Of a stretch of DNA of 64,000 nucleotides, positions 1 through 64,000 are shown one piece after another. This DNA is from Maribellus sediminis (GTDB taxonomy: Bacteria > Bacteroidota > Bacteroidia > Bacteroidales > Prolixibacteraceae). The notes beneath the pieces were generated by a model, which saw only the letters and a list, made by a program, of their open reading frames with translations, did not search any database and was not told where the DNA came from. Position 1 is the stretch's first letter, and each line of letters starts with the position of its first letter. The stretch covers positions 434,001 to 498,000 of the forward strand of contig NZ_WXUB01000004.1 of the NCBI RefSeq assembly GCF_011799805.1, read 5' to 3'. The position numbers were made by a program, and so were the translations under genes.

Positions 1-402
1 TGTAAAAGCAAACTTTGCTCCCGTACCGAAATCAATGAAAGTTCCGCCTAATAGCGGCAGATCCTGCAAGTACTGGTAGTTAAAATTACCAAAGCCAACA
101 GCTGCAAGTATTCGCCAGCGATCTTCGTTCAGATACAGGCGCTGAAACGCTGCAAAAAAGTAACTCTTGTTGGTGGTATACAATCCCATTAATCCCGACG
201 AGGAAGAAGGCGAAACGGTATCATTTCTATTTACCTTGTAAAAACCTTGAGTCATGGCACCAAAAGTTGTTCCGAGTGTTTTACTGTAATTCACAAAAGG
301 AATAGCGGCAAGGTTCACCTTTTTTGTACTGTCCTGTTCCTGACTATGAGCCAGTATACCGAAAAGAGTCACAAAAACTGTAAGGAGTAATTTTAATTTC
401 AT
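1..402 (-). CDS. outer-membrane beta-barrel protein, BamA/TamA-like (N-terminal part only)
   Basis: Reading the minus strand from an ATG at 402 gives an uninterrupted frame of 134 codons to the window edge, so the C-terminal part is missing. The protein starts with a signal peptide (MKLKLLLTVFVTLFGILAHSQ). A beta-rich segment follows, containing YKVNRNDTVSPSSSSGLMG and TTNKSYFFAAFQRLYLNEDR. This composition is typical of Bacteroidota outer-membrane barrels of the surface-antigen (BamA/TamA-like) type, where such segments line alternating strands. The protease gene that ends at 413 is 10 bases upstream, so the two are probably co-transcribed. The family call rests on overall likeness and not on a catalytic motif. 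Confidence 0.6.
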   Translation of the reverse strand, partial: MKLKLLLTVFVTLFGILAHSQEQDSTKKVNLAAIPFVNYSKTLGTTFGAMTQGFYKVNRNDTVSPSSSSGLMGLYTTNKSYFFAAFQRLYLNEDRWRILAAVGFGNFNYQYLQDLPLLGGTFIDFGTGAKFAFT

Positions 403-412
403 AGCTTCCTGT

Positions 413-1441
413 TTATTGCGTCATGCGCCAGCGCAGGGTTTTAATTTCGCCGTTACGGAGTATTTTTACCTGGTATTCCTGACCTTTTTCAAGGTTATTC
501 ATGTATTCGTAAAATTTTTCTATGTTTTCAATAGAGTTCAAAGGAATATCGTCGAATTGTAATATTACATCGCCTCCTGACAGGAACTCCAGTTCGCCAA
601 TCTTCATGGTCAGGTAACCGCCTTTTAATCCCATAAAGTAGGCCGGCGAATTATCAACTACATTCAAAACCATTAATGCACCCTCCTGCGGAACATTAAA
701 AATTTTGCAGAACTCTGGATTCATTGGCAGTATTTCGGTGCCAAACCATATGCGTCCCTGCTGACCAAGAATTTCAACAGCAATGTTTGAAGTTGCTGCA
801 AAACCCAGTCCTTCGAATCCACCCGAAAACGACAAAATGGAACTAACTATCCCAATAACCTCTCCCTGCATGTTGAACATCGGTCCACCGCTGTTCCCTT
901 TGTTAATCGAAGCATCTGTCTGGAAAAATTCCTGTATTTTACCTTCAATGGTTTCATGCATCTCGGAATGCTTCCCGCTTATTATTCCTTTCGAAACCGA
1001 GAAAGACAGCCCAAGCGGATTGCCAATTATAAAAATATCTTCACCTACACGCACCTTATCTGAATCGCCAATTTTTGCTGCCGGAAAATTGCTTGCCGGT
1101 CTTTCAAGCTCAATGAGTGCCACATCGGCGGTTTTGTCCAATCGACGGTTGACAGCACTTAACATAAAGCCGTCGGAAAATTCAACCTGAATTTTTGAAG
1201 CGTTGGCAACCACATGCGCTGCGGTTAATATGTAGTTATTACGCTTTCCGACCAACACCCCGGAACCAAATCCCTGTGCCGAAGTTTGCGTTGTTGGATT
1301 TCCAATGCCCGGATTCTTTTTTTCGAGCACATGAATTTTTACTACTGAAGGTTTAACTGAATCTACCAGATCGGCAAAGCTCTGCGATTTAACCTGCACC
1401 GAGAGAACAAGCAGTGCCAGGGCATAAAGGATTTTTTTCAT
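413..1441 (-). CDS. trypsin-like serine protease with PDZ-like C-terminus (DegP/HtrA type)
   Basis: This is a secreted S1C-type protease of 342 residues, probably periplasmic, acting on misfolded or regulated envelope proteins. Residues 1-20 form a signal peptide. The catalytic triad is visible: His76 in ILTAAHVV, Asp106 in KTADVALIEL and Ser184 in NKGNSGGP. The last 110 residues (about 232-342) look like one PDZ-type domain, with GGDVILQFDDIPLNSIENI typical of the PDZ core. Classical DegP has two PDZ domains, so this is a shorter DegS-like form, but without a membrane anchor. It is transcribed in the same direction as the barrel gene that starts 10 bases after its stop. The substrate is unknown. 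Confidence 0.85.
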   Translation of the reverse strand: MKKILYALALLVLSVQVKSQSFADLVDSVKPSVVKIHVLEKKNPGIGNPTTQTSAQGFGSGVLVGKRNNYILTAAHVVANASKIQVEFSDGFMLSAVNRRLDKTADVALIELERPASNFPAAKIGDSDKVRVGEDIFIIGNPLGLSFSVSKGIISGKHSEMHETIEGKIQEFFQTDASINKGNSGGPMFNMQGEVIGIVSSILSFSGGFEGLGFAATSNIAVEILGQQGRIWFGTEILPMNPEFCKIFNVPQEGALMVLNVVDNSPAYFMGLKGGYLTMKIGELEFLSGGDVILQFDDIPLNSIENIEKFYEYMNNLEKGQEYQVKILRNGEIKTLRWRMTQ

Positions 1442-1553
1442 ATTGAATTCGTTTGGTTAAGTTCTGTTAATTGTAAAAATAAATTATAAATCGCAGGTAT
1501 CAACCATTAATGATGAACGATTTCAAAAAAAAATGTGGAAGGACGGCTACGGA

Positions 1554-1772
1554 TTACTTTTTTTTATTTCGTTTGCGCTTGAAGTAGAAAATCAAAATAA
1601 TAACCGGAATTGCAATCAGCAGGATAATGTTAAACAAATCCCATTCAACCGGTTCCGGGTCTCCGTATGGAACACCACTCGGTGCCTGAGCATAGGTAGA
1701 AAAGAAGAATAAAAGGCTAAAAAACAGTGTACCTGTCGTTCTGATATAATAATATAGTTTTGTAGACTTCAT
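1554..1772 (-). CDS. small membrane protein, 72 residues
   Basis: The protein has an N-terminal hydrophobic stretch (residues about 12-28, ending STYAQ) that looks like a signal peptide. A short Pro/Gly/Glu-rich linker follows, then a second hydrophobic helix (about 46-63, IILLIAIPVIILIFYF) and a lysine/arginine-rich end. The likely mature form is a single-pass inner-membrane protein with a short periplasmic N-terminus and a basic cytoplasmic tail. Small proteins with this plan are common in Bacteroidota and have no assigned role. It is separated by about 110 bases from the protease gene and has the same direction. Confidence 0.6.
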   Translation of the reverse strand: MKSTKLYYYIRTTGTLFFSLLFFFSTYAQAPSGVPYGDPEPVEWDLFNIILLIAIPVIILIFYFKRKRNKKK

Positions 1773-1918
1773 ACATTAAAAGCAATTAATTGAGTGTTTT
1801 TGTTCACTCTGTTTCAACGTTTAACCGCGTGCATAAAGTTGGGTAATGTCTCTGCTCAACGGAACGAGGAGTATTCTAATATTTCTTATCTTTAAGGTGT
1901 TCACCCGATTCGAACTAT

Positions 1919-3880
1919 ATGGCCTGTTCAAAACGAAATTGTACTCATCGAAACTTACTGATACTTTTGTTTCTGTTCGCCGGTTTTGGCTTGAAAGGGC
2001 AGGAGCCTGACACCGTCAGGATTCGCTTCGACCAGGTGCTGGTACTCCCTGATACTTCTTATTTCGGGGTGAACGATTCGATGATTATTGTTGAAAAAGG
2101 GACGGAATTTGAGCTGATTAAAAATTTCCTGGTTCGCAAACCTTCTTATTATGAGCGTAAACCACAGAAAGTGGAATCGGCCAGGCGACTGAATGATAAA
2201 TACGGCCGGATTCTGATGGGGGAGATCATTGATAAAAAGGGTAATCTGCCTGAAGAGTTTAATCCTGCTGATAATTACTACGCCATTTACAAAGACCGCA
2301 TAGTTAAATCAATTAAGATAGAGCGGGTTGCCGTTCTGGATGGTAATGTTTTTGATACCGCCAGTGTAAATACGTCGGCTGTTGGTCGCTTTCTGAATTC
2401 CACCTATGAACCTACCAGGGAGCGGATTGTGCGGAATAATCTGAAATTCAGGGAGAACGATCTGTTAAATCCGCGTATTTTTTCCGACAACGAAAGGCTG
2501 TTGCGCGATCTGTCGTACATCGAAGATGCCAGGATACAGGTAGTGCCGGTAGAAAACTCGGTAGATTCGGTTACTGTCCTGGTGGTAGTAAAGGACCGGT
2601 ATCCAATTGGTTTTGGAGGAAAACTAAACGATTACAATGCGTTTGAAGTTGAACCTTATAGCCGCAATTTCCTGGGATTAGGGCATAACCTGGGGGCTAT
2701 TTTTGAATTCAACGGAAGTACCGATGATAAATTTGGTTACGGTGGCTATTATGGAATTGATAATGTTGGCGGCACGTTTTTTAACGGAGAGATCAGCTAC
2801 AGCCGGGGAGTTGATAAAGATTATTTTGGTATTAAGTTGTCGAAACCGTTTGTAACTACTTATACCCGGGTTGGTGGTGAATTACTGTATGAGAAAACTA
2901 CCGAAAAGATAAAAGAGAAACGCTATACGAAAGATTCTCTGATTGACAGGAATTCCGATTACAGCATGAATTTAATTGATATGTGGTTGGGTTATTCTTT
3001 TCTGTTTCAACACGATAATAAACACCCCTTTCTGAATATTGCCGCCCGGTATTATTCCGAAAAATTCACCGAACGCCCCGATATTGATTACGAGAATAAT
3101 TATCCTTTTCACGACAATCGGGTTATTCTTGCATCGCTGTCGTTTCAACAGGCTTCGTATATAAAAACTACCAAGTTGGTTCAATATGGTCCCATTGAAG
3201 ATATTCCGGTAGGTATTAACGTGAGCATTACCGGAGGTTGGCATCATACTACCTTTGTTGATCGGCCTTACGCAGGTACACGCCTGAATTACGGTATCTA
3301 TTTTCAGAATGCCGGTATTTTTTCTACTACGGCCGATTTCGGTTTATTCAGGTACAAATCGGAATTTGAGGATGTGATTGGCGTTTTGAAACTGGCTTAT
3401 GCAAGCCCGCTTACCGAGGTCGGAAACCTTGAATTACGCAACCTGTTTCAGTTTGCATACAATGCCGTGTACAACCCGCGCTACATGATTCCCGTGCTTT
3501 ACACCGATTATTTGATGGCCCGCGACAGCCGTGACGGATTCTACGGAAACCAGAATATTGCGGTGAATTATTACCCTATTTTTTATACCAATTACAATTT
3601 GTGGGGATTTCGTTTTTCTGTCGATCCTTTTATCAACTTTGGATGGGCCAACCAGGCCATTTACGAGGATAATAAATGGGACAGTTATACCCGGCTGGGA
3701 TTGAATTTGAGCACCAAAAACGAAAGTTTGATTTTTCCGGCCTTGCACGTTCAACTGGCCTACTATGTAAACGCCTTACCGGAAGAGCCCCGTTTTAAGT
3801 TTAAACTGGTGTTTAAAGACATTAAACTGTTTAAGAAATTTACGGAACTTAAACCGCGTATTGCACAGGCAATCCGGTAG
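1919..3880 (+). CDS. BamA/TamA-family outer-membrane protein with POTRA region
   Basis: This protein of 653 residues has a signal peptide (residues about 8-27). A periplasmic section resembles POTRA domains: residues about 130-230 include SVTVLVVVKDRYPIGFGG, the usual end of a POTRA and start of the barrel. About 400 residues of alternating beta strands follow and should form the membrane barrel. Proteins of this family insert or export other proteins across the outer membrane. The essential BamA is longer (about 800 residues, five POTRAs), so this is an accessory relative. It is divergent from the small gene at 1554-1772. The start was chosen because the signal peptide begins there. Confidence 0.75.
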   Translation: MACSKRNCTHRNLLILLFLFAGFGLKGQEPDTVRIRFDQVLVLPDTSYFGVNDSMIIVEKGTEFELIKNFLVRKPSYYERKPQKVESARRLNDKYGRILMGEIIDKKGNLPEEFNPADNYYAIYKDRIVKSIKIERVAVLDGNVFDTASVNTSAVGRFLNSTYEPTRERIVRNNLKFRENDLLNPRIFSDNERLLRDLSYIEDARIQVVPVENSVDSVTVLVVVKDRYPIGFGGKLNDYNAFEVEPYSRNFLGLGHNLGAIFEFNGSTDDKFGYGGYYGIDNVGGTFFNGEISYSRGVDKDYFGIKLSKPFVTTYTRVGGELLYEKTTEKIKEKRYTKDSLIDRNSDYSMNLIDMWLGYSFLFQHDNKHPFLNIAARYYSEKFTERPDIDYENNYPFHDNRVILASLSFQQASYIKTTKLVQYGPIEDIPVGINVSITGGWHHTTFVDRPYAGTRLNYGIYFQNAGIFSTTADFGLFRYKSEFEDVIGVLKLAYASPLTEVGNLELRNLFQFAYNAVYNPRYMIPVLYTDYLMARDSRDGFYGNQNIAVNYYPIFYTNYNLWGFRFSVDPFINFGWANQAIYEDNKWDSYTRLGLNLSTKNESLIFPALHVQLAYYVNALPEEPRFKFKLVFKDIKLFKKFTELKPRIAQAIR

Positions 3881-3907
3881 CATGTTGAGTTAACTACAGG
3901 CGCATTC

Positions 3908-4495
3908 TCAGAAACCCATCGCTGTTTTTATTACATTCATTTCTTCTTCCGAAGTCAGCATTTTTAGCAATTCAAATGCAACACATGGAGCAGTCTCCGG
4001 ACAATACGAGGTTATAATATTGGCATCAACCACAACCGGTTCATTTACCACATTCACTCCAAATTCTTTCAGTTTGTTTTGATAAAAACCGTCTTTTAAG
4101 TGGTAGGTAGTGGCTTTACGGTTTTTTAGCACGCCGCTTTTTGCTACCGGAAATGCCCCGGAACAAACACTCGCAATGATTTTCCCTTTGGCATCAAATT
4201 CCCCGATCAATTTTAAAAAACGTTCGTGGTAGGCTTCCTCGTAATAACCAAATTCGCCAAACCCGCCGGGGATAGCCAGCGCGTCGTAGTCTTCAACGTT
4301 TATTTCGCCGATGGTTTTATCTACCAGAACCGGCACATTAAAGGTGCTGATAACTTTATCGGTAAAGCCACAGGTATCAACCAATATTGCATGTTTGTAA
4401 TCAACCCTGGCCCAGCCAAGCACATCAATAAAAGCACTAAATTCCATCGTTTCAAAGGCTTTGGGCAGAAACAGTAATACTTTCTTGTTTTGCAT
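3908..4495 (-). CDS. DJ-1/PfpI family protein
   Basis: This protein of 195 residues has the class I glutamine-amidotransferase-like fold of DJ-1/PfpI. The nucleophile elbow is visible as ASVCSGAFP with Cys111. The conserved acidic partner is Glu18 in the segment FETMEFSAF, and IPGGFGE forms the glycine turn. Family members act as deglycases, chaperones or oxidative-stress proteins. The length matches DJ-1 (about 190). It is a cytoplasmic protein without a signal sequence. It ends 28 bases from the convergent barrel gene. Its start lies about 60 bases past an attC-like palindrome (4557-4678), so it may be the outermost cassette of the array, but it may also be ordinary chromosome. Confidence 0.85.
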   Translation of the reverse strand: MQNKKVLLFLPKAFETMEFSAFIDVLGWARVDYKHAILVDTCGFTDKVISTFNVPVLVDKTIGEINVEDYDALAIPGGFGEFGYYEEAYHERFLKLIGEFDAKGKIIASVCSGAFPVAKSGVLKNRKATTYHLKDGFYQNKLKEFGVNVVNEPVVVDANIITSYCPETAPCVAFELLKMLTSEEEMNVIKTAMGF

Positions 4496-4556
4496 ATTTT
4501 TCGTAACTATCGATTTACTTGTATTTCTTTTGGTTTTGTTCGTCCTGGTTTAATGC

Positions 4557-4678
4557 TAACGATAAATTATAAGTTCAGCTTGCGTGTTAATCTCTTTCCC
4601 GTTTGCTACGGACGAGAGATTGAGTGAAAATAAGCAGCTCGAATACCACTAATGCCGCCTTGTATTTATAAAGTGTTA
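4557..4678 (-). repeat. attC-like palindromic site (left, diverged)
   Basis: The segment starts with TAAC (4557-4560) and ends with GTTA (4675-4678). Its ends form an imperfect inverted repeat: the left end reads TAACGATAAATTATAAGTTC and the complement of the right end reads TAACACTTTATAAATACAAG. A second inner inverted repeat (AATCTCT with AGAGATT) lies near the middle. The site follows the stop codon of the esterase gene by 7 bases in cassette orientation. Sequence likeness to the well-conserved sites at 13.6 and 14.8 kb is low, so the assignment rests on geometry. Confidence 0.45.
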
Positions 4679-4685
4679 CCAATTG

Positions 4686-5531
4686 TTAGTTAATCTCTAT
4701 AAATGGTTCCTTGTTTAAAAATCCAAGCGATTGTAAAAACTTATCAGCTTCAGAAACTGTTTTTTTGTAGTATTCAAAATTTTTATAGTTAAAAAATCCA
4801 TGCCCCTGACCATTGTACAAATACAGTTCACATTTACTTCCCACTTTCTTCATGACTGTCTGGTAATATTTGGCAGTTTCTTCAGGAATTAAAGCGTCAT
4901 CTGTTCCCAGGAAAAAGATTGTGGGTGGTGCACTCTTTTTTATATTGTGCAGCGGTGAAAATTTTTTATACGCATCGCCAATTCTATCATATCCGTATCC
5001 TCCCGGACCATTGTCAATAACCGGATTAAAAAGTACCAACGCATTAGGAATGCAACTTATCGACAAGTTATCTGTATTCTCATTATAATCTTCAATTAAT
5101 GCTGTTGCTGCTGCAAGATGCCCTCCGGCTGAACCTCCGGCTGCAATAATTTTTGAAGGATCAATATGAAATCTGTTCGCATGTTCTCGAATGTACCGAA
5201 TAGCTGATTTTGCATCCATCAATGATTCGAAAGGTGTCGTATGCTGTCTTTGATTCACTCTGTAATCAACGAGAGAGCAAATTAACCCTCTTTGAGAAAA
5301 ATAGCTGGCCTGTGGTTTAAATTGGTCGATTGAACCACCGTTCCAACCGCCTCCAAAAAAGAAAACCATTGCAGGATATTTTTTAGCCGGTTCAATTGTT
5401 TCAGGCTGATATACTTGCATAAATAATGCAGTTGAATCAATTTGCTTGTATTGGATTTGTTTCTGAGAATATCCAAATGAATAAGCAACAAGTACTATCA
5501 ATAAAATCAAAATGTGTTTTCTACAGATCAT
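4686..5531 (-). CDS. secreted alpha/beta hydrolase (esterase/lipase family)
   Basis: This enzyme of 281 residues has a signal peptide (about 1-22). The oxyanion-hole segment is FFFGGGWNGG (58-66), the Gly-rich counterpart of the HGGG motif of hormone-sensitive-lipase-like esterases. The nucleophile motif is GGSAGG with Ser134. Asp212 in GTDDALIP and His244 in GQGHGF complete the triad. Such secreted enzymes in Bacteroidota often deacylate plant polysaccharides, and the GH43 gene directly upstream fits that. The gene lies between two attC-like segments (4557-4678 and about 5548-5690). It may therefore be a cassette passenger, which would be unusual for a carbohydrate esterase. The exact substrate cannot be read from the sequence. 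Confidence 0.8.
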   Translation of the reverse strand: MICRKHILILLIVLVAYSFGYSQKQIQYKQIDSTALFMQVYQPETIEPAKKYPAMVFFFGGGWNGGSIDQFKPQASYFSQRGLICSLVDYRVNQRQHTTPFESLMDAKSAIRYIREHANRFHIDPSKIIAAGGSAGGHLAAATALIEDYNENTDNLSISCIPNALVLFNPVIDNGPGGYGYDRIGDAYKKFSPLHNIKKSAPPTIFFLGTDDALIPEETAKYYQTVMKKVGSKCELYLYNGQGHGFFNYKNFEYYKKTVSEADKFLQSLGFLNKEPFIEIN

Positions 5532-5547
5532 TTTTTATTTTTTTAGA

Positions 5548-5690
5548 GTTGCCAGCACTACAAGTATGCCTGATGGAGGACTGCAAACGAGAATCCTCTC
5601 GAAACGCTAAAAGGTTGAAGCGGTCAATTGCCCGCCCGAAATGTTTTAATCACCGCCATTAAATATACATGATTTGTAACAAGTAAATCA
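5548..5690 (-). repeat. possible degenerate attC-like segment
   Basis: This non-coding stretch lies between the GH43 stop and the esterase start. Its ends can be aligned as an imperfect inverted repeat: ACAAGTATG...ATGGAGG on the left, and ACAAATCATG...AATGGCGG as complement of the right. The interior contains CTGCAAACGAGAATCC, close to the interior of the 14.8 kb site (CTGCGAAACGAGAATCCGC). On the minus strand, the bases leading into the esterase gene (GGCAACTCTAAAA) resemble the GGCAAGTTTAAA found after the better sites. The outer TAAC/GTTA is not kept, so this is a weak call. Confidence 0.35.
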
Positions 5691-5698
5691 TTATTACG

Positions 5699-6814
5699 CT
5701 ATTCCAAATCAATTTTTACCTTCCAGTGTTTGGCAACATCTTTTAGTTCATCCGGCGTTAAATAGGTTACCGCACCATGTTTAGGCCTCTCAAAATTTGT
5801 GGTTTTCATTATCCCTTCATTAAAATGACCGATATTTTTGTAGGTTTCAAAATCCGTAGTCTCGCTAAATCCCATATTATTCGGACGGGCACCGTATACA
5901 TCGTACATTAACACATAGGTATCTGTGCCCAGGCGTTTAAAAACATTTGGTGCTTCGGTATTAACACTTTCCGGGTCAATGCGTTTTCCCTCCGTTTTGA
6001 ACCCTCCGTTGATTTTATCAGAAACCGAATGCAACACTTTAGCACCATTCACATAAAACAGGTGATAGTTATCTCCGACTTTTGTAATGTCTCCGTCCAG
6101 TCCACCAATTTCGGTAATGCGTTTCGGAAGGGTTTCCAGTTTCGTAAAATCTTCGTTTGGATAGCAATAATACATATGACATTCCTTGTTATTATATCGA
6201 ATGGTGAAATATACCATCATTTTATCCTCCTTTTCGTCGTAAACTGTTTGAGGTGCCCACGAACAGTCAATGTCTCCAAGTTCAGGAAATGCTTTGTCGA
6301 CACGGAAATCAGAATGCGTCCAGTGAATCAGATCGTATGATTTCATCAATACAATAGCCCGGTTGTTTCCCCATCCGTATTTTTCAGCAGGGCGTTGCCA
6401 ATCTGTACCGCGAAAACCGGCACGTTTACCAAAAATGTGAAGATCGGTCATAACCAGGTAAAAAGCTCCATCCGGACCACGAGTGATATGAGGGTCGCGC
6501 ACCCCCTTTTGTTCAGCCAGATCTACTCCCCTGAACACAGGCTCACCATCATTCACATCAGTAAATGTGCAGCCATCGCTACTTATTGCAAAATATGCCG
6601 ATTGGGTTTGATCTTTGAAATAGACCAGAAGGTAACCTCCGAAGTCGTTCTCATCCGGTTTTTGTTGTTTTTCTGGTTTCTTAAGTTCTGAAACAATTTC
6701 AGTACCGGTAGGTCTCATCGCATCCTGATCGGGATTTAATCGGGTTTGTGCGGCAATCGGAGCAAAAAAACTCAAAGCATAAATTAATTCGAACAATAAC
6801 AATTTGTACATCAT
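5699..6814 (-). CDS. secreted glycoside hydrolase family 43-like protein
   Basis: This protein of 371 residues begins with a signal peptide (about 1-22). It has the five-bladed propeller signatures of GH43: KGVRDPHITRGPDGAFYLVM supplies the conserved RDP segment, DCSWAPQTVYDEKEDKMMVY the second-blade SWAP motif, and GLDGDITKVGDNYHLFYVNG and NTEAPNVFKRLGTDTYVLMY later blades with the EAP motif. GH43 enzymes remove arabinose or xylose from plant hemicelluloses. It probably acts in the periplasm or at the cell surface with the adjacent esterase. No SusC/SusD genes are nearby, which is unusual for a Bacteroidota polysaccharide locus and fits a gene that arrived alone. Confidence 0.8.
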   Translation of the reverse strand: MMYKLLLFELIYALSFFAPIAAQTRLNPDQDAMRPTGTEIVSELKKPEKQQKPDENDFGGYLLVYFKDQTQSAYFAISSDGCTFTDVNDGEPVFRGVDLAEQKGVRDPHITRGPDGAFYLVMTDLHIFGKRAGFRGTDWQRPAEKYGWGNNRAIVLMKSYDLIHWTHSDFRVDKAFPELGDIDCSWAPQTVYDEKEDKMMVYFTIRYNNKECHMYYCYPNEDFTKLETLPKRITEIGGLDGDITKVGDNYHLFYVNGAKVLHSVSDKINGGFKTEGKRIDPESVNTEAPNVFKRLGTDTYVLMYDVYGARPNNMGFSETTDFETYKNIGHFNEGIMKTTNFERPKHGAVTYLTPDELKDVAKHWKVKIDLE

Positions 6815-6837
6815 GATTTCTATTTTTTAAACTTCAC

Positions 6838-6945
6838 GTTATCAATTTTGGGCCGGGACTAAATTCTTGTTCTGCAATTATAGCACAATTGGAATTTTCT
6901 GTTCGTATCGAATCATTTACTTGTCGGCCAGGGCAAAATTATTTA
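6838..6945 (-). repeat. attC-like segment after the YdeI-like gene (diverged)
   Basis: The ends form an inverted repeat: TCAATTTTGGGCCGG near 6842 against CGGCCAGGGCAAAATTATT near 6925-6943. On the minus strand the bases that follow it (AACGTGAAGTTTAAAAAA) match the AACGGCAAGTTTAAA leader seen after the strong sites at 11.1 and 13.6 kb. The stop codon of the YdeI-like gene (6943-6945) touches the outer end, as it does at the 11.3 and 14.9 kb sites. GTTA has decayed to ATTA or GATA, so the site may no longer be active. Confidence 0.45.
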
Positions 6946-7521
6946 TTGGAGATTCTCACCTCTTGCTAACTTTTCAATAATTTCTTTCATACGCTTTTCT
7001 CTTGTCTCTTGCTTTTTTGCGGTTTGCGTTCGAAACCCAATAGAGAAAAGATTCGTTTTATTAAGCCCTTTAAAAAACTCTTCTGCTTTCTTGTTCTTAC
7101 TTAGTTCTTCTAGAAAGTCATCTGGTATGGTCATTTTGCTTGGGGGATCGTATGCCTTTTCCCAACGACCATCCTCTTTGGCTTTTTCGACAGCTTTTAA
7201 TCCCGCAGGTCTCATTTTACCTTCTTTGATTAATCTTTCAACGTGCCCGGTATTTACTTTAGACCAAATACTTTTTGCGGTTCTCGGACTAAATTTTTGT
7301 AACCATGCTTGTTCGTCAAATGATTTTTTTTGACCATCTATCCAGCCATAACAAAGAGCCACATCAAGTGCCTCTGCATAATTAATGGTTTTTACCCCGG
7401 AGCCTTTTTTGAATATTTTTAACCAAAGTCCACTTGAATTGTCATGATTTTTTTCAAGCCAGGTTTCAAATGCTTTGGCTGTTTTGAATTCAATAATTGA
7501 TAAAGTATTTAATTTATTCAT
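6943..7521 (-). CDS. YdeI/OmpD-associated family protein
   Basis: This protein of 192 residues belongs to the YdeI/OmdA-like family, sometimes named bacteriocin-protection proteins. Family marks are TAKAFETWLEKNHDNSSGLW at the start, CYGWIDGQKKSFDEQAWLQKF and SPRTAKSIWSKVNTGHVERL. The start at 7521 was chosen over a longer frame to 7671 because the extra 50 codons run through a palindromic attC-like site (7557-7699) and code for nothing recognisable. YdeI-like genes are frequent integron and island passengers. There is no signal peptide, so the protein is cytoplasmic. The biochemical role is not established for the family. Confidence 0.8.
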   Translation of the reverse strand: MNKLNTLSIIEFKTAKAFETWLEKNHDNSSGLWLKIFKKGSGVKTINYAEALDVALCYGWIDGQKKSFDEQAWLQKFSPRTAKSIWSKVNTGHVERLIKEGKMRPAGLKAVEKAKEDGRWEKAYDPPSKMTIPDDFLEELSKNKKAEEFFKGLNKTNLFSIGFRTQTAKKQETREKRMKEIIEKLARGENLQ

Positions 7522-7556
7522 ATTTCTGTGGATTTTTCCGTCCTCTTTGCTTGCCG

Positions 7557-7699
7557 TTAGTGGTTGGTGTAAGTTCTTGTAGCGGATTTCGGAGAGCTTG
7601 CCCGTCAGGTAAGACGGACGGAACTGCCAAACGAGCCCCGAAGCCTCGGGACGTAGTTGACGTACCACCAAACCCCGCCCTGCAATATGTACTGTGTTA
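7557..7699 (-). repeat. attC-like site A
   Basis: The right half is almost identical to the sites at 13.6 and 14.8 kb, including ACCCCGCCCTGCAATATGT and the end GTGTTA (GTTA at 7696-7699). The central stem CCCCGAAGCCTCGGG and the GCGGATTTCGGAGAGC box are also shared. The left outer end reads CCGTTAGTGG where the other sites have CCGTTAACGG, so the outer TAAC is changed to TAGT. It lies between the stop of the 246-residue gene (7711) and the start of the YdeI-like gene (7521). Confidence 0.7.
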
Positions 7700-7710
7700 T
7701 GTGGTGTTTT

Positions 7711-8451
7711 TTATTCAAAATTTACTATTAACCTTTCTGTCATTATTTTTCTCTCATCAAATTCAATTCCCAGTTTGTCGTGAAAATACATTAGTATCTT
7801 GTCTCTTTTTAGACTTGGGACTTTAAAAGAATAAAATTTTGAGTCCTTAATATTGTTTTCAAAAACCTGTCCTTTTACAGAAAAGTTGAATGCTTTAAAA
7901 ACACCATCTAAATCATTTCCCATAAATTCAACATAGTCTTTTCCAAGTCTATATTTCCCATCATTTTCATTAACCTGTTTTTGTTCAAGTTTTTCTTTAT
8001 CGACAAGTCTGGTTACATATTTTTGCAATTGAACACTGTCATAGTTGTATTTAAAATCAAATTCTCCACAGAGTTTATCCAGGATTTCGTTTTTGTGTAA
8101 TTTATAATTTCCAATAGAGTCTTTTGGATAATAAGAAAAATTGAACCTTTTTTTAGGACTTTTCTCTGGATTGCTAAACTCGCTGCTGTTAATATTTTTT
8201 TGAGTTAGAAATAATAGAATATCATTTAGTTTATAATTGTAAATAATAATTGTGTCATGGTAAAAGTCAATTCCTGTTTTAACACAACCCTTTGATGAAT
8301 TTATTGCCATCTCAATTTTGAAATCTTTCGTCTCATAGAATAATGATTCCTGTTCCCAATTTTTTGTAATTAATCTCAGTGCAAGATTCTTGAAGAGAAA
8401 TATTGCCAGTATAGAGATTATTAGAATTATTAGTACTCGTTTGGTATTCAT
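7711..8451 (-). CDS. hypothetical membrane-anchored protein, 246 residues
   Basis: I do not recognise this protein. Residues about 5-26 form one hydrophobic helix (VLIILIISILAIFLFKNLAL) that could be a signal anchor. The rest is a soluble domain rich in Lys, Asp and aromatic residues, mixed alpha/beta in appearance, with one Cys (about residue 57). It is the single gene between attC-like sites B and A and its stop lies 12 bases from site A, so it is a one-gene cassette. The composition is AT-rich compared with the flanking core genes such as eno, which fits acquired DNA. Confidence 0.6.
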   Translation of the reverse strand: MNTKRVLIILIISILAIFLFKNLALRLITKNWEQESLFYETKDFKIEMAINSSKGCVKTGIDFYHDTIIIYNYKLNDILLFLTQKNINSSEFSNPEKSPKKRFNFSYYPKDSIGNYKLHKNEILDKLCGEFDFKYNYDSVQLQKYVTRLVDKEKLEQKQVNENDGKYRLGKDYVEFMGNDLDGVFKAFNFSVKGQVFENNIKDSKFYSFKVPSLKRDKILMYFHDKLGIEFDERKIMTERLIVNFE

Positions 8452-8496
8452 AAGTGTTTATCTATAATTTATGGGCTGCATTTTTCAAATACCACA

Positions 8497-8635
8497 TAAC
8501 AGTGGTGGTATGAGGTCGTGGCGGTCAGACGAGAGTCTGACCAGTCCGACCGAAACTGAGGTAGGCACGAGATTCGACTTGTCGCCCCGAAGCTTCGGGG
8601 CGCACAAACCCAGCCATGCCTTATACCACGTGTTA
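8497..8635 (-). repeat. attC-like site B
   Basis: It begins TAACAGTGGTGGTATGAGG (TAAC 8497-8500) and ends CCTTATACCACGTGTTA (GTTA 8632-8635). The complement of the right end is TAACACGTGGTATAAGG, an imperfect inverted repeat of the left. It has an inner perfect stem CGCCCCGAAGCTTCGGGGCG. The primary sequence of the outer arms differs from sites A, F and G while the fold is kept, as expected for attC sites that are recognised by structure. Confidence 0.65.
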
Positions 8636-8645
8636 GCGGTAGTTA

Positions 8646-8918
8646 TTATTTATTATTTCTAAATTTATCAATTATCTTCCTTATATAGTTTGAAATTGTT
8701 TGAAGGTCCTTTTTAATTGAATCTTTTTCGAACAGACTTGTAGAAGACCTTATAAATTTTATATCCTTTCTTATTGAATCTTTTTCGAATTGACTAACCT
8801 TGCTTTTTAATTCAAGAATTAGATTGGATGCCTGTATATTTATTTTTTCCGATTCAGGTTGATTATTCCAAATCTCCTTTAAATCTTGCCAAATATCGTT
8901 TTGTTCTTTACTCAACAT
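8646..8918 (-). CDS. small charged protein paired with the sigma factor, 90 residues
   Basis: This is a short, highly charged, helical protein with no membrane segment. It contains an internal duplication: FEKDSIRKDIKFI (about residues 39-51) and FEKDSIKKDLQTI (about 63-75), also visible in the DNA. It starts 4 bases after the stop of the ECF sigma gene, so the two are translated together and share one cassette. The position is that of an anti-sigma factor. The start, with NDIWQDLKEIW, resembles the cytoplasmic start of Bacteroidota anti-sigma proteins, but the usual transmembrane helix is missing. I infer a soluble regulator of the sigma factor or a truncated anti-sigma. Confidence 0.6.
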   Translation of the reverse strand: MLSKEQNDIWQDLKEIWNNQPESEKINIQASNLILELKSKVSQFEKDSIRKDIKFIRSSTSLFEKDSIKKDLQTISNYIRKIIDKFRNNK

Positions 8919-8922
8919 AAAA

Positions 8923-9426
8923 TTATAATTTATTGGTGATACAATTCAGTAATATTTTTCTTATTCTTTTCATTTTTACGGCGATATGATTTTCTGTCAA
9001 ACCCGTAATTACTGCTATGTCTTTATAAGGTAATCCTTCTAAATAAAGAATAATTATGGATTTATTATTTTCCTCTAATAAGGATATGCAAGAAGCAAGA
9101 GCTTTATACTTTTCTTGTTGACTTTTATCCTGTGGAACCTCAACCGGAATAAATTCAATAGATTCTAATCGAACAAATTTTTTATTTTCAGTTACTGATT
9201 TTTGTTTCGAACGAAGGCAAACATTTAGGGTAATTTTATAAATCCAAGTATTGATGTTTGATTTCCCGTTGAAAGTTGAGAATGATTTCCAGATTTCGCT
9301 TACTACATCTTGAAAAAGGTCTTGCGGTTCTAATGGATGTAAGGAATATATTTTACAAATTCGGTAAATTCTATTTTTATTGAATTCAATTATCTGTTCA
9401 AATGTAACCGATGATTTGTTTTGCAT
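8923..9426 (-). CDS. ECF-type RNA polymerase sigma factor
   Basis: This protein of 167 residues has the two domains of an extracytoplasmic-function sigma factor. Region 2 lies at about residues 10-75, with LEPQDLFQDVVSEIWKSF and INTWIYKITLNVCL. Region 4 lies at about 107-160, with YLEGLPYKDIAVITGLTENH as the helix-turn-helix followed by VKMKRIRKIL. The length is normal for the family. It would direct RNA polymerase to its own promoters, possibly including its own. It sits in one cassette with the 90-residue gene at 8646-8918. A sigma factor carried between attC-like sites is notable because it could bring its own expression system to a new host. Confidence 0.9.
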   Translation of the reverse strand: MQNKSSVTFEQIIEFNKNRIYRICKIYSLHPLEPQDLFQDVVSEIWKSFSTFNGKSNINTWIYKITLNVCLRSKQKSVTENKKFVRLESIEFIPVEVPQDKSQQEKYKALASCISLLEENNKSIIILYLEGLPYKDIAVITGLTENHIAVKMKRIRKILLNCITNKL

Positions 9427-9512
9427 TTAGTATATTTTTAACTCTTCACATGTATTAGTTACACGGTTTATTAAGATATGACGAAAAATCAAAATTAATT
9501 TCGGGATTTCTG

Positions 9513-9602
9513 GAAGAAATCCTGTCAGACCCGCAGGAAAGTTGGCGCAAGGTCTGACTTGTCAGACCGCTAAAACCCCCGCCTGCCATATACAAATTGT
9601 TA
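9513..9602 (-). repeat. attC-like site C (right half clear, left half not found)
   Basis: The segment ends CCGCCTGCCATATACAAATTGTTA (GTTA 9599-9602), matching the CCGCCCTGCAATATGTA...GTTA end of the other sites. Inner repeats GGTCTGAC and GTCAGACC form short stems. I could not find a matching left outer end with TAAC in the bases before 9513, so the site is either truncated or more diverged. It lies between the 182-residue gene (stop 9615) and the sigma gene (start 9426), where a site is expected. Confidence 0.45.
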
Positions 9603-9614
9603 CAAGCTGGTTTT

Positions 9615-10163
9615 TTATTTTTTATTTAATTTCCAATAGTCAAATCCAATTTTACTCTTATAAAAATCAAGACTCATCGAATCTCCTATATTTTCTTTTT
9701 CCCAAATTTTTCGATGACATCTTATCTCCACTGGTCTATTATTTATAACAAAATGAAGTTTATTATATCCAGCTGACATATATCGATATTGTCTTTCTGT
9801 CTTATTTGTTATTCTTGCTTTGTAAGTGTTTTGCAATGTTGCATTTAAAGAATTGAATTTTACTCCCATTAGAAGAAAGATTCCAATAAATCCCATCGCA
9901 AAAAACAATTTTAATTGAGAGTAATCTTTTACTTTTTTGTTCACTCTCAATACAATAGGTTTAAGTTTCGAAGAAATTAGATAACTTAAAACAACTCCGA
10001 TTCCACCAAAAAGGAAACTAAATTTATATGGAGTCACGTAGTTCTCAATATCTCCAGCCCAAATTGCTAAAGCAATTCCATAGAATGGAGACAACATAAA
10101 TATTATCCCAAAGATTATATATAGGACTTTGTCTTTCATTGTCTTTTTTTGCTTTTTAGGCAT
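9615..10163 (-). CDS. hypothetical membrane protein, 182 residues
   Basis: I do not recognise this protein. The first 110 residues contain three hydrophobic segments (about 13-34, 43-64 and 86-104). The C-terminal 75 residues are soluble, with TERQYRYMSAGYNKLHFVIN and WEKENIGDSMSLDFYKSKIG. The start MPKKQKKTMKDK is basic, which fits a cytoplasmic N-terminus. It begins 15 bases after the stop of the SEFIR gene, so both probably share one transcript and one cassette. The pairing suggests, but does not prove, that the membrane protein works with the SEFIR protein. Confidence 0.6.
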   Translation of the reverse strand: MPKKQKKTMKDKVLYIIFGIIFMLSPFYGIALAIWAGDIENYVTPYKFSFLFGGIGVVLSYLISSKLKPIVLRVNKKVKDYSQLKLFFAMGFIGIFLLMGVKFNSLNATLQNTYKARITNKTERQYRYMSAGYNKLHFVINNRPVEIRCHRKIWEKENIGDSMSLDFYKSKIGFDYWKLNKK

Positions 10164-10178
10164 TTGCTGTAGACTTAC

Positions 10179-11105
10179 TTAAAATTGAATATCATCTGCA
10201 ATATTTCTAATATTGTCATTATGTTTTTTTCTTGCTTGCTCCTCTCGTTCTCTTTTTAATTTCTCTTGTAGCTTAATCTCTTTATATCTTTTGTTAACAG
10301 TCTCCACAACAAGTTTTAAAGTGTCTTTATGATATTTTTTAACTTCCTCAATTGTTGTCCCATCAAGAATAATTTTGTTACCACTAACATACCCGATTCC
10401 TGGTCTGTGCATACTTGTGCATGATGGAGGTCTGTCCCAAGTAAGTCTAAATAATTCAGACCATTGATAGTCAGGTCTTTTGTTTAATTCGAATGGAATT
10501 TTGTATAAAGCACTTCCCGGACTCCCGTCATTTAAAGGTTCTCCGACCTCATCCACTAAGATTCCTTTAATTCTAATTTCGTCCGTTTCTGGTTCCGGGA
10601 TTTTCGTTGGTTGTTGTATTGTTTTTGTTGGCTTATATTGCCCAAGTGGAGGTGCTGTTTCTCGAATATTTAAAATTGTTGTAATTAAGTCTTTAAAGTT
10701 ACTCTCTATATTTGCCAACTCACTTAAGTCAATATAGTATTTGCCAGAAATCCAAGTTGGTGCAGATTCTTTCCAATTTCCTTTTCTTAAGATTGGAATG
10801 AATTTTAGCTGGTTTTGGTTTTGAAAAACCTCTCCAGTAATAATATCTCCTTCATATCCGACACCGCCTTCTCTCTTGTCTGATTTACTTTTGTATTTTG
10901 GTGTACATATTATCAAAACATAATCGATTTCACGAATAGACTTCTCCATGAAGTTTGGTAATTGGTCTCCGGGTACAATTTCCCACTGGTCTAATTTTAC
11001 ATCAACTCCATTGTCACGGAGTCTTGATGCCAAGCTTTTTACCCAATTTTTGTGTTCATCATCTTCCCATGAATAGGAAATAAAAGCTGTCGGATATTCA
11101 TTCAT
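10179..11105 (-). CDS. SEFIR (TIR-like) domain protein
   Basis: This protein of 308 residues has an N-terminal SEFIR domain (about 1-140). It opens with PTAFISYSWEDDEHKNWV, the signature box 1, then LRDNGVDVKLDQWEIVPGD, and then MEKSIREIDYVLIICTPKYK, the box-2-like strand. Bacterial SEFIR and TIR domains act as signalling modules or NAD-consuming effectors, often in anti-phage defence. The second half (about 175-308) is a separate domain with PFELNKRPDYQWSELFRLTW and a basic, coiled C-terminus. It is the first gene of the cassette between sites D and C, followed by a membrane protein 15 bases on. A defence role is inference from domain type and mobile context. Confidence 0.8.
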   Translation of the reverse strand: MNEYPTAFISYSWEDDEHKNWVKSLASRLRDNGVDVKLDQWEIVPGDQLPNFMEKSIREIDYVLIICTPKYKSKSDKREGGVGYEGDIITGEVFQNQNQLKFIPILRKGNWKESAPTWISGKYYIDLSELANIESNFKDLITTILNIRETAPPLGQYKPTKTIQQPTKIPEPETDEIRIKGILVDEVGEPLNDGSPGSALYKIPFELNKRPDYQWSELFRLTWDRPPSCTSMHRPGIGYVSGNKIILDGTTIEEVKKYHKDTLKLVVETVNKRYKEIKLQEKLKREREEQARKKHNDNIRNIADDIQF

Positions 11106-11129
11106 GTTTCTTTGTTTTAAACTTGCTGA

Positions 11130-11256
11130 TAACGGTCACTTGCAAGTTGTCGTTGCGGATTTCGAAGAGCGTCAGTGTCCGACGGGACATGACGGTCAAG
11201 AAAGGAGCAGAGACAACGCACACCACTGCACCCGCAATGCAATTTGCAACTTGTTA
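11130..11256 (-). repeat. attC-like site D
   Basis: It starts TAACGGTCACTTGCAAGTTG (TAAC 11130-11133) and ends CAATTTGCAACTTGTTA (GTTA 11253-11256). The complement of the right end begins TAACAAGTTGCAAATTG, an imperfect inverted repeat of the left arm. It shares the GCGGATTTCGAAGAGCGT box with sites A, F and G. The stop codon TAA of the HEPN-like gene (11254-11256) lies inside the outer TAAC. After the site the minus strand reads AGCAAGTTTAAAACAAAG into the SEFIR gene. Confidence 0.7.
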
Positions 11257-11970
11257 ACGGCTGGTTTTTTCTTTTTTTCTATTTTCTTTTATTTTCCTTA
11301 TTCTCTCGACTTTATCATTAATAACTTTTATTTTGCTTGACAATGTCCAAGTTTTTGTTTTGTCAATCAACTCTTCAAGTTCAGACATATGGACATAAAA
11401 ATCTCTAAAATGTGTTTTGTGCGGGCTTTCTATTAAGTCTTCTACTGCTTGTCCAATTTTTTCATAGACTTCAAACAATATGTCAATTTTAACAAAGTCT
11501 AATGATGAAATTTTTATTGATGTAGCATTATTTACGTCGGTGTTCTCAGAATTCAACGCCGCAGCCCATTGACCATGGGCGATTTTGTTTCTAATCTGGC
11601 TTGGTTCAATTATGAAGTTGTTTAAGTGCCTTTTTAATATTAGCTTTTTATTTTGAATTTCTCCTGAGTTGCTCATTTTATCAACACTAGAAAAAGCCAA
11701 TTCGATACACTTCTGCCATTGCTGTTCAAGGTTTCTTTGTTTTACAATTTGATTTATATAGCTATCTGAAAATCCATAGGGTGTATGTATCATTTTTAGG
11801 AAACAAGTCTCTGCAAATGAAGAATACAGTAAAGCATAAAGTTTTGTTAGAACTTCAAATGAAGATTTATCACTATTAATTATGACTTTATTAAAAAGTC
11901 TTTTTAAGCTTTTCCTCTGTTTTTTTAGTTCTCTTACGTTTGAAACGCTTGCTTGATAAATTTTTAGCAT
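11254..11970 (-). CDS. hypothetical HEPN-like protein, 238 residues
   Basis: This is a helical cytoplasmic protein. The segment SQIRNKIAHGQWAAALN contains R-N-K-I-A-H, which fits the R-x4-H motif of HEPN ribonuclease or nucleotide-binding domains and is also common in abortive-infection-like proteins. The family call is tentative because no other family block was recognised. The ATG at 11970 was chosen. A TTG at 11997 in the same frame would start inside a perfect terminator hairpin. The start is odd: the terminator U-tract (8 T on the minus strand) abuts the ATG directly, leaving no Shine-Dalgarno sequence. The stop codon is part of attC-like site D. Confidence 0.55.
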   Translation of the reverse strand: MLKIYQASVSNVRELKKQRKSLKRLFNKVIINSDKSSFEVLTKLYALLYSSFAETCFLKMIHTPYGFSDSYINQIVKQRNLEQQWQKCIELAFSSVDKMSNSGEIQNKKLILKRHLNNFIIEPSQIRNKIAHGQWAAALNSENTDVNNATSIKISSLDFVKIDILFEVYEKIGQAVEDLIESPHKTHFRDFYVHMSELEELIDKTKTWTLSSKIKVINDKVERIRKIKENRKKEKTSR

Positions 11971-12016
11971 AAAAAAAAGGCTTGTAATGCGTACCAATGG
12001 TTACGCATTACAAGCC
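11971..12016 (-). terminator. perfect intrinsic-terminator hairpin
   Basis: On the minus strand a 15-bp perfect stem (12016-12002 pairing with 11993-11979, GGCTTGTAATGCGTA with its complement) has an 8-base loop and is followed by eight T. It ends directly before the ATG of the HEPN-like gene. It follows a tRNA-like segment, so it may end that transcript or act as an attenuator for the downstream gene. Confidence 0.7.
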
Positions 12017-12076
12017 CGGAGTCGAACCGGGAACTACCATTGCTGGTCGCTTTGCCTTATTAAGCTACAAGTTCAT
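12015..12076 (-). ncRNA. tRNA-like element lacking a normal anticodon arm
   Basis: On the minus strand there is a perfect T arm (CCCGG-TTCGACT-CCGGG, 12031-12015) and a D-arm-like hairpin (TA-GCTT-AATAAGGCA-AAGC, about 12067-12049). The middle section is only 17 bases with at most a 4-bp stem (ACCA/TGGT), too short for a 5-bp, 7-base anticodon arm. The bases 5' of the D arm (ACTTGTA) do not pair with those 3' of the T arm (CTTGTAA), but they can pair with TACAAG in the far arm of the terminator hairpin. It is therefore either a decayed tRNA or a structured leader. Confidence 0.4.
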
Positions 12077-12146
12077 AGCAAAAATAGGCAAAATCAGTAA
12101 ATGACAACCAAAGGAACAGTTAAATTATTTTATTCAATGTTACATC

Positions 12147-12992
12147 TTATCTCTTTGTTTTAAAATTCCGATAACGTTTTTTATTAACATGTCTTTCTAA
12201 CAAAAATTCATAATGTATATATTCTACTCCGTCCTTTTTTAAACAGCATTCCGAATATTTTTTTGTCGAATTGCATGGACAATAGTCTTCGGGTTTTATG
12301 TCTTTATAATTTTCGTGGGGAGCATATTTCCTTCGTGTTACTAAATCCCACCTTTCAAAAGGATGTTTAATAGTTTCAAACAGATAATTTATAACTGTAT
12401 AATCATAATGGTCAATGGTTTCACCATCGTCACTCTCCTTAATAAATGGGACAGTATATTTGTTTACAGGATTTTCTACAAACGCAATACCCAATATGTC
12501 TGATTTTGTTACGACTCGTAAACACATTTCTCCGAGGTAAATTTCTCCAACCTTATGAGGGCAAGGATTTCTGGGAGTTATTATTTTATCACAAATATTA
12601 CACTTCACTTCTTTTTTTATCATTTCAATGCTAGTGAACATTCTGTATGGAAAAATAGCTTGCAAGTTTTTTACATTTCTTTCTATTTGTGATAATCTAT
12701 ATAAGTTATCTTTAAATGGAAAGTGTGGTTTCAAAAATTGAATACTGATTTCAATATTCTCGAGTTTGCACCAACCTTTGTAATACTCTTTATTTTGTAT
12801 GAGTTTAAAAGCCTCTAGATAATTTTTATGTATTTTGACTATCTCCTCATAAATCCAATATTCCTTTGATTTGCTATCATCATTTTTAGCAACATAATTG
12901 TGTTTTAAAGAAGTTATTTCTGTTAAAAGAGAATCTAAATCGAGTGAAATATCTCCCAAACTAGCTAATTTTGAGACTACATTATTTTGCAT
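12147..12992 (-). CDS. SEC-C motif protein, 281 residues
   Basis: The protein is cytoplasmic and largely helical in its first 110 residues. Two metal sites are visible. A CxxC...C group is present in VKCNICDKIITPRNPCPHKV (about 129-147). Near the C-terminus CPCNSTKKYSECC (about 238-250) is a SEC-C zinc-binding motif (CxC-x8-CC). SEC-C motifs occur at the end of SecA and on many stand-alone proteins tied to nucleases and mobile elements. Its start overlaps the end of the upstream gene by 11 bases, so the two are translationally coupled in one cassette. There is no visible attC-like site between this gene and the HEPN-like gene. Confidence 0.7.
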   Translation of the reverse strand: MQNNVVSKLASLGDISLDLDSLLTEITSLKHNYVAKNDDSKSKEYWIYEEIVKIHKNYLEAFKLIQNKEYYKGWCKLENIEISIQFLKPHFPFKDNLYRLSQIERNVKNLQAIFPYRMFTSIEMIKKEVKCNICDKIITPRNPCPHKVGEIYLGEMCLRVVTKSDILGIAFVENPVNKYTVPFIKESDDGETIDHYDYTVINYLFETIKHPFERWDLVTRRKYAPHENYKDIKPEDYCPCNSTKKYSECCLKKDGVEYIHYEFLLERHVNKKRYRNFKTKR

Positions 12993-13551
12993 CCCACAAT
13001 TTTTTTATTGATTCAGTAATATTCTCTACTTGGTTAGCTGGACCTTCATAATTAAATTCTTTCGTAACCTTACTAGAATCTTCAACTATAATGGTAAACT
13101 TAACTTCAGGGATTTCTAAATATTTCTTTGGCGATTCCTTATCAGTATTTTCTATATAAACTTGATGTGCTTCATTTGTAGGTTTTATAATGGTATCGTA
13201 AACATATGATGATAAAACTGCTAGAAATACAGGAAGAGCAACTGATTTTACTATAAACTTTCCTAGTCTTTTATAATTGCTATGTAAGGCAAGTTCTTGA
13301 TATAGTTCATCGGCAATACAAATATCAACTGAAAACTCCTTATCAATTTTTTCTTTAAAATAGGAATATATTGCTTCTGTTCCTGATGGAAAAGTTGCTT
13401 CATTTTCCCTTCGTTGACCGATAAATGGTAAAAATAAAATAGAAGCTTTATTTAGGTCTTCTTTAATTTCAGCAGAAACAAAATCACTGTTAATCCAATA
13501 CTTAAAATCTTCCTTTGTTTCTTTTAATTGTATAAGAGATTCTATGTTCAT
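12982..13551 (-). CDS. hypothetical protein with one membrane helix, 189 residues
   Basis: I do not recognise this protein. Residues about 103-124 (FIVKSVALPVFLAVLSSYVYDTI) form a membrane helix, which leaves a cytoplasmic N-terminal domain (about 100 residues) and a C-terminal domain of about 65 residues on the other side. The start at 13551 was chosen because a longer frame to 13788 would run through the attC-like site at 13575-13720. It overlaps the start of the SEC-C gene by 11 bases, so a joint function is likely. It is the first gene after site F. Confidence 0.6.
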   Translation of the reverse strand: MNIESLIQLKETKEDFKYWINSDFVSAEIKEDLNKASILFLPFIGQRRENEATFPSGTEAIYSYFKEKIDKEFSVDICIADELYQELALHSNYKRLGKFIVKSVALPVFLAVLSSYVYDTIIKPTNEAHQVYIENTDKESPKKYLEIPEVKFTIIVEDSSKVTKEFNYEGPANQVENITESIKKLWDAK

Positions 13552-13574
13552 ATGCTTTAGTTTAAACTTGCCGT

Positions 13575-13720
13575 TAACGGTTGGTACATGTTGTCGGGGC
13601 GGATTTCGAAGAGCGTTCCTGTCCGTCAGCTGACGGACACGGAACTGCGAAACGAGCCCCGAAGCCTCGGGGCGCAGTTGGCGTACCACCGAACCCCGCC
13701 CTGCAATATGTACTGTGTTA
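13575..13720 (-). repeat. attC-like site F
   Basis: It starts TAACGGTTGGTACATGTTG (TAAC 13575-13578) and ends CAATATGTACTGTGTTA (GTTA 13717-13720). Complementing the right end gives TAACACAGTACATATTGCAGG, an imperfect inverted repeat of the left. Inner stems are CGGACAC/GTCAGCTGAC and CCCCGAAGCCTCGGGGCG. It is near-identical over most of its length to the site at 14797-14923, apart from a longer inner stem. On the minus strand GGCAAGTTTAAAC follows into the next gene. Confidence 0.75.
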
Positions 13721-13747
13721 GCAACTGTTTTTATTTTATTTTGAGTT

Positions 13748-14728
13748 TTAGTATGTCTCATACTCAACTGCATATAAGTCGAAACCACCTTTCCCTCCTG
13801 ACCTGTTTGATGAGAAAATCATTAAGTTATGTCCTAATACATCGAATGTTATTGGTCGAAATTCATCTTTACTTGAATTTATTTCACTCCCGAAATTTTC
13901 AGGTTCTGTCCATGCTCCATTTATATAAAATGAATACCATAAATCGTAACCTCCATAACCTCCTTCTCTGTTTGATGCAAATACCATCATATTATCTTCG
14001 CCAATAAACGGACATTTATCGTCACCAGTACTTGATAAAGTTTCTATTTTAGTTATTGAATCTATATCTCCACTGACTAATGCTTCACTTGTAATTACAG
14101 AATTGAAGGAAGCATTAAAAATATTGAATACTCCGTCATTTTTATTACTGCAAAAAATTAAATTCTTTTTATCTGCCGTTAAAGTTGGATAAAGGTCATC
14201 GGCATATTCATTGATTTTAGGGATTGATTTTGGTATTGAATCATAATTTTCTCCTTGCTCATAATACCAACCTGTCATATCCATGAATTGGATGTCATAA
14301 CTAGAGGAATTTTCTGTAGAATACATAAAGATTAAATTCCCTCCAGTGGCGGTAAAATATGGACCAAATTCATTTTTGTCGGAATTGATGTTACGAATGG
14401 CGACTTCAAAATCATAAGGAAGGTCAAAATTCAGTACCTCGCAAGTGAGATTACCGCTTGTTGAGTCTTCGATATAGTACAAATTTGCATAAACCAAATC
14501 AAAATTTTCGCCTTGGCTATTTCTGTTTGATGAAAAAATAATCCAGCCACCTCGTTCTCCATCTGGTTCCCAATTTGAATTGTAATCATCATATTTTGTA
14601 TTAAGAGCACCCAAATTGGTTGGAGTTTGAGTTATAATTGCAGATTTTTCAATAACGTCTTCATCGTCATTCCAAAAACATCCCGTAAGTGAGATGGTCA
14701 CAATTAGTAGGAAAATAATTTTTTTCAT
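13748..14728 (-). CDS. lipoprotein with PD40 (WD40-like) beta-propeller repeats
   Basis: The ATG at 14728 gives 326 residues with a lipoprotein signal peptide (MKKIIFLLIVTISLTGC). A longer frame begins 8 codons earlier but spoils the signal. PD40-type propeller motifs are seen: WIIFSSNRNSQGENFDLVYA, LIFCSNKNDGVFNIF, MVFASNREGGYGGYDLW and LMIFSSNRSGGKGGFDLYAV. In Bacteroidota such domains occur on OmpA-like and TolB-like envelope proteins and usually bind partners. The mature protein should sit in the outer or inner membrane by its lipid and face the periplasm or surface. It is the single gene between sites G and F. Ligand unknown. Confidence 0.75.
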   Translation of the reverse strand: MKKIIFLLIVTISLTGCFWNDDEDVIEKSAIITQTPTNLGALNTKYDDYNSNWEPDGERGGWIIFSSNRNSQGENFDLVYANLYYIEDSTSGNLTCEVLNFDLPYDFEVAIRNINSDKNEFGPYFTATGGNLIFMYSTENSSSYDIQFMDMTGWYYEQGENYDSIPKSIPKINEYADDLYPTLTADKKNLIFCSNKNDGVFNIFNASFNSVITSEALVSGDIDSITKIETLSSTGDDKCPFIGEDNMMVFASNREGGYGGYDLWYSFYINGAWTEPENFGSEINSSKDEFRPITFDVLGHNLMIFSSNRSGGKGGFDLYAVEYETY

Positions 14729-14796
14729 TTTGGTTTTTTTTGGTTGAAACATTAATTTTTAAAATATCATCGTTTTGTCTTTTTTAAACTTGGCGG

Positions 14797-14923
14797 TAAC
14801 GGTTGGTACATGTTGTCGGGGCGGATTTCGGAGAGCGTTCCTGTCCGAAGGACACGGAACTGCGAAACGAGAATCCGCAGTTGGCGTACCACCGAACCCC
14901 GCCCTGCAATATGTACTTTGTTA
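14797..14923 (-). repeat. attC-like site G
   Basis: It starts TAACGGTTGGTACATGTTG (TAAC 14797-14800) and ends CAATATGTACTTTGTTA (GTTA 14920-14923). The two arms are imperfect inverted repeats, with GGGGCGG and CCCCGCC as further paired boxes and GCGGATTTCGGAGAGCG and GCGTACCACCG inside. Its length is 127 bp. The TAA stop of the upstream lipoprotein gene (14921-14923) is the outer TAA of the site, the compact arrangement known from integron cassettes. Confidence 0.75.
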
Positions 14924-15700
14924 CCTGCTGGCTTTTAATTCTTTTGCATTGTTTTCAATTAAGTTTAACATATCTGAATCGAATCCAATAGGAATTCTTT
15001 CTAATCCAGACATTATTTCATTCTCGTCATTGATAATTACGAAAGGAGAATAATTTTCTTTTATCATGATTTTTCCCAATATCGCATATGAAACTAAGTT
15101 CTCATTTTGCGAAATACCGTAATCTTTTTTTGCTTGAAGCTTTTCTAATACCGTTTCAAGAATCTGTATTCTTTGATTTGAGTTCGTTTTATTCAACAAC
15201 TCGTCCTGAAGCATAAAGAATTCAATTGTTTGAAAAGAAATTTGAATTGGAGTTTCTATTTCTCCGATAAATGGAGGATAATAATTTTTGTCGCAATTTA
15301 AAGACATTAGCTTATATCGTTCTGTAATAACATTAAAGAAATCCGTTCTGTCATAAAGTTCGTCAAATCCATTGTTTTCGGATTTAATTCTCTCAAATCC
15401 GTCCTGTTGTAGATTAAATGCACCATAGTCAAGTATTAGCGGATATGTCAATAAAGTTTCCAATAAACCCTCTGTCGAAATTGATTTTATTTTGCTACTT
15501 GGGATTTGGCAAGCCTGTACCTTTTCGGTTGATGATTTTAAGTCTGCCCATTCATCCGTTCCTGGAACAATTGGGTATTGGTAAGTGTCAGAAATGGAGA
15601 AAGGCATACACTCTCCTTGTTGAATAACAAGTTCGTCTTTATTACAACTAAGCAAACCAACTAAGACAATTGTGTAAATCAATGTTTGAATTTTTTTCAT
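14921..15700 (-). CDS. hypothetical lipoprotein, 259 residues (first cassette)
   Basis: The protein begins with a lipoprotein signal peptide (MKKIQTLIYTIVLVGLLSC, Cys19). The mature part is mixed alpha/beta, with three further Cys residues (CMPF, CQIP and NCDK segments) and no motif that I recognise. It is the cassette next to the recombinase, with the attI-like segment on its 5' side (15779-15866) and attC-like site G on its 3' side. In an integron the first position holds the newest insertion. The end of the frame (LKASR, then TAA) runs into the attC-like site. Confidence 0.65.
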   Translation of the reverse strand: MKKIQTLIYTIVLVGLLSCNKDELVIQQGECMPFSISDTYQYPIVPGTDEWADLKSSTEKVQACQIPSSKIKSISTEGLLETLLTYPLILDYGAFNLQQDGFERIKSENNGFDELYDRTDFFNVITERYKLMSLNCDKNYYPPFIGEIETPIQISFQTIEFFMLQDELLNKTNSNQRIQILETVLEKLQAKKDYGISQNENLVSYAILGKIMIKENYSPFVIINDENEIMSGLERIPIGFDSDMLNLIENNAKELKASR

Positions 15701-15778
15701 AATTTGGTTTTTTATTGATTTCTTTTCCCAATTAGATGATTTTCAATCCATAATGGTTGCTTTTTTTAAGCTTGCAGG

Positions 15779-15866
15779 TAACGTATGTGGAACCCAAAAC
15801 TTTGGGTTATTTCGCTATTGTCAATTTGGGTTATACCCCCGATTTGGGTGTGTAACCCAAGTTTTT
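15779..15866 (-). repeat. attI-like segment with TTTGGGTTA repeats
   Basis: Between the recombinase stop and the first cassette there are five copies of one motif in both orientations: AACCCAAA (15791), TTTGGGTTAT (15801), TTTGGGTTAT (15825), TTTGGGTG (15843) and TAACCCAA (15853). The outer copies form two inverted pairs. The left end carries TAAC (15779-15782) followed on the minus strand by TTACCTGCAAGCTTAAAA, the leader seen at the cassette junctions. These would fit recombinase-binding sites beside an insertion point. The role is inference. Confidence 0.5.
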
Positions 15867-15868
15867 GT

Positions 15869-17077
15869 CTAAAGTAGCTCATCCAACGGATTTTTAAAAT
15901 TCTTAAAATTATGTTCCGTAACATGGGTGTAACGTTGAGTGGTTTTTAAACTGTCGTGCCCAAGCCATGCTTGAATAAAACGGATATCCACGCCTTGTTC
16001 AAGCTGATGCGTGGCAAAACTGTGCCGCAACATATGCGGATGAACACGTTTTGTTATGCCTGCTTTTTGTGCGGCAGTTTTCAACAAGATAGAGATATTC
16101 TCGGGTGAATAAGGTCCACCCTTTTGTCCTTCAAATAACCAAAAACCAGGCTTGTACTCACGATGGTATTGTCTTAGTAATTTTAATAATCCCTCCGAAA
16201 GCTGCACATACCTGTCTTTCTTTCCTTTAGCACCTGAAATCTTTATCATCATTCGTTTCGAGTCAACGTCTTTAACTTTCAGATTAACCAGTTCACTTCT
16301 TCGTAATCCACACGAATAAATTGCCGATAGTAAAGTTTTGTGCTTCAGGTTTTCGGTGGCTTTTAAAATAGCTCCCACTTCTTCCTTACTCAATATGTCA
16401 GGTAAGATTTTTTCTTTTCTCGGACGCTCTATTTCATAAACCTGCCTCGCTTTTCGCAGGACTTTTTCATAATAAAACTTAATAGAGTTTATCCTTTGGT
16501 TTTGCTCGCTGGTAGTAATATCCCATTTATTTATGAGTGCCAGCAAGTAGGCATTGATTTCATCTCCGCTTACTTCGTTCAGATCTCTTTCACTAAAATA
16601 GTGCACGAAATCTTTGAAATAGGCAGAGTAGGTTTTTTGAGTGCTCTGGCTGTATCGTTTTTGTTTTAGCAGCTCAATATATCCTTTAGGCAATTCGGTG
16701 GACGATCGATGCGAATAATCCCGGCTGGCTTTTTGCAGAACCATCGGCTTTGTTTTGATTTTTAGCGCTGCATAATCAATATAAGCTAAATCCTTCAGTC
16801 CCTCGAAAAAACGTCCCAAGTTGAATTCATCTTTTGCAATAAACCAACACGCTAATGATTTACTCCACCTTGCCGGAAACAATTCTTTTAGCCGGTCGTT
16901 TATTGCCGGATGATATAAAAAGCGAACAAGAACAACCTCCTGCTGTTGGTGCTGACTATTTTCAAGCGTTATTTGCGGGCGTAGGGTCAATGTTTTTGGT
17001 TTTTGGTTCTGATGGTTACCGGAATAAAAATAAACATAATTTCTGAAAATGCAGCGATGGTAATCATTTGATGGCAA
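15869..17077 (-). CDS. tyrosine recombinase/integrase flanking the cassette array
   Basis: This protein of 402 residues has an N-terminal arm domain (about 30-95, with ARWSKSLACWFIAKDEF), a SAM-like core-binding domain (about 125-215) and a catalytic domain. Catalytic residues are visible: Arg259 in SCGLRRSEL, Lys284/286 in GAKGKKDRYV, His348 and Arg351 in HPHMLRHSFATH, His374 in WLGHDSLKTTQ and Tyr383 in RYTHV. The end NPLDELL recalls IntI and XerD ends. The extra segment of IntI proteins between the beta-sheet lysine and the HxxR box is absent. The spacing there is short (about 60 residues), so it is XerC/D-like. It is read toward the array, as in integrons with an inverted integrase. The first codons are uncertain, and a later start is possible. 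Confidence 0.85.
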   Translation of the reverse strand: MPSNDYHRCIFRNYVYFYSGNHQNQKPKTLTLRPQITLENSQHQQQEVVLVRFLYHPAINDRLKELFPARWSKSLACWFIAKDEFNLGRFFEGLKDLAYIDYAALKIKTKPMVLQKASRDYSHRSSTELPKGYIELLKQKRYSQSTQKTYSAYFKDFVHYFSERDLNEVSGDEINAYLLALINKWDITTSEQNQRINSIKFYYEKVLRKARQVYEIERPRKEKILPDILSKEEVGAILKATENLKHKTLLSAIYSCGLRRSELVNLKVKDVDSKRMMIKISGAKGKKDRYVQLSEGLLKLLRQYHREYKPGFWLFEGQKGGPYSPENISILLKTAAQKAGITKRVHPHMLRHSFATHQLEQGVDIRFIQAWLGHDSLKTTQRYTHVTEHNFKNFKNPLDELL

Positions 17078-17100
17078 GGGGGGTACTTAATTTAAGGCAC

Positions 17101-17137
17101 AAAAAAACCGCCCCGTCTGTTTGACGAAGCGGTTTTG
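17101..17137 (-). terminator. intrinsic terminator of the enolase gene
   Basis: On the minus strand AACCGCTTCGTC pairs with GACGGGGCGGTT across a short loop (with G-U pairs) and is followed by seven T. It lies 22 bases past the enolase stop and separates eno from the recombinase gene. Confidence 0.8.
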
Positions 17138-17158
17138 CTATATCGTTAAGAAATAAGC

Positions 17159-18469
<1,311 letters not shown>

Positions 18470-18538
18470 TTATTGTTTAACTTGTAATTTGTTATTTGCA
18501 GTAAATCAGGTTATTAAGTCCTGTATTTTTTGGCAGTC

Positions 18539-18546
18539 CAAAGGTA
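18539..18546 (-). promoter_or_regulatory. probable -7 box of the eno promoter
   Basis: The minus strand reads TACCTTTG, a match to the Bacteroidota -7 consensus TAnnTTTG, about 82 bases before the eno start. No strong -33 TTG is seen at the usual distance, so the call is moderate. Confidence 0.4.
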
Positions 18547-18630
18547 GTAATTTCTTGCACACCAGAACAGGGGGAAAATACCTGAAACCGTTGATTTGAC
18601 ATTGGGTTAACTTAAAAAGTGTTAATATGA

Positions 18631-18721
18631 CAAGCCGCAAGCCGCAAGCCACAAGCTTCGAGCTTTGAGCCGCGAGCTTCAAGCCTCAACTTCGGGCTTC
18701 CATCTTCCAACTTCTCGCTTT
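18631..18721. repeat. degenerate heptamer tandem repeat (CAAGCCG-like)
   Basis: Thirteen successive 7-base units run without a gap from 18631: CAAGCCG, CAAGCCG, CAAGCCA, CAAGCTT, CGAGCTT, TGAGCCG, CGAGCTT, CAAGCCT, then more diverged CAACTTC-like units. The array ends exactly at the stop codon of the DUF190 gene (18722). It lies between that stop and the upstream region of eno. Confidence 0.75.
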
Positions 18722-19078
18722 CTACCTGTACTTTTCGCCTTTTTCGTAGCGAACTACACTCAGTTCCTGGAAAGTTACCAGTCCGCCGCGTTTACTGGCT
18801 TGCATAATCTTGTTGATGGTTTCAATAAATTTGTCGAGCCGTTCAATGTTGTCGATGATCTCGACGATCACCGGCAGATCGTTCGATAGCGCAAATATTT
18901 TCATGGTATGAATGGAGTGACTGGCTCCGTAAGACATTATTCCCTTGTAAACAGTTGCCCCTGCCAATCCTGCATTCCGGGCTTCGAAAACGATTTCCTC
19001 GAACAGTACCCTGCCATTAATCTTGTCCGATTCGCCAACATAAATTTTTAAGATTCCGGTTTTTTCTGAAATGTTCAT
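18722..19078 (-). CDS. DUF190 family protein
   Basis: This cytoplasmic protein of 118 residues is a PII-like ferredoxin-fold member of the DUF190 family. Typical blocks are LKIYVGESDKINGRVLFEEI, AGLAGATVYKGIMSYG and the ending LPVIVEIIDNIERLDKFIE. DUF190 genes are often next to crcB, and here crcB lies about 660 bases upstream on the same strand. That suggests a link to fluoride export or its sensing. The start at 19078 was chosen because family members begin close to the LKIYVGE strand. The 10 codons of the longer frame add nothing recognisable. Confidence 0.85.
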   Translation of the reverse strand: MNISEKTGILKIYVGESDKINGRVLFEEIVFEARNAGLAGATVYKGIMSYGASHSIHTMKIFALSNDLPVIVEIIDNIERLDKFIETINKIMQASKRGGLVTFQELSVVRYEKGEKYR

Positions 19079-19123
19079 AGCGTTTGATTTTTTGTGGATG
19101 ACAATCAAACTTGTTTACACAGT

Positions 19124-19675
19124 TCAGCGAACGGAAGTTTCAGAATTGAGTGAAATTTCTTCATGATTTGGTTGCATGATTTTTAGTCGAACCAATTCTG
19201 ATGTGGGAGTAATATAGAACATCAATCCGAGTGCCGCAATGATAACCATCCGCATTTTCATCTTTCGGTTAAACAGGAATAATTCGGACTTTTTAACCAG
19301 GATTAGGCTAACCATCAAAACTACCAATATGGCAGTTGTTGAGCCAATAATCAAAAAAAGATCAGAATATTGCCAACGTTCAATTCTAAACAATATCCCA
19401 ATTATTGTTACGCTTAAACTCCAGTAACCTATTTTAAACAGAAATAATTCCATTCTCAATGCCTTTTCCGGTTTTAGGTAGGCCATTAAGAAATATAAAA
19501 GAGCTAATGTGGAAAGAATCATGGTAATAAAAACTCCAACCTGAATATCTGATAAAATGCGTAATACGAAAGTTACAAGTAACAAAAGCGTTAATACAAG
19601 TTCATAGCGATCAATTTTCGGAATAATCCAACCGGCAATTTTTTCGAAGTGTTCATTTTGAATAGGAAGGTTCAT
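19124..19675 (-). CDS. hypothetical multi-pass membrane protein, 183 residues
   Basis: I do not recognise the family. Five hydrophobic segments are visible (about 25-42, 47-65, 80-97, 108-127 and 143-160), so it is an inner-membrane protein. It lies between DUF190 and crcB on the same strand, 45 bases from the DUF190 start codon, so it may belong to the same transcript. The ATG at 19675 was chosen. A longer frame to 19921 reads backward through crcB in another frame and is not credible. A role beside the fluoride channel is only suggested by position. Confidence 0.6.
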   Translation of the reverse strand: MNLPIQNEHFEKIAGWIIPKIDRYELVLTLLLLVTFVLRILSDIQVGVFITMILSTLALLYFLMAYLKPEKALRMELFLFKIGYWSLSVTIIGILFRIERWQYSDLFLIIGSTTAILVVLMVSLILVKKSELFLFNRKMKMRMVIIAALGLMFYITPTSELVRLKIMQPNHEEISLNSETSVR

Positions 19676-19734
19676 AGTAGTGTTCTTAGATAGTTGGTTA
19701 ATTAGACATGGTGTTAAATCGTTGGTAAATCCCT

Positions 19735-20115
19735 TTAAAATATGGCCTTTACCGCAATCATACCAAGATACACCGCCAGCAGACCAAAAAAGAGGCTTCC
19801 ACCTACATTCAGGATTAACTGCCCGTAAACGCCTTCTTTTAGCATGGTGAGGTTGTTGTAAGCAAACGCTGAAAAAGTAGTAAAACCGCCACAAATACCC
19901 ACTGCCAGGAACAATCGCCACTCGGCACTCAGCAAGTTGCCTTTTTGTGCCAGTGCGAAAACCACACCGATAATAAAGCTGCCAGCAACGTTAGCCACAA
20001 AAGTTCCCCAGGGAAAAGTGCTCGACATATCGCGCTCAACAATCAGCTGCACCAGGTAGCGCATTACGCTTCCGATAAAACCACCGGTACCAACTATCAG
20101 GAGTGTTCGCAACAT
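19735..20115 (-). CDS. crcB: fluoride channel CrcB/Fluc
   Basis: This protein of 126 residues has four membrane helices and works as a dual-topology dimer that exports fluoride. Family marks are TGGFIGSVMRYLV at the start, FPWGTFVANVAGSFIIG with the conserved Asn in the second helix, and GGFTTFSAFAYN, the signature of the third helix with the Phe box. The length is normal. It is divergent from dacB with only 34 bases between the starts, which leaves no room for a fluoride riboswitch upstream. DUF190 and an unknown membrane protein follow downstream. Confidence 0.93.
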   Translation of the reverse strand: MLRTLLIVGTGGFIGSVMRYLVQLIVERDMSSTFPWGTFVANVAGSFIIGVVFALAQKGNLLSAEWRLFLAVGICGGFTTFSAFAYNNLTMLKEGVYGQLILNVGGSLFFGLLAVYLGMIAVKAIF

Positions 20116-20149
20116 ATTTTACGTATTTTAGAAGCTCAAAAATAATAAA

Positions 20150-21577
20150 ATGATCGCACGTTTCCTTTTTGTTTTGCTTTTTGCCTTTGGCCCGCTGTTA
20201 ATTAGCGCCCAGCAAAGCTTTGAAAAATCGCTTCAAGACGTATTAAACAAACCGGAATACCAAAATGCTTCCGTTGGGATTTTAGTTAATGATCTGGAAT
20301 CGGGGAAGGAGCTTTTTGACTTGAATGCCGAAAAGTTGTTGATCCCGGCTTCAACCATGAAACTGATCACTACCGCCAGCGCCATCCGCATTCTTGGTGA
20401 CGATTATCGCTTTGAAACAAATATTGGATATACAGGAAAAGTAAACCGAAATAAGGTACTTAAAGGCGACTTGGTGTTAACAGGAGGTGCCGATCCTGCA
20501 TTGGGATCAGAGTATTTTCAAAACCATTATTTTCATTTTTTGCAAAACTGGGCACAACAGGTAAAAAATGCGGGTATCGAAAAAATTGAAGGCAACCTCG
20601 TTCTGGATGCTTCGATTTATGATTCGGAAAAGATACCGGCTACCTGGATTTGGGAAGATATGGGAAATTATTACGGTGCCGGTGCCAGTGCTTTTACTGT
20701 TTACGATAACATGTTCCGGATCACGTTCCGGTCGCCGGCAACGGTTGGCAGCCCAACAAAAATTATTGCAACCTATCCAAAAATCGATGGAATGACAATC
20801 AAAAATGAAGTGCTTTCCGCAAATGATAAGCGCGATAATGCTTATGTTTTTGGCAGTCCGCTGGATAAAACACGGGTCATTCGTGGTACTATACCGGCCA
20901 ACCGAAGAGCATTTACCATTAGAGCGGCCATGCAACATCCCGAAGTTGCACTGGCGGCCGATCTGCAACAGGCGCTGCTGGAGAAAGGTATTTTTATCAG
21001 TGGGGAAGTGTTGCTTGAATCTGTTGATCAGAAGAAAGTACAGAATATTTTTATCCAGGAATCTCCAACACTGGCAGAGATTACCAAGGTGCTGAATTAC
21101 GAAAGTGTGAACCTGTTTGCCGAGCATTTCTTGAAACAACTTGCTGTTGAAAAATACGGCATCGGGAACCGGGAAAAGGGAATTGAATTGGTGAAGAAAT
21201 ACTGGCAGGACAAAGGTTTGTCTGCTGATGCTATTTTTATGGAAGACGGCAGCGGTTTGTCGCATTTCAATGCGGTTTCGCCTGCGTTTTTTGTTGATTT
21301 AATGACGAACATGGCCAATGATAAAGCCTTTGTAGCCTCGCTACCCGAAGCCGGTGAAGGCACCTTGTATTCGTTTTCGAAGGCCAATTTCCCAGGCAGA
21401 ACTTTGCAGGCCAAAAGCGGCAGCATGACCCGTGTTCGTTGTTATTCCGGTTATTTGCAAGCCGATTCAGGAAAACAGATGGTATTTTCCATCATGTTCA
21501 ACCACTTTTCGGGATCGCACTATAATCTGACTAAGGAAATCGAGGACTTATTGTTGGTGTTAAAGAAGCAGAATTAG
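20150..21577 (+). CDS. dacB: D-alanyl-D-alanine carboxypeptidase/endopeptidase (PBP4, S13 family)
   Basis: This protein of 475 residues trims or cleaves peptidoglycan cross-links in the periplasm. A signal peptide (about 1-20) is followed by the penicillin-binding triad: Ser68-x-x-Lys71 in IPASTMKLITT, the SxN motif in NYESVNLFAEH, and KSG in LQAKSGSMTRVRCYSG in place of KTG. The long insert between the first two motifs (about residues 90-280) is typical for S13 enzymes and includes VLTGGADPALGS. It is divergent from crcB and convergent with the adhesin gene. Confidence 0.93.
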   Translation: MIARFLFVLLFAFGPLLISAQQSFEKSLQDVLNKPEYQNASVGILVNDLESGKELFDLNAEKLLIPASTMKLITTASAIRILGDDYRFETNIGYTGKVNRNKVLKGDLVLTGGADPALGSEYFQNHYFHFLQNWAQQVKNAGIEKIEGNLVLDASIYDSEKIPATWIWEDMGNYYGAGASAFTVYDNMFRITFRSPATVGSPTKIIATYPKIDGMTIKNEVLSANDKRDNAYVFGSPLDKTRVIRGTIPANRRAFTIRAAMQHPEVALAADLQQALLEKGIFISGEVLLESVDQKKVQNIFIQESPTLAEITKVLNYESVNLFAEHFLKQLAVEKYGIGNREKGIELVKKYWQDKGLSADAIFMEDGSGLSHFNAVSPAFFVDLMTNMANDKAFVASLPEAGEGTLYSFSKANFPGRTLQAKSGSMTRVRCYSGYLQADSGKQMVFSIMFNHFSGSHYNLTKEIEDLLLVLKKQN

Positions 21578-21593
21578 TCGGTAACTGAAAGCA

Positions 21594-21627
21594 TAAAAAA
21601 ACAGGAACCCGATCCGGATCCCTGTTT
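21594..21627 (-). terminator. intrinsic terminator after the adhesin gene
   Basis: On the minus strand a 12-bp stem (AAACAGGGATCC with GGGTTCCTGTTT, including G-U pairs) and a 5-base loop are followed by a T-run. It lies 19 bases past the stop of the adhesin gene and between two convergent genes. Confidence 0.75.
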
Positions 21628-21645
21628 AATGATTTAATGTGTGAT

Positions 21646-24600
21646 TTATCGTCTGTTCAAAATAAGCTTTCGCATGTAATGTTGCCCGTCAACCTGAACG
21701 TTTACCAGGTACATTCCTGAAACCTGCTCGCTGAGGTTAAAGTTGATACGCTGACTTGCCAGGTATGACTTTTTCAGGATCTGTTTACCGCTAATGTCGG
21801 TCACCAGCACTTCAATGTCGCCTGTTACCTGCGCATCAAATTCGAGGGTCACCAATCCTTTCGAAGGATTCGGGAACAGGTTCAGGTTTAGTTCGTTTAA
21901 ACTAATCTCGTTGGTGCCTACCATAAATCCGTCGACACAAATATTGAAAGTATCACTTACTGAAACACCGGAAGGATCGCTTGCAGTAATTACAACAGAA
22001 ATACAACCGGTGTCTGCAATCGAAGGTGTTGCATAAAGCGTATCGTTCATAATTTCGAGCCAGGCAGGCAGCGTTGAATTTTCTTCCAATGCAATTTCAA
22101 TCAGCAACGAGTCGCCGTCGTAATCAACAAATACCGAATCGTTGAAAGGTATTTTTATCACCTGTCCGGCATTTACTTCCTGGTCGGCAATGGCATTCAT
22201 GACCATCGGCGCCTGGTTGGTGTAATTAACAGTAAGCATAAAACTTTGTGTCGTAATGCCACCTTCGCTGTCCTCAACGCTTACCGTGATGGTATCGCTG
22301 CCCATTGCATTAGGTGCCAGCGTTAACTGCAATTCTCCCACTGAAGCCGGCGAAGTGTAATTTACAGCAATGCCGCTCACAACATCAGAATTCAATCCTG
22401 AGGCGGTAACTGCAATACTTTGTTCGGCACAATCGGCACCATAAGAAATTCCGGTAAGCGGGATTGTTAGTTCTGACGGATGGCCTGTTGTATCTACATT
22501 CGCAATCATATCGAGAGTAGGACTGAGGTTTTCAGCAAAAACCGTAACAAAGAATGAGAATTCCAGCGAATCTCCTTGCGTATCTGTTAGCAGCCATTTT
22601 TCTTCGGTTGTACCTACCGGGAAAGCACCATCGGGACCGAGACCTGATATTTGGGTGAATTCGGAGCATAAATTGTTTGTTGCAAGTTCAGGGTAGGAAA
22701 TTGAGATTGTAGTATCGCATACGCCAGCACCGACCATTACTTCAATATCATCGATTTCATTCACTACAAGTGGGAAAGTATCGATAACATTAATAAGACG
22801 GCTGCAGCTACCTTTGTTCCCTGCTTCGTCAACGGCAAAAACCTGCACTATTATTTGGTGTCCGAGTTCGTTGCAGTTGAATTCCTTTGGATAAGGAATC
22901 GCATAAATACTGAGATCTTCCTGAGCTGTTGCATTATCCCAGGTTCCTTTTGAAAGTGCAATAACATCATCGTCCGAAAGCGGATATTCACCGTTTTCAT
23001 CTAGATATATGGTAATTGGATTACATTTTATATTGGGAACAGAATTGTCTTCAACAGACACTATAGCTGTGCAGCTATCTACATTTCCGCTTACATCTGA
23101 AACGTAAAGTGTTACCAGGTTATCCCCAACATCGGCACTATAATACATATAATTGTCAAGCCACATACTGTCGATACTGCAATTGTCGCTTGAACCGCCA
23201 TCGATTTGAGCGGCGGTAATGCTCGCATTTCCGCCTTGATCGAGGTTGACGGCAATATTTTTACATACCGCCATTGGTTTTATGGTGTCTTCAACGGTAA
23301 TTGTTGCAACACAGGAGTCAATGCTTCCACTGGCATCACTAACAAACAGCGTAACATTGTTGGTACCCAATTCACTACAGTTGAAATCATATTTGTCAAG
23401 CCACATGGAATCGATTGAACAATTATCAGTAGAGCCGTTATCAACTTCTGTGGCCGAGATCGTTGCTTGTCCGTAAGAATCGAGGAAAACTGAAAGGTCT
23501 TGACAAACGCTTTGCGGATTTACCGTATCAATTGTAATAACAGTAAACTTACAACTATCTATGTTTCCAGCTGCATCGCTCGCAAAGATCGTGACGTTAA
23601 TCGAATCGGAAAACAGAGTTCCCGGCGTTGGTGATTGCGTAACAACAGGATTGGGATCGCAAAGGTCTGATACCGTTACAAGTGAGGTAAAATCGTCCAG
23701 CTTACCCTGGCAATTCTCATCAGAATAAACCATTTGGGTTCCCGGACATAATATCGTTGGAGGTTGATTGTCATCCACAACTACAATGGCAGATATGGTA
23801 TCCTGGCAGCCAAATATGGTGTCGGTTACTGTCAATAACACTTTGTAAGTACCATATTGAGTGTAAGTATGGATAGGATTTTGCGCTGTTGATGTATTAC
23901 CATCGCCAAAATCCCAAAACCATGTATCAGGGAGGATCGATTGGTCGGTAAAGAATACCGTGTGTGGTATTGAACATCCGGTTGAAGGAGCCAGAGTAAA
24001 TTTGGCTTTGGGAGGATGGATGGTTATAAAGTCTTGTTTTACAATGGAGTCAATACAACCATTCGTATTTCCGACAATCAGTTTTACAGAATAAGTTCCG
24101 GGTGTTTCATACTTATGAACCGGATTCTGTAACGCTTCTGTTGGAGAACCATCGCCAAAATCCCACAACCAGGTGGTTCCTCCGTTGCTGTTATCAGTGA
24201 AACTAATTATTGAATTCACACATCCTTTGTCGATGTCAGATATGAAGTCAGCATTTACTCCGTCCAAAGAAATATTGAATGTGCAGCTTGTGCTTTTGGC
24301 GCCGCTAAATGCCGTAATGGTTACGAGAGTGTCGTTTAGTCCTAACGGAGTTCCGGCGGCCGGAACCTGCCTCAGCGAATCGATTCCGCAGGGATGCCAG
24401 GCAGTGGCCAGAGATCGGTAGTCTCCCAGAATGAATTCACAATTGTTGTCGATACTGACTACCTGGTCAGAAGGACAGGTCAATGCAATGTTAAGGTTCT
24501 CTTCGATTAAAACAGTTACCTCGCAGTAATCGCTGTTTCCGCTTGCGTCGTTTGCTGAAAGTTGAACAATGTTTGTTCCTAAGTCGTCACAAGTAAACAC

Positions 24601-26664
24601 GGAATCAGATAGGGTATAAGTTACCGGTCCGCAGGCTTCAGTCGCAGGTGAGGCTAACAGGTCGGTGGCATAAACGGTGGCCGTTCCACTTGAGTCCAAC
24701 TCAACAACCAAGCCATTGATACATATCGGTGCTGGAGGAATAGTGTCCAAAACGGTAACAGTAGCATTACAGGTGCTGGTATTGCCTACAGCATCGAATA
24801 CAGTAAGCACAACGGTTCGGTCGCCTATACTGTCGCAGGTAAAATCGGTGGCTGAAGCAGCAAGCGAATCAGCCCCGCAAGCATCAAGTACGTTCAGTGA
24901 GATGTCGGACGGAACGATGGAGGCATTTCCTGTATTATCAAGATAAATTGAAATGTCTTTACAGAGCGCCGGTACGGTTACGTTGCCGGAAACCCGAATA
25001 TTATCAAAAACGAGTTCTTCTGATCCGCCGTCCTGTTCTACCATGATCCGGATTTTCATCACATCGCCTGAACCTGTAAAATTGAAATCAAAATCGGAAA
25101 CTGAACCGTTTGGAACAACATCTCCATATGGCCCGCCACCACCTAATGTGTCCGGGTCATTGTCCAGATCGACACGCAAATCGCCTCCAAATTCATCATC
25201 TCCTTCAAATAAGCCAAAAGTGTTCCACCCGGCTCCGTCGATATTGTACTGAAGGTAAATATTGTCTGTTTTTTCCCAACGCGTACCGTTGCTGTTACTG
25301 GTTCCCATTGAAATGGACACTGCAAATGAAGAATTACCGGTTATTGTCATCGGGGCAAATTCGATAATGCCCGGTGTTATTCCGTTCGAGCCGCTCATCA
25401 CATCTTCGCTCGCCCAAAAATACGATCCATCAATTCCGGTAACTGATTCGGCATGTCCGGTAGGTTGGGTATTGGTTCTGAAAAAGAATTCAGGACTTGG
25501 GCTGTCATTAAACGTGTTAGAAACGTAGGTAATTCCTTCACCGTCGGTTTCAAAACTTTCGGCAAAAGGGATACAAACTTCATCATTGATCACATCCATA
25601 ATGTTGATCGTTCGTGAAAGCGTGTTACTGTCGTCGGTGCCGTCGTTCACTGTAAAGCAGATCTCACGTGCAGAATTTGACGGGTTGGTTGTATTTGTAT
25701 TTTGGTAGGCAACAGACCGTAATATACTCTGATAACTGGACAAAGATGCAGTACCCGTAAATGTTAGAATACCGGTTGACGGATCAAAAATGCCGCCAAT
25801 TCCGGCTATCGGGCTGAACGATAAAACATCTTCAGAAGTATTGAATCCGCTGCAGATCGAAACAACTGCACTGTCAAGTTCGGTATCGTCAATGTCGCTC
25901 ACGGTAATGGTATTACTCACTTGCAAGGGCCCGTCACCTTCAGTAAAAAGCAAATTTTCGCTTTCGATGGAAGCCAGAACAGGTGCATAATTTGATGGAG
26001 GCGTTGAACTTCCCTGAACCACGATTTGGTCGAAGGCAAATTCTTCGCTGCCGTCAAGGCCACATAACCTGACCCTGACCCTTAAGTTCGTACCGATTCC
26101 GGGAACATTAAAAGTAAAATTGGTAAATGTTGCCGGAATGTCTGAAGCTCCAGGATCAGCTACTCCATCCAGATTTATATCCTGACGGAGAAAACCTCCG
26201 AACTCTCCATCTCCCACAAACTGTCCGATGGTTGTATATGAACCTCCATCCCAACTTGTTTGGATTTTTATCGAATCACCCCATTCCCAGTGAGTACCTG
26301 TTCGCCCGGTTGCCATATACAATGAAACTGTGATACTGGAATACCCGGAAGCATTTAGTGGATTTAGTGTTAAGGTAGAAAAAGTTGCATTCGGATTGGC
26401 TGTAGACTCAATATCTTCAGCAACCCAGAACCAACTTCCCTGAACATTTAACAGCACGCCACCAAATGAACCACAACTAGTGAACGGACCATTATCGTTT
26501 GTCCTCAAAAAATAGTCGCTGCTCGTACAATCAGAGAAAGTTGTAGAAGTATATCTGCTCCCTTCTCCATCGGTTTCAAAGCCTTCGGTTAATAGTGTGG
26601 TTTGAGAAAAAGCCTGAACAAAAGACAGGAGCATTATGGCTGAAAGAAGTAAAAAATGTTTCAT
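21646..26664 (-). CDS. large secreted adhesin with HYR and PKD domains and T9SS sorting tail
   Basis: This protein of 1672 residues is probably displayed on the surface by type IX secretion. It has a signal peptide (1-20). Two related beta-sandwich domains open TEGFETDGEGSRYTS and FETDGEGITYVSNTF, with a cadherin-like segment between them. A series of HYR-type domains follows, repeating SVCQDLSVFLDSYGQATIS and DNCSIDSMWL forms. There are two PKD domains (WLWDFGDGSPTEALQNPVH, WFWDFGDGNTSTAQNPIH) and further cadherin-like domains. The last 85 residues form the type A sorting domain (LNLFPNPSKGLVTLEF, ending MYLVNVQVDGQHYMRKLIL). Such proteins bind surfaces or polymers. It has its own terminator. 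Confidence 0.88.
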   Translation of the reverse strand: MKHFLLLSAIMLLSFVQAFSQTTLLTEGFETDGEGSRYTSTTFSDCTSSDYFLRTNDNGPFTSCGSFGGVLLNVQGSWFWVAEDIESTANPNATFSTLTLNPLNASGYSSITVSLYMATGRTGTHWEWGDSIKIQTSWDGGSYTTIGQFVGDGEFGGFLRQDINLDGVADPGASDIPATFTNFTFNVPGIGTNLRVRVRLCGLDGSEEFAFDQIVVQGSSTPPSNYAPVLASIESENLLFTEGDGPLQVSNTITVSDIDDTELDSAVVSICSGFNTSEDVLSFSPIAGIGGIFDPSTGILTFTGTASLSSYQSILRSVAYQNTNTTNPSNSAREICFTVNDGTDDSNTLSRTINIMDVINDEVCIPFAESFETDGEGITYVSNTFNDSPSPEFFFRTNTQPTGHAESVTGIDGSYFWASEDVMSGSNGITPGIIEFAPMTITGNSSFAVSISMGTSNSNGTRWEKTDNIYLQYNIDGAGWNTFGLFEGDDEFGGDLRVDLDNDPDTLGGGGPYGDVVPNGSVSDFDFNFTGSGDVMKIRIMVEQDGGSEELVFDNIRVSGNVTVPALCKDISIYLDNTGNASIVPSDISLNVLDACGADSLAASATDFTCDSIGDRTVVLTVFDAVGNTSTCNATVTVLDTIPPAPICINGLVVELDSSGTATVYATDLLASPATEACGPVTYTLSDSVFTCDDLGTNIVQLSANDASGNSDYCEVTVLIEENLNIALTCPSDQVVSIDNNCEFILGDYRSLATAWHPCGIDSLRQVPAAGTPLGLNDTLVTITAFSGAKSTSCTFNISLDGVNADFISDIDKGCVNSIISFTDNSNGGTTWLWDFGDGSPTEALQNPVHKYETPGTYSVKLIVGNTNGCIDSIVKQDFITIHPPKAKFTLAPSTGCSIPHTVFFTDQSILPDTWFWDFGDGNTSTAQNPIHTYTQYGTYKVLLTVTDTIFGCQDTISAIVVVDDNQPPTILCPGTQMVYSDENCQGKLDDFTSLVTVSDLCDPNPVVTQSPTPGTLFSDSINVTIFASDAAGNIDSCKFTVITIDTVNPQSVCQDLSVFLDSYGQATISATEVDNGSTDNCSIDSMWLDKYDFNCSELGTNNVTLFVSDASGSIDSCVATITVEDTIKPMAVCKNIAVNLDQGGNASITAAQIDGGSSDNCSIDSMWLDNYMYYSADVGDNLVTLYVSDVSGNVDSCTAIVSVEDNSVPNIKCNPITIYLDENGEYPLSDDDVIALSKGTWDNATAQEDLSIYAIPYPKEFNCNELGHQIIVQVFAVDEAGNKGSCSRLINVIDTFPLVVNEIDDIEVMVGAGVCDTTISISYPELATNNLCSEFTQISGLGPDGAFPVGTTEEKWLLTDTQGDSLEFSFFVTVFAENLSPTLDMIANVDTTGHPSELTIPLTGISYGADCAEQSIAVTASGLNSDVVSGIAVNYTSPASVGELQLTLAPNAMGSDTITVSVEDSEGGITTQSFMLTVNYTNQAPMVMNAIADQEVNAGQVIKIPFNDSVFVDYDGDSLLIEIALEENSTLPAWLEIMNDTLYATPSIADTGCISVVITASDPSGVSVSDTFNICVDGFMVGTNEISLNELNLNLFPNPSKGLVTLEFDAQVTGDIEVLVTDISGKQILKKSYLASQRINFNLSEQVSGMYLVNVQVDGQHYMRKLILNRR

Positions 26665-26709
26665 TGCTACTCGTTTTTAAATTTGGGATGGTTGTTCTAT
26701 AGATCATTG

Positions 26710-27249
26710 TCAGTTGCGGGATGGATAAATTCCTTCGAGGGCAATGATGAAATTGACACATTGGTAAGGTTGGATATTGTTGTGTGGCAGATTACCACCA
26801 CTGTTTCCAACAGTTACCTCAACGGCGTTAGCCTTCATCGTAGTATTGGGTGTTTCCGCATAGCCTTCGGTACCACCTGAAAGCGATGCCGGAACAGCAT
26901 TCCCGGGATTGGATTCATCGGGTTGACCGTTTTTAGCCTGAATGGTTCCGTTTGCAGTATGATTGTGAGACGGCATCTCCGGTGTCGTCAGCGTAACTGT
27001 CTCAGTACCGCTCCTTTCACCCAGCCTACGTGTGCTTAGTCCGGGACCTGAGCCCGGATGCATAGCCAATCTTCCGCGAAGGTCAGGGAGGGCAAAGGTC
27101 GTTCGTCCATCTCCGCCGTATGTTGTTCCGAGAATTGAGAAAAGAGCCTGATAGTTGTTTATTGGTAAAATTTGCCCGTCGCATAAAGCCCAGCCACGTG
27201 GTGCAAAATTACCCCCAAACATTATTATTTGTCCGATAAAAGGTTCCAT
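26710..27249 (-). CDS. phage tail collar domain protein, copy 1 (MdpB-like)
   Basis: This protein of 179 residues starts with a collar domain (about 5-60): FIGQIIMFGGNFAPRGWALC, then LFSILGTTYGGDGRTTFALP and DLRGRLAMHPG. It ends with the tail-fibre tip segment MPSHNHTANG and QPYQCVNFIIALEGIYPSRN. These proteins are short tail-fibre or microcystin-dependent-like proteins and usually trimerise. The neighbour at 27261-27800 is a close paralogue, 11 bases away in the same direction. No signal peptide is seen. The eCIS starts 2 kb away on the other strand and has no other clear tail-fibre gene, so these may be its fibre tips. That is inference. Confidence 0.88.
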   Translation of the reverse strand: MEPFIGQIIMFGGNFAPRGWALCDGQILPINNYQALFSILGTTYGGDGRTTFALPDLRGRLAMHPGSGPGLSTRRLGERSGTETVTLTTPEMPSHNHTANGTIQAKNGQPDESNPGNAVPASLSGGTEGYAETPNTTMKANAVEVTVGNSGGNLPHNNIQPYQCVNFIIALEGIYPSRN

Positions 27250-27260
27250 AGTTATTTGTT

Positions 27261-27800
27261 TTAATTACGTGATGGGAAAACTCCTTGTAAAGCGATAATG
27301 TAATTCACACAGTTGAAGGGCTGCACATTTGTATGTGGCAGGTTTCCTCCGTTGTTGCCTACGGTAATATCAACACCACCGCTTTTCATAGTTGTATTGG
27401 GTGTTTCAGCATAGCCTTCGGCACCACCGGTAAGCGATGCAGGTACCGTTCCTCCGGGATTGGATTCATCGGGTTGTCCGTTTTTTGCCTGAACAGTTCC
27501 GGTGGCAGCATGGTTATGGGACGGCATTTCCGACGTTGTTAATGTAACTGACTCAGTACCTCCTTTTTGACCTAAAATCCGTGAAGATAATCCCGGACCA
27601 TGCCCCGGATGCATTGCTACCCGGCCACGTAGGTCCGGTAATGCAAAAGTTGTTCTGCCATCACCTCCATATGTTGTACCCAAAATAGAGAATAAGGCAG
27701 TATTGGAAGAAATAGGGAGTAAAGTGCCGTCGCAGAAAGCCCAGCCTCGGGGCGGAAAGTTGCCGGCAAACATCATAATTTGTCCTAAAAAGGGATCCAT
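27261..27800 (-). CDS. phage tail collar domain protein, copy 2 (MdpB-like)
   Basis: This is the same length (179 residues) and plan as the downstream copy, with FLGQIMMFAGNFPPRGWAFC at the start, DGRTTFALPDLRGRVAMHPG in the middle, and MPSHNHAATG and YIIALQGVFPSRN at the end. Large parts are identical between the copies, while the segments around residues 28-36, 88-100 and 140-155 differ. This indicates a tandem duplication followed by divergence in the surface loops. It is translated before copy 1. The start is well placed by alignment with copy 1. Confidence 0.88.
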   Translation of the reverse strand: MDPFLGQIMMFAGNFPPRGWAFCDGTLLPISSNTALFSILGTTYGGDGRTTFALPDLRGRVAMHPGHGPGLSSRILGQKGGTESVTLTTSEMPSHNHAATGTVQAKNGQPDESNPGGTVPASLTGGAEGYAETPNTTMKSGGVDITVGNNGGNLPHTNVQPFNCVNYIIALQGVFPSRN

Positions 27801-27834
27801 AATTTATAAGATTTAATGGTGAATAAAAATTTAT

Positions 27835-29064
27835 CTATACAAACAGGTATGGATTTAGCCATCCTGAATGAATGTTTTCGTCTTCTCTTCTAAAACTTTC
27901 TTCGAAGTCTTTGGTGGTTTCGATTTGATCGATAACCGTATTTGCCGGTAACGAAAAGCTGCCTTGTGTAGTTTTACACAAATAAGCAACCTGCTCAATG
28001 AATCCGGTTTGAGTGTTAAGCACTGATTGGTCCGATGGAGAATTTTTTAGAAGGACCTGGGGTTTGCTAGATTCCTGGTAGCTTACACTTTGAATCTCAG
28101 CAGTCAATAGTCCGGTTTGATAGCCTAAAAAACTAAACTGATCCGGATCAGAAGAAAACTGATTGTGGTAAGCATTTACAAAATGAATATTGTTTCGATT
28201 ATCGAGTTCTTTTATCCACGAGCTGACATGGTACAAGTTATTTGCAGCACTTCCGAGTTGTATTGCCAAACTTTTTTCGGTAACAAACGAAGTAGTAACA
28301 ACCGGTATTTTTAGACCATTGTTATGGTAAGTTTGCAGAAATGCAGTCGCCTCGTGTTTATTCATTAAAAGAAACAGGGCATCACTCTTTCCCTTTTCCA
28401 GTTGTTGTATAGTTTGTTCAAAGAAATTGGGATCAGTCCGGTCATTTATAAATTTATTTGTGATTTCGCCGCCAGCCTGTTCTACTGCGCTTTGAAAACT
28501 GTAAATAGTGTCGTAACCACAGTCGTGTATATCGCTGACAATGCTTATGTTTTTTCCAAATTTGTTTACCATTAACTTACCTGAAAGCGCTGAATTGCGG
28601 CACAAATCAAGCGAGCTGTAAAACAAATATGGATTTTTTCGAATGGTTGCCGATGGAATGTTTTCGCCTGCATTTGCAACAACGACAGGTATCTTTGCAG
28701 CTTCTGTTATTTCGCTAATCCTGTCGCCGACATCGGTGTTTACAAGACTAATCAGGCTGTTAACCTGGTTATTTTGAATAAGGTGCTGCGTTTTTCTGAT
28801 CGTTTGCGATTGATATCCAAACTTTACCATTTCTGTAATTGGCTCAAACCTTATGTTTTCGTTTGATATCCATTGAAATGCAAGGTGAACACCATTTAAA
28901 AAAGATTCAGAATATTCTGAGTTTGTCGAAGAAGTTGCCACTAAAATTCCAACACGGTGTACCCCTGATTTTGCTTTCGAAAACAGTGGAGATATCGAAT
29001 TTGGACTCACAATTACTCCTGCGCCTAAAGTCAGATTTTTTAGAAAATTTCTTCTTGTATTCAT
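27835..29064 (-). CDS. secreted periplasmic-binding-type protein (type 1 fold, Peripla_BP_6 like)
   Basis: This protein of 409 residues has a start of the twin-arginine type (NTRRNFLKNLTLGAG), so it may be exported folded. The body resembles branched-chain amino-acid binding proteins and their sensory relatives: HRVGILVATSS, SFLNGVHLAFQWIS, VNSLISLVNTDVGDRISEIT, IPVVVANAGEN and KNISIVSDIHDCGYDTIYSF. No permease or ATPase genes are nearby, so a role in sensing or binding is more likely than transport. It lies 34 bases upstream of the two collar genes on the same strand and probably shares their transcript. The ATG at 29064 fits the signal better than the one 9 codons earlier. Confidence 0.75.
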   Translation of the reverse strand: MNTRRNFLKNLTLGAGVIVSPNSISPLFSKAKSGVHRVGILVATSSTNSEYSESFLNGVHLAFQWISNENIRFEPITEMVKFGYQSQTIRKTQHLIQNNQVNSLISLVNTDVGDRISEITEAAKIPVVVANAGENIPSATIRKNPYLFYSSLDLCRNSALSGKLMVNKFGKNISIVSDIHDCGYDTIYSFQSAVEQAGGEITNKFINDRTDPNFFEQTIQQLEKGKSDALFLLMNKHEATAFLQTYHNNGLKIPVVTTSFVTEKSLAIQLGSAANNLYHVSSWIKELDNRNNIHFVNAYHNQFSSDPDQFSFLGYQTGLLTAEIQSVSYQESSKPQVLLKNSPSDQSVLNTQTGFIEQVAYLCKTTQGSFSLPANTVIDQIETTKDFEESFRREDENIHSGWLNPYLFV

Positions 29065-29600
29065 TTTGAAAAGTTTCGGGTTGTAATGCAATACAATTTA
29101 AGACTAATTTATCTTAAATAAAAACTAAGTATGTAATTACCTGTATAATAATTTATGATTAGTGATTGTTTAAATCTGTGATCAGGGTTTATGTTTCAGA
29201 CTGATAGTGTGTTATGGTACTATGTGCAATTATGCAGCAGTAAAATATTCATATTCTGAATACTTAATGAATTTTGATGTGGTGAATACTTAGCAATTCG
29301 GAGGCTAAGATTTAATCATTATTTTTTAAATAATATCAATTTGTCCATAAATCTTTTGTTAAATGAGTTGACAGCCAGCTTATTAATTTTAATCTCTTAT
29401 TTAGAATCAGTAAAACTGTTGACTCGTATTGCCTAATTGTTGTAACTTGCATTTACTGTTAAATCACTTGAATTCTTTAAAGGATTCATTTTAGTACAGA
29501 AAAGACGCCAAAGCCCTTTTATCATTAGAATTTTATAGGTATCCCGCAGGGAGTTAACTCGTATGTAGGTCGTTTTAATACAAACCCTAATGAGAGAAAA
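29065..29600. promoter_or_regulatory. AT-rich divergent intergenic region upstream of the eCIS operon
   Basis: About 530 bases without a convincing gene separate the minus-strand binding-protein operon from the plus-strand eCIS. For the eCIS, TTGACTCG (29419) and GTAACTTG (29442) could be a weak -33/-7 pair with a leader of about 150 bases. A near-palindrome GAATTCTTTAAAGGATTC lies at 29470-29487 and could be an operator. Two short frames on the minus strand here are not credible. Nothing else is visible. Confidence 0.35.
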
Positions 29601-30197
29601 ATGATATTCGAGACCGTACAAATTCTAAAAGAACAACTTGAAAAATACTTTGACGAAGTAGGACTTGGCAAGACCCTGGTACTTGATAATGTCGCACTTT
29701 GGGAGTCGGGATCGAAAGATGCCGATCGAATCGAAGGAAAGGTTATAATCAGCCTGCTAAATATTGAGGAAGAAACCACGTTAAAGAACTTTTCTTCGAC
29801 CCGCGTGGTAAATAATAAAACCGAATACCGAAATCCTCCCGTGAATCTTAATTTGTACCTGCTGGTTGCGGCTAACTGTTCAACATACGACATTTCGCTG
29901 AGTAGTATTTCGCGTACCATTGAATTTTTCCAGGGTAAAAAAATATTCACTTCATCAAACACAGTTTACAACCGATCGAACGCTTCGTTTGGAGTGCTCG
30001 ACCATTTCAAATTTGTAGTTGAACTGTTCACGCCCGGATTTGAAGTATTGAATAACATCTGGGGAACTTTGGGTGGCCGGCAGTTGCCTTCAGTGATCTA
30101 TAAAGTGCAGATCATTCAGATTGAACGCGATAAAAAACTGGCCAGTTCAGAAGTAATTACACACATTGGTGGCACCCTAAACGATATGAAACAATGA
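29601..30197 (+). CDS. eCIS DUF4255 protein (tail terminator, Afp16/Pvc16-like)
   Basis: This protein of 198 residues belongs to the DUF4255 (Pvc16 N-terminal) family, which caps the distal end of the tube and sheath and sets their length in eCIS particles. Visible marks are IFETVQILKEQLEKYF at the start, VIISLLNIEEETTLKNFS, the segment RNPPVNLNLYLLVAANCSTY and LPSVIYKVQIIQIERDKK near the end. It is the first gene of the eCIS operon and overlaps the next gene by 4 bases (ATGA), so it is translationally coupled to it. In AFP and PVC the equivalent gene is last, whereas Bacteroidota clusters commonly put it first. Confidence 0.9.
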   Translation: MIFETVQILKEQLEKYFDEVGLGKTLVLDNVALWESGSKDADRIEGKVIISLLNIEEETTLKNFSSTRVVNNKTEYRNPPVNLNLYLLVAANCSTYDISLSSISRTIEFFQGKKIFTSSNTVYNRSNASFGVLDHFKFVVELFTPGFEVLNNIWGTLGGRQLPSVIYKVQIIQIERDKKLASSEVITHIGGTLNDMKQ

Positions 30198-31072
30198 CAT
30201 TCGCAATTACATATAAACCCCTGTTCGAGGTAAAAATATTACACCTTTATTATTTGAATAAAGGCGACGTTGAGTTCTTCTCGATGAATGACAATGACAA
30301 GGAAAAGCAGCTTGCCGGATACGATATATCCACGTTTTTTAGAATTGTCCCCACATCTGTAACCCAAAACAAACTCGAAGGACACAAACTTGTTTTCAAG
30401 CGGCATACCAGCGGCTTTACAATATGGGTGAATGTTTCAGAAGTTGATGAATCAACTCCCCTGATCGCACTGGATGACACACTGGAACTGTCTTTTTTGT
30501 TAAAATTAAATGCACACACATTCTTTAATCTTACTCACCTGGATTTATCGAATGCCGGTAAGCTCTTTTTCTTTTCCAATAAACGTTTAAACACCGAATC
30601 TCCGGGGTTTCCGCTCGTCCCCTTAAGCAGTGGGAAATTGGCTGTCAACGATGATTTTATTGCAAGCAGCGATGGAGAGAAACAAGTTTTGAAGGAATTG
30701 ACCAGCGCTGAAAAAAACGGTTTGTTCGGGGTGATTCGTGTTTCGATGAAGGGCGAAAATGCTTCGTTGAATGTAACCGATGCTCAACAAAAAATCAGCG
30801 AACCTTTTGCCTCTTTCCAGTTACTGTTCGAAAACCGAAAGACTTACTGGAGGTATTTTTTCAATACCGATCAGAAGGTGAAAAAGAATAAAGATGATGT
30901 AGACTTTGAAGATGGAAATCCGCGGCAACTGGTAACAAATGAAGAACATCCTCTCACCGAAAAAGGATTTGTATCGATTGAACTCGACGGGGCAGAACTC
31001 CCGAATCCGGACGCTAACATGATAAAGCCCAACGGGGCCGACAATAAAATATACTCAGAAATATACATGTAA
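30194..31072 (+). CDS. eCIS-associated protein of unknown function, 292 residues
   Basis: I do not recognise a named domain. The protein has no signal peptide or membrane helix and is beta-rich. It starts with ITYKPLFEVKILHLYYLNKG and contains a central section with LELSFLLKLNAHTFFNLTHL. It overlaps the DUF4255 gene by 4 bases and is followed by the sheath gene after 18 bases, so it is part of the particle or its assembly. By position it could be a cap or cap-adaptor component between the terminator and the tube. That reading is inference from gene order and not from sequence likeness. Confidence 0.6.
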   Translation: MTFAITYKPLFEVKILHLYYLNKGDVEFFSMNDNDKEKQLAGYDISTFFRIVPTSVTQNKLEGHKLVFKRHTSGFTIWVNVSEVDESTPLIALDDTLELSFLLKLNAHTFFNLTHLDLSNAGKLFFFSNKRLNTESPGFPLVPLSSGKLAVNDDFIASSDGEKQVLKELTSAEKNGLFGVIRVSMKGENASLNVTDAQQKISEPFASFQLLFENRKTYWRYFFNTDQKVKKNKDDVDFEDGNPRQLVTNEEHPLTEKGFVSIELDGAELPNPDANMIKPNGADNKIYSEIYM

Positions 31073-31090
31073 CATTAAATCAAAACAGTT

Positions 31091-33019
31091 ATGGCAACAA
31101 CGTACAAAACACCGGGCGTTTATGTGGAAGAAATCTCCATTTTTCCGCCTTCGGTCGCTCAGGTAGAGACCGCGATCCCCGCCTTTATTGGCTACACCGA
31201 AATGGCTGTAGTTGATGGCGTTGACTTTCATGCCGAAAGTATTCTTAAACCCATAAAAATAGGCTCGCTAAAAGAATACGAGTTCTTTTTTGGTGGAGCA
31301 CCTGATCCTACTACCATTCAGATTGAATTAAAAGCCGATAATACGGTGAAATCTGCGGTAGTGAACGGTAAATTTCTTTTATACGATTCCTTGCGCATGT
31401 TTTTCTCAAATGGCGGCGGCGACTGCTACATTGTTTCCGTTGGCGCTTATTCACCCGATCCTTTTAGCGATTTATCAGCAGTAAAAACAGCTTTGCTTGC
31501 CGGATTGGCAACACTCGAAAAAGAAGACCTGCCAACACTGCTACTTATACCGGAATCCGTTCATCTGGCCGAAGCAAGCGCAGGCGAAGTTCACGCTGCC
31601 ATGCTGGCTCAGTGCAACAAATTGCAGGACCGTTTTTCGGTACTCGATATTGTAAACGGCGATAAAGATGCAACACCAACTGCCGATCCGGTGGCCAAAT
31701 TCAGGAATAACGTGGGCATGAATTACCTGAAATACGGAGCCACTTATTACCCCTGGATAAAGACCACGTTGCCGTTTAAAATCGATTACGATGCCATTGT
31801 AGCCGGAACATTCTCAAAAGGTGGTGCGCCGGTAAGTCCGGTAACTTCCTTGTTCAACAGCGATCTGGTGGCTATTATCGGACATCTGGATACCGATATT
31901 GCTGCCAAAGCCGCACCGGTCGCTTTAGGTCCAATTACCACCAGGCCGCAACTGGTTACGCAGGCAGGTGTTATTTATGACGCTTTTGAAGCATTCCACG
32001 ACCTGACGTTTACCGACAGTGATACTGCTGATCCAAAATCAGCTGCCAGCCTGCATGCCAAGACTATTGCGGCAGATACGCCTTTTCATAAGTTGCTGAA
32101 AGTGTTGTACGATTACGTTTATTTCAGCGATGCTGCAAACGGCAGCGTACCGGCCGGTCCTCCGTGGGACGTTCCGATTTTAACCCTGGCCGATTTTGGC
32201 ACTGATTTTACGGGCTACACTTTTGCAGCGCCTACCACCTCGTCTAACGACATATATTCCGATACCAGCACAGCCACGAAGGCTGCTCCGTTTTTCACCG
32301 CACTTTACGACAAGTTGAATGCCCTGATTAATGGATTCTACTCGGAGCTGGCAGCCACACGCAAAGTGAGGACCGAAACGCTGAAACAGATCGATCCGGT
32401 GTACAGCGGAATTGTTGCAGCAATTAATAAGCAAGGAGTTGTACTTCCACCAAGTGGAGCAATTGTTGGTGTTTATGCAGCAGTTGATGCCAATCGTGGC
32501 GTGTGGAAAGCCCCTGCAAATGTTTCCCTGACCGCAGTTAAAGGTCCGGCAGTAAACATTACGAGTGAAGATCAGGAAAGTCTGAATATCGATACCGAAG
32601 CCGGAAAATCAGTAAATGCCATCCGTGCTTTTACCGGAAAAGGCACCCTGATATGGGGAGCACGAACGCTGGCCGGAAACGACAACGAGTGGCGCTATGT
32701 TTCGGTACGTCGTTTCTTTAATATGGTCGAAGAATCGGTTAAAAAAGCCACCGGAATATTTGTATTCGAGCCTAACGATGCCAACACCTGGGTAAAAGTA
32801 AAAGCAATGATCGATAATTACCTGGTGAACCTGTGGAAAGCCGGAGCTCTGGCCGGGTCGACGCCTGACAAAGCTTTCTTCGTAAAAGTAGGCCTGGGTG
32901 AAACCATGACCGCACAGGACATTCTCAATGGCTATATGATTATAGAAATTGGTATGGCTGCCGTTCGGCCGGCTGAATTCATTGTTCTGAGATTTTCACA
33001 CAAAATGCAGGAGGTTTAA
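31091..33019 (+). CDS. eCIS contractile sheath protein
   Basis: This protein of 642 residues forms the contractile outer tube whose shortening drives the inner tube into a target. The N-terminal strand TYKTPGVYVEEISIFPPSVA and the segment TAIPAFIGYTE are standard sheath signatures. The conserved C-terminal part holds GKGTLIWGARTLAGNDNEW and YVSVRRFFNMVEESVKKATG, and ends with the linking strand AEFIVLRFSHKMQ. The middle (about 180-450) is a variable surface domain. Only one sheath gene is present, whereas AFP and PVC carry three. Its product is probably made in large amounts. Confidence 0.95.
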   Translation: MATTYKTPGVYVEEISIFPPSVAQVETAIPAFIGYTEMAVVDGVDFHAESILKPIKIGSLKEYEFFFGGAPDPTTIQIELKADNTVKSAVVNGKFLLYDSLRMFFSNGGGDCYIVSVGAYSPDPFSDLSAVKTALLAGLATLEKEDLPTLLLIPESVHLAEASAGEVHAAMLAQCNKLQDRFSVLDIVNGDKDATPTADPVAKFRNNVGMNYLKYGATYYPWIKTTLPFKIDYDAIVAGTFSKGGAPVSPVTSLFNSDLVAIIGHLDTDIAAKAAPVALGPITTRPQLVTQAGVIYDAFEAFHDLTFTDSDTADPKSAASLHAKTIAADTPFHKLLKVLYDYVYFSDAANGSVPAGPPWDVPILTLADFGTDFTGYTFAAPTTSSNDIYSDTSTATKAAPFFTALYDKLNALINGFYSELAATRKVRTETLKQIDPVYSGIVAAINKQGVVLPPSGAIVGVYAAVDANRGVWKAPANVSLTAVKGPAVNITSEDQESLNIDTEAGKSVNAIRAFTGKGTLIWGARTLAGNDNEWRYVSVRRFFNMVEESVKKATGIFVFEPNDANTWVKVKAMIDNYLVNLWKAGALAGSTPDKAFFVKVGLGETMTAQDILNGYMIIEIGMAAVRPAEFIVLRFSHKMQEV

Positions 33020-33044
33020 TCAACAAACTTTTAAAGAATAAATT

Positions 33045-33491
33045 ATGGCAACTACATATCCATTACCAAAGTTTCATTTTAAAGTGAGCTTTGGAGACAC
33101 AGAATTTAACTGCACCGAAGTTTCAGGGCTCGATTTCGAACGCGAAGTGATCGAATACCGCGCCGGTGCCGATGCTGAATACCACAAGGCCAAACAACCC
33201 GGTCTTTCGAAGTACAGCAACATTACACTCAAACGCGGAACCTTCGCCGACAAAGGACGCGAGTTCTACGAAAAATGGGTGAAAACGGTTTATTTTCAGG
33301 AAGGTGAAGAGAAATACCGTGGCGATCTGGTGATCAGCCTTTTAAACGAAAGTCACGAACCTGTTATCAGCTGGAAGGCGATAAACGCTTACATCACAAA
33401 AATTCAGGCCACCGATTTTAAAGCCGATGGAAATGAAATTGCGATCGAAACAGCCGAGTTTGTTCACGAAAAACTGACCATGATCGAATGA
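33045..33491 (+). CDS. eCIS inner tube protein 1 (Afp1/gp19-like)
   Basis: This protein of 148 residues should stack as hexamers to form the hollow needle. It has the gp19 fold signatures: FHFKVSFGDTEFNCTEVSGL, then KQPGLSKYSNITLKRGTFAD and INAYITKIQATDFKADGNEI. It lies 25 bases after the sheath gene and overlaps the next tube gene by 4 bases. This copy is likely the main tube protein because it is the closest to Afp1-type proteins in length and order. Confidence 0.93.
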   Translation: MATTYPLPKFHFKVSFGDTEFNCTEVSGLDFEREVIEYRAGADAEYHKAKQPGLSKYSNITLKRGTFADKGREFYEKWVKTVYFQEGEEKYRGDLVISLLNESHEPVISWKAINAYITKIQATDFKADGNEIAIETAEFVHEKLTMIE

Positions 33492-33928
33492 CAAACTTTC
33501 ATCCACCCATAGGATTTCATTTCAGTGTTGAGTTTCCGGATATCACTTCCAGCAGCAACGATCAGCGCTTTCAGTCGGTTTCAGGATTAACTGTTGACGT
33601 GGATACCGAAGAAATTGCGGAAGGAGGTGAGAACCGGTTCAAACACAAGGTGCCGGTGCGTACCAAGTACCCAAACCTGGTTTTAAAACGAGGTTTGCTG
33701 GTTGATTCGGAAGTGATTAAATGGTGTCGCGATGCCGTTGAAAACTTCAGTTTTAAACCAACGAACCTGATTGTGAAACTGCTGAATGAAAAACATGAGC
33801 CACTGATGAGCTGGAACGTGGTTCACGCCTATCCGGTGAAATGGAGCATGAGCGATTTTAACGCCGAAGAAAGCAAACTGGCCATCGAAACGCTGGAACT
33901 CACTTATAACTACTTCAACGTAATTTAA
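33488..33928 (+). CDS. eCIS inner tube protein 2 (Afp5-like)
   Basis: This is a second gp19-fold protein of 146 residues, related to the one before it. Matching signatures are GFHFSVEFPDITSSSNDQRF, VRTKYPNLVLKRGLLVDSE and VVHAYPVKWSMSDFNAEESK. In AFP/PVC particles the Afp5-type protein forms the tube layer nearest the baseplate, and the order here fits that role. The start codon overlaps the stop of tube protein 1 (ATGA). The gene is followed by a tiny DUF5908 gene. Confidence 0.9.
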   Translation: MTNFHPPIGFHFSVEFPDITSSSNDQRFQSVSGLTVDVDTEEIAEGGENRFKHKVPVRTKYPNLVLKRGLLVDSEVIKWCRDAVENFSFKPTNLIVKLLNEKHEPLMSWNVVHAYPVKWSMSDFNAEESKLAIETLELTYNYFNVI

Positions 33929-33930
33929 TT

Positions 33931-34092
33931 ATGCCGATAGAGATAAAGGAACTGAATATCAAGATCAATGTTTCCGGCCAATCCGAACGTCCGCAAGCAG
34001 GTGGAGGTGAACAGGAAAGCGCGCAGGAGAAGATCATTGAAGCCTGTGTGGAACAGGTGATGGAACTTTTGTCGAAAAAAGAAGAACGCTGA
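33931..34092 (+). CDS. small eCIS protein, DUF5908 family, 53 residues
   Basis: This very short gene fits exactly between tube protein 2 and the LysM adaptor. It encodes MPIEIKELNIKINVSG, then a Gly/Glu-rich linker and an amphipathic helix ending VEQVMELLSKKEER. DUF5908 proteins of 50-60 residues are found at this point of many Bacteroidota eCIS clusters. By analogy with Afp6-type small proteins it may help attach the tube to the spike complex. It starts 2 bases after the tube stop and ends 1 base before the next start. Confidence 0.85.
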   Translation: MPIEIKELNIKINVSGQSERPQAGGGEQESAQEKIIEACVEQVMELLSKKEER

Positions 34093-34093
34093 T

Positions 34094-34813
34094 ATGTCGG
34101 GAGAACTTACAAAACTGCAGATTAAAGCATACCGCGACGAACAGTTTAACAACGAAATTGCCAATGGCGAATTCAGAGCTTTACTGAATCCTGAAAAGTA
34201 TGTTTTCAAATACAAGGTTGAACAGAACAGCCGGCAGGCTTCAGGGACCAGTTCTTCCTCGCCGCGTTACAACCGTACTCCGCCCGAAGATCTGGAGTTG
34301 GAATTTATTTTCGACCGAACCGGGGTGTTGGTGAACTATGGCGAGCCTTCAACGTCCGATGACGACGAATTGTCGGTTGATGAGGGAGTTGGCGTGGCCG
34401 ACGATATCGACCTGTTCAAACGTGTGGTATTCGATTACAATGGCGATGAACACCGCCCGAATTACCTCATTATTTCGTGGGGAGCACTTTTGTTTAAAGG
34501 TGTTCTCACCGAAATGGACATTACTTTTAAATTATTCAAAGCCGACGGAACACCTTTACGTGCTTCCGCCACTGCAAAATTTAAAGGTTTTATCGAGGAT
34601 AATCTTCGGGTGGCGATCGAAAACAATTCGTCGCCCGACCTTACGCATGTTCGCATTGTGAAGGAAGGGGATACTTTGCCATTGATGACCCACCGCATTT
34701 ACGGCGATTCGAAATATTACCTCGAAGTAGCCCGTGCGAATAAGATCAGCAACTTCAGAAAATTAACCGTTGGACAGAAGATTTTCTTTCCACCCATTGA
34801 GAAAGTATCATAA
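34094..34813 (+). CDS. eCIS tube-initiation/adaptor protein with LysM domain (Afp7-like)
   Basis: This protein of 239 residues has an N-terminal CIS tube-type domain (about 1-175, with FRALLNPEKYVFKYKVEQNS and PEDLELEFIFDRTGVL). A C-terminal LysM motif (about 185-239) reads VRIVKEGDTLPLMTHRIYGD and ends VGQKIFFPPIE. In T4, gp53-like proteins with LysM join the baseplate hub to the wedge, and Afp7/Pvc7 do the same in eCIS. LysM is used here as a protein contact and need not bind peptidoglycan. It is tightly packed between DUF5908 and the spike gene. Confidence 0.9.
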   Translation: MSGELTKLQIKAYRDEQFNNEIANGEFRALLNPEKYVFKYKVEQNSRQASGTSSSSPRYNRTPPEDLELEFIFDRTGVLVNYGEPSTSDDDELSVDEGVGVADDIDLFKRVVFDYNGDEHRPNYLIISWGALLFKGVLTEMDITFKLFKADGTPLRASATAKFKGFIEDNLRVAIENNSSPDLTHVRIVKEGDTLPLMTHRIYGDSKYYLEVARANKISNFRKLTVGQKIFFPPIEKVS

Positions 34814-34815
34814 TT

Positions 34816-36561
34816 ATGCCTGAAACTCGAGTCATACCAACCGCACGGTCGGCCGACCTTGTAACTTTCAAAATACTAATTGAAGGCGAAGAATTGTCTT
34901 CAATCTACCAGGTTTTGAGCATTGCCGTGCAAAAGGAGATCAACCGGATTCCCTGGGCAAAAATCGTTTTGCTCGATGGCGATCCTGCCCAACAGGATTT
35001 TGTACTAAGCAACGAAAGTTTTTTTGTACCGGGAAAAGAGATCGAGATTAAGGCCGGTTATCACAATGAAGACGAAACTATTTTCAAAGGCATCGTTATC
35101 AGGCACAATCTGAAGATACGTTCCGACAAGGCACAGCTTGAAATTGAATGCAAAGACAAAGCTGTGAAACTAAGCATCGGGCGGAAAAGCAAGTATTTCT
35201 ACGACAGTAAAGACAGTGACATTCTGGAAGAGATCATCAGTGCACACAGTCTGGAAGCTGAAGTAGATGCAACCGAAGTGGACTATCCTGAAATGGTACA
35301 ATACCGTGTAAGCGACTGGGATTTCTGTGTTACACGCGCTCAGGCCAATGGTAAAGTTTGCGTGGTTGATGATGGCAAATTTTCAGTGCTGTCACCTGAT
35401 TATGCTCAAACCGAAAAAATGACTCTGGTGTATGGCGCTACCATTCTTGATTTTGATGCAGAAATGGATGCCCGGAACCAGTTTGCCAATGTCACCAGTT
35501 TTGGCTGGGATGTGGCCAACCAGGAAGTGTTGGAAAAGGAAGCAAATAATGCCGACGTTCAATTAAACGGAAATATTTCGGCCGGTGAGCTGGCTTCTGT
35601 AATTGAATTGGATAAGCTCGAATTACGCGATGGAAGTGCCAGTACCGATGCCGGTTTACAGGACTGGGCCAATGCGAAAAAGCTCTTTAACCAGCTGTCA
35701 AAAATCCGTGGGCGCGTTCGTTTTCAGGGCGTAGCCGATGTAAAGCCAAATACTACACTCGCGTTGTCGGGTGTGGGTGATCGTTTTAATGGGAAGGTTT
35801 ATGTATCCGCTGTTCGTCACCAGGTTGCTGAAGGTATCTGGACAACCGATGCGCAATTTGGTATCGATCCGGTTTGGTTTTCGGAAACAGTTGATATTAA
35901 CGAAATGCCGGCTGCCGGATTGCTTGGTGCGGTTAGCGGATTGCATGTGGCCAAAGTCACGCAAATTCACGACGACCCGAACGGAGAATACCGGGTTAAA
36001 GTTCGTATGCCGATTATCAACAACGACGAACAAGGCGTATGGGCGCGTGTAGCCACTCTCGATGCCGGTGATAGCCGCGGATCGTTTTTCAGACCTGAAC
36101 CTGACGACGAGGTGATTGTAGGATTTTTGAACGACGATCCAAACGATCCGGTGATTCTTGGTATGCTGAACAGTAGTGCCCTTCCTGCACCGCTTGAACC
36201 AGAAGAACCTAACAACGAAAAAGGTTTTGTAACCCGAAGCGAACTGAAATTCCTTTTCAACGACGAAAAAAAATCGATCGTTATGGAAACTCCGGGAGGA
36301 AAAACCATTACGGTTGACGATGATTCGGGCACGATCAAGATCGAAGATGAATCAGGAAATGTGAGCACTTTCGATTCAAGCGGGATAACACTCGAAAGCA
36401 GTGGAGATATTTCAATAAAGGCAACGGGCGATGTAAAAATCGAAGGAACGAATGTAAGCCTTACTGCCAATGCCGAATTTAAAGCCGAAGGCGCTGCCGG
36501 TTCAGAACTGGCATCGTCGGCGATAACAAAAGTTTCAGGATCACTAGTACAAATAAACTGA
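34816..36561 (+). CDS. eCIS central spike protein (VgrG/gp27-gp5 type, Afp8-like)
   Basis: This protein of 581 residues should form the trimeric spike below the tube. The first 370 residues are gp27-like (IYQVLSIAVQKEINRIPWAK, FFVPGKEIEIKAGYHNEDE). An OB-fold follows (about 385-455) with YRVKVRMPIINNDEQGVWAR and FRPEPDDEVIVGFLNDDPND. The C-terminal 120 residues form a beta-helical needle with ETPGGKTITVDDDSGTIKIE and repeating short strands such as GDISIKATGDVKIEG. No extra effector domain is fused at the end. The PAAR tip follows 1 base later. Confidence 0.95.
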   Translation: MPETRVIPTARSADLVTFKILIEGEELSSIYQVLSIAVQKEINRIPWAKIVLLDGDPAQQDFVLSNESFFVPGKEIEIKAGYHNEDETIFKGIVIRHNLKIRSDKAQLEIECKDKAVKLSIGRKSKYFYDSKDSDILEEIISAHSLEAEVDATEVDYPEMVQYRVSDWDFCVTRAQANGKVCVVDDGKFSVLSPDYAQTEKMTLVYGATILDFDAEMDARNQFANVTSFGWDVANQEVLEKEANNADVQLNGNISAGELASVIELDKLELRDGSASTDAGLQDWANAKKLFNQLSKIRGRVRFQGVADVKPNTTLALSGVGDRFNGKVYVSAVRHQVAEGIWTTDAQFGIDPVWFSETVDINEMPAAGLLGAVSGLHVAKVTQIHDDPNGEYRVKVRMPIINNDEQGVWARVATLDAGDSRGSFFRPEPDDEVIVGFLNDDPNDPVILGMLNSSALPAPLEPEEPNNEKGFVTRSELKFLFNDEKKSIVMETPGGKTITVDDDSGTIKIEDESGNVSTFDSSGITLESSGDISIKATGDVKIEGTNVSLTANAEFKAEGAAGSELASSAITKVSGSLVQIN

Positions 36562-36562
36562 T

Positions 36563-36853
36563 ATGCCACCTGCAGCACGAATAACAGATATGCACACCTG
36601 CCCGGCTTTTAACGGGCCTTCGTCCCATGTTGGAGGACCGATACTACCTCCGGGAGAAAGCACGGTTTTTATTGAAGGATTACCTGCAGCCCGGGTGGGA
36701 GACATGGCTACCTGTATGGGACCGCCCGACACCATTGCAATGGGATCGGGAACGGTGCTGATCGGAGGAATGCCGGCCGCTCGCGTAGGTGATCTTACCG
36801 CACACGGCGGAACAATAGTAATGGGTAGCGGAACAGTAATAATTGGAGGTTGA
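36563..36853 (+). CDS. PAAR spike-tip protein
   Basis: This protein of 96 residues sharpens the VgrG-like spike. It contains the PAAR repeats: MPPAARITDMHTCPAF at the start, LPAARVGDMATCMGPPD in the middle and MPAARVGDLTAHGGTIV near the end, with the conserved His and Cys residues that bind the structural metal. It has no extension, so it is a plain tip. The next gene starts 1 base after the stop. Confidence 0.95.
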   Translation: MPPAARITDMHTCPAFNGPSSHVGGPILPPGESTVFIEGLPAARVGDMATCMGPPDTIAMGSGTVLIGGMPAARVGDLTAHGGTIVMGSGTVIIGG

Positions 36854-36854
36854 T

Positions 36855-37265
36855 ATGAGCGAATACAATTCATTTTTAGGACGCGGTTGGAGCTTCCCTC
36901 CGGAATTCGACAAGGGTACAAAAAGCGTAAAGCTGCTGGAAGATGAGGACGACATTAAAAGCAGCCTGGAGATTTTGTTGTCAACGCGGCTGGGTGAACG
37001 AATCATGGTTCCCGATTACGGCTGTAACCTCGATGAATTGTTGTTTAAGCCTTTGAACCTGACACTGAAAACCTTTGTAATCGACCTGATAAAAAAGGCG
37101 ATCCTGTATCACGAACCACGGATAGATGTGAATAAGATCGCCATCGATCCGATCAACGAGCTGGAAGGAGAACTGCTGATCAATATCGACTATACCATTC
37201 GTTCAACAAACTCGCGGAAAAATATGGTTTTCCCATTCTATAAAACTGAAGGCAGCGAAACATAA
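36855..37265 (+). CDS. eCIS baseplate wedge protein, gp25 family (Afp9-like)
   Basis: This protein of 136 residues is of the GPW/gp25 family and links baseplate to sheath. Signatures are FLGRGWSFPPEF at the start, EDDIKSSLEILLSTRLGERI, MVPDYGCNLDELLFKPLN and a final IDYTIRSTNSRKNMVFPFY. The ATG at 36855 is preceded by GGAGG in the end of the PAAR gene, so it is preferred over an in-frame TTG at 36843. This protein triggers sheath polymerisation in related systems. Confidence 0.95.
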   Translation: MSEYNSFLGRGWSFPPEFDKGTKSVKLLEDEDDIKSSLEILLSTRLGERIMVPDYGCNLDELLFKPLNLTLKTFVIDLIKKAILYHEPRIDVNKIAIDPINELEGELLINIDYTIRSTNSRKNMVFPFYKTEGSET

Positions 37266-37276
37266 ACATCTACGAA

Positions 37277-40200
37277 ATGGCGAATTGCGGAAAAGACATA
37301 TTATTGCCTCGTGAAGGAACCGAACAACAACTTCGGTTTAATGAAGCGCTCAACCCGGCCTGGGTAAAACTCAACGATTTTGGCCTGGAAGAGTGGATGA
37401 AATTTGCCTGGGACTTTGCGGCTCACGTCAACTATTTCAATGTGAATAACGACAAGGTTCCGTCGGGTAACTGGCAGGATTTCTTCGTTTCGAAAGATGA
37501 ACTGAGCAGCTTTTTGCAGGACCTTGAAAAAGGATCGGAAATAACACCTCACCTGGCTTTATTCATAAGTTTCATAAAACTGCTGGAAACCACGCAAAAC
37601 CATTTTAACCGGCTCACCAAACGACACCTCGATTTTTACTACTCAACTATACTTCGGCTCGAAAAGCAGCCGGCAACACCTGATACCGTTCATGTACTTT
37701 TCGAACTGGCAAAAAATGCAGTTGCGGAAATAGTAAGTAAATCAACTGCGCTGGATGCCGGAAAAGATCCCGGTGGGAAAAAGCTGATCTACAAAACAAA
37801 AGATGAACTGGTAGCCAATCAGGCCAAAGTTGCTGCTTTGAAAAGCGTTTACAACGATCATGAATTTCAGAAAATAAAAGCGGCCGACGTAGCTAATTCT
37901 TACGATGGATTAGGTGCCGATTTTCCGGATAAAACTGTAAAATGGTGGCCGTTTGGTTATTATGACGTTCCGCCGGAAGGAGATGAACCCGATTTGCGGG
38001 AATATCCCGAACTGGCAGATGCTAAACTTGGATTTGCTGTTTCCGGGGAAATACTTGAGTTGCAGGAAGGCGAACGGTATGTCCAGCTCAGCCTTCAGTT
38101 TGATAGTGAGCTTTCAAAGGCATGGTCGCATGAAGAGTTAAGCGCAAACCTGAAAATACTTTGTACCGGAGAAAAAGGCTGGATTGAGGATTTGCAGATC
38201 ATTGCTGCCTATTCGAACGAGAACAATGATTTCAGTTTTATCACAGGTTCCGATTCGAGTGACTTAAGCAAACTGAACATTCTTTTTCTGATTCCGAAAG
38301 ATGAGAAAGCAGTGGTTGCTTACAATCAAAAAGTTCATGCTGAAAATTTTTCCACAACATTCCCTGTGTGCAGGATTCTGTTCAGAACTGAGAATGAAAG
38401 TGCGCATGAATTGTATCGCGATCTGGTTGGCCGGAAACTCAAAGAGCTGAACATTGACGTGGCCGTAAGCCGCATTGAAAACCTGAACCTTTATAATGAT
38501 ATTGGTGGCATTAAAGCCACAAAACCTTTCTATCCATTCGGAACACAGCCGGTAAAAAAATCGAAGTTTTATGTGGATTATGCCGAGCTTTTTAAGAAAA
38601 AGTGGAATAAGCTCAACATCAATATTGAATGGAAAAATACACCAGGCAATTTTGTTGATTGGTATTATGCTTACCGTACCAATGAAAACGCAAGATTCTC
38701 GGGTATCAATTACCTGAAAGGTATTTATGATATCTCGGAGGCAGTTTCGTCAGATTCCGGGGGGGATACTTCTACACCCAAAGTAGCGGCCAGTAAAAAA
38801 GGCAGGTTTACCGACTTTCTCACGCAATCGGCATTATCAGAGTTAGGCGATATTTCGCAATTTCCGTTCCTGACGAATACACTTATCGTTAAAAGTAATT
38901 CGCATTTCACGGCAGCGGTTGAACTCAACGAACACGAAGAATGGGTGACACAGAGCAGCCTCAATAACAAGTCGCTGTTTGAAGGTCCCGAAAACGACAT
39001 TTTCACACTTTCGCTTGATGTTGCTAATCCTGATGATAAAAAGGAAAATATTGGACCCGTGCGTTTATCGCTGAATAAGCCTTTTCTGCATGATTTATAT
39101 CCACGGTTGTATGCCCTGGCCATGGGCAGTGAGGACAAAAGTGTGTTGGTGCCCAACGAACCGTACACGCCTTTTATCGAAAAAATTACGCTTGATTATT
39201 ATGCTTCGGCTCAGCTTAAACCATCAGAAAGTGATGATGCTGTAAAAGATTTCGATTTGTATCACGAGCATCCGTTTGGGCAGGCTTTGGAAGATACTGA
39301 GCAAAAGATTTCCAACAATATTTTACCAGCAGATGAAGCAAAAGTACTGAATGCAGTACCGACTTATTGCAACGGTGGAGAATTGTACATCGGGCTGGAA
39401 AATGCTTTGCCACAACAAAATGTGTCGCTGTTGATTCAGGTTCTCGAAGGAAGTGAAAATCCGGAAGTGGAATCGTTTGTCGGCAAACAAAAGGTGGAGT
39501 GGTGGATGCTGTGTAACAACGACTGGAAACGGCTGGAACGGTCCTCCATTATTTCCAACCAAACGGATAACCTGTTAAAATCCGGCATTTTCAAATTTAA
39601 AATACCAAAAGAAGCAAGCAGTACTAATACACTGCTTCCTGCCGGAATGATGTGGTTAAAAGCCCGCATTCATAAAAAATACAACGCCGTGTCGAAAGCA
39701 ATCGGCATACATGCGCAGGCAATTGAGGCCATATTTGAAAACAATAACAACAAGCTGGATCATCTGAACGAAGGTTTGACTTCAAATACCATTAAAAAGA
39801 TGATTGTGAGGCCGCCTAGAATTAAGTCGCTTTCGCAACCTTACAACTCATTCGGAGGCCAGCCAACGGAAAGTGATTCAGCTTTTTACCGACGTGTAAG
39901 CGAACGTCTTCGACATAAAAACCGGGCCATAACACTTTGGGATTACGAGCATTTGGTGCTGCAGGAGTTTCCTGAGATTCACAAAGTAAAGTGCCTGAAT
40001 CACACCGCAACCAAGGTGGTAAACAACAAACGAAAAACCAGCTACCTGGCACCGGGAAATGTGGTGCTGGTGGTAATTCCCGACATAGTAAACAGAAACG
40101 TATTTGATATTTATAAGCCCAGGGTAAGTAAGGCAACACTAAATCGTATAGCCAATTACCTCCGGAAACTTAACTCTCCTTTGGTCAACATTCAAGTTAT

Positions 40201-40591
40201 TAATCCGGAGTACGAGGAAGTGAGGGTCGATCTGAAGGTGCAATTTAATGAGGGATTTGACGAGGTTTTTTACAAAACAGTGCTTAAAGAGGACCTCACG
40301 CGTTTGCTTTCTCCCTGGGCTTTTGATACGAAGGCCGTCATCAGTTTTGGGCTTTCGCTGCACAAAAGCATCATCATCGATTATGTTGAAAAATTGAAGT
40401 ATGTGGATTTTGTAAGCGATGTTAAGCTGTTTCAAACCAATGCTGCAACCGGAGCAGAAACAGAGGTGAAAATCGCTGTCCCGAACAGTCCTGAGGCCAT
40501 TTTAGTATCCTCGAAAATTCACGTGGTAGGCGATGCCGAGAATAATTGTTCAAACACCATAACCGAACCTGCAGAATCATGTCAGAGTTAA
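37277..40591 (+). CDS. eCIS baseplate wedge protein, gp6/baseplate J type (Afp11-like), 1104 residues
   Basis: This large protein forms the inner iris of the baseplate. The C-terminal third has the baseplate-J signature: FGGQPTESDSAFYRRVSERL, HKNRAITLWDYEHLVLQEFP and EIHKVKCLNHTATKVVNNKR, then the NPEYEEVRVDLKVQF strand segment. The first 750 residues have no named domain but hold beta-rich repeats that may form a periphery. It is longer than Afp11 (about 930 residues or less in other systems, by my recollection). The next gene starts 13 bases before its stop, so both are translated together. Confidence 0.9.
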   Translation: MANCGKDILLPREGTEQQLRFNEALNPAWVKLNDFGLEEWMKFAWDFAAHVNYFNVNNDKVPSGNWQDFFVSKDELSSFLQDLEKGSEITPHLALFISFIKLLETTQNHFNRLTKRHLDFYYSTILRLEKQPATPDTVHVLFELAKNAVAEIVSKSTALDAGKDPGGKKLIYKTKDELVANQAKVAALKSVYNDHEFQKIKAADVANSYDGLGADFPDKTVKWWPFGYYDVPPEGDEPDLREYPELADAKLGFAVSGEILELQEGERYVQLSLQFDSELSKAWSHEELSANLKILCTGEKGWIEDLQIIAAYSNENNDFSFITGSDSSDLSKLNILFLIPKDEKAVVAYNQKVHAENFSTTFPVCRILFRTENESAHELYRDLVGRKLKELNIDVAVSRIENLNLYNDIGGIKATKPFYPFGTQPVKKSKFYVDYAELFKKKWNKLNINIEWKNTPGNFVDWYYAYRTNENARFSGINYLKGIYDISEAVSSDSGGDTSTPKVAASKKGRFTDFLTQSALSELGDISQFPFLTNTLIVKSNSHFTAAVELNEHEEWVTQSSLNNKSLFEGPENDIFTLSLDVANPDDKKENIGPVRLSLNKPFLHDLYPRLYALAMGSEDKSVLVPNEPYTPFIEKITLDYYASAQLKPSESDDAVKDFDLYHEHPFGQALEDTEQKISNNILPADEAKVLNAVPTYCNGGELYIGLENALPQQNVSLLIQVLEGSENPEVESFVGKQKVEWWMLCNNDWKRLERSSIISNQTDNLLKSGIFKFKIPKEASSTNTLLPAGMMWLKARIHKKYNAVSKAIGIHAQAIEAIFENNNNKLDHLNEGLTSNTIKKMIVRPPRIKSLSQPYNSFGGQPTESDSAFYRRVSERLRHKNRAITLWDYEHLVLQEFPEIHKVKCLNHTATKVVNNKRKTSYLAPGNVVLVVIPDIVNRNVFDIYKPRVSKATLNRIANYLRKLNSPLVNIQVINPEYEEVRVDLKVQFNEGFDEVFYKTVLKEDLTRLLSPWAFDTKAVISFGLSLHKSIIIDYVEKLKYVDFVSDVKLFQTNAATGAETEVKIAVPNSPEAILVSSKIHVVGDAENNCSNTITEPAESCQS

Positions 40592-43335
40592 ACGAACATA
40601 TTACCATACCCAAAAATGTGGCTTCGGGCGACGACCTCGATTATGCATTCCTGCGCCAAAAAGGGCAGGAGTACATCGAAAAACTGTCCGGGAATATTTG
40701 GACGGATTATAACGAGCACGATCCCGGAATAACGGTACTCGAAATGCTGAGCTATGCGATTACCGATCTGGGTGCGCGCATTTCAATGCCGATCGAGAAC
40801 ATACTCACTCCTTCGGGAAATACACCCATCAAAGATCAGTTTTTCGCGGCAACTCAAATTCTTCCATCAAAACCGGTGACTGAAGCCGATTACCGAAAGT
40901 TGTTTATCGACATTGAAGGGGTAAAAAACTGCTGGCTTAAAAAATATGAAAAAACAGTTCATGTAGATTGTAAAAACGACCTGCTGAGCTATGATCCTGC
41001 CGATTTTGAAGGTCTTGAAGAACAGGAGAAAAAGCAGTTCATCATTAACGGGCTTTACAAAATTGTAGTGGATTACGACGAACGAGTGCTCGAAAAAGCC
41101 AATGATAAGGATGAAAAGATTGAGGCAATTAACCAACAAATCATAAGCACTTACCACGATAACCGCAATCTTTGCGAAGATCTGGTTGAGGTTGAAGAGG
41201 TGAAAACGCATTCCATCCAGGTGTGTGCCAGCATTGAACTCGATCCCGAAGTCGACGAAGAAAAAGTTCATGCCCGGGTGTTGCGCGCCATCGATACTTA
41301 TTTTTCTCCCAAACTCTGGTTTTATACGTTACAACAACAATTTGAAAAAGGGTATTCAACCGACCAGATCTTTGAAGGACCGTTGTTGGAACATGGTTTC
41401 ATTGATCCGAATGAACTTGAAAATGCCCGTTTGAGGACTGAGATTCGCTTGTCGGATATTGTTCAGCTCATCATGAAAATTGAAGGTGTAAAACTCATCA
41501 AAGATATTTCGATTAGCGATTGTAAAAATCCCGGAGAAGATAAAGATGTTTGGCTGGTTTGCGTGGATGAGGGCAAAAAGCCGGTTCGCTGCGATTTGAG
41601 TGCATTTAGTTACTACAAAGGAGTACTTCCGGTAAACGTAAACAGTAAAAAGGTTAAGGAATACATTGCCGAACTGGAAGCCGAAGAAGAGGCAAAACAG
41701 GCGCTTGCCGGCCTCGATAATGAAATTCCGGTTCCCGCTGGTGAATACCTCGAAACCGGTGAAACAACAACAATCCAGAACGATTTTCCCGAAACCTACG
41801 GAATCGGGCAGGTGGGCTTGAATTCGCGGGCTTCGGTTGCGCGAAAAGCTCAGGCCAAACAACTAAAAGCCTACCTCTTGTTTTTCGACCAGATTTTTGC
41901 TTCCTACTTCGCGCATCTGGAAAAAGTTAAAGAGTTGCTTTCGGTTGACAATAATGCGGAGACCACGTATTTTACGCAGCTTGTAAACGATATTAAAGGT
42001 TTCAACGACCTGGTGGAAGATTATCCTGAAAACGATAAACTGCTGACCAAAAAATTGCTGTCGAAACTCGATGATAGTGTTACCCGAAAGAATCAGTTGC
42101 TCGATCATTTGCTGGCGCGCTTTGCCGAAAAATTCAGCCAGTATTCATTTTTAATGAAGGAATTGTATGGTAATTATGCCGATCAGACGGTTGTAGCTGC
42201 CAAACAGACTTTTCTTTCGGAATATGGCGAGAAATCAGAAATAGTTGACGGGAAGAAAAAAATTACCAACAAAGGAATAAGCAACTGGCGGGGTAGTGCC
42301 TTTAATTATTTTAATCAGGAGCCTGAAAATCTGTGGGATACGGATAACGTAGCCGGTGCACAGAAACGCATTGCGCGCCTGTGTGGAGTAAGGGATTTTA
42401 CCCGGCGAAATCTTTCCACTTCGAATGTTGAAATATACAATCTTGAAGACATCGACGGTAAAACGGTTTACCGCTGGAGGATCAGGAATAATGAAGGAGA
42501 AGCTGTGCTTTCGGCAACCGTAAATTACAAGGCACCACGATTTGCACGCGAAGAGATGTATCAGTCGATCGTTAAGGTAGTAGAGACCGATCCCGAGATC
42601 ATTGAGGAAGCATTTCTGAATCGTATTAACGATGAGGCTGAAGTTGGAAATTTTGAAATTCAGAAAGCAGAAAGCGGAAAATATTCCTTCGATGTAATCA
42701 ACCTGAACGCTGATCCTGACAGCACCGACCGAATAATCGCTCGACAGTTTTTGTACCACGATACACAGGACGAACTGAAACAGGCTATTCTGGATTTAAT
42801 CCATTTCCTGCGCAAAGAGTTTGGCGAAGAGGGAATGTATATGGTAGAGCACATCCTGTTGCGCCCCGATGTAACAGGCGACGCGGGTTTAAAAGATCAG
42901 TTTATGTCGGTTTGTACCGATAACTGCGAAAGCTGCGAACCGATCGATCCTTATTCCTATCGCGTAACTGTGGTTTTACCCGGATGGACCTACCGTTTCG
43001 GAAACATGGATTTCAGAAATTTCATGGAAGACCTGATCCGTCGTGAATTGCCGGCCCATGTTCTGGCGCGCGTTTGCTGGATTGGCGAACCAAAAGGTTG
43101 GGTGGATGATGATAAGAACGATATGGTTCAGTTTGAAGAAGCATACAAGGATTTTCTGCTTTCAAAAACAAAATCAGGACAGAAACAAGATGAGACTAAG
43201 CTTAATAAGCTGATTAAATCGCTCGAACAGCTGAATTCGATTTACCCTGCAGGCCGGTTGATCGATTGCGATGATGAGGAAGATTCATTGGAAGGCCGGA
43301 TAATACTGGGCCGCACAAATATTGGAAACCTTTAA
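40579..43335 (+). CDS. eCIS baseplate protein, Afp12-like, 918 residues
   Basis: This is a second large baseplate wedge protein. The start MSELNEHITIPKNVASGDDL followed by GNIWTDYNEHDPGITVLEML and SYAITDLGARISMPIENILT is characteristic of Afp12/gp7-type eCIS proteins. A middle section (about 430-560) is helical. Near the end VEHILLRPD, CTDNCESCEPIDPYSY, RVTVVLPGWTYRFGNMDF and RRELPAHVLARVCWIG are seen, also typical. The start at 40579 overlaps the upstream gene by 13 bases. The longer frame to 40546 adds only out-of-context residues. Together with the gp6-type protein it forms the wedge heterodimer. Confidence 0.9.
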   Translation: MSELNEHITIPKNVASGDDLDYAFLRQKGQEYIEKLSGNIWTDYNEHDPGITVLEMLSYAITDLGARISMPIENILTPSGNTPIKDQFFAATQILPSKPVTEADYRKLFIDIEGVKNCWLKKYEKTVHVDCKNDLLSYDPADFEGLEEQEKKQFIINGLYKIVVDYDERVLEKANDKDEKIEAINQQIISTYHDNRNLCEDLVEVEEVKTHSIQVCASIELDPEVDEEKVHARVLRAIDTYFSPKLWFYTLQQQFEKGYSTDQIFEGPLLEHGFIDPNELENARLRTEIRLSDIVQLIMKIEGVKLIKDISISDCKNPGEDKDVWLVCVDEGKKPVRCDLSAFSYYKGVLPVNVNSKKVKEYIAELEAEEEAKQALAGLDNEIPVPAGEYLETGETTTIQNDFPETYGIGQVGLNSRASVARKAQAKQLKAYLLFFDQIFASYFAHLEKVKELLSVDNNAETTYFTQLVNDIKGFNDLVEDYPENDKLLTKKLLSKLDDSVTRKNQLLDHLLARFAEKFSQYSFLMKELYGNYADQTVVAAKQTFLSEYGEKSEIVDGKKKITNKGISNWRGSAFNYFNQEPENLWDTDNVAGAQKRIARLCGVRDFTRRNLSTSNVEIYNLEDIDGKTVYRWRIRNNEGEAVLSATVNYKAPRFAREEMYQSIVKVVETDPEIIEEAFLNRINDEAEVGNFEIQKAESGKYSFDVINLNADPDSTDRIIARQFLYHDTQDELKQAILDLIHFLRKEFGEEGMYMVEHILLRPDVTGDAGLKDQFMSVCTDNCESCEPIDPYSYRVTVVLPGWTYRFGNMDFRNFMEDLIRRELPAHVLARVCWIGEPKGWVDDDKNDMVQFEEAYKDFLLSKTKSGQKQDETKLNKLIKSLEQLNSIYPAGRLIDCDDEEDSLEGRIILGRTNIGNL

Positions 43336-43346
43336 TTACAGAAGTG

Positions 43347-46300
43347 ATGGATTGGAAATTAACGGAAATCACAACAAAGTACCATACTTTCGTCGATAAC
43401 CAGGTATTGACAGAAGGCCAGTTAAATGAGTTTATAACTTACTTCGACGACCAGGACCGGCTCTCCCGCGTTTTTCTAAACGGTGTAGGCATTGTTTGCG
43501 GATTTAAAGTCAGCAAAAGCGGTGCAACGATCACCATTTCGCAGGGTGTTGGAGTCACCACCGATGGCGACCTGATTCAGCTGAAGAAGGATAGCGACAG
43601 TTCGCCTCTGAAGAAACTGATAAGCGGTTCACTGAGCTACTCCTGGTATAAAAAGTTCAAGGACGATGCAGCTGGTTATACGCGTTTCCGTAAACTCACG
43701 GGAGGCGATGAACTGTCGTCTGAAGTGCTCGATTTATATGAACTCCATCCCCCGGGAGTTGAAAATTCAAAACCGCTTTCTGAGTTAGCTGATCTGAACA
43801 ACATGGTGGTTTTGCTTTACCTGGAATCATTCGCCGATACCGGCGATCTTTGTACCGCTATCGACTGCGACAATCAGGGAGTAGCACAGATCAACCGTTT
43901 GCGGGTACTTCTGGTTTCGAAAGCCGATGCCGAATTTATCGCTTCCAACGATGTAGTTTACACCAACCACGACCGTTTTGAACAATATTTTAATTTACCG
44001 GAACTGGCAGTAAAACGTGTAGTCCTGAACCAGATCAATACTTCGAAATACGAAGAATTGAAACGTGCTTATTACGATGCTATAAAAGGAAGCGCGCTAT
44101 TAACCAAAAACAATATTGTTTCTCAGCTCGGTTTGGGAATCAGTTTAATTGTAAAGAATTTTGGAAGCCTGTTGCAGGTTAAAATCTCTCCGGCAGCTTT
44201 GAATACCGAACTTTCGAAACTGAATGCGCATTATTCATTCAGCGCTTATAATGTTCCTTTCGATATTCAGTACCGTTACGATCTTTTAAAAGACCTGGTA
44301 GATACATACAACGAATTAAAAGATTTGTTGCTCGATCTCAAACAACTGTGTTTGCCCGATATTACCGCTTTTCCAAAACACCTGATGCTGGGTTTGCTGT
44401 CGGAATTAAACAGCGAACCCAAAGATCTGCGACACGATTTCTATCCTTCGCCCGCTACCGGTAGCGAGAATGGGAAAATCGAAAGAGCAAAAAGCCTGTT
44501 GCTGAAAATATTTGATCTGATCGACAATTACCTGGTAAAACCGGGAGAGATCAGGATCACACCATCCAATAAATTGCCTGAACTGAGCAAACGAAGCATT
44601 CCTTTTTATTACAAGCCCGGAACCAATTTTTTAAAGTCGTGGGATTTTACAAAAACAAAATTATTCCGGCACAATTACAACCTGAGTTACCATACCGAAC
44701 AGCTGGCCTCTGCACCACAAATTCAGGAACCCTTAAGTTACAACACCGATACTTTCGATTTTTATAGAATTGAAGGCCACCAGGGAAAAGATTACCGCGA
44801 TGTGTTGGAAGAACTCGACGACCAGAAAAAGCAATACGGACTTTCTTTCGATGTAAAAGCATTGTCGGTAAATATCAAGTCGGATGATCTGGACATTGAC
44901 GATTACGAATGCGAATTCGAGGACTTGAAAGTGATGCTGAAAGCCTGGACAAAGGAACAGGATTGCGTGCTAGCTGAGGTCTCAAGTTTCTTTTCAAGCT
45001 TTAGTACGAAAATTCCCGGCGCCAATGTTAAAGAGGTTGAGCTCGACTTGAAAAGGCCTATGGCCCTAAATACCAATCTTGATGTAAATTATACGGCCAG
45101 GTTGTACCAGCCGGTTTATTACAAAACTACGCTTGGAACGGCTACCAAAACCTTATACGATGAGGTGGAGAAGGGAAAGGTGGTTGAGGAGAGTATGAGC
45201 AAAGTGCAGGATACCATTGGTGTTGAAATGATTAAGGCCATTGAAGAAACCAAAGGTGGATCGGTAAACGATATCATTGCAAATGCTTCACAAAAACTAA
45301 ATAGAATAGTAGATACCGAAGAGTGGAATGCCGAACCTGATTTAAAAGAATTTGTGGTTGATAAATCGGTAGAATTAATGGCGCATACGTACATGCTGAC
45401 ACAACGAATGCCGCTGGCTGTTAACCTGGTTAATCTTTCGCGTGTCAACGATTATAAATTGTCGCTGACGCAATTGTGCAGCCTGGTTAAAAAGTTGAAG
45501 GCGAGGTACCAGTCCACCAAATTATCGGTGGGTTTGCAGGCTTTCACAGGTTTGCTGATCAACCAACTGTCGAATGTTTGCTGTTCGGGTAAAAAACTCG
45601 AAGTGCTGCTCGATGAAATAAATGCGCGAAAAGAACAAATCCTGCTGCGTTTGCAACTTTCAAAATTTATTGAACAACATCCCGGTCTGGAACACAAAGC
45701 CGGAGTTGTGCCCGGTGGAACTTTTGTACTGGTGTATAAAAACAGCGAGTCAACTACAACTGACGAAACTTCAACAAACAAATTTGTTGCAGCTGAGTCC
45801 TTAGCGGCTTCCAAAATGCTTATCACCGATAAGATCATGAACCTGGAGAAATTGTCGACAGCAGAAAGAACCACGGTATTAAAGAGTGCCACTGAACTGA
45901 TTAAATACGAGGATTATTCAACACGCCTCAAGGAAATAAGTGCATTGGAACGGGTAATTCCGGCAACACAAATTGCTGATAATACTGTAGTAGCCGACTT
46001 TGCGCTGCCTTACATGTGTTGTTCCGATTGTGCCCCGATTAATTACATCATTTCAAAACCGCCGGCAACGTTGAGGTTGTCGCGCGACAGGTACTGCCTG
46101 TTAACCGATACCGAACCGATTTTGTATGAAGTAACGCCGGCTGACGGAACCATCGGAATGAATCCGGAAGTGGCAGGAGTGAGCATCGAGAATGGAAAAA
46201 TTACGATTGCAGCAGATAATTTCCCGCAAGATATGTTGGGACAGGTCATTCATTTTACGGTGAATAACCAGGTCACGGATGCAGTGTTGACGGTTTACCA

Positions 46301-47585
46301 GGGAATTCAGGCCGATTTTAAAGTGCCTGAAGAACCGACCGACCTGGCTACCCATCGTTTTGTACCGACCGGAGATTTGGAAGGAGCAAGCTTCTTCTGG
46401 GATTTTGGGGATGGAGCAACTTCAAGCGAACAAAATCCATCGCATACCTACAAATTACCGGTAAACGATGAGAACAAAGTTACGGTTTTGTTGACTGTTA
46501 CGGCGGCCAACAAAATTTGTAAAACCACTGTTGAACACGATATTATTTTTGCAGAAATTCAACCTGAGATCAGTTTAAAAACTGACACCTTCTGCGCTAA
46601 CGATAAAACCGAATATCCGTTCACGGTTGTTCCCGAAAATGCTAAAGTTGAGATAACGGCTGATTCAGGAGTCGCTAAAAACGCGACAGGCCAGTTTGTC
46701 TTTATTCCGGCCGCTGCCAAACCGGGCCCGACAAGCATTTTATTGAACGGTGAAGACTCCGGTTTGACGGTCAACGTACTCGAACCACCGCTTGCTTCCT
46801 GCTCGCCAAAACAGGTAGAGAACCAGTTGATCATTACCAATACTTCGAAAAATGCATCAAGCTTCGAATGGATGATCAACGATACTACGCTTACGGGCAG
46901 CAACCTCGATCCGATCGTGATAAATCTGAAACCCGACAGCCCGACAAGTTGGAAAATAGTACTTGTAGCCATCGGGGCCGATGTTTGTCCGACAAGCCGG
47001 ACGAGCACTTCCATTACCACACGCTTTATTGAGGAAACGCCGGTTAATACCTGCGTTGAAGAGACTAAGGTGGCAATCCTGACTGATGCCAAAATCCTTG
47101 CCGGCATTCAACCTGGAACATCAGAAGTACTCAGTAGTATACTGCAACAGACCAGAACTATTTATGGCGGTACCAGCGATTTCAGCAAAGGAGTTCTCGA
47201 TCGTATCGACGAATTTTTGAACGGGAGTGCCAATGCCGAACTGGAAGTAATGTTCCCGAAACTATTAAATGAAACAGCTAAAACTGTGGTCGGGCTGGTT
47301 AATTCACCCGAATTGCAGAAACAGGCACTGACCTTACTTGAATTGCAGTTGCGACTTTTCTACAACATTCTGGGCTGTCAGGATAACGAAGTGATCAAGA
47401 AATTTGGAGACCTGATCGATTCCATTCTGAACCAGATTATCGGACTGTTGAAAATGTTCATGGAAAGAAAGATCATCTTCAGTGATACCATGAAAAAATT
47501 TGTTGACATGTACGCTAAAAAAGTGGCCGAACTGATTTTACTGGCCGACCATATGAAACTGATCATTGAAAGCAAACTGATATAA
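43347..47585 (+). CDS. eCIS-associated PKD-domain protein, 1412 residues
   Basis: This is the largest protein of the cluster. The first 330 residues contain FVDNQVLTEGQLNEFITYFD and VFLNGVGIVCGFKVSKSGAT, a start seen in structural proteins at this position of Bacteroidota eCIS. A long mostly helical middle follows (about 330-900). A PKD domain lies at about 995-1075, with FFWDFGDGATSSEQNPSH, followed by an Ig-like segment and a helical end. No signal peptide is present. It takes the place where AFP has its tail-fibre gene (afp13), so it may form an outer baseplate cage, a fibre or a receptor-binding part. That role is inference. The ATG at 43347 is preferred over GTG at 43344. Confidence 0.75.
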   Translation: MDWKLTEITTKYHTFVDNQVLTEGQLNEFITYFDDQDRLSRVFLNGVGIVCGFKVSKSGATITISQGVGVTTDGDLIQLKKDSDSSPLKKLISGSLSYSWYKKFKDDAAGYTRFRKLTGGDELSSEVLDLYELHPPGVENSKPLSELADLNNMVVLLYLESFADTGDLCTAIDCDNQGVAQINRLRVLLVSKADAEFIASNDVVYTNHDRFEQYFNLPELAVKRVVLNQINTSKYEELKRAYYDAIKGSALLTKNNIVSQLGLGISLIVKNFGSLLQVKISPAALNTELSKLNAHYSFSAYNVPFDIQYRYDLLKDLVDTYNELKDLLLDLKQLCLPDITAFPKHLMLGLLSELNSEPKDLRHDFYPSPATGSENGKIERAKSLLLKIFDLIDNYLVKPGEIRITPSNKLPELSKRSIPFYYKPGTNFLKSWDFTKTKLFRHNYNLSYHTEQLASAPQIQEPLSYNTDTFDFYRIEGHQGKDYRDVLEELDDQKKQYGLSFDVKALSVNIKSDDLDIDDYECEFEDLKVMLKAWTKEQDCVLAEVSSFFSSFSTKIPGANVKEVELDLKRPMALNTNLDVNYTARLYQPVYYKTTLGTATKTLYDEVEKGKVVEESMSKVQDTIGVEMIKAIEETKGGSVNDIIANASQKLNRIVDTEEWNAEPDLKEFVVDKSVELMAHTYMLTQRMPLAVNLVNLSRVNDYKLSLTQLCSLVKKLKARYQSTKLSVGLQAFTGLLINQLSNVCCSGKKLEVLLDEINARKEQILLRLQLSKFIEQHPGLEHKAGVVPGGTFVLVYKNSESTTTDETSTNKFVAAESLAASKMLITDKIMNLEKLSTAERTTVLKSATELIKYEDYSTRLKEISALERVIPATQIADNTVVADFALPYMCCSDCAPINYIISKPPATLRLSRDRYCLLTDTEPILYEVTPADGTIGMNPEVAGVSIENGKITIAADNFPQDMLGQVIHFTVNNQVTDAVLTVYQGIQADFKVPEEPTDLATHRFVPTGDLEGASFFWDFGDGATSSEQNPSHTYKLPVNDENKVTVLLTVTAANKICKTTVEHDIIFAEIQPEISLKTDTFCANDKTEYPFTVVPENAKVEITADSGVAKNATGQFVFIPAAAKPGPTSILLNGEDSGLTVNVLEPPLASCSPKQVENQLIITNTSKNASSFEWMINDTTLTGSNLDPIVINLKPDSPTSWKIVLVAIGADVCPTSRTSTSITTRFIEETPVNTCVEETKVAILTDAKILAGIQPGTSEVLSSILQQTRTIYGGTSDFSKGVLDRIDEFLNGSANAELEVMFPKLLNETAKTVVGLVNSPELQKQALTLLELQLRLFYNILGCQDNEVIKKFGDLIDSILNQIIGLLKMFMERKIIFSDTMKKFVDMYAKKVAELILLADHMKLIIESKLI

Positions 47586-47586
47586 A

Positions 47587-49113
47587 TTGAACAGCACACA
47601 GCAACATATTATCGACAAAGTATATCTCGAAATTGACCTGAAAGACGAGAAAAAGGCGTATTGGATCAAGGACAACATCAGTACGTTTTTGAATACCGAT
47701 GTCTTTCCAGGGTTCGAAAAGCTGTTTAGCAAATGGAGCGATGCCGAAAGTATTTCGCGTTTTGAGCGAATCGATTTGGAAATTGAGGTTGATAATATGG
47801 ATCAGCTTGCCGATTTGCGTTTTGAGCTGGAAAAACAGCTGCAGCAAAAACTCGCTTTTTCAGCCCTTGAAAAGCGTTATCCGGTAAATGGCGAGCAAAG
47901 TTTTAAAGATAGAAGCTTAAATTCCGCTGTTGCAAAAGGACTTTCGCCTGCTCAAAATACTCAGGCCATTTTCATGTTCTTTTTGCAACATGGTTATTTG
48001 CCCTGGTACGGTAAAAAATCCAACATCGACACGATAATTTCAGAAGAAGAGTGGACGAAACGGCTTCAGCAAGCTGATTTTATTGCGGAACTGAAACAAC
48101 TGTTAATAGGCGATAGAAGCGCCTTAAAAAGGTTTGTTCTTCAAATGCCGTTAACAAACGTGCTTCAATTTATTGCTGCCGAAAAAATGACAGAAAATCA
48201 GCAGTTTACTTCTTTGAAGGAATATCTGTTGAACCTGGACTTAAACAACAGGAATCAATTTTTATCAGTGCTGGTTCAGATTTTTGTTGGCTATAAAAAG
48301 TCGGATTGGAAAGCTGAATTGCTCGATTTTATGGCGAATGCTATTCTGGAAAATCAGGATTCGGATAAGTCGTATACTGATCGCATTATTGAATTGGCAA
48401 AGCAACTACAAAATATTTCTCAACACACAACATTTGAGTTTACTCAAAATGACAGCGATACGATTCTGGCGATGCTGGAAAAGCAAAGCCGGAAGAATGT
48501 CGCGGAAAAGGGGGTAACACAAAAAAGGGGTAAAATTGAAAATGATCCTTCCATTATTTCGCATGGACTTAGTTTTACGAATGAAAAAGAACCGCTGTTT
48601 TTTGAAAAAGACGCCGGCGAAATCGCCGTTCAAAATGCAGGACAGGTTCTTTTTCACCCCTTTTTGAAAACTTTTTTACAGCAATTTCAGTGGCTTGATG
48701 ATGCTGGACAGATCAGAGAAAAAGAGCGAATTAAAGCTGTTCAGGCGCTGCATTATTGTGCTACGGGCAGCGATCAGTTTTTTGAGGGAGATCTGGTACT
48801 GGAGAAATTTCTTTGTGGAGTGCCACTGAAAACGACGCTTCCTGCGACAAGCCTTCTGGACGAAATCGTAAGAACGGAAGCGGACAATATGCTCCGCGAA
48901 TTGATAAAAAACTGGCCGGCGCTTAAAAATACCTCGCCTGATGGATTGAGGGAAATGTTTGTCAGCCGCAACGGAAAATTGATTCAAAAAGACCGGAATT
49001 TCAAGCTAATCATAGAACGGAAAACACAGGACATCCTACTGGAGAAATTGCAATGGAACATTTCCATTATTAAGCTGCCATGGCTCAACAATTTAATCTT
49101 TGTAGAATGGTAA
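47587..49113 (+). CDS. contractile injection system tape measure protein
   Basis: This protein of 508 residues matches the CIS tape-measure family (Afp14-like place in the order). The start QQHIIDKVYLEIDLKDEKKA, the segment FERIDLEIEVDNMD and later AGQVLFHPFLKTFLQQF and KAVQALHYCATGSDQFFEGD are typical, and it ends with TQDILLEKLQWNISIIKLPW. The family is thought to set tube length or occupy the tube lumen during assembly. The start codon is a TTG one base after the previous stop. No ATG is available before residue about 61 of the frame, and the family block begins here. Confidence 0.85.
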   Translation: MNSTQQHIIDKVYLEIDLKDEKKAYWIKDNISTFLNTDVFPGFEKLFSKWSDAESISRFERIDLEIEVDNMDQLADLRFELEKQLQQKLAFSALEKRYPVNGEQSFKDRSLNSAVAKGLSPAQNTQAIFMFFLQHGYLPWYGKKSNIDTIISEEEWTKRLQQADFIAELKQLLIGDRSALKRFVLQMPLTNVLQFIAAEKMTENQQFTSLKEYLLNLDLNNRNQFLSVLVQIFVGYKKSDWKAELLDFMANAILENQDSDKSYTDRIIELAKQLQNISQHTTFEFTQNDSDTILAMLEKQSRKNVAEKGVTQKRGKIENDPSIISHGLSFTNEKEPLFFEKDAGEIAVQNAGQVLFHPFLKTFLQQFQWLDDAGQIREKERIKAVQALHYCATGSDQFFEGDLVLEKFLCGVPLKTTLPATSLLDEIVRTEADNMLRELIKNWPALKNTSPDGLREMFVSRNGKLIQKDRNFKLIIERKTQDILLEKLQWNISIIKLPWLNNLIFVEW

Positions 49114-49117
49114 AGTT

Positions 49118-50977
49118 ATGAGGACAGGATTCATGAGAAGAAGTTACACTAAAAGTGGCCGCAGTTCCAACAGAGAAGGATCAGGCGAATCGCCATTTTT
49201 TGCTGTTCAACCAAAACTAAAAGTTGGCCGTTCCGGCGACAAATATGAACGCGAAGCTGATCAGATGGCCGATACTGTTGTAAATCAGGAAAATTCGAGT
49301 GTTGGTAACCAAATGATTTCCGGGAACAGTTTGTCTTCTTCCATTTCACCTTTGGTTCAACACGATCTGGAAGAAACCGGAGTGGCTCAGAACACGGCAA
49401 AGGAAGAGGAGGAGCCTATACAGGCGCAGCCAGAAGAGGAAGAAGAAGCTCTCCAGATGCAAGCAGAAGAGGAAGAAGAAGCCCTTCAGATACAGGCAGA
49501 GGAGGAAGAGGAAATCCTTCAGACGCAAATGGCAGAGGAGGAAGAAGAACCTGTACAGGCTCAGTCTGAAGAGGAGGAAGAAGAAGCCATGCCGAAAATG
49601 GAAGGAAATGCAAAGGCTCCTGATTCAGCAAATGTTGAAACAAGTTTAAACGCCCGGAAAAATTCAGGGCAGCCAATGGATAAAAATGTTCGGGCAGAAA
49701 TGGAGCGTGGTTTTGGTGCCGATTTTAGCCAGGTTCGAATTCATACCGATGGAGAAGCCGAAAAAATGAATCGGCAAATGGGAGCCAAAGCTTTTACCAA
49801 CGGAAAAGATATTTATTTCAATGAAGGAAATTACGATCCGCAATCAAAAGAAGGAAAACACCTGCTGGCTCACGAGCTGACGCATACTATTCAGCAAACC
49901 GGTTTTGCGGTGCCTGAGGTTCAAATGACCATGGATGATAACCGCGACCTGGTAGCCGACCGCTTTAGCGGAAACCGTACGCTGGAAGCCTGTTTGGATG
50001 GCGAAAGGACATTGCGTTACGGCTCTAACGGCCGACCGGTTTCTCTTATCCAACGGGCATTGGTTGATGCCGGTTTTCCGCTGCCAATTTATGGTGTTGA
50101 CGGAATTTTTCAGGCTGAAACACAGGCAACAATTCAGAGTTTTCAGCGGTCGTCAACTTTACCTGTTACAGGCGTGATCGATGCACGTACCATGTCAGCA
50201 CTCGATGGGCTGTTTTCGTGGGGAAGTCCGTCGTTGCCAACCGGTACTCCCGGCAAAGTCGCACCTTCGATAACTTCGGAGACAATAAACTTAGCACCGG
50301 ATGGAACTGCAGATAATCGCACAGTTGTTGGAGTTGGTGAGTTTGTGCGTTTTACCGGAAATACCGAAGGAACCTGGTCGGCAACCAGCGGACGCATCAT
50401 AGGATTGAATTCGGGTCAAAACATGGTTTGGGAAGCCCCTGCAGTACCTTCTGTAAGTGTCATTAGTTTGACCAACCAGGCGGGCACTGCCAATATTGTG
50501 TTTTCTACTATTCCTCCGCAGGCAATTGCTTTACGACGCTCTGCTATCTTGCCCATTCCAACGGGAACTCTGGGTGCAGCAATGGAAGCAGATATCACAG
50601 TGCTTCCATTGAACGTCAACCTCGGGCGTACACAGTGGCTGGAACAACCGGGGCCTGCGACAAATGTTACCGGGTATTTTACCCAGTATTCGGCGGCACA
50701 GCTATATCACAAACCCAACAAAAACTATTTGCCTTTCGATGACATGAATACAGGTTTGGTTGATGAGGCTGCCTGGCGTGGCGGAAATCCTCCGTTCGCA
50801 AATGGTTATCATGAGTGGGTAATTCCGAATAAATATAAAATTGATGGAGAATCGGATGCGCAGGGAAGAGTGTTTACGAATGTAACGCAATCGTTTTTTG
50901 TAACGGCTTCAGGCAATACAATGGTGCTAAAAGCAGGTGCCTTTATTTATCGAACGCTGAACAACTTTACTTTTTAA
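49118..50977 (+). CDS. DUF4157 (eCIS core) protein 1 with acidic repeats and peptidoglycan-binding domain
   Basis: This protein of 619 residues is a probable eCIS cargo. The start has the common leader PFFAVQPKLKVGRSGDKYER EADQMAD. An acidic repeat region follows (about 92-165). The DUF4157 domain (about 170-265) has RAEMERGFGADFSQVRIHTD and the zinc-type motif LLAHELTHTIQQTG. Next is a PG_binding_1 domain (about 305-370: LIQRALVDAGFPLPIYGVDG, TIQSFQRSSTLPVTGVI). The last 240 residues are of unknown type and may carry the activity. DUF4157 is the main marker of eCIS-loaded proteins. HEXXH-like HELTH suggests a metallopeptidase or its remnant. Confidence 0.85.
   Translation: MRTGFMRRSYTKSGRSSNREGSGESPFFAVQPKLKVGRSGDKYEREADQMADTVVNQENSSVGNQMISGNSLSSSISPLVQHDLEETGVAQNTAKEEEEPIQAQPEEEEEALQMQAEEEEEALQIQAEEEEEILQTQMAEEEEEPVQAQSEEEEEEAMPKMEGNAKAPDSANVETSLNARKNSGQPMDKNVRAEMERGFGADFSQVRIHTDGEAEKMNRQMGAKAFTNGKDIYFNEGNYDPQSKEGKHLLAHELTHTIQQTGFAVPEVQMTMDDNRDLVADRFSGNRTLEACLDGERTLRYGSNGRPVSLIQRALVDAGFPLPIYGVDGIFQAETQATIQSFQRSSTLPVTGVIDARTMSALDGLFSWGSPSLPTGTPGKVAPSITSETINLAPDGTADNRTVVGVGEFVRFTGNTEGTWSATSGRIIGLNSGQNMVWEAPAVPSVSVISLTNQAGTANIVFSTIPPQAIALRRSAILPIPTGTLGAAMEADITVLPLNVNLGRTQWLEQPGPATNVTGYFTQYSAAQLYHKPNKNYLPFDDMNTGLVDEAAWRGGNPPFANGYHEWVIPNKYKIDGESDAQGRVFTNVTQSFFVTASGNTMVLKAGAFIYRTLNNFTF
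49400..49600 (+). repeat. acidic coding repeat inside DUF4157 protein 1
   Basis: Five to six units of about 36 bases repeat the pattern EEEEE-[AP]-[LIV]-Q-x-Q, for example EEEEEALQMQA and EEEEEALQIQA. At the DNA level GAAGAGGAAGAAGAAGC recurs. The repeats lie between the leader and the DUF4157 domain. They are length-variable in principle and would form a flexible, highly negative linker. Confidence 0.8.
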
Positions 50978-51017
50978 AACAAAATATGTAATCAGTATTT
51001 ATTAGCAGTTTAAGCGA

Positions 51018-54000
51018 ATGTCAGGAAACAGATCAGCAAAAGAATTTAAGCCTTCTGCAACAACCGGAAATCGCGCTCAGCCTTTTATTCAACCCAGTTT
51101 AAAGGTAGGGCAGCCCGGGGATAGGTACGAAAAGGAGGCTGATCAAATGGCTGATCAGATTATGATGAAAGGCAAGGCTCAGCAAGATACTGAGTCATCT
51201 TTTTTTTCACCTGTAAGCTCCGTTCAGTTAAAAACACATACTGCTTCAAACGATATATTTGATGCTACCAATCCTTCCGTTCAGGAAAAATCGGAGGATG
51301 AAGAAACAGCCTTCCAAAACAAACCGGAAGCCGATCTTCAAAACGATTCGGGACAAGCGACCGAAATTACCGCTAAGAATGTAAGTCCTGATATTCAGAA
51401 TAAGACGGAACCTGAAGACTTATTGCAGAAAGAAGAGGAAGAGGAAGCCGTTCAGCCTAAGGAAATGCTGCAAAAAAGTGCCGATCTTCCTGATGAGTTG
51501 AATGAAGATGTGTTACAAACCAAATCGGATCAGCCTGGTGATGCCTCCAACATTGAATCGAAACTTAACTCAACTTCCGGAGGTGGAAGTTCGCTTGATA
51601 CTACAACAAAATCGGATATGGAAGCCGGTTTTGGTGCCGACTTCAGCGGGGTAAATGTGCATACCGGCAGTGATGCTGTTCAGATGAGCGAGAACCTGAA
51701 TGCACAGGCCTTTACCCATGGCAATGATATTTATTTTAACGAAGGGAAATACAATCCTGGGAGTCCATCGGGGAAGCATCTGCTGGCACACGAATTAACG
51801 CATACTTTGCAGCAGGGTGCTTCTATTCAGACTAAAATGATTCAGAAGGAGGAAGGTGAAGAAGATGCCGTTGAACCTGAAATGCAACTAACAACAGGTG
51901 TAGCCGACGATACTGCTCAAACCATCACTTTTGATAAAATTGGCATTCCGGGATTTAAATTACTTGATCACCGTGGTGTTTTATACAGCAGTAAGGCGCC
52001 GCTTAAGCGAAAAAGAAATTACGTTCGTGGAAATACCAATCAGCGCGAAGGCGTTTGGAAACAGGAGGTTAGCACTGAAACGATTTCAACCCGTTTAAAT
52101 ACCCTTTACGAAGAACATCATCATGCTCCGCCCGACAGCAGCACTGTTCATGTCTTTCAGGCCAATATTACAGGACGAAGCGTAAAGCCCTTGTTTATCG
52201 GAAGCATGGAAACCATCCTTCCGGCATTAACTGCACCAACTTGGGGGAAAGATAAGGAGTTTCGGAGTTTTGATGTGGATCACATAGTAGAATTGCAACT
52301 GGCAAACTGGTCGGAAGCCCAGTGGCCAAATACCATGGAAAACATGGAGTTGCTTGATTCGTCAAAAAACCGATCTAGCGGTTCATCGATAAAACAAAGC
52401 ATCGATCAGAAACTGGAAGGTTTTAGAGAACTGCATGGTGATCAGGTTACGGGATCGGCCGAGCAAATAAAAAATACGTACACGCTGGTTTTCAATTCTG
52501 CCGAATCATCTGGTAGGGACGAGGCGATTACCGAGAACGAGTTCTGGACGCGCCGACAAATTGAAACAGGTGAACATCTGGATGCGATTGAAGCCGGAAA
52601 CCTTGCAGATATCGGGCAGGAAGGCGAAGTTCGGATCTTTCCAAATGAATCGGGAGGTTTAGGAAAGACTTTTCGCTGGACAGGTGCCGATGACAGGGTG
52701 AGAAACACCGAAGCAACCTGGTTGGGGAATCCGTTTCGAATTGTGGGTAAACAGTTTAATACCCAGGGTGAAGGAGTGGAGAATACACCAAATTTAGGAA
52801 CTGTTTCAGTAAATATTCCTGAGAACGACGATACCTGGCAACCCTGGCCCGAAGACAAGATTTTTAATGTTATCCGATTTCCCGGATCGAAATATGCCGG
52901 CTACCTGACCAAACAATCCATAACCTCAGGCTTGTACGGACTACGGATCAAAAAAGCAAGTCCGGTTGAAATTCTTGAACTGGAGCTGCGTCCCAATGGA
53001 CTTCATGTCTATGGAATAATTAATCCTTCCATCCCTGTTTTTGAAGGTAATCCGATCGAATTCCGACTCGATGGTGGTGTTCTTGAGGTTTCGAAAACTT
53101 TCCCTCTGGACCAGATCAATGTACCTCCGCCATTTCAAATATCCGACTCGTCGCTAACGATTTTTGCCAATACCGAAACTGGTCTGGGCTTGCGTGGTTC
53201 AACTGATTTTGGTATCAACCATGTCGGTGAGGGACATATTGAAGCTACAGCTTCTACTTCAGGTGGCCTGGAACTGGAAGGCTCATTTAATTTCGATACG
53301 CAGCTTTTTGATCCCGCTGAAATCAATGTAGAATACCGCGAAAATACCTGGACAATCGGTGGTACAATTGGTATTCCACATGGAAAGGTTCGCGGAATTA
53401 AAAGTGCTACTATTACGGCAACTTACAGCGAAAATAATTTTTCGGCCTCGGGAGATGTGGAACTCGATATTCCCGGGATTGAGCAAGGTACCATGGTAGT
53501 TGAATACGGCGAGGAAGGTTTTTCAATTTCGGGTGAGTTCAACCTGAATTCGGATATTCCGGGTATTCAAAGCGGAACGGTTTCGGCTCGGGTAGCAAAA
53601 GAAGACGGTGCCGAAAACTACGATGTAATGGTAAGCGGAACTGCCCAGCCCGATATTCCCGGTATTGACTCTTCGCTTTCGGTGACTTACGAAAACGGTG
53701 CCATTACCATTGAAGGCAGCGCGGCTTACGAACGTGGTATGCTGAGTGGAAATGTGCGTGTAGGAGCTACCAACCGAGCAATTGGCGAGGATGGTCAGCC
53801 AACAGGTGAGCCCGACGACACCATGCGCGTGTATGGCGGCGGCGATCTTACGCTTCAACTTACTCCATGGCTTGAAGCCACTGCCGGAGTGGAATTTCTT
53901 CCTAATGGCGAAATGGAAGTTTCAGGAAGAATTGCCTTGCCAAGTACGGTTGAAGTTTTCGACCGCAGGGAATTCCGAAGAAACCTGTTTACGGTTCCAA

Positions 54001-54650
54001 CTGTCGAGATTCCGATTTTTGCCATTCCGCTGGGGCCACGAAGCATTGGTTTGGTAGCGCAAATCAGCGGGGGATTGGATTTCTCTGCCGGGTTTGGCCC
54101 GGGGCAGTTGCGTGAGGTATACGCCGAAGTCACCTACAATCCTGATCATGAAGATGAAACCGAAATTCACGGTCATGGTGAATTTGCCATTCCTGCCGAT
54201 GCCGGTCTTACGCTCCGTGGCGATCTTGGACTTGGAGTGAGCGTTGCCATTGCCAGCTTGTCAGGAGGAATTGAACTGGCCGGTACCCTGGGATTGGAAG
54301 GTGAAGCTTCTGCTGCGGTTGATCTTTCATGGAGTCCGCAAACCGGTGTTATTCTCGATGCCGAAGGACGCATCATGGTTAATCCGAAGTTTACGTTCGA
54401 TGTAAATGCATTTGCACGTGCAAGTCTGGGAATTGGCTGGTTCTCGATTTCGGAAACCTGGAGGCATAATCTGGTTTCGTTTAGTTGGGGGCCTGATATT
54501 CAGTTTGGTGTGGTATTCCCGGTGCATTACCAGGAAGATCAGCCGTTCGACATATCATTCGAAGATATTGAAGTTATTTACCCCGATCTGGATGTTGTGA
54601 ACATGGCTAAAGGTCTGGCACGCGATATAAAAAACGATATTTTTGACTAA
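51018..54650 (+). CDS. DUF4157 (eCIS core) protein 2 with HNH-like motif and beta-repeat C-terminus
   Basis: This protein of 1210 residues is a probable eCIS cargo. The leader (QPFIQPSLKVGQPGDRYEKE) and acidic, Gln-rich linker resemble protein 1. DUF4157 lies at about 190-275 (MEAGFGADFSGVNVHTGSDA, HLLAHELTHTLQQGA). A nuclease-like segment at about 415-450 reads FDVDHIVELQLANW, then MENMELLDSSKNRSSG, with the DH pair and distal Asn expected of HNH-type enzymes. The rest (about 690-1210) is a chain of beta-repeats such as IPGIEQGTMVVEYGEEGFSI and IPGIQSGTVSARVAKEDG, ending in a compact domain with WSPQTGVILDAEGRIMV. The activity is not proven. Confidence 0.8.
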   Translation: MSGNRSAKEFKPSATTGNRAQPFIQPSLKVGQPGDRYEKEADQMADQIMMKGKAQQDTESSFFSPVSSVQLKTHTASNDIFDATNPSVQEKSEDEETAFQNKPEADLQNDSGQATEITAKNVSPDIQNKTEPEDLLQKEEEEEAVQPKEMLQKSADLPDELNEDVLQTKSDQPGDASNIESKLNSTSGGGSSLDTTTKSDMEAGFGADFSGVNVHTGSDAVQMSENLNAQAFTHGNDIYFNEGKYNPGSPSGKHLLAHELTHTLQQGASIQTKMIQKEEGEEDAVEPEMQLTTGVADDTAQTITFDKIGIPGFKLLDHRGVLYSSKAPLKRKRNYVRGNTNQREGVWKQEVSTETISTRLNTLYEEHHHAPPDSSTVHVFQANITGRSVKPLFIGSMETILPALTAPTWGKDKEFRSFDVDHIVELQLANWSEAQWPNTMENMELLDSSKNRSSGSSIKQSIDQKLEGFRELHGDQVTGSAEQIKNTYTLVFNSAESSGRDEAITENEFWTRRQIETGEHLDAIEAGNLADIGQEGEVRIFPNESGGLGKTFRWTGADDRVRNTEATWLGNPFRIVGKQFNTQGEGVENTPNLGTVSVNIPENDDTWQPWPEDKIFNVIRFPGSKYAGYLTKQSITSGLYGLRIKKASPVEILELELRPNGLHVYGIINPSIPVFEGNPIEFRLDGGVLEVSKTFPLDQINVPPPFQISDSSLTIFANTETGLGLRGSTDFGINHVGEGHIEATASTSGGLELEGSFNFDTQLFDPAEINVEYRENTWTIGGTIGIPHGKVRGIKSATITATYSENNFSASGDVELDIPGIEQGTMVVEYGEEGFSISGEFNLNSDIPGIQSGTVSARVAKEDGAENYDVMVSGTAQPDIPGIDSSLSVTYENGAITIEGSAAYERGMLSGNVRVGATNRAIGEDGQPTGEPDDTMRVYGGGDLTLQLTPWLEATAGVEFLPNGEMEVSGRIALPSTVEVFDRREFRRNLFTVPTVEIPIFAIPLGPRSIGLVAQISGGLDFSAGFGPGQLREVYAEVTYNPDHEDETEIHGHGEFAIPADAGLTLRGDLGLGVSVAIASLSGGIELAGTLGLEGEASAAVDLSWSPQTGVILDAEGRIMVNPKFTFDVNAFARASLGIGWFSISETWRHNLVSFSWGPDIQFGVVFPVHYQEDQPFDISFEDIEVIYPDLDVVNMAKGLARDIKNDIFD

Positions 54651-54660
54651 ATTAAGGTGA

Positions 54661-55527
54661 ATGGAAAAAGTAATAGAGATCAATAACAAAGGAGTTGGGC
54701 ATTTCCTGAATCAGGAGTTTGACCTGGCTGAAAAACGGTATATGCAGGCTTTGGAAATTGATAGTGCGAATGCAACAACCTTAAATAACCTGGGGCTGCT
54801 TTATCACCAGAAGAAAGAGTATAAGGTAGCGGAAGAATATTTTATGAAAGCCTTAAAAGTAAAGGAGAAGGCGACTTATTATCTTAATCTGGCCAATGCG
54901 CAGGTTTTTCTTCGAAAATTGAAAGATGCAGAGAAGAACTACAAAAAGGCACTTCAACTTGATCCGCAAAATGAGAATGCAAATATTAGTCTTGCTAAAT
55001 TTTATGAAAGCCTGAAGTTGTATTCTGACGCCTGTCAGATTTGGGAAAAGCTGGTGCAGCAATCAGGCAATATCAATTATCAGGTTGAATGGGCAAAAAA
55101 TTTAATGGCTCTTGGCCGCTTTGAGGCTGCACTTTCGATAATTGCCAGGCATGAGTGGCTGGAAAAAAGCGCAGTTCTTCAATTGTATGCCGGTATTTGT
55201 GAGTTTAACCTGAAAAATTACGGTTTGGCAGAAGAGGCTTTTAGAAGAAGTTTGGCAATTGAACCCGACAGCTTTCAAACCAGACACTACCTCGCAGTAA
55301 ATTACCTGTCGAAGGGTGATTCTAAATCTGCATTAAAAGAATTTACTTTCCTAATGCGTCTGCATCCTGAAAATGAAAAGGTAAAGTTGGACGCCGTTTC
55401 TGTTTTACTTTCCTTACAGCAATGGAATGAAGCACGAAAACTGATTGAAGCGGTTTTGGAGCATAATCCAGCAAATGAAAAAGCAACAGGATACCTGGAG
55501 TTTCTTAATAAACAGGATTCAAAATAA
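54661..55527 (+). CDS. TPR repeat protein of the eCIS operon
   Basis: This protein of 288 residues consists almost wholly of tetratricopeptide repeats, about seven of 34 residues, for example ATTLNNLGLLYHQKKEYKVA, YLNLANAQVFLRKLKDAEKN and TRHYLAVNYLSKGDSKSALK. It has no signal peptide, so it is cytoplasmic. It lies 10 bases after the DUF4157 effector and 11 before the ATPase. TPR proteins are adaptors, and at this place it could act as cargo chaperone or assembly factor. That function is inferred from position. Confidence 0.85.
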   Translation: MEKVIEINNKGVGHFLNQEFDLAEKRYMQALEIDSANATTLNNLGLLYHQKKEYKVAEEYFMKALKVKEKATYYLNLANAQVFLRKLKDAEKNYKKALQLDPQNENANISLAKFYESLKLYSDACQIWEKLVQQSGNINYQVEWAKNLMALGRFEAALSIIARHEWLEKSAVLQLYAGICEFNLKNYGLAEEAFRRSLAIEPDSFQTRHYLAVNYLSKGDSKSALKEFTFLMRLHPENEKVKLDAVSVLLSLQQWNEARKLIEAVLEHNPANEKATGYLEFLNKQDSK

Positions 55528-55538
55528 AACAAAGTTTT

Positions 55539-56885
55539 ATGGTTTCAAGTACTCACGTTTCTGAAGGTGTTTTAAATGTGGTTCAGCATTTTCTTGAATC
55601 GGCTATCAGGGCGCGTTTAAACCTTGATTTCGGCAAAGAGCAGACCCGGCCTTTGCAGGTACCCGATTTTTCCAAATTCTCGTCGTATTTGTCGGATTTT
55701 ATTATTCAGAATAAACTCACCAAAGCCGAAATAGTTTGCTTAATTCTGGCGCTGGTGCCCTATATTTCTCCGGGTTTAATCTCAACTGTTGTTGGTGCTT
55801 ATCTGCCCAACGGTGGCGAATTTCCTGACTTTGGTGGCGTAAAAGGAAAAAATCACCGGGGAATATTGCCGACAGGTGAAACTGTGCTGTATATTCTCGC
55901 CGGACGCGATCTGGATAAGCGGGTAAAACTTTCTGCCATGTTTGACGATGATCACCTTTTTGCCCGAAAGAATGTGATTTACATCGAACCGGTCCCGCCG
56001 GGAGAACCCAAAATGAGTGGCCGGCTCGTGCTCGATGACGAATATGTTGATTTGTTTCTCTCCGGAAAAATATCGCGGCCAAAACTCAGCAGCGATTTTC
56101 CGGCTCAGTTGATCACTACCGATCTGGAATGGAACGACCTGGTGCTCGACGATACTACTGTTGAAGAAATCAGGGAAATTGAGGTTTGGCTAAAACACAA
56201 TACCCGCTTGCTTACCGACTGGAAATTAGCCGATAAAATCAAACCCGGTTACCGGGTGCTTTTTCACGGACCTCCGGGAACAGGAAAAACCATGACTGCC
56301 TGTTTGCTTGGGAAATATACCAAACGCGATGTGTTCCGAATCGACTTGTCGCTGGTGGTATCGAAATACATTGGCGAAACCGAAAAGAACCTCTCCAATC
56401 TTTTTGATAAAGCGGCTAATAAAGATTGGATCTTGTTTTTTGATGAGGCCGATTCGATTTTCGGGAAGCGTACCAATGTGCGCGATGCACACGACAAATA
56501 TGCCAACCAGGAGGTTTCCTATCTTTTGCAACGCATTGAATCGCATGCCGGCCTGGTTATTCTGGCAACGAACATGAAAGCCAATATCGATCCGTCGTTT
56601 ACCCGTCGTTTCAATTCATTTGTTGAATTCGATAATCCCGGAATTTCAGAACGCTTAAAATTGTGGGAGAATTATTTGCCCAAAAGTGTTAGCCTCGATA
56701 AACAGGTCAACTTAAAGGAAATTGCCCGGAATTATGAGCTTAGCGGCGCCAACATCGTTAATGTTATTCACTTTGCCGGTCTTCACACCCTGGAGCAAAA
56801 CAAAACAGTTATTACCGCTGATATTCTTCAAAAAGGCATTGAAAAAGAATACCGTAAAGAAGGTAAAATGATCAGAAAGTCGTAA
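55539..56885 (+). CDS. eCIS AAA+ ATPase (Afp15-like)
   Basis: This protein of 448 residues is the cytoplasmic ATPase found in almost every eCIS cluster, with a likely part in assembly or cargo loading. The ATPase domain (about 210-400) has Walker A GPPGTGKTM, Walker B WILFFDEADSIFGKR, a sensor-1 region VILATNMKANIDPSFTRRF with the arginine finger, and the AAA lid at the end. The first 200 residues are the family-specific N-terminal domain. It is the last gene of the operon. A 187-base gap follows with no clear terminator. Confidence 0.95.
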   Translation: MVSSTHVSEGVLNVVQHFLESAIRARLNLDFGKEQTRPLQVPDFSKFSSYLSDFIIQNKLTKAEIVCLILALVPYISPGLISTVVGAYLPNGGEFPDFGGVKGKNHRGILPTGETVLYILAGRDLDKRVKLSAMFDDDHLFARKNVIYIEPVPPGEPKMSGRLVLDDEYVDLFLSGKISRPKLSSDFPAQLITTDLEWNDLVLDDTTVEEIREIEVWLKHNTRLLTDWKLADKIKPGYRVLFHGPPGTGKTMTACLLGKYTKRDVFRIDLSLVVSKYIGETEKNLSNLFDKAANKDWILFFDEADSIFGKRTNVRDAHDKYANQEVSYLLQRIESHAGLVILATNMKANIDPSFTRRFNSFVEFDNPGISERLKLWENYLPKSVSLDKQVNLKEIARNYELSGANIVNVIHFAGLHTLEQNKTVITADILQKGIEKEYRKEGKMIRKS

Positions 56886-56945
56886 AGCGAAAAAGAAAAT
56901 CATCAACCGTTTCAGATTGAAATATTGAATGGACCGATGACTAAA

Positions 56946-56994
56946 TCAATCTACCTCAATCTGTATCAATCTGCTTTCAATCTATATTCAATCT
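56946..56994. repeat. five helically phased TCAATCT repeats
   Basis: TCAATCT occurs five times, starting at 56946, 56956, 56966, 56977 and 56988, with 10- or 11-base periods. All copies therefore face the same side of the helix. The array lies between the end of the eCIS operon and the CE15 gene, about 80 bases before the latter's start. It could bind a regulator as tandem sites or bend DNA. Confidence 0.7.
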
Positions 56995-57072
56995 TTTCCG
57001 GCATGTTTATTTATCAATTTTGGGAAATGCGATTAAAAGCTTAATTTCACAACACACGCAAAAGGGGAAGCG

Positions 57073-58341
57073 ATGATACGTACTGTTTTTTTATTGCTGT
57101 TTGTTATTTCTTTCGGATTTGTGGCGGAAGCGCAGTGGAAGCCGAATTATGATGAAAGTAAAGTTCCTGAATTCAAATTGCCCGATCCTCTGAAAACCTT
57201 TTCAGGGAAGAAGGTACGTAGTGTAAAACAGTGGGAAAAAAAGCGCCGACCCGAAATCCTTGATTATTACCAGCAGAACATTTATGGCGAAGTGCCCGGA
57301 AAACTGGCAATAAGTTCGGTTGATGTTCTGGAGGAAAGTTCCAATGCTTATGGCGGCAAAGCCATCCGGAAACAGGTGGAATTATCATTCGAAAAAAATA
57401 AGCAATCGCTTCATTTTACTATTTTGATTTATTTGCCAAAAACCGATAAAAAAGTCCCTCTATTTTTGGGGTATAATTTTTACGGAAATCATACAGTTAC
57501 CGATGATGTGAATGTGCTGATTTCTACGGCGTGGGTCGACAATAATCCCTCTTTTGGAATTGTAAATCACCAACTTACCGAGCAGTCGCGAGGCGTACGC
57601 ACCAATCGTTGGGCCATTGAAAAGATGCTGGATGCAGGTTTTGGTTTTGCCACCATTTATTATGGCGAAGTAGATCCCGATACAAACGATTTGACGGATG
57701 GTGTACAACGGCTTTTTTATGTTGATGACCAGCAACAACCGGCCGACAACGAATGGGGATCGATTGCTGCCTGGGCATGGGGATTAAGCCGGGCTATGGA
57801 TTATTTTGAGCAGGACGAGGATATTGATGCCTCGAAAGTGATTGTGTTTGGACATTCGCGACTCGGAAAAACATCGCTTTGGGCCGGGGCAAACGATCAG
57901 CGTTTTGCCGGAGTAATTGCCAATAATTCAGGATGTGGCGGAGCAGCTCTTTTTAAACGTCAGTTTGGTGAAACCATCTGGCGCATCAATAGAAGTTTCC
58001 CGCACTGGTTTTGCGATAATTTCAAAAACTTCAACAACGACGAAAAGAAATTGGTAGTTGATCAGCACGAACTGATTGCACTTGTTGCACCACGCCCGGT
58101 TTATGTGGCGAGTGCCGAGGAAGATCAGTGGGCCGATCCAAAAGGTGAGTTTCAGGGTGCTTATTATGCCGGTCCGGTTTATAAATTGTATGGAAAAAAA
58201 GGCATTCAGGATGACACTCAACCGCCCGTTAATAAGCCAATTATAAATACGGTGGCTTACCACATTCGCAGCGGTGTCCACGACGTCACTGATTTTGACT
58301 GGGAGCAATACATCAACTGGGCACAGAAATTTATTCAATAA
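57073..58341 (+). CDS. carbohydrate esterase family 15-like protein (glucuronoyl esterase)
   Basis: This secreted enzyme of 422 residues has a signal peptide (1-20). The CE15 nucleophile motif is VFGHSRLGKTSLWAGANDQR (Ser in the GxSxxGK frame), followed by VIANNSGCGGAAL. The acidic residue and final His lie in VASAEEDQWADPKGEF and in the segment SGVHDVTDFDW. CE15 enzymes cleave ester links between lignin and glucuronoxylan, and bacterial forms may also act on other esters. It is followed by a DUF1080 lipoprotein 19 bases later, and both fit plant or algal biomass use. The phased repeat array lies upstream. Confidence 0.88.
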   Translation: MIRTVFLLLFVISFGFVAEAQWKPNYDESKVPEFKLPDPLKTFSGKKVRSVKQWEKKRRPEILDYYQQNIYGEVPGKLAISSVDVLEESSNAYGGKAIRKQVELSFEKNKQSLHFTILIYLPKTDKKVPLFLGYNFYGNHTVTDDVNVLISTAWVDNNPSFGIVNHQLTEQSRGVRTNRWAIEKMLDAGFGFATIYYGEVDPDTNDLTDGVQRLFYVDDQQQPADNEWGSIAAWAWGLSRAMDYFEQDEDIDASKVIVFGHSRLGKTSLWAGANDQRFAGVIANNSGCGGAALFKRQFGETIWRINRSFPHWFCDNFKNFNNDEKKLVVDQHELIALVAPRPVYVASAEEDQWADPKGEFQGAYYAGPVYKLYGKKGIQDDTQPPVNKPIINTVAYHIRSGVHDVTDFDWEQYINWAQKFIQ

Positions 58342-58360
58342 CCAACTAAAATTAACTAGT

Positions 58361-59059
58361 GTGAAAAAAACTATTTTGTTATTCGCCGTTGCAGGAATTA
58401 TGGCCTGCACTAATGAAAAGGTGCCTGAAACAATTCATCTCTTCAATGGTACCGATTTAACAGGTTGGCATGCCGATGTTCCGGATGCCGATCAAAATCC
58501 CAATATAGAGAAGTCCTTTATTGTTAACGATTCCCTGCTTGTTAGTATGGGCGATCCGCGTGGCCATTTAATTACCGATTCGGTTTTTAGCAATTACCGC
58601 CTGGATGTGGAATATCGTTTTGCGGGCGATCCCGGAAACTGTGGCGTTTTGGTGCACGCTTCTACTCCACGGGCATTGTACGGCATGTTTCCAAAATCAC
58701 TGGAGGTACAAATGCAAAGTGGCGATGCTGGCGACTTTTGGTGTATTGTTGAAGATATTAAGGTTCCAAATATGGTCGAACGGCGCGGACCGGAAGAAAG
58801 CTGGGGAATTACCGAAGGCAAAAACCGCCGCATTATTAACCTGACCGACGGTTCTGAACACCCGCTGGGAGAGTGGAATACAATGGTAATTGAATGTGTT
58901 GCCGATACGGTTAAAGTTTGGGTGAACAACGATTTGGTAAATTTTGGTTACGGTTGTACGGCTAACGAAGGTCAAATAGCTGTTCAGGCAGAAGGTGCAA
59001 AAGTTGAATTCAAAAAGATCGATTTAACTCCGATTACAAAAACAACTCCGATTAATTAA
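58361..59059 (+). CDS. DUF1080 (3-keto-disaccharide hydrolase-like) lipoprotein
   Basis: This protein of 232 residues starts at GTG 58361, which gives a short lipoprotein signal peptide ending VAGIMAC. The rest is a DUF1080 jelly-roll domain: TIHLFNGTDLTGWHADVPDA, FSNYRLDVEYRFAGDPGNCG, LEVQMQSGDAGDFW and LGEWNTMVIECVADTVKVWV, ending GQIAVQAEGAKVEFKKIDL. Some DUF1080 proteins are hydrolases of 3-keto-glycosides, others only bind sugar. The upstream ATG at 58274 lies inside the CE15 gene and is not used. The lipid anchor places it in the periplasm or at the surface. Confidence 0.85.
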   Translation: MKKTILLFAVAGIMACTNEKVPETIHLFNGTDLTGWHADVPDADQNPNIEKSFIVNDSLLVSMGDPRGHLITDSVFSNYRLDVEYRFAGDPGNCGVLVHASTPRALYGMFPKSLEVQMQSGDAGDFWCIVEDIKVPNMVERRGPEESWGITEGKNRRIINLTDGSEHPLGEWNTMVIECVADTVKVWVNNDLVNFGYGCTANEGQIAVQAEGAKVEFKKIDLTPITKTTPIN

Positions 59060-59079
59060 TCTGTTCGAGAAATAACAAT

Positions 59080-59109
59080 AAAAAAGGGAACCATAAGGCT
59101 CCCTTTTTC
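59080..59109. terminator. bidirectional intrinsic terminator
   Basis: A stem of AAAAAGGGA with TCCCTTTTT, extended inward around loop ATAA, has an A-run on the left and a T-run on the right. It lies between two convergent genes, 20 bases past the DUF1080 stop and 19 past the synthase stop. Confidence 0.85.
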
Positions 59110-59128
59110 TATATCCTATTAATCGATA

Positions 59129-60427
59129 TTATTTATCCACTTCAACTTTTGCAAGTTCTTCACTTTTGTATTCGCCTGCTTCCAGTTTTACTTTTACTTC
59201 CTTAAATGCTTTCAGCGTGTATTCAACATCCGAAAGACTGTGCATTGCAGTAGGAATTAAACGTAAAAGAATTTCACCTTTCGGAATAACCGGGTAAACC
59301 ACCATCGAACAGAATATACCGTAGTTTTCGCGCAGGTCGTGAACCATTTGTGTGGCTTCGGCTTCTCCACCTTTCATATAAACAGGAGTAACCTGTGTAT
59401 TGGTTTTTCCAAGGTCGAAACCAGCTTCTTTCAATCCGCTTTGCAGCGCATTAACAACCGACCACAATTTTTCGCGAAGTTCCGGCATGGTACGAATCAT
59501 GTCCAGACGTTTCAAAGCACCAATTGTCATGGCCATTGGCAACGATTTTGCGAAAGTTTGCGAGCGCATGTTGTAACGCAGGATGTAGCAGATGTCGGTT
59601 TCGCAGGCAATAAACCCACCAATACCGGCCATTGCTTTTGCAAATGTTCCGAAGTAAAGGTCGATGCCGTCCTGAACACCGAAATGTTCGCCCGAACCGG
59701 CACCTGTTGGTCCCATGGTTCCAAAACCGTGAGCATCGTCAACAAATAAACGGAAATCGAATTCTTTTTTCAGGGCAACAATTTCATCCAGTTTACCAAC
59801 CTGACCGGTCATTCCAAATACACCTTCGGTAACAACAAGTATGCCTCCTCCGGTTTCTTTGGCGATTTTAGTTGCAAAGCCAAGCATCTTGCGCAGCTTT
59901 TCCATGTTATTATGCTGGTATACAAAACTTTTTCCGCCTTTTGCTTTGTGAAGGAAAACACCATCCATGATGCAGGCATGCGATTCAGAATCGTACACGA
60001 TAACATCTTTTCGGCTGGCTAGCACATCAATTGCAGAAACCATTCCCTGGTATCCGTAATTTAAAAGAAAGGCATCAGGTTTACTCACAAATGCAGCCAA
60101 CTCGCGTTCAAGCTGTTCGTGTTTTACTGTTTGTCCCGACATCATTCGTGCGCCCATCGGATAAGCCATCCCGTATTGGGCAGCAGCTTCTGCATCGGCT
60201 TTTCTTACCTCCGGGTGATTCGCCAGGCCAAGGTAATTGTTCAAACTCCAGGTTAATACTTCTTTCCCACGGAAATTCATTCGTGCAGAAATTTCACCCT
60301 CTAACTTTGGAAATGCAAAGTAACCATGAATCTGGTCCATCCATTTTCCAATGTCTCCTTTATTCTCTCTGAATTTCGCAAATATATCCACCTTATTACT
60401 GTTTAAAGTTTTTAGTTTAGCTTGCAA
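59129..60427 (-). CDS. PLP-dependent alpha-oxoamine synthase (serine palmitoyltransferase-like)
   Basis: This cytoplasmic enzyme of 432 residues condenses an amino acid with an acyl-CoA. The family signatures are LTWSLNNYLGLANHPEV, YPMGARMMSGQTVKHEQLE, FRLFVDDAHGFGTMG with the PLP-ring Asp and His, and YFGTFAKAMAGIGGF with the Schiff-base Lys. Candidates are serine palmitoyltransferase (sphingolipid synthesis is common in Bacteroidota), a cysteate fatty-acyl transferase for sulfonolipids, or 2-amino-3-ketobutyrate CoA ligase. The extra N-terminal 30 residues (FAKFRENKGDIGKWM) fit the lipid-type enzymes better than biotin synthesis. No bio genes are near. Confidence 0.8.
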   Translation of the reverse strand: MQAKLKTLNSNKVDIFAKFRENKGDIGKWMDQIHGYFAFPKLEGEISARMNFRGKEVLTWSLNNYLGLANHPEVRKADAEAAAQYGMAYPMGARMMSGQTVKHEQLERELAAFVSKPDAFLLNYGYQGMVSAIDVLASRKDVIVYDSESHACIMDGVFLHKAKGGKSFVYQHNNMEKLRKMLGFATKIAKETGGGILVVTEGVFGMTGQVGKLDEIVALKKEFDFRLFVDDAHGFGTMGPTGAGSGEHFGVQDGIDLYFGTFAKAMAGIGGFIACETDICYILRYNMRSQTFAKSLPMAMTIGALKRLDMIRTMPELREKLWSVVNALQSGLKEAGFDLGKTNTQVTPVYMKGGEAEATQMVHDLRENYGIFCSMVVYPVIPKGEILLRLIPTAMHSLSDVEYTLKAFKEVKVKLEAGEYKSEELAKVEVDK

Positions 60428-60633
60428 ATGTAATCTTTTTTAAAATCTGCGCAAATGTGTTAAATATTACTAAGAGCTGCATTTATTGTTAAAGCATACT
60501 TGTACATTCGTAAGCCTGATTTCAAAAAGCATTTGTGTATATTGCTAAAAATGAATGTAGTAAGTAAAAGGTTGTTTGTGTTTTTTGATTTAAATTTTGA
60601 GGCTGAATTAGTTTCACTTAATTAAAAAAAGTA

Positions 60634-60641
60634 TATTTTTG
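60634..60641 (+). promoter_or_regulatory. -7 box of a very short-leader bamD promoter
   Basis: TATTTTTG matches the Bacteroidota -7 consensus TAnnTTTG and lies only 4 bases before the first ATG of bamD. Transcription would start at or next to the ATG, giving a leaderless message, unless the second ATG (60658) is used. Confidence 0.5.
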
Positions 60642-60645
60642 CGCC

Positions 60646-61470
60646 ATGTTTAAGAAAATGAGAATTCTGGGAATAAGTATCGTGTTGTTAGCCACGTTTT
60701 TAATCTCGTGTAGCGATTTTAATAAAGTGGTTAAAAGTTCCGATTACGAGTTCAAGTACAAAAAAGCAGTAGAATATTACGAAGACGGCGAATACGTGAG
60801 AGCGGGTACGCTTTTTAAGGAACTGGTAACTATTTTCAGGGGAACCAGCCGTGCCGACGAGATTTATTACTACTACGCAAAAAGTACTATGGGCCAGAAG
60901 GATTATTTAATGGCCGGGCATTATTTCAAATCGCTGGTAAATGAATTCCCATTAAGTGAATATGCCGAAGAGGCACAGTTTATGATTGGATACTGTTCGT
61001 ACCTGCAATCACCAAAACCACGACTCGATCAACAGGTCACCCAGGAGGCTATTGATGCACTGCAACTTTATATCAACCTGTATCCGTTTAGCGAACGCGT
61101 GGATGAAGCCAATCGGTTAATCGACGAACTGGAAGATAAACTGGTGTATAAGTCGTATTTAAGTGCTAAATTGTACTACGATTTTGAACAGTATAAGGCG
61201 GCAGTTGTTGCATTGTCGAACAGTTTGGAGAAATTTCCTGACAGTAAATACCGCGAAGACCTGAAATACATGTTGTTAAAATCGAAGTATTTGCTGGCAA
61301 CACGCAGTATCAGCGACAAGCAGGAAGACCGTTTTTCGAGTGCACTTGACGAGTATTTTGCATTTATCGATGAGTACCCAAACAGTAAGTACAATAAGGA
61401 AATAGAGAAGTATTACGAAAAAGCCACCGAATACTTGCATTATAAAGAAGAAACTACAATAGACGAATAA
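60646..61470 (+). CDS. bamD: outer-membrane assembly lipoprotein BamD
   Basis: This lipoprotein of 274 residues belongs to the BAM complex that inserts outer-membrane beta-barrels. It has a lipoprotein signal (MRILGISIVLLATFLISC in the second-ATG form). TPR-like helices follow: SSDYEFKYKKAVEYYEDGEY, EFPLSEYAEEAQFMIGYCSY, INLYPFSERVDEANRLIDEL and YPNSKYNKEIEKYYEKATEY. The length is typical of BamD/YfiO. It is the first gene of a run with rpoZ and coaBC, an order conserved in Bacteroidota. Two ATGs, 12 bases apart, are both possible starts. Confidence 0.93.
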   Translation: MFKKMRILGISIVLLATFLISCSDFNKVVKSSDYEFKYKKAVEYYEDGEYVRAGTLFKELVTIFRGTSRADEIYYYYAKSTMGQKDYLMAGHYFKSLVNEFPLSEYAEEAQFMIGYCSYLQSPKPRLDQQVTQEAIDALQLYINLYPFSERVDEANRLIDELEDKLVYKSYLSAKLYYDFEQYKAAVVALSNSLEKFPDSKYREDLKYMLLKSKYLLATRSISDKQEDRFSSALDEYFAFIDEYPNSKYNKEIEKYYEKATEYLHYKEETTIDE

Positions 61471-61475
61471 GAAAT

Positions 61476-61811
61476 ATGGATTACAAAAAAACAAAAGCGG
61501 CACCGTCAACCATTTCACGCGATTTGGATGTACTGACACGTGAAACCGGAAACATTTACGAAACAGTGATGGTTCTGGCTAAAAGAGCCAATCAGATCTC
61601 TTCGGAGCTGAAAGAAGAGCTGAACCAGAAACTGCAGGAGTTTGCCTCATACACTGATAACCTGGAGGAAATCTTTGAAAACCGCGAACAAATTGAGATT
61701 TCAAAATTCTACGAACGTTTACCAAAACCAACACTTATTGCTTTCGAAGAGCTGAAAAGCGGAGATATCTATCACCGTAACCCATCGCGCGAGAACAAGC
61801 AACGCATCTAA
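61476..61811 (+). CDS. rpoZ: DNA-directed RNA polymerase omega-family subunit
   Basis: This protein of 111 residues stabilises the beta' subunit of RNA polymerase. It is of the Bacteroidota RpoZ/Rpb6-like type, with DLDVLTRETGNIYETVMVLA and RANQISSELKEELNQKLQEF at the start and FYERLPKPTLIAFEELKSGD IYHRN near the end. Its place between bamD and coaBC is the usual one in the phylum. It starts 5 bases after the bamD stop and is probably co-transcribed. Confidence 0.88.
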   Translation: MDYKKTKAAPSTISRDLDVLTRETGNIYETVMVLAKRANQISSELKEELNQKLQEFASYTDNLEEIFENREQIEISKFYERLPKPTLIAFEELKSGDIYHRNPSRENKQRI

Positions 61812-61822
61812 TTTCACGCCTC

Positions 61823-63025
61823 ATGAGGCTGAAAGGTAAAAATATTATTCTTGGAATAACCGGAAGTATTGCCGCTTATAAAGCAGCAGTACTTCTTCGG
61901 CTTTTAGTAAAAGAGGGAGCCGAAGTTCAGGTGGTTATTACACCTTCGGGAAAGGAGTTTATAACCCCTGTTACCTTATCAGCGCTTTCAGGCAAACCTG
62001 TAATCAGCGAATTTTTTGGTGCCAACGACGGAAGCTGGAACAGCCATGTTGATATTGGTCTCTGGGCCGATCTGATGCTGGTAGCTCCTGCCACTGCCAC
62101 CTCCATCGGGAAGATGGCCAACGGCATTGCCGATAACATGCTGGTTACAACTTACCTGTCGACAAAATGCCCGGTAATGATTGCTCCGGCCATGGACCTC
62201 GACATGTTTGCTCACCCTTCCACACAACGAAACCTTTCCATTTTAAAGGACTACGGTAATACCATTGTTGAGCCCGCAAGTGGCGAACTGGCCAGTGGTC
62301 TGGAAGGCAAAGGGAGGATGGAAGAACCCGCGAACATTGTGGAAGAGGTGGTAAAACTTCTTTCACGAAAAAAAAAACTGCTGAATAAAACCTTCCTGGT
62401 AACAGCAGGTCCCACCTACGAAAAAATCGATCCCGTACGTTTTATCGGTAACTTTTCATCGGGTAAAATGGGGTACGCCATTGCCGAAGAACTGGCTGCT
62501 GAAGGAGCACGGGTCACGGTAGTTTCTGGTCCTGTAAATATAAAGGCACAGCATCGTAATATACGTGTAGTTCCGGTTGAATCGGCCCGGGAAATGTATG
62601 AAGCTTCGATTGAAGCTTTCTCAGGTTGCGACGGTGCTGTAATGTGTGCCGCAGTGGCCGATTTTACCCCGGTTGACAAATTAAACGAGAAGACAAAGCG
62701 CGGCAAAGAGAACTGGAGCATCGAATTGCAACCAACAAAAGACATTGCCGCTGAATTGGGAAAACGTAAAACACCACAGCAACTTTTGGTAGGATTTGCC
62801 CTGGAAACTACGAATGAAGAGTACAACGCCGAACGAAAGCTGCAGCAGAAAAATCTCGACTTTATTGTTCTGAACTCGCTGAACGACAAAGGCGCAGGCT
62901 TTGGTGTGGATACCAACAAAATAAGCATCCTGGAGAAAGGCAATAAAAAGCAGAATTTCGAGTTAAAATCTAAGCAGGAAGTTGCCCGCGATATAGTAGC
63001 AAAAATGATTGAATTGAAAGCGTAA
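61823..63025 (+). CDS. coaBC: bifunctional CoA biosynthesis protein CoaBC
   Basis: This enzyme of 400 residues makes phosphopantothenoylcysteine from phosphopantothenate and decarboxylates it, two steps of coenzyme A synthesis. The flavin-dependent decarboxylase half (about 1-175) opens ILGITGSIAAYKAAVLLRLL and has the His in WNSHVDIGLWADL and the substrate loop APAMDLDMFAHP, where Asp replaces the Asn of the E. coli PxMNxxM motif. The synthetase half (about 185-400) has VTAGPTYEKIDPVRFIGNFS and SSGKMGYAIAEELAAEGARV, then VMCAAVADFTP. The length is normal. It follows rpoZ by 11 bases. Confidence 0.95.
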   Translation: MRLKGKNIILGITGSIAAYKAAVLLRLLVKEGAEVQVVITPSGKEFITPVTLSALSGKPVISEFFGANDGSWNSHVDIGLWADLMLVAPATATSIGKMANGIADNMLVTTYLSTKCPVMIAPAMDLDMFAHPSTQRNLSILKDYGNTIVEPASGELASGLEGKGRMEEPANIVEEVVKLLSRKKKLLNKTFLVTAGPTYEKIDPVRFIGNFSSGKMGYAIAEELAAEGARVTVVSGPVNIKAQHRNIRVVPVESAREMYEASIEAFSGCDGAVMCAAVADFTPVDKLNEKTKRGKENWSIELQPTKDIAAELGKRKTPQQLLVGFALETTNEEYNAERKLQQKNLDFIVLNSLNDKGAGFGVDTNKISILEKGNKKQNFELKSKQEVARDIVAKMIELKA

Positions 63026-63029
63026 GGTT

Positions 63030-63941
63030 ATGAAGTCCAAAATATTTACCACCCTAATACTGGTTTTTCTGGTTGTATTTTCAGCATCAGCGCAAGAGTT
63101 GCGCTGCAACGTAACCGTTTCGGCACGTGGAATAAAAGGGGCCAATCAGAACCTGTTTCGCACCATGCAATCCGACTTGTACGAATTCATGAACAACCGG
63201 AAATGGACCGATCATGTGTACAGCTACGACGAAAAGATTAAGTGCAACATACTTATCCGGCTCGATGAACAGATTTCGGCCGATGAATTTAAAGGGTCCA
63301 TCCAGGTTCAGTTAACACGGCCGATCTTTAATTCAAGCTATACATCAACCGTTTTGAACATCAAGGACAACGATTTTCATTGCAACTATGTGGAGTTTCA
63401 AACGCTCGAGTTTAATGAAACATCCAACCGGGATAACCTGACTAATATTCTGGCATACTATGCTTACGTTATTTTGGGTTTCGATTACGATACGTTTTCA
63501 CCCGAAGGTGGAACCGAGTACTTTCAAAAAGCGCAGGCCATTGTAAACAACTCGCAAAACGCCCGGGAAAAAGGCTGGAAGGCATTTGAAAGCGAACGAA
63601 ACCGTTACTGGCTGGTTGAGAATGTTTTAAATAAATCCTATTCTTCTTTCCGTAGTGCCATGTATACGTACCACCGTCTTGGTTTAGATGTAATGTCGGA
63701 CCGGGTAGAAGAGGGAAGAGCCAATATTGCCGAGTCGCTGCGAGATATTCAGAAGGTATTTCGCCGCCGGCCATCCACCTACATTCTTCAAATGTTTTTC
63801 GATGCCAAATCCGATGAACTGGTAAAAGTATTTTCTAAATCGTATCCCGACGAGCGAAATCGTGTGCTGGCTATATTAAACGAGGTCGATCCTTCAAACG
63901 GCAGTAAATACGAAAAAATAGAAGAAAGCGAAGGCTTGTAA
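63030..63941 (+). CDS. DUF4835 family secreted protein
   Basis: This protein of 303 residues starts with a signal peptide (about 1-20, ending SASAQ). It has the DUF4835 blocks: ELRCNVTVSARGIKGANQNL, FRTMQSDLYEFMNNRKWTDH, SIQVQLTRPIFNSSYTSTVL and FDYDTFSPEGGTEYFQKAQA. The family is found only in Bacteroidota, nearly always directly after coaBC, as here (4 bases). Its role is unknown, but its fixed place and periplasmic location suggest an envelope or gliding-related function. Confidence 0.9.
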   Translation: MKSKIFTTLILVFLVVFSASAQELRCNVTVSARGIKGANQNLFRTMQSDLYEFMNNRKWTDHVYSYDEKIKCNILIRLDEQISADEFKGSIQVQLTRPIFNSSYTSTVLNIKDNDFHCNYVEFQTLEFNETSNRDNLTNILAYYAYVILGFDYDTFSPEGGTEYFQKAQAIVNNSQNAREKGWKAFESERNRYWLVENVLNKSYSSFRSAMYTYHRLGLDVMSDRVEEGRANIAESLRDIQKVFRRRPSTYILQMFFDAKSDELVKVFSKSYPDERNRVLAILNEVDPSNGSKYEKIEESEGL

Positions 63942-63948
63942 ATCCGAT

Positions 63949-64000
63949 TTAGTTTTGAACTTCCTGTAAACGGTACAAATCATACAGCTCTTTATTGTAC
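63949..64000 (-). CDS. possible C-terminal end of a convergent gene
   Basis: Reading the minus strand from the window edge gives 16 sense codons (YNKELYDLYRLQEVQN) and a TAA stop at 63949-63951. The spacing (7 bases from the stop of the DUF4835 gene) and the absence of other frames suggest a convergent gene entering from the right. It is too short to identify. Confidence 0.35.
   Translation of the reverse strand, partial: YNKELYDLYRLQEVQN

What the first reader, a model, noticed from the sequence alone, without database searches (positions are those of the whole stretch)
4500..17077. Integron-like gene-cassette array served by a recombinase that is not IntI
Seen: a tyrosine recombinase, a repeat-rich junction, then mostly one- and two-gene units on the same strand, most separated by imperfect palindromes of 120-150 bp bounded by TAAC and GTTA. 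The cargo is unrelated and AT-rich. Known: this is the layout of integrons with an inverted integrase (as in Treponema denticola), but IntI is defined by an extra segment before the HxxR box. Here that segment is absent. Inference: an XerC/D-like enzyme may have independently acquired, or kept an older form of, attC-type cassette recombination. I do not know whether this exact type has been named.
Basis: partly seen in the sequence, partly recalled or inferred. Interest (0 to 1): 0.85.

Follow-up and report, generated by a model that had tools for sequence, protein, structure and literature searches.

The report
Integrons without the integron integrase
In a Bacteroidota genome a gene-collecting array, like the integrons that gather resistance genes elsewhere, appears to be run by a recombinase that lacks the part thought essential for the job, and the same arrangement recurs in many related bacteria.

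Summary
The window carries a tyrosine recombinase (15869-17077, -), a candidate attI 86 nt past its stop, and eight same-strand attC-like palindromes (four strong, four weak or decayed) between 14923 and 4557. Relatives show cassette behaviour: in 142 of 153 testable neighbours the six bases that open a cassette complement the six that close it (shuffled mean 3, maximum 11). A cassette 98.9% identical to one in the own genome sits between unrelated neighbours in a species whose enolase gene is 85% identical; copies repeat inside arrays. The sites covary at DNA level, almost without G-T pairs, and hold two near-invariant A.C mismatches. The recombinase lies outside the IntI clade, is 42 residues shorter where IntI has I2, and carries another N-terminal domain. 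In 247 genomes of the class (Bacteroidia, inferred) the family occurs in 109, canonical IntI in 1. So: an integron-like platform without IntI. Against: similar sites also lie away from recombinases; seven genomes have 13-34 sites and no such recombinase found; only 3 of 5 testable cassettes of the window match fully; nothing biochemical is shown. Ten searches of one library found no report. New variant of a known kind.

The parts
15869..17077 (-). tyrosine recombinase, 402 aa, no I2 segment; catalytic residues conserved in the family alignment
   Evidence: Pfam PF00589 2.2e-41; NF040815 233.6 bits over cut-off 220, TIGR02249 IntI 201.6 under cut-off 265, XerC/XerD under cut-off; alignment A3 of 24; gap against VchIntIA 2a3v
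16751..16990 (-). N-terminal extra domain of the recombinase (about 80 aa)
   Evidence: conserved in A4, 26 rows; model pLDDT 89.6; weak likeness to SMARCAL1 HARP and archaeal XPB N-terminal domain
15780..15868 (-). candidate attI: 3' flank of the recombinase with ATAACCCAA repeats; crossover GTT at 15780-15782, 86 nt past the stop
   Evidence: next six bases complement the end of cassette 1, 6 of 6; like geometry in 16 of 21 loci by script
14797..14923 (-). attC-like site 1 (104.8 bits)
   Evidence: R1; training site
13575..13720 (-). attC-like site 2 (77.2 bits)
   Evidence: R1
11130..11256 (-). attC-like site 3 (102.8 bits)
   Evidence: R1; training site
9479..9602 (-). attC-like site 4, decayed right core (38.7 bits)
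   Evidence: R1
8497..8635 (-). attC-like site 5 (85.2 bits)
   Evidence: R1; training site
7558..7699 (-). attC-like site 6, decayed right core (25.5 bits)
   Evidence: R1
5564..5668 (-). attC-like remnant 7 (27.4 bits)
   Evidence: R1, model positions 10-115
4557..4678 (-). attC-like site 8, distal end of the array (42.1 bits)
   Evidence: R1
14921..15700 (-). cassette 1 gene, no family found
   Evidence: cassette ends match 6 of 6
13748..14752 (-). cassette 2 gene, PD40 beta-propeller protein
   Evidence: cassette ends match 3 of 6 only
11254..13551 (-). cassette 3: three genes (12982-13551, 12147-12992, 11254-11997) and a tRNA-like fragment 12014-12068
   Evidence: cassette ends match 6 of 6
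9615..11105 (-). cassette 4: bSEFIR defence-type protein 10179-11105 and a protein 9615-10163 without a clear family
   Evidence: PADLOC bSEFIR 3.8e-75, SEFIR and TIR_2; ends 4 of 6
8646..9426 (-). cassette 5: ECF sigma factor 8923-9426 and a 90-aa protein
   Evidence: ends not testable
7711..8451 (-). cassette 6 gene, no family found
   Evidence: ends match 6 of 6
4686..7521 (-). distal part: OmdA/YdeI-type 6943-7521, glycosidase-like 5699-6814, alpha/beta hydrolase 4686-5531, around decayed sites; cassette ends not testable
   Evidence: sites 6 to 8

Best explanation
This is an integron-like cassette platform whose recombinase is not IntI. The enzyme (an Xer/IntI-type tyrosine recombinase with a separate N-terminal domain and without I2) binds an attI just 3' of its own gene and the attC-like sites of cassettes. 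It exchanges strands at the AAC/GTT core, so that each cassette is one unit from GTT to the next AAC and is excised as a circle and inserted at attI, the newest next to the recombinase. Shown by sequence: unit boundaries, cassettes shared between species and duplicated in arrays, attI position, base-paired sites. Inferred: that this recombinase does the exchange; the circle; that the folded single strand is the substrate; that two near-invariant A.C mismatches (G.T on the other strand) do the orienting work that extrahelical bases do for IntI; that the N-terminal domain stands in for I2. In the window the proximal part looks sound and the distal part decayed.
For: Cassette logic: 142 of 153 consecutive site pairs have 6 of 6 complementary opening and closing bases, shuffled pairing mean 3.0 and maximum 11 in 5000; the two flanks of one and the same site match in only 3 of 172 (one of the six bases lies inside the model). 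Same in named Bacteroidota loci: 41 of 49, shuffled maximum 7. attI at a set place: 16 of 21 loci by script, +66 to +97. Movement: ten same-array copy pairs in six arrays; cassettes of 1121 and 743 bp shared at 98.9% between species, flanks unrelated, while enolase is 84.6% identical for the first pair of species and 92.3% for the second. DNA-level palindrome: 16 of 16 variable stem pairs change on both sides, 95.3% of cells paired against 68.8% shuffled; 13 G-T cells in 2684 outside columns 1 and 8; A.C mismatch letters kept in 148-150 of 150. The same group II intron start stands in six sites, three confirmed by Rfam.
Confidence: 0.85

Rival explanations
1. The array is an ordinary CALIN: canonical IntI, now lost or acting from elsewhere, moves the cassettes, and the neighbouring recombinase is a bystander.
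For: Seven same-family genomes hold 13 to 34 sites without such a recombinase found, three of them (G006, G039, G051) with IntI; many sites are scattered; in G104 four sites lie 4-7 kb from an IntI gene.
Against: IntI in 1 of 247 genomes of the class against 109 with this family and none in the own genome; 0 R1 sites in 100 kb around five same-family IntI genes and no classical-type array there by a cruder scan; attI lies at a set distance from this recombinase and shares its bases with cassette 1. Of ten IntI-bearing genomes outside the class, sites were found in 3 of 4 that also hold this family better than 1e-80 and in 1 of 6 others; G104 is one of the former.
Confidence: 0.07
2. Same platform, but the reaction is a classical double-strand exchange on palindromic duplex sites, as Xer enzymes do, and not a folded single-strand reaction.
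For: I2, whose interaction with attC Escudero 2016 (PMC4792948, Discussion part 1 read) ties to avoiding the second cleavage, is absent; stems are Watson-Crick with almost no wobble, so both strands could fold alike; Escudero states integrons could in theory work by the classical pathway alone.
Against: Pairing is kept over 16 bp of very different sequence, which a reader of duplex sequence would not need; the two mismatches make the strands differ. Both are inferences.
Confidence: 0.3
3. The palindromes are terminators or RNA elements, or mobile repeats of REP or MITE type, dispersed between genes.
For: They sit between genes, on one strand, and also occur elsewhere in the genome.
Against: Opening and closing bases match across the gene, not across the palindrome (142 of 153 against 3 of 172); G-T pairs avoided; no Rfam family in the window's sites; whole units are shared with the same ends.
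Confidence: 0.02

Closest known systems
Chromosomal integrons with inverted integrase (Treponema type, recalled)
   Same: recombinase and cassettes on one strand, attI on the 3' side of the recombinase, attC-type sites with AAC/GTT cores, mostly one-strand cassettes
   Different: recombinase lacks I2 and lies outside the IntI clade; sites carry two A.C mismatches 4 bp apart (5 nt on the right arm where an extra base is present) instead of two extrahelical bases, typically T-N6-G (PMC3053210 passages)
CALIN, clusters of attC without integrase (IntegronFinder 2.0, PMC9024848 passages)
   Same: a survey that defines IntI by its extra domain would call these arrays CALIN if its attC model finds them (untested)
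   Different: a recombinase with an adjoining attI is present
XerA/XerC/XerD and the 'integron-like' subgroup of Smyshlyaev 2021 (PMC8138268 passages)
   Different: N-terminal domain, attI and arrays beside it; the own genome has two other Xer-like genes, 35% and 30% identical
Group IIC-attC introns (recalled)
   Same: group II introns sit inside attC-like sites here
   Different: inserted in the right arm of a new site type; subclass not tested

Membership tests
Integron (canonical) | integrase with the IntI additional domain (I2) | tested here: not met
   K-to-HxxR interval 64 residues in 31 of 33 measured family rows among L083-L119, 65 and 67 in the others, 2 unmeasured; 106 in 11 of 11 measured IntI, four same-family IntI unmeasured; alignment gap against 2a3v; TIGR02249 under cut-off
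Integron (canonical) | integrase falls in the IntI clade | tested here: not met
   13 IntI rows form a 100/100 clade, family and relatives (67 rows) a separate 99/87 clade; 94 rows, midpoint root
Integron (canonical) | attI next to the integrase gene | tested here: met
   16 of 21 loci by script; by sequence only
Integron (canonical) | tandem cassettes of different genes, one orientation | tested here: met
   33 sites, one strand, in 66 kb of a single-contig genome; longest ORF on the array strand in 133 of 140 cassettes
Integron (canonical) | attC: imperfect palindrome with AAC/GTT core whose outer arms come from one cassette | tested here: met
Integron (canonical) | two extrahelical bases on the folded bottom strand, spaced about six | tested here: not met
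   two A.C (bottom strand G.T) mismatches instead; one optional bulged base, A in 93 and gap in 49 of 150
Integron (canonical) | cassette excision and integration by the integrase | not testable with these tools
   needs experiment
Integron (canonical) | Pc promoter; SOS control | not tested
   no call made
CALIN as IntegronFinder defines it | two or more attC found by its own covariance model | not tested
   that model is not held here
XerC / XerD | scores over the curated cut-off of TIGR02224 or TIGR02225 | tested here: not met
   193.4 under 335.15; 187.6 under 329.6
NF040815 (XerA / 'integron integrase') | score over cut-off | tested here: met
   233.6 over 220; a broad name, no function tested
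HARP or XPB damage-recognition domain (N-terminal part) | same fold | tested here: inconclusive

The most novel reading that the evidence does not exclude
Bacteroidia run their integrons with a separate clade of I2-less recombinases and a co-adapted attC class read through paired A.C/G.T mismatches and, in one subclade, a HARP-like N-terminal domain. It is either an independent origin or the surviving intermediate that solves the I2/attC chicken-and-egg problem posed by Escudero 2016.
Probability: 0.5. Interest if true: 0.95.

Novelty: new variant of a known kind. Interest (0 to 1): 0.86.

Why it matters
The surveys whose selection rule I saw define IntI by its extra domain (PMC2426708 passages; for IntegronFinder, PMC9668308 passages), so a whole class of bacteria may be scored as lacking integrons. 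IntegronFinder 2.0 (PMC9024848 passages) had earlier seen only In0 in Bacteroidetes and adds one complete integron, in Salinibacter; a review lists Bacteroidota among phyla with integrons (PMC8618304 passages). Here the family is in 109 of 247 genomes of the class. Escudero 2016 asks how I2 could be selected before attC existed and the reverse; an attC-using enzyme without I2 makes that testable. One cassette of the window holds a bSEFIR-type defence gene, so the arrays may be stores of such genes; I did not survey the cargo.

Tried and rejected
Rfam on the window: none at gathering score, and only a sub-threshold tRNA fragment and a chance sRNA match in the array. A model-free palindrome scan was too weak for site sets (30 of 47 pairs at 5 of 5, sites missed) and was replaced by R1; a first pair count demanding TAAC/GTTA (99 of 109) dropped 66 of 189 sites and was replaced. 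Enolase as a fixed neighbour: rejected, it lies elsewhere in 8 of 8 other genomes where I compared positions (G010 and G090 have no close recombinase to compare). Pfam for the N-terminal domain: nothing steady, DUF5710 in 5 of 24 members at best E 0.032. Classical arrays at five IntI genes of the same family: none by a crude scan. IntI genes outside the class: R1 sites in G104 4-7 kb from an IntI, but G104 also holds this family with a site about 1.2 kb from it. Rows left out: of 30 family loci (L002 and L008-L036), five gave no frame by my pattern and two long ones were set aside, leaving 23 plus the window in A3; of 80 named loci 58 gave a frame, 10 of 68 tried gave none, 12 (L151-L162) were not tried, 3 frames under 250 aa were dropped, and 2 of 15 IntI loci. 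L124 and L134 are not in the tree. Literature: ten searches listed no paper on this system as far as titles, abstract starts and the passages opened show; no preprints are held. Figures and one search are partly capped lists. On checking I mended: copies occur in six arrays, not five; enolase of G077 and G096 compared directly.
Full report
What is in the window. The recombinase gene 15869-17077 (-) is open over 402 aa and has PF00589 and SAM-like DNA-binding domains. Its best NCBI model is the broad NF040815; IntI, XerC and XerD models match below their cut-offs, IntI in two pieces. Against VchIntIA (2a3v) the alignment breaks between query 303 and 332, chain 179 and 251. The interval from the catalytic K motif to HxxR is 64 residues in 31 of 33 measured relatives and 106 in 11 of 11 measured IntI. 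On its 3' side lie eight attC-like sites, all on the - strand; no other stretch of the 64 kb matches at E 0.01.

How the site model was made. I aligned 29 sites from the window and same-family genomes, named a structure by hand and counted pairs: 95.3% of cells pair (shuffled 68.8%, slid by one 33-34%), and 16 of 16 variable pairs change on both sides. RNA structures tolerate G-U; here there is almost none: on the 150 best sites 13 G-T cells in 2684 outside columns 1 and 8. That argues for a DNA palindrome. Two positions hold A opposite C, with A in 150 and 150 and C in 149 and 148 of 150 rows, while the pairs beside them vary. On the other strand they read G.T. A further bulged A is present in 93 of 150. 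Rows of that alignment include the training sites and were fitted to the structure.

Cassette logic. If units run from GTT to the next AAC, the opening bases of a unit and its closing bases should pair with each other, as in integron cassettes. Among 189 sites found in 41 sources (761,753 bases), 153 neighbouring pairs could be tested: 142 match 6 of 6; random pairing gives 3.0 on average and at most 11 in 5000 tries; the two flanks of one site match in 3 of 172. The first of the six bases lies inside the model, the other five outside. In named loci from Flavobacteriia and others, 41 of 49 match, random at most 7 (pairs under 3 kb apart). In the window itself three of five testable cassettes match 6 of 6, one 4, one 3; three distal sites have lost a core.

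attI. In 16 of 21 loci a GTT stands 66-97 nt past the recombinase stop as my script found it, and the six bases after it complement the end of the first cassette; nine of these are at +86 to +88, the window at +86. Two further loci (L037, L053) fit by eye where the script overran the stop; two give 4 of 6 (L054, L055) and one none (L045). The flank carries ATAACAACA or ATAACCCAA repeats in many loci.

Movement. Among 140 cassettes with verified ends, ten copy pairs (98.3-100% identical) sit at different places of one array, in six arrays; two cassettes (1121 and 743 bp) are 98.9% identical between species and a third is 83.7%. Neighbours of the first two are unrelated. The species pair of the 1121-bp cassette (G077 and the own genome, second array) has enolase genes 84.6% identical, that of the 743-bp cassette (G077, G096) 92.3%. 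Six sites are interrupted by the same intron start; group II models confirm three, and one has its reverse transcriptase frame.

Link to this recombinase. In one single-contig genome (G083) 33 sites, one strand, fill 66 kb right after the recombinase, and none lie in the 80 kb before it; three genomes together have none in 140 kb before it. Five canonical IntI genes of the same bacterial family have none in the 20 kb around each. Told against it: 29 to 113 sites per genome in six genomes, of which the array beside the recombinase holds roughly 33 of 40 in G083, 23 of 44 in G077, 19 of 34 in G096 and 12 of 29 in the own genome with its two arrays (the two searches have different cut-offs, so these are rough). 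Seven genomes have 13 to 34 sites and no such recombinase found.

Spread and kinship. At E 1e-90 the family is in 109 of 247 genomes of the window's class (Bacteroidia, inferred from named kin), some hits covering the catalytic part only; canonical IntI is in 1 of 247, though in 84 of 296 over the phylum. Arrays stand on the 3' side in 15 of 19 named family loci with at least 2 kb there (13 at E 0.01), among them Draconibacterium orientale, Gillisia limnaea and Xanthomarina. In the tree the window groups with Prolixibacteraceae; IntI is a separate 100/100 clade on a long branch; the order of the deep splits is not resolved. Three relatives that match only in the catalytic part have sites on the 5' side, running away from the gene, the classical layout: L123 (Chryseobacterium, a basal branch of the family clade), L124 and L134 (not in the tree). 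A matching attI was found for L124, 182 nt before the recombinase; L134 has a match 837 nt away, L123 none.

Mechanism. Established for IntI (PMC3053210 passages; PMC4792948 Discussion part 1): the folded bottom strand is read through two extrahelical bases, the I2 helix contacts the second one, and this interaction avoids the second cleavage. Here I2 is absent, and so is that pair of bases; two fixed mismatches are present instead. I read this as a matched change of enzyme and site. The N-terminal domain (pLDDT 89.6) has only weak likeness to HARP and XPB domains, which I recall to bind branched or damaged DNA; its role is a guess. A duplex route remains open (rival 2).

Verdict. An integron-like platform whose recombinase fails the defining test of IntI. 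By all sequence signs it works like an integron; by that definition it is not one. I saw no report of it in ten full-text searches of one open-access library without preprints; of the cited papers I saw passages, and one Discussion in part.

Noticed in passing
L037:1501-8274 (G000:C5:577317 and after): A second recombinase of the family, 53% identical, in the same genome, with an attI-like end and four sites, one broken by a group II intron with reverse transcriptase (4253-5503).
   Followed up: partly
L037 3718, L056 3065, L055 5250, L064 about 6601, L070 2717, L071 2375: The same group II intron start stands in the right arm of attC-like sites in several genomes; three confirmed by Rfam; subclass and target choice not studied.
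   Followed up: partly
window 12014-12068 (-): tRNA-like fragment (26.8 bits, below the 29 cut-off) inside cassette 3, beside a long hairpin.
   Followed up: no
L031, L033, L034, L126, L127, L129, L131, L133: Longer relatives (about 540-720 aa); L033 and L034 look to have two N-terminal domains; L131 has five sites on its 3' side.
   Followed up: no
L123, L124, L134: I2-less relatives matching only the catalytic part, with sites on the 5' side in the divergent, classical layout; a shared motif near 180 nt before the gene looks by eye like their attI.
   Followed up: partly
L144 (Lacinutrix neustonica): Twelve sites in order although the recombinase frame appears broken.
   Followed up: no
L077-L081: Canonical IntI genes in five genomes of the window's family without any attC array found beside them.
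   Followed up: partly
window 10179-11105 (-): bSEFIR-type anti-phage protein as cassette cargo.
   Followed up: no
L103, L125, L091: Close relatives in contigs labelled Desulfurellales, Campylobacteraceae and Neomarinimicrobiota; transfer or binning error not checked.
   Followed up: no
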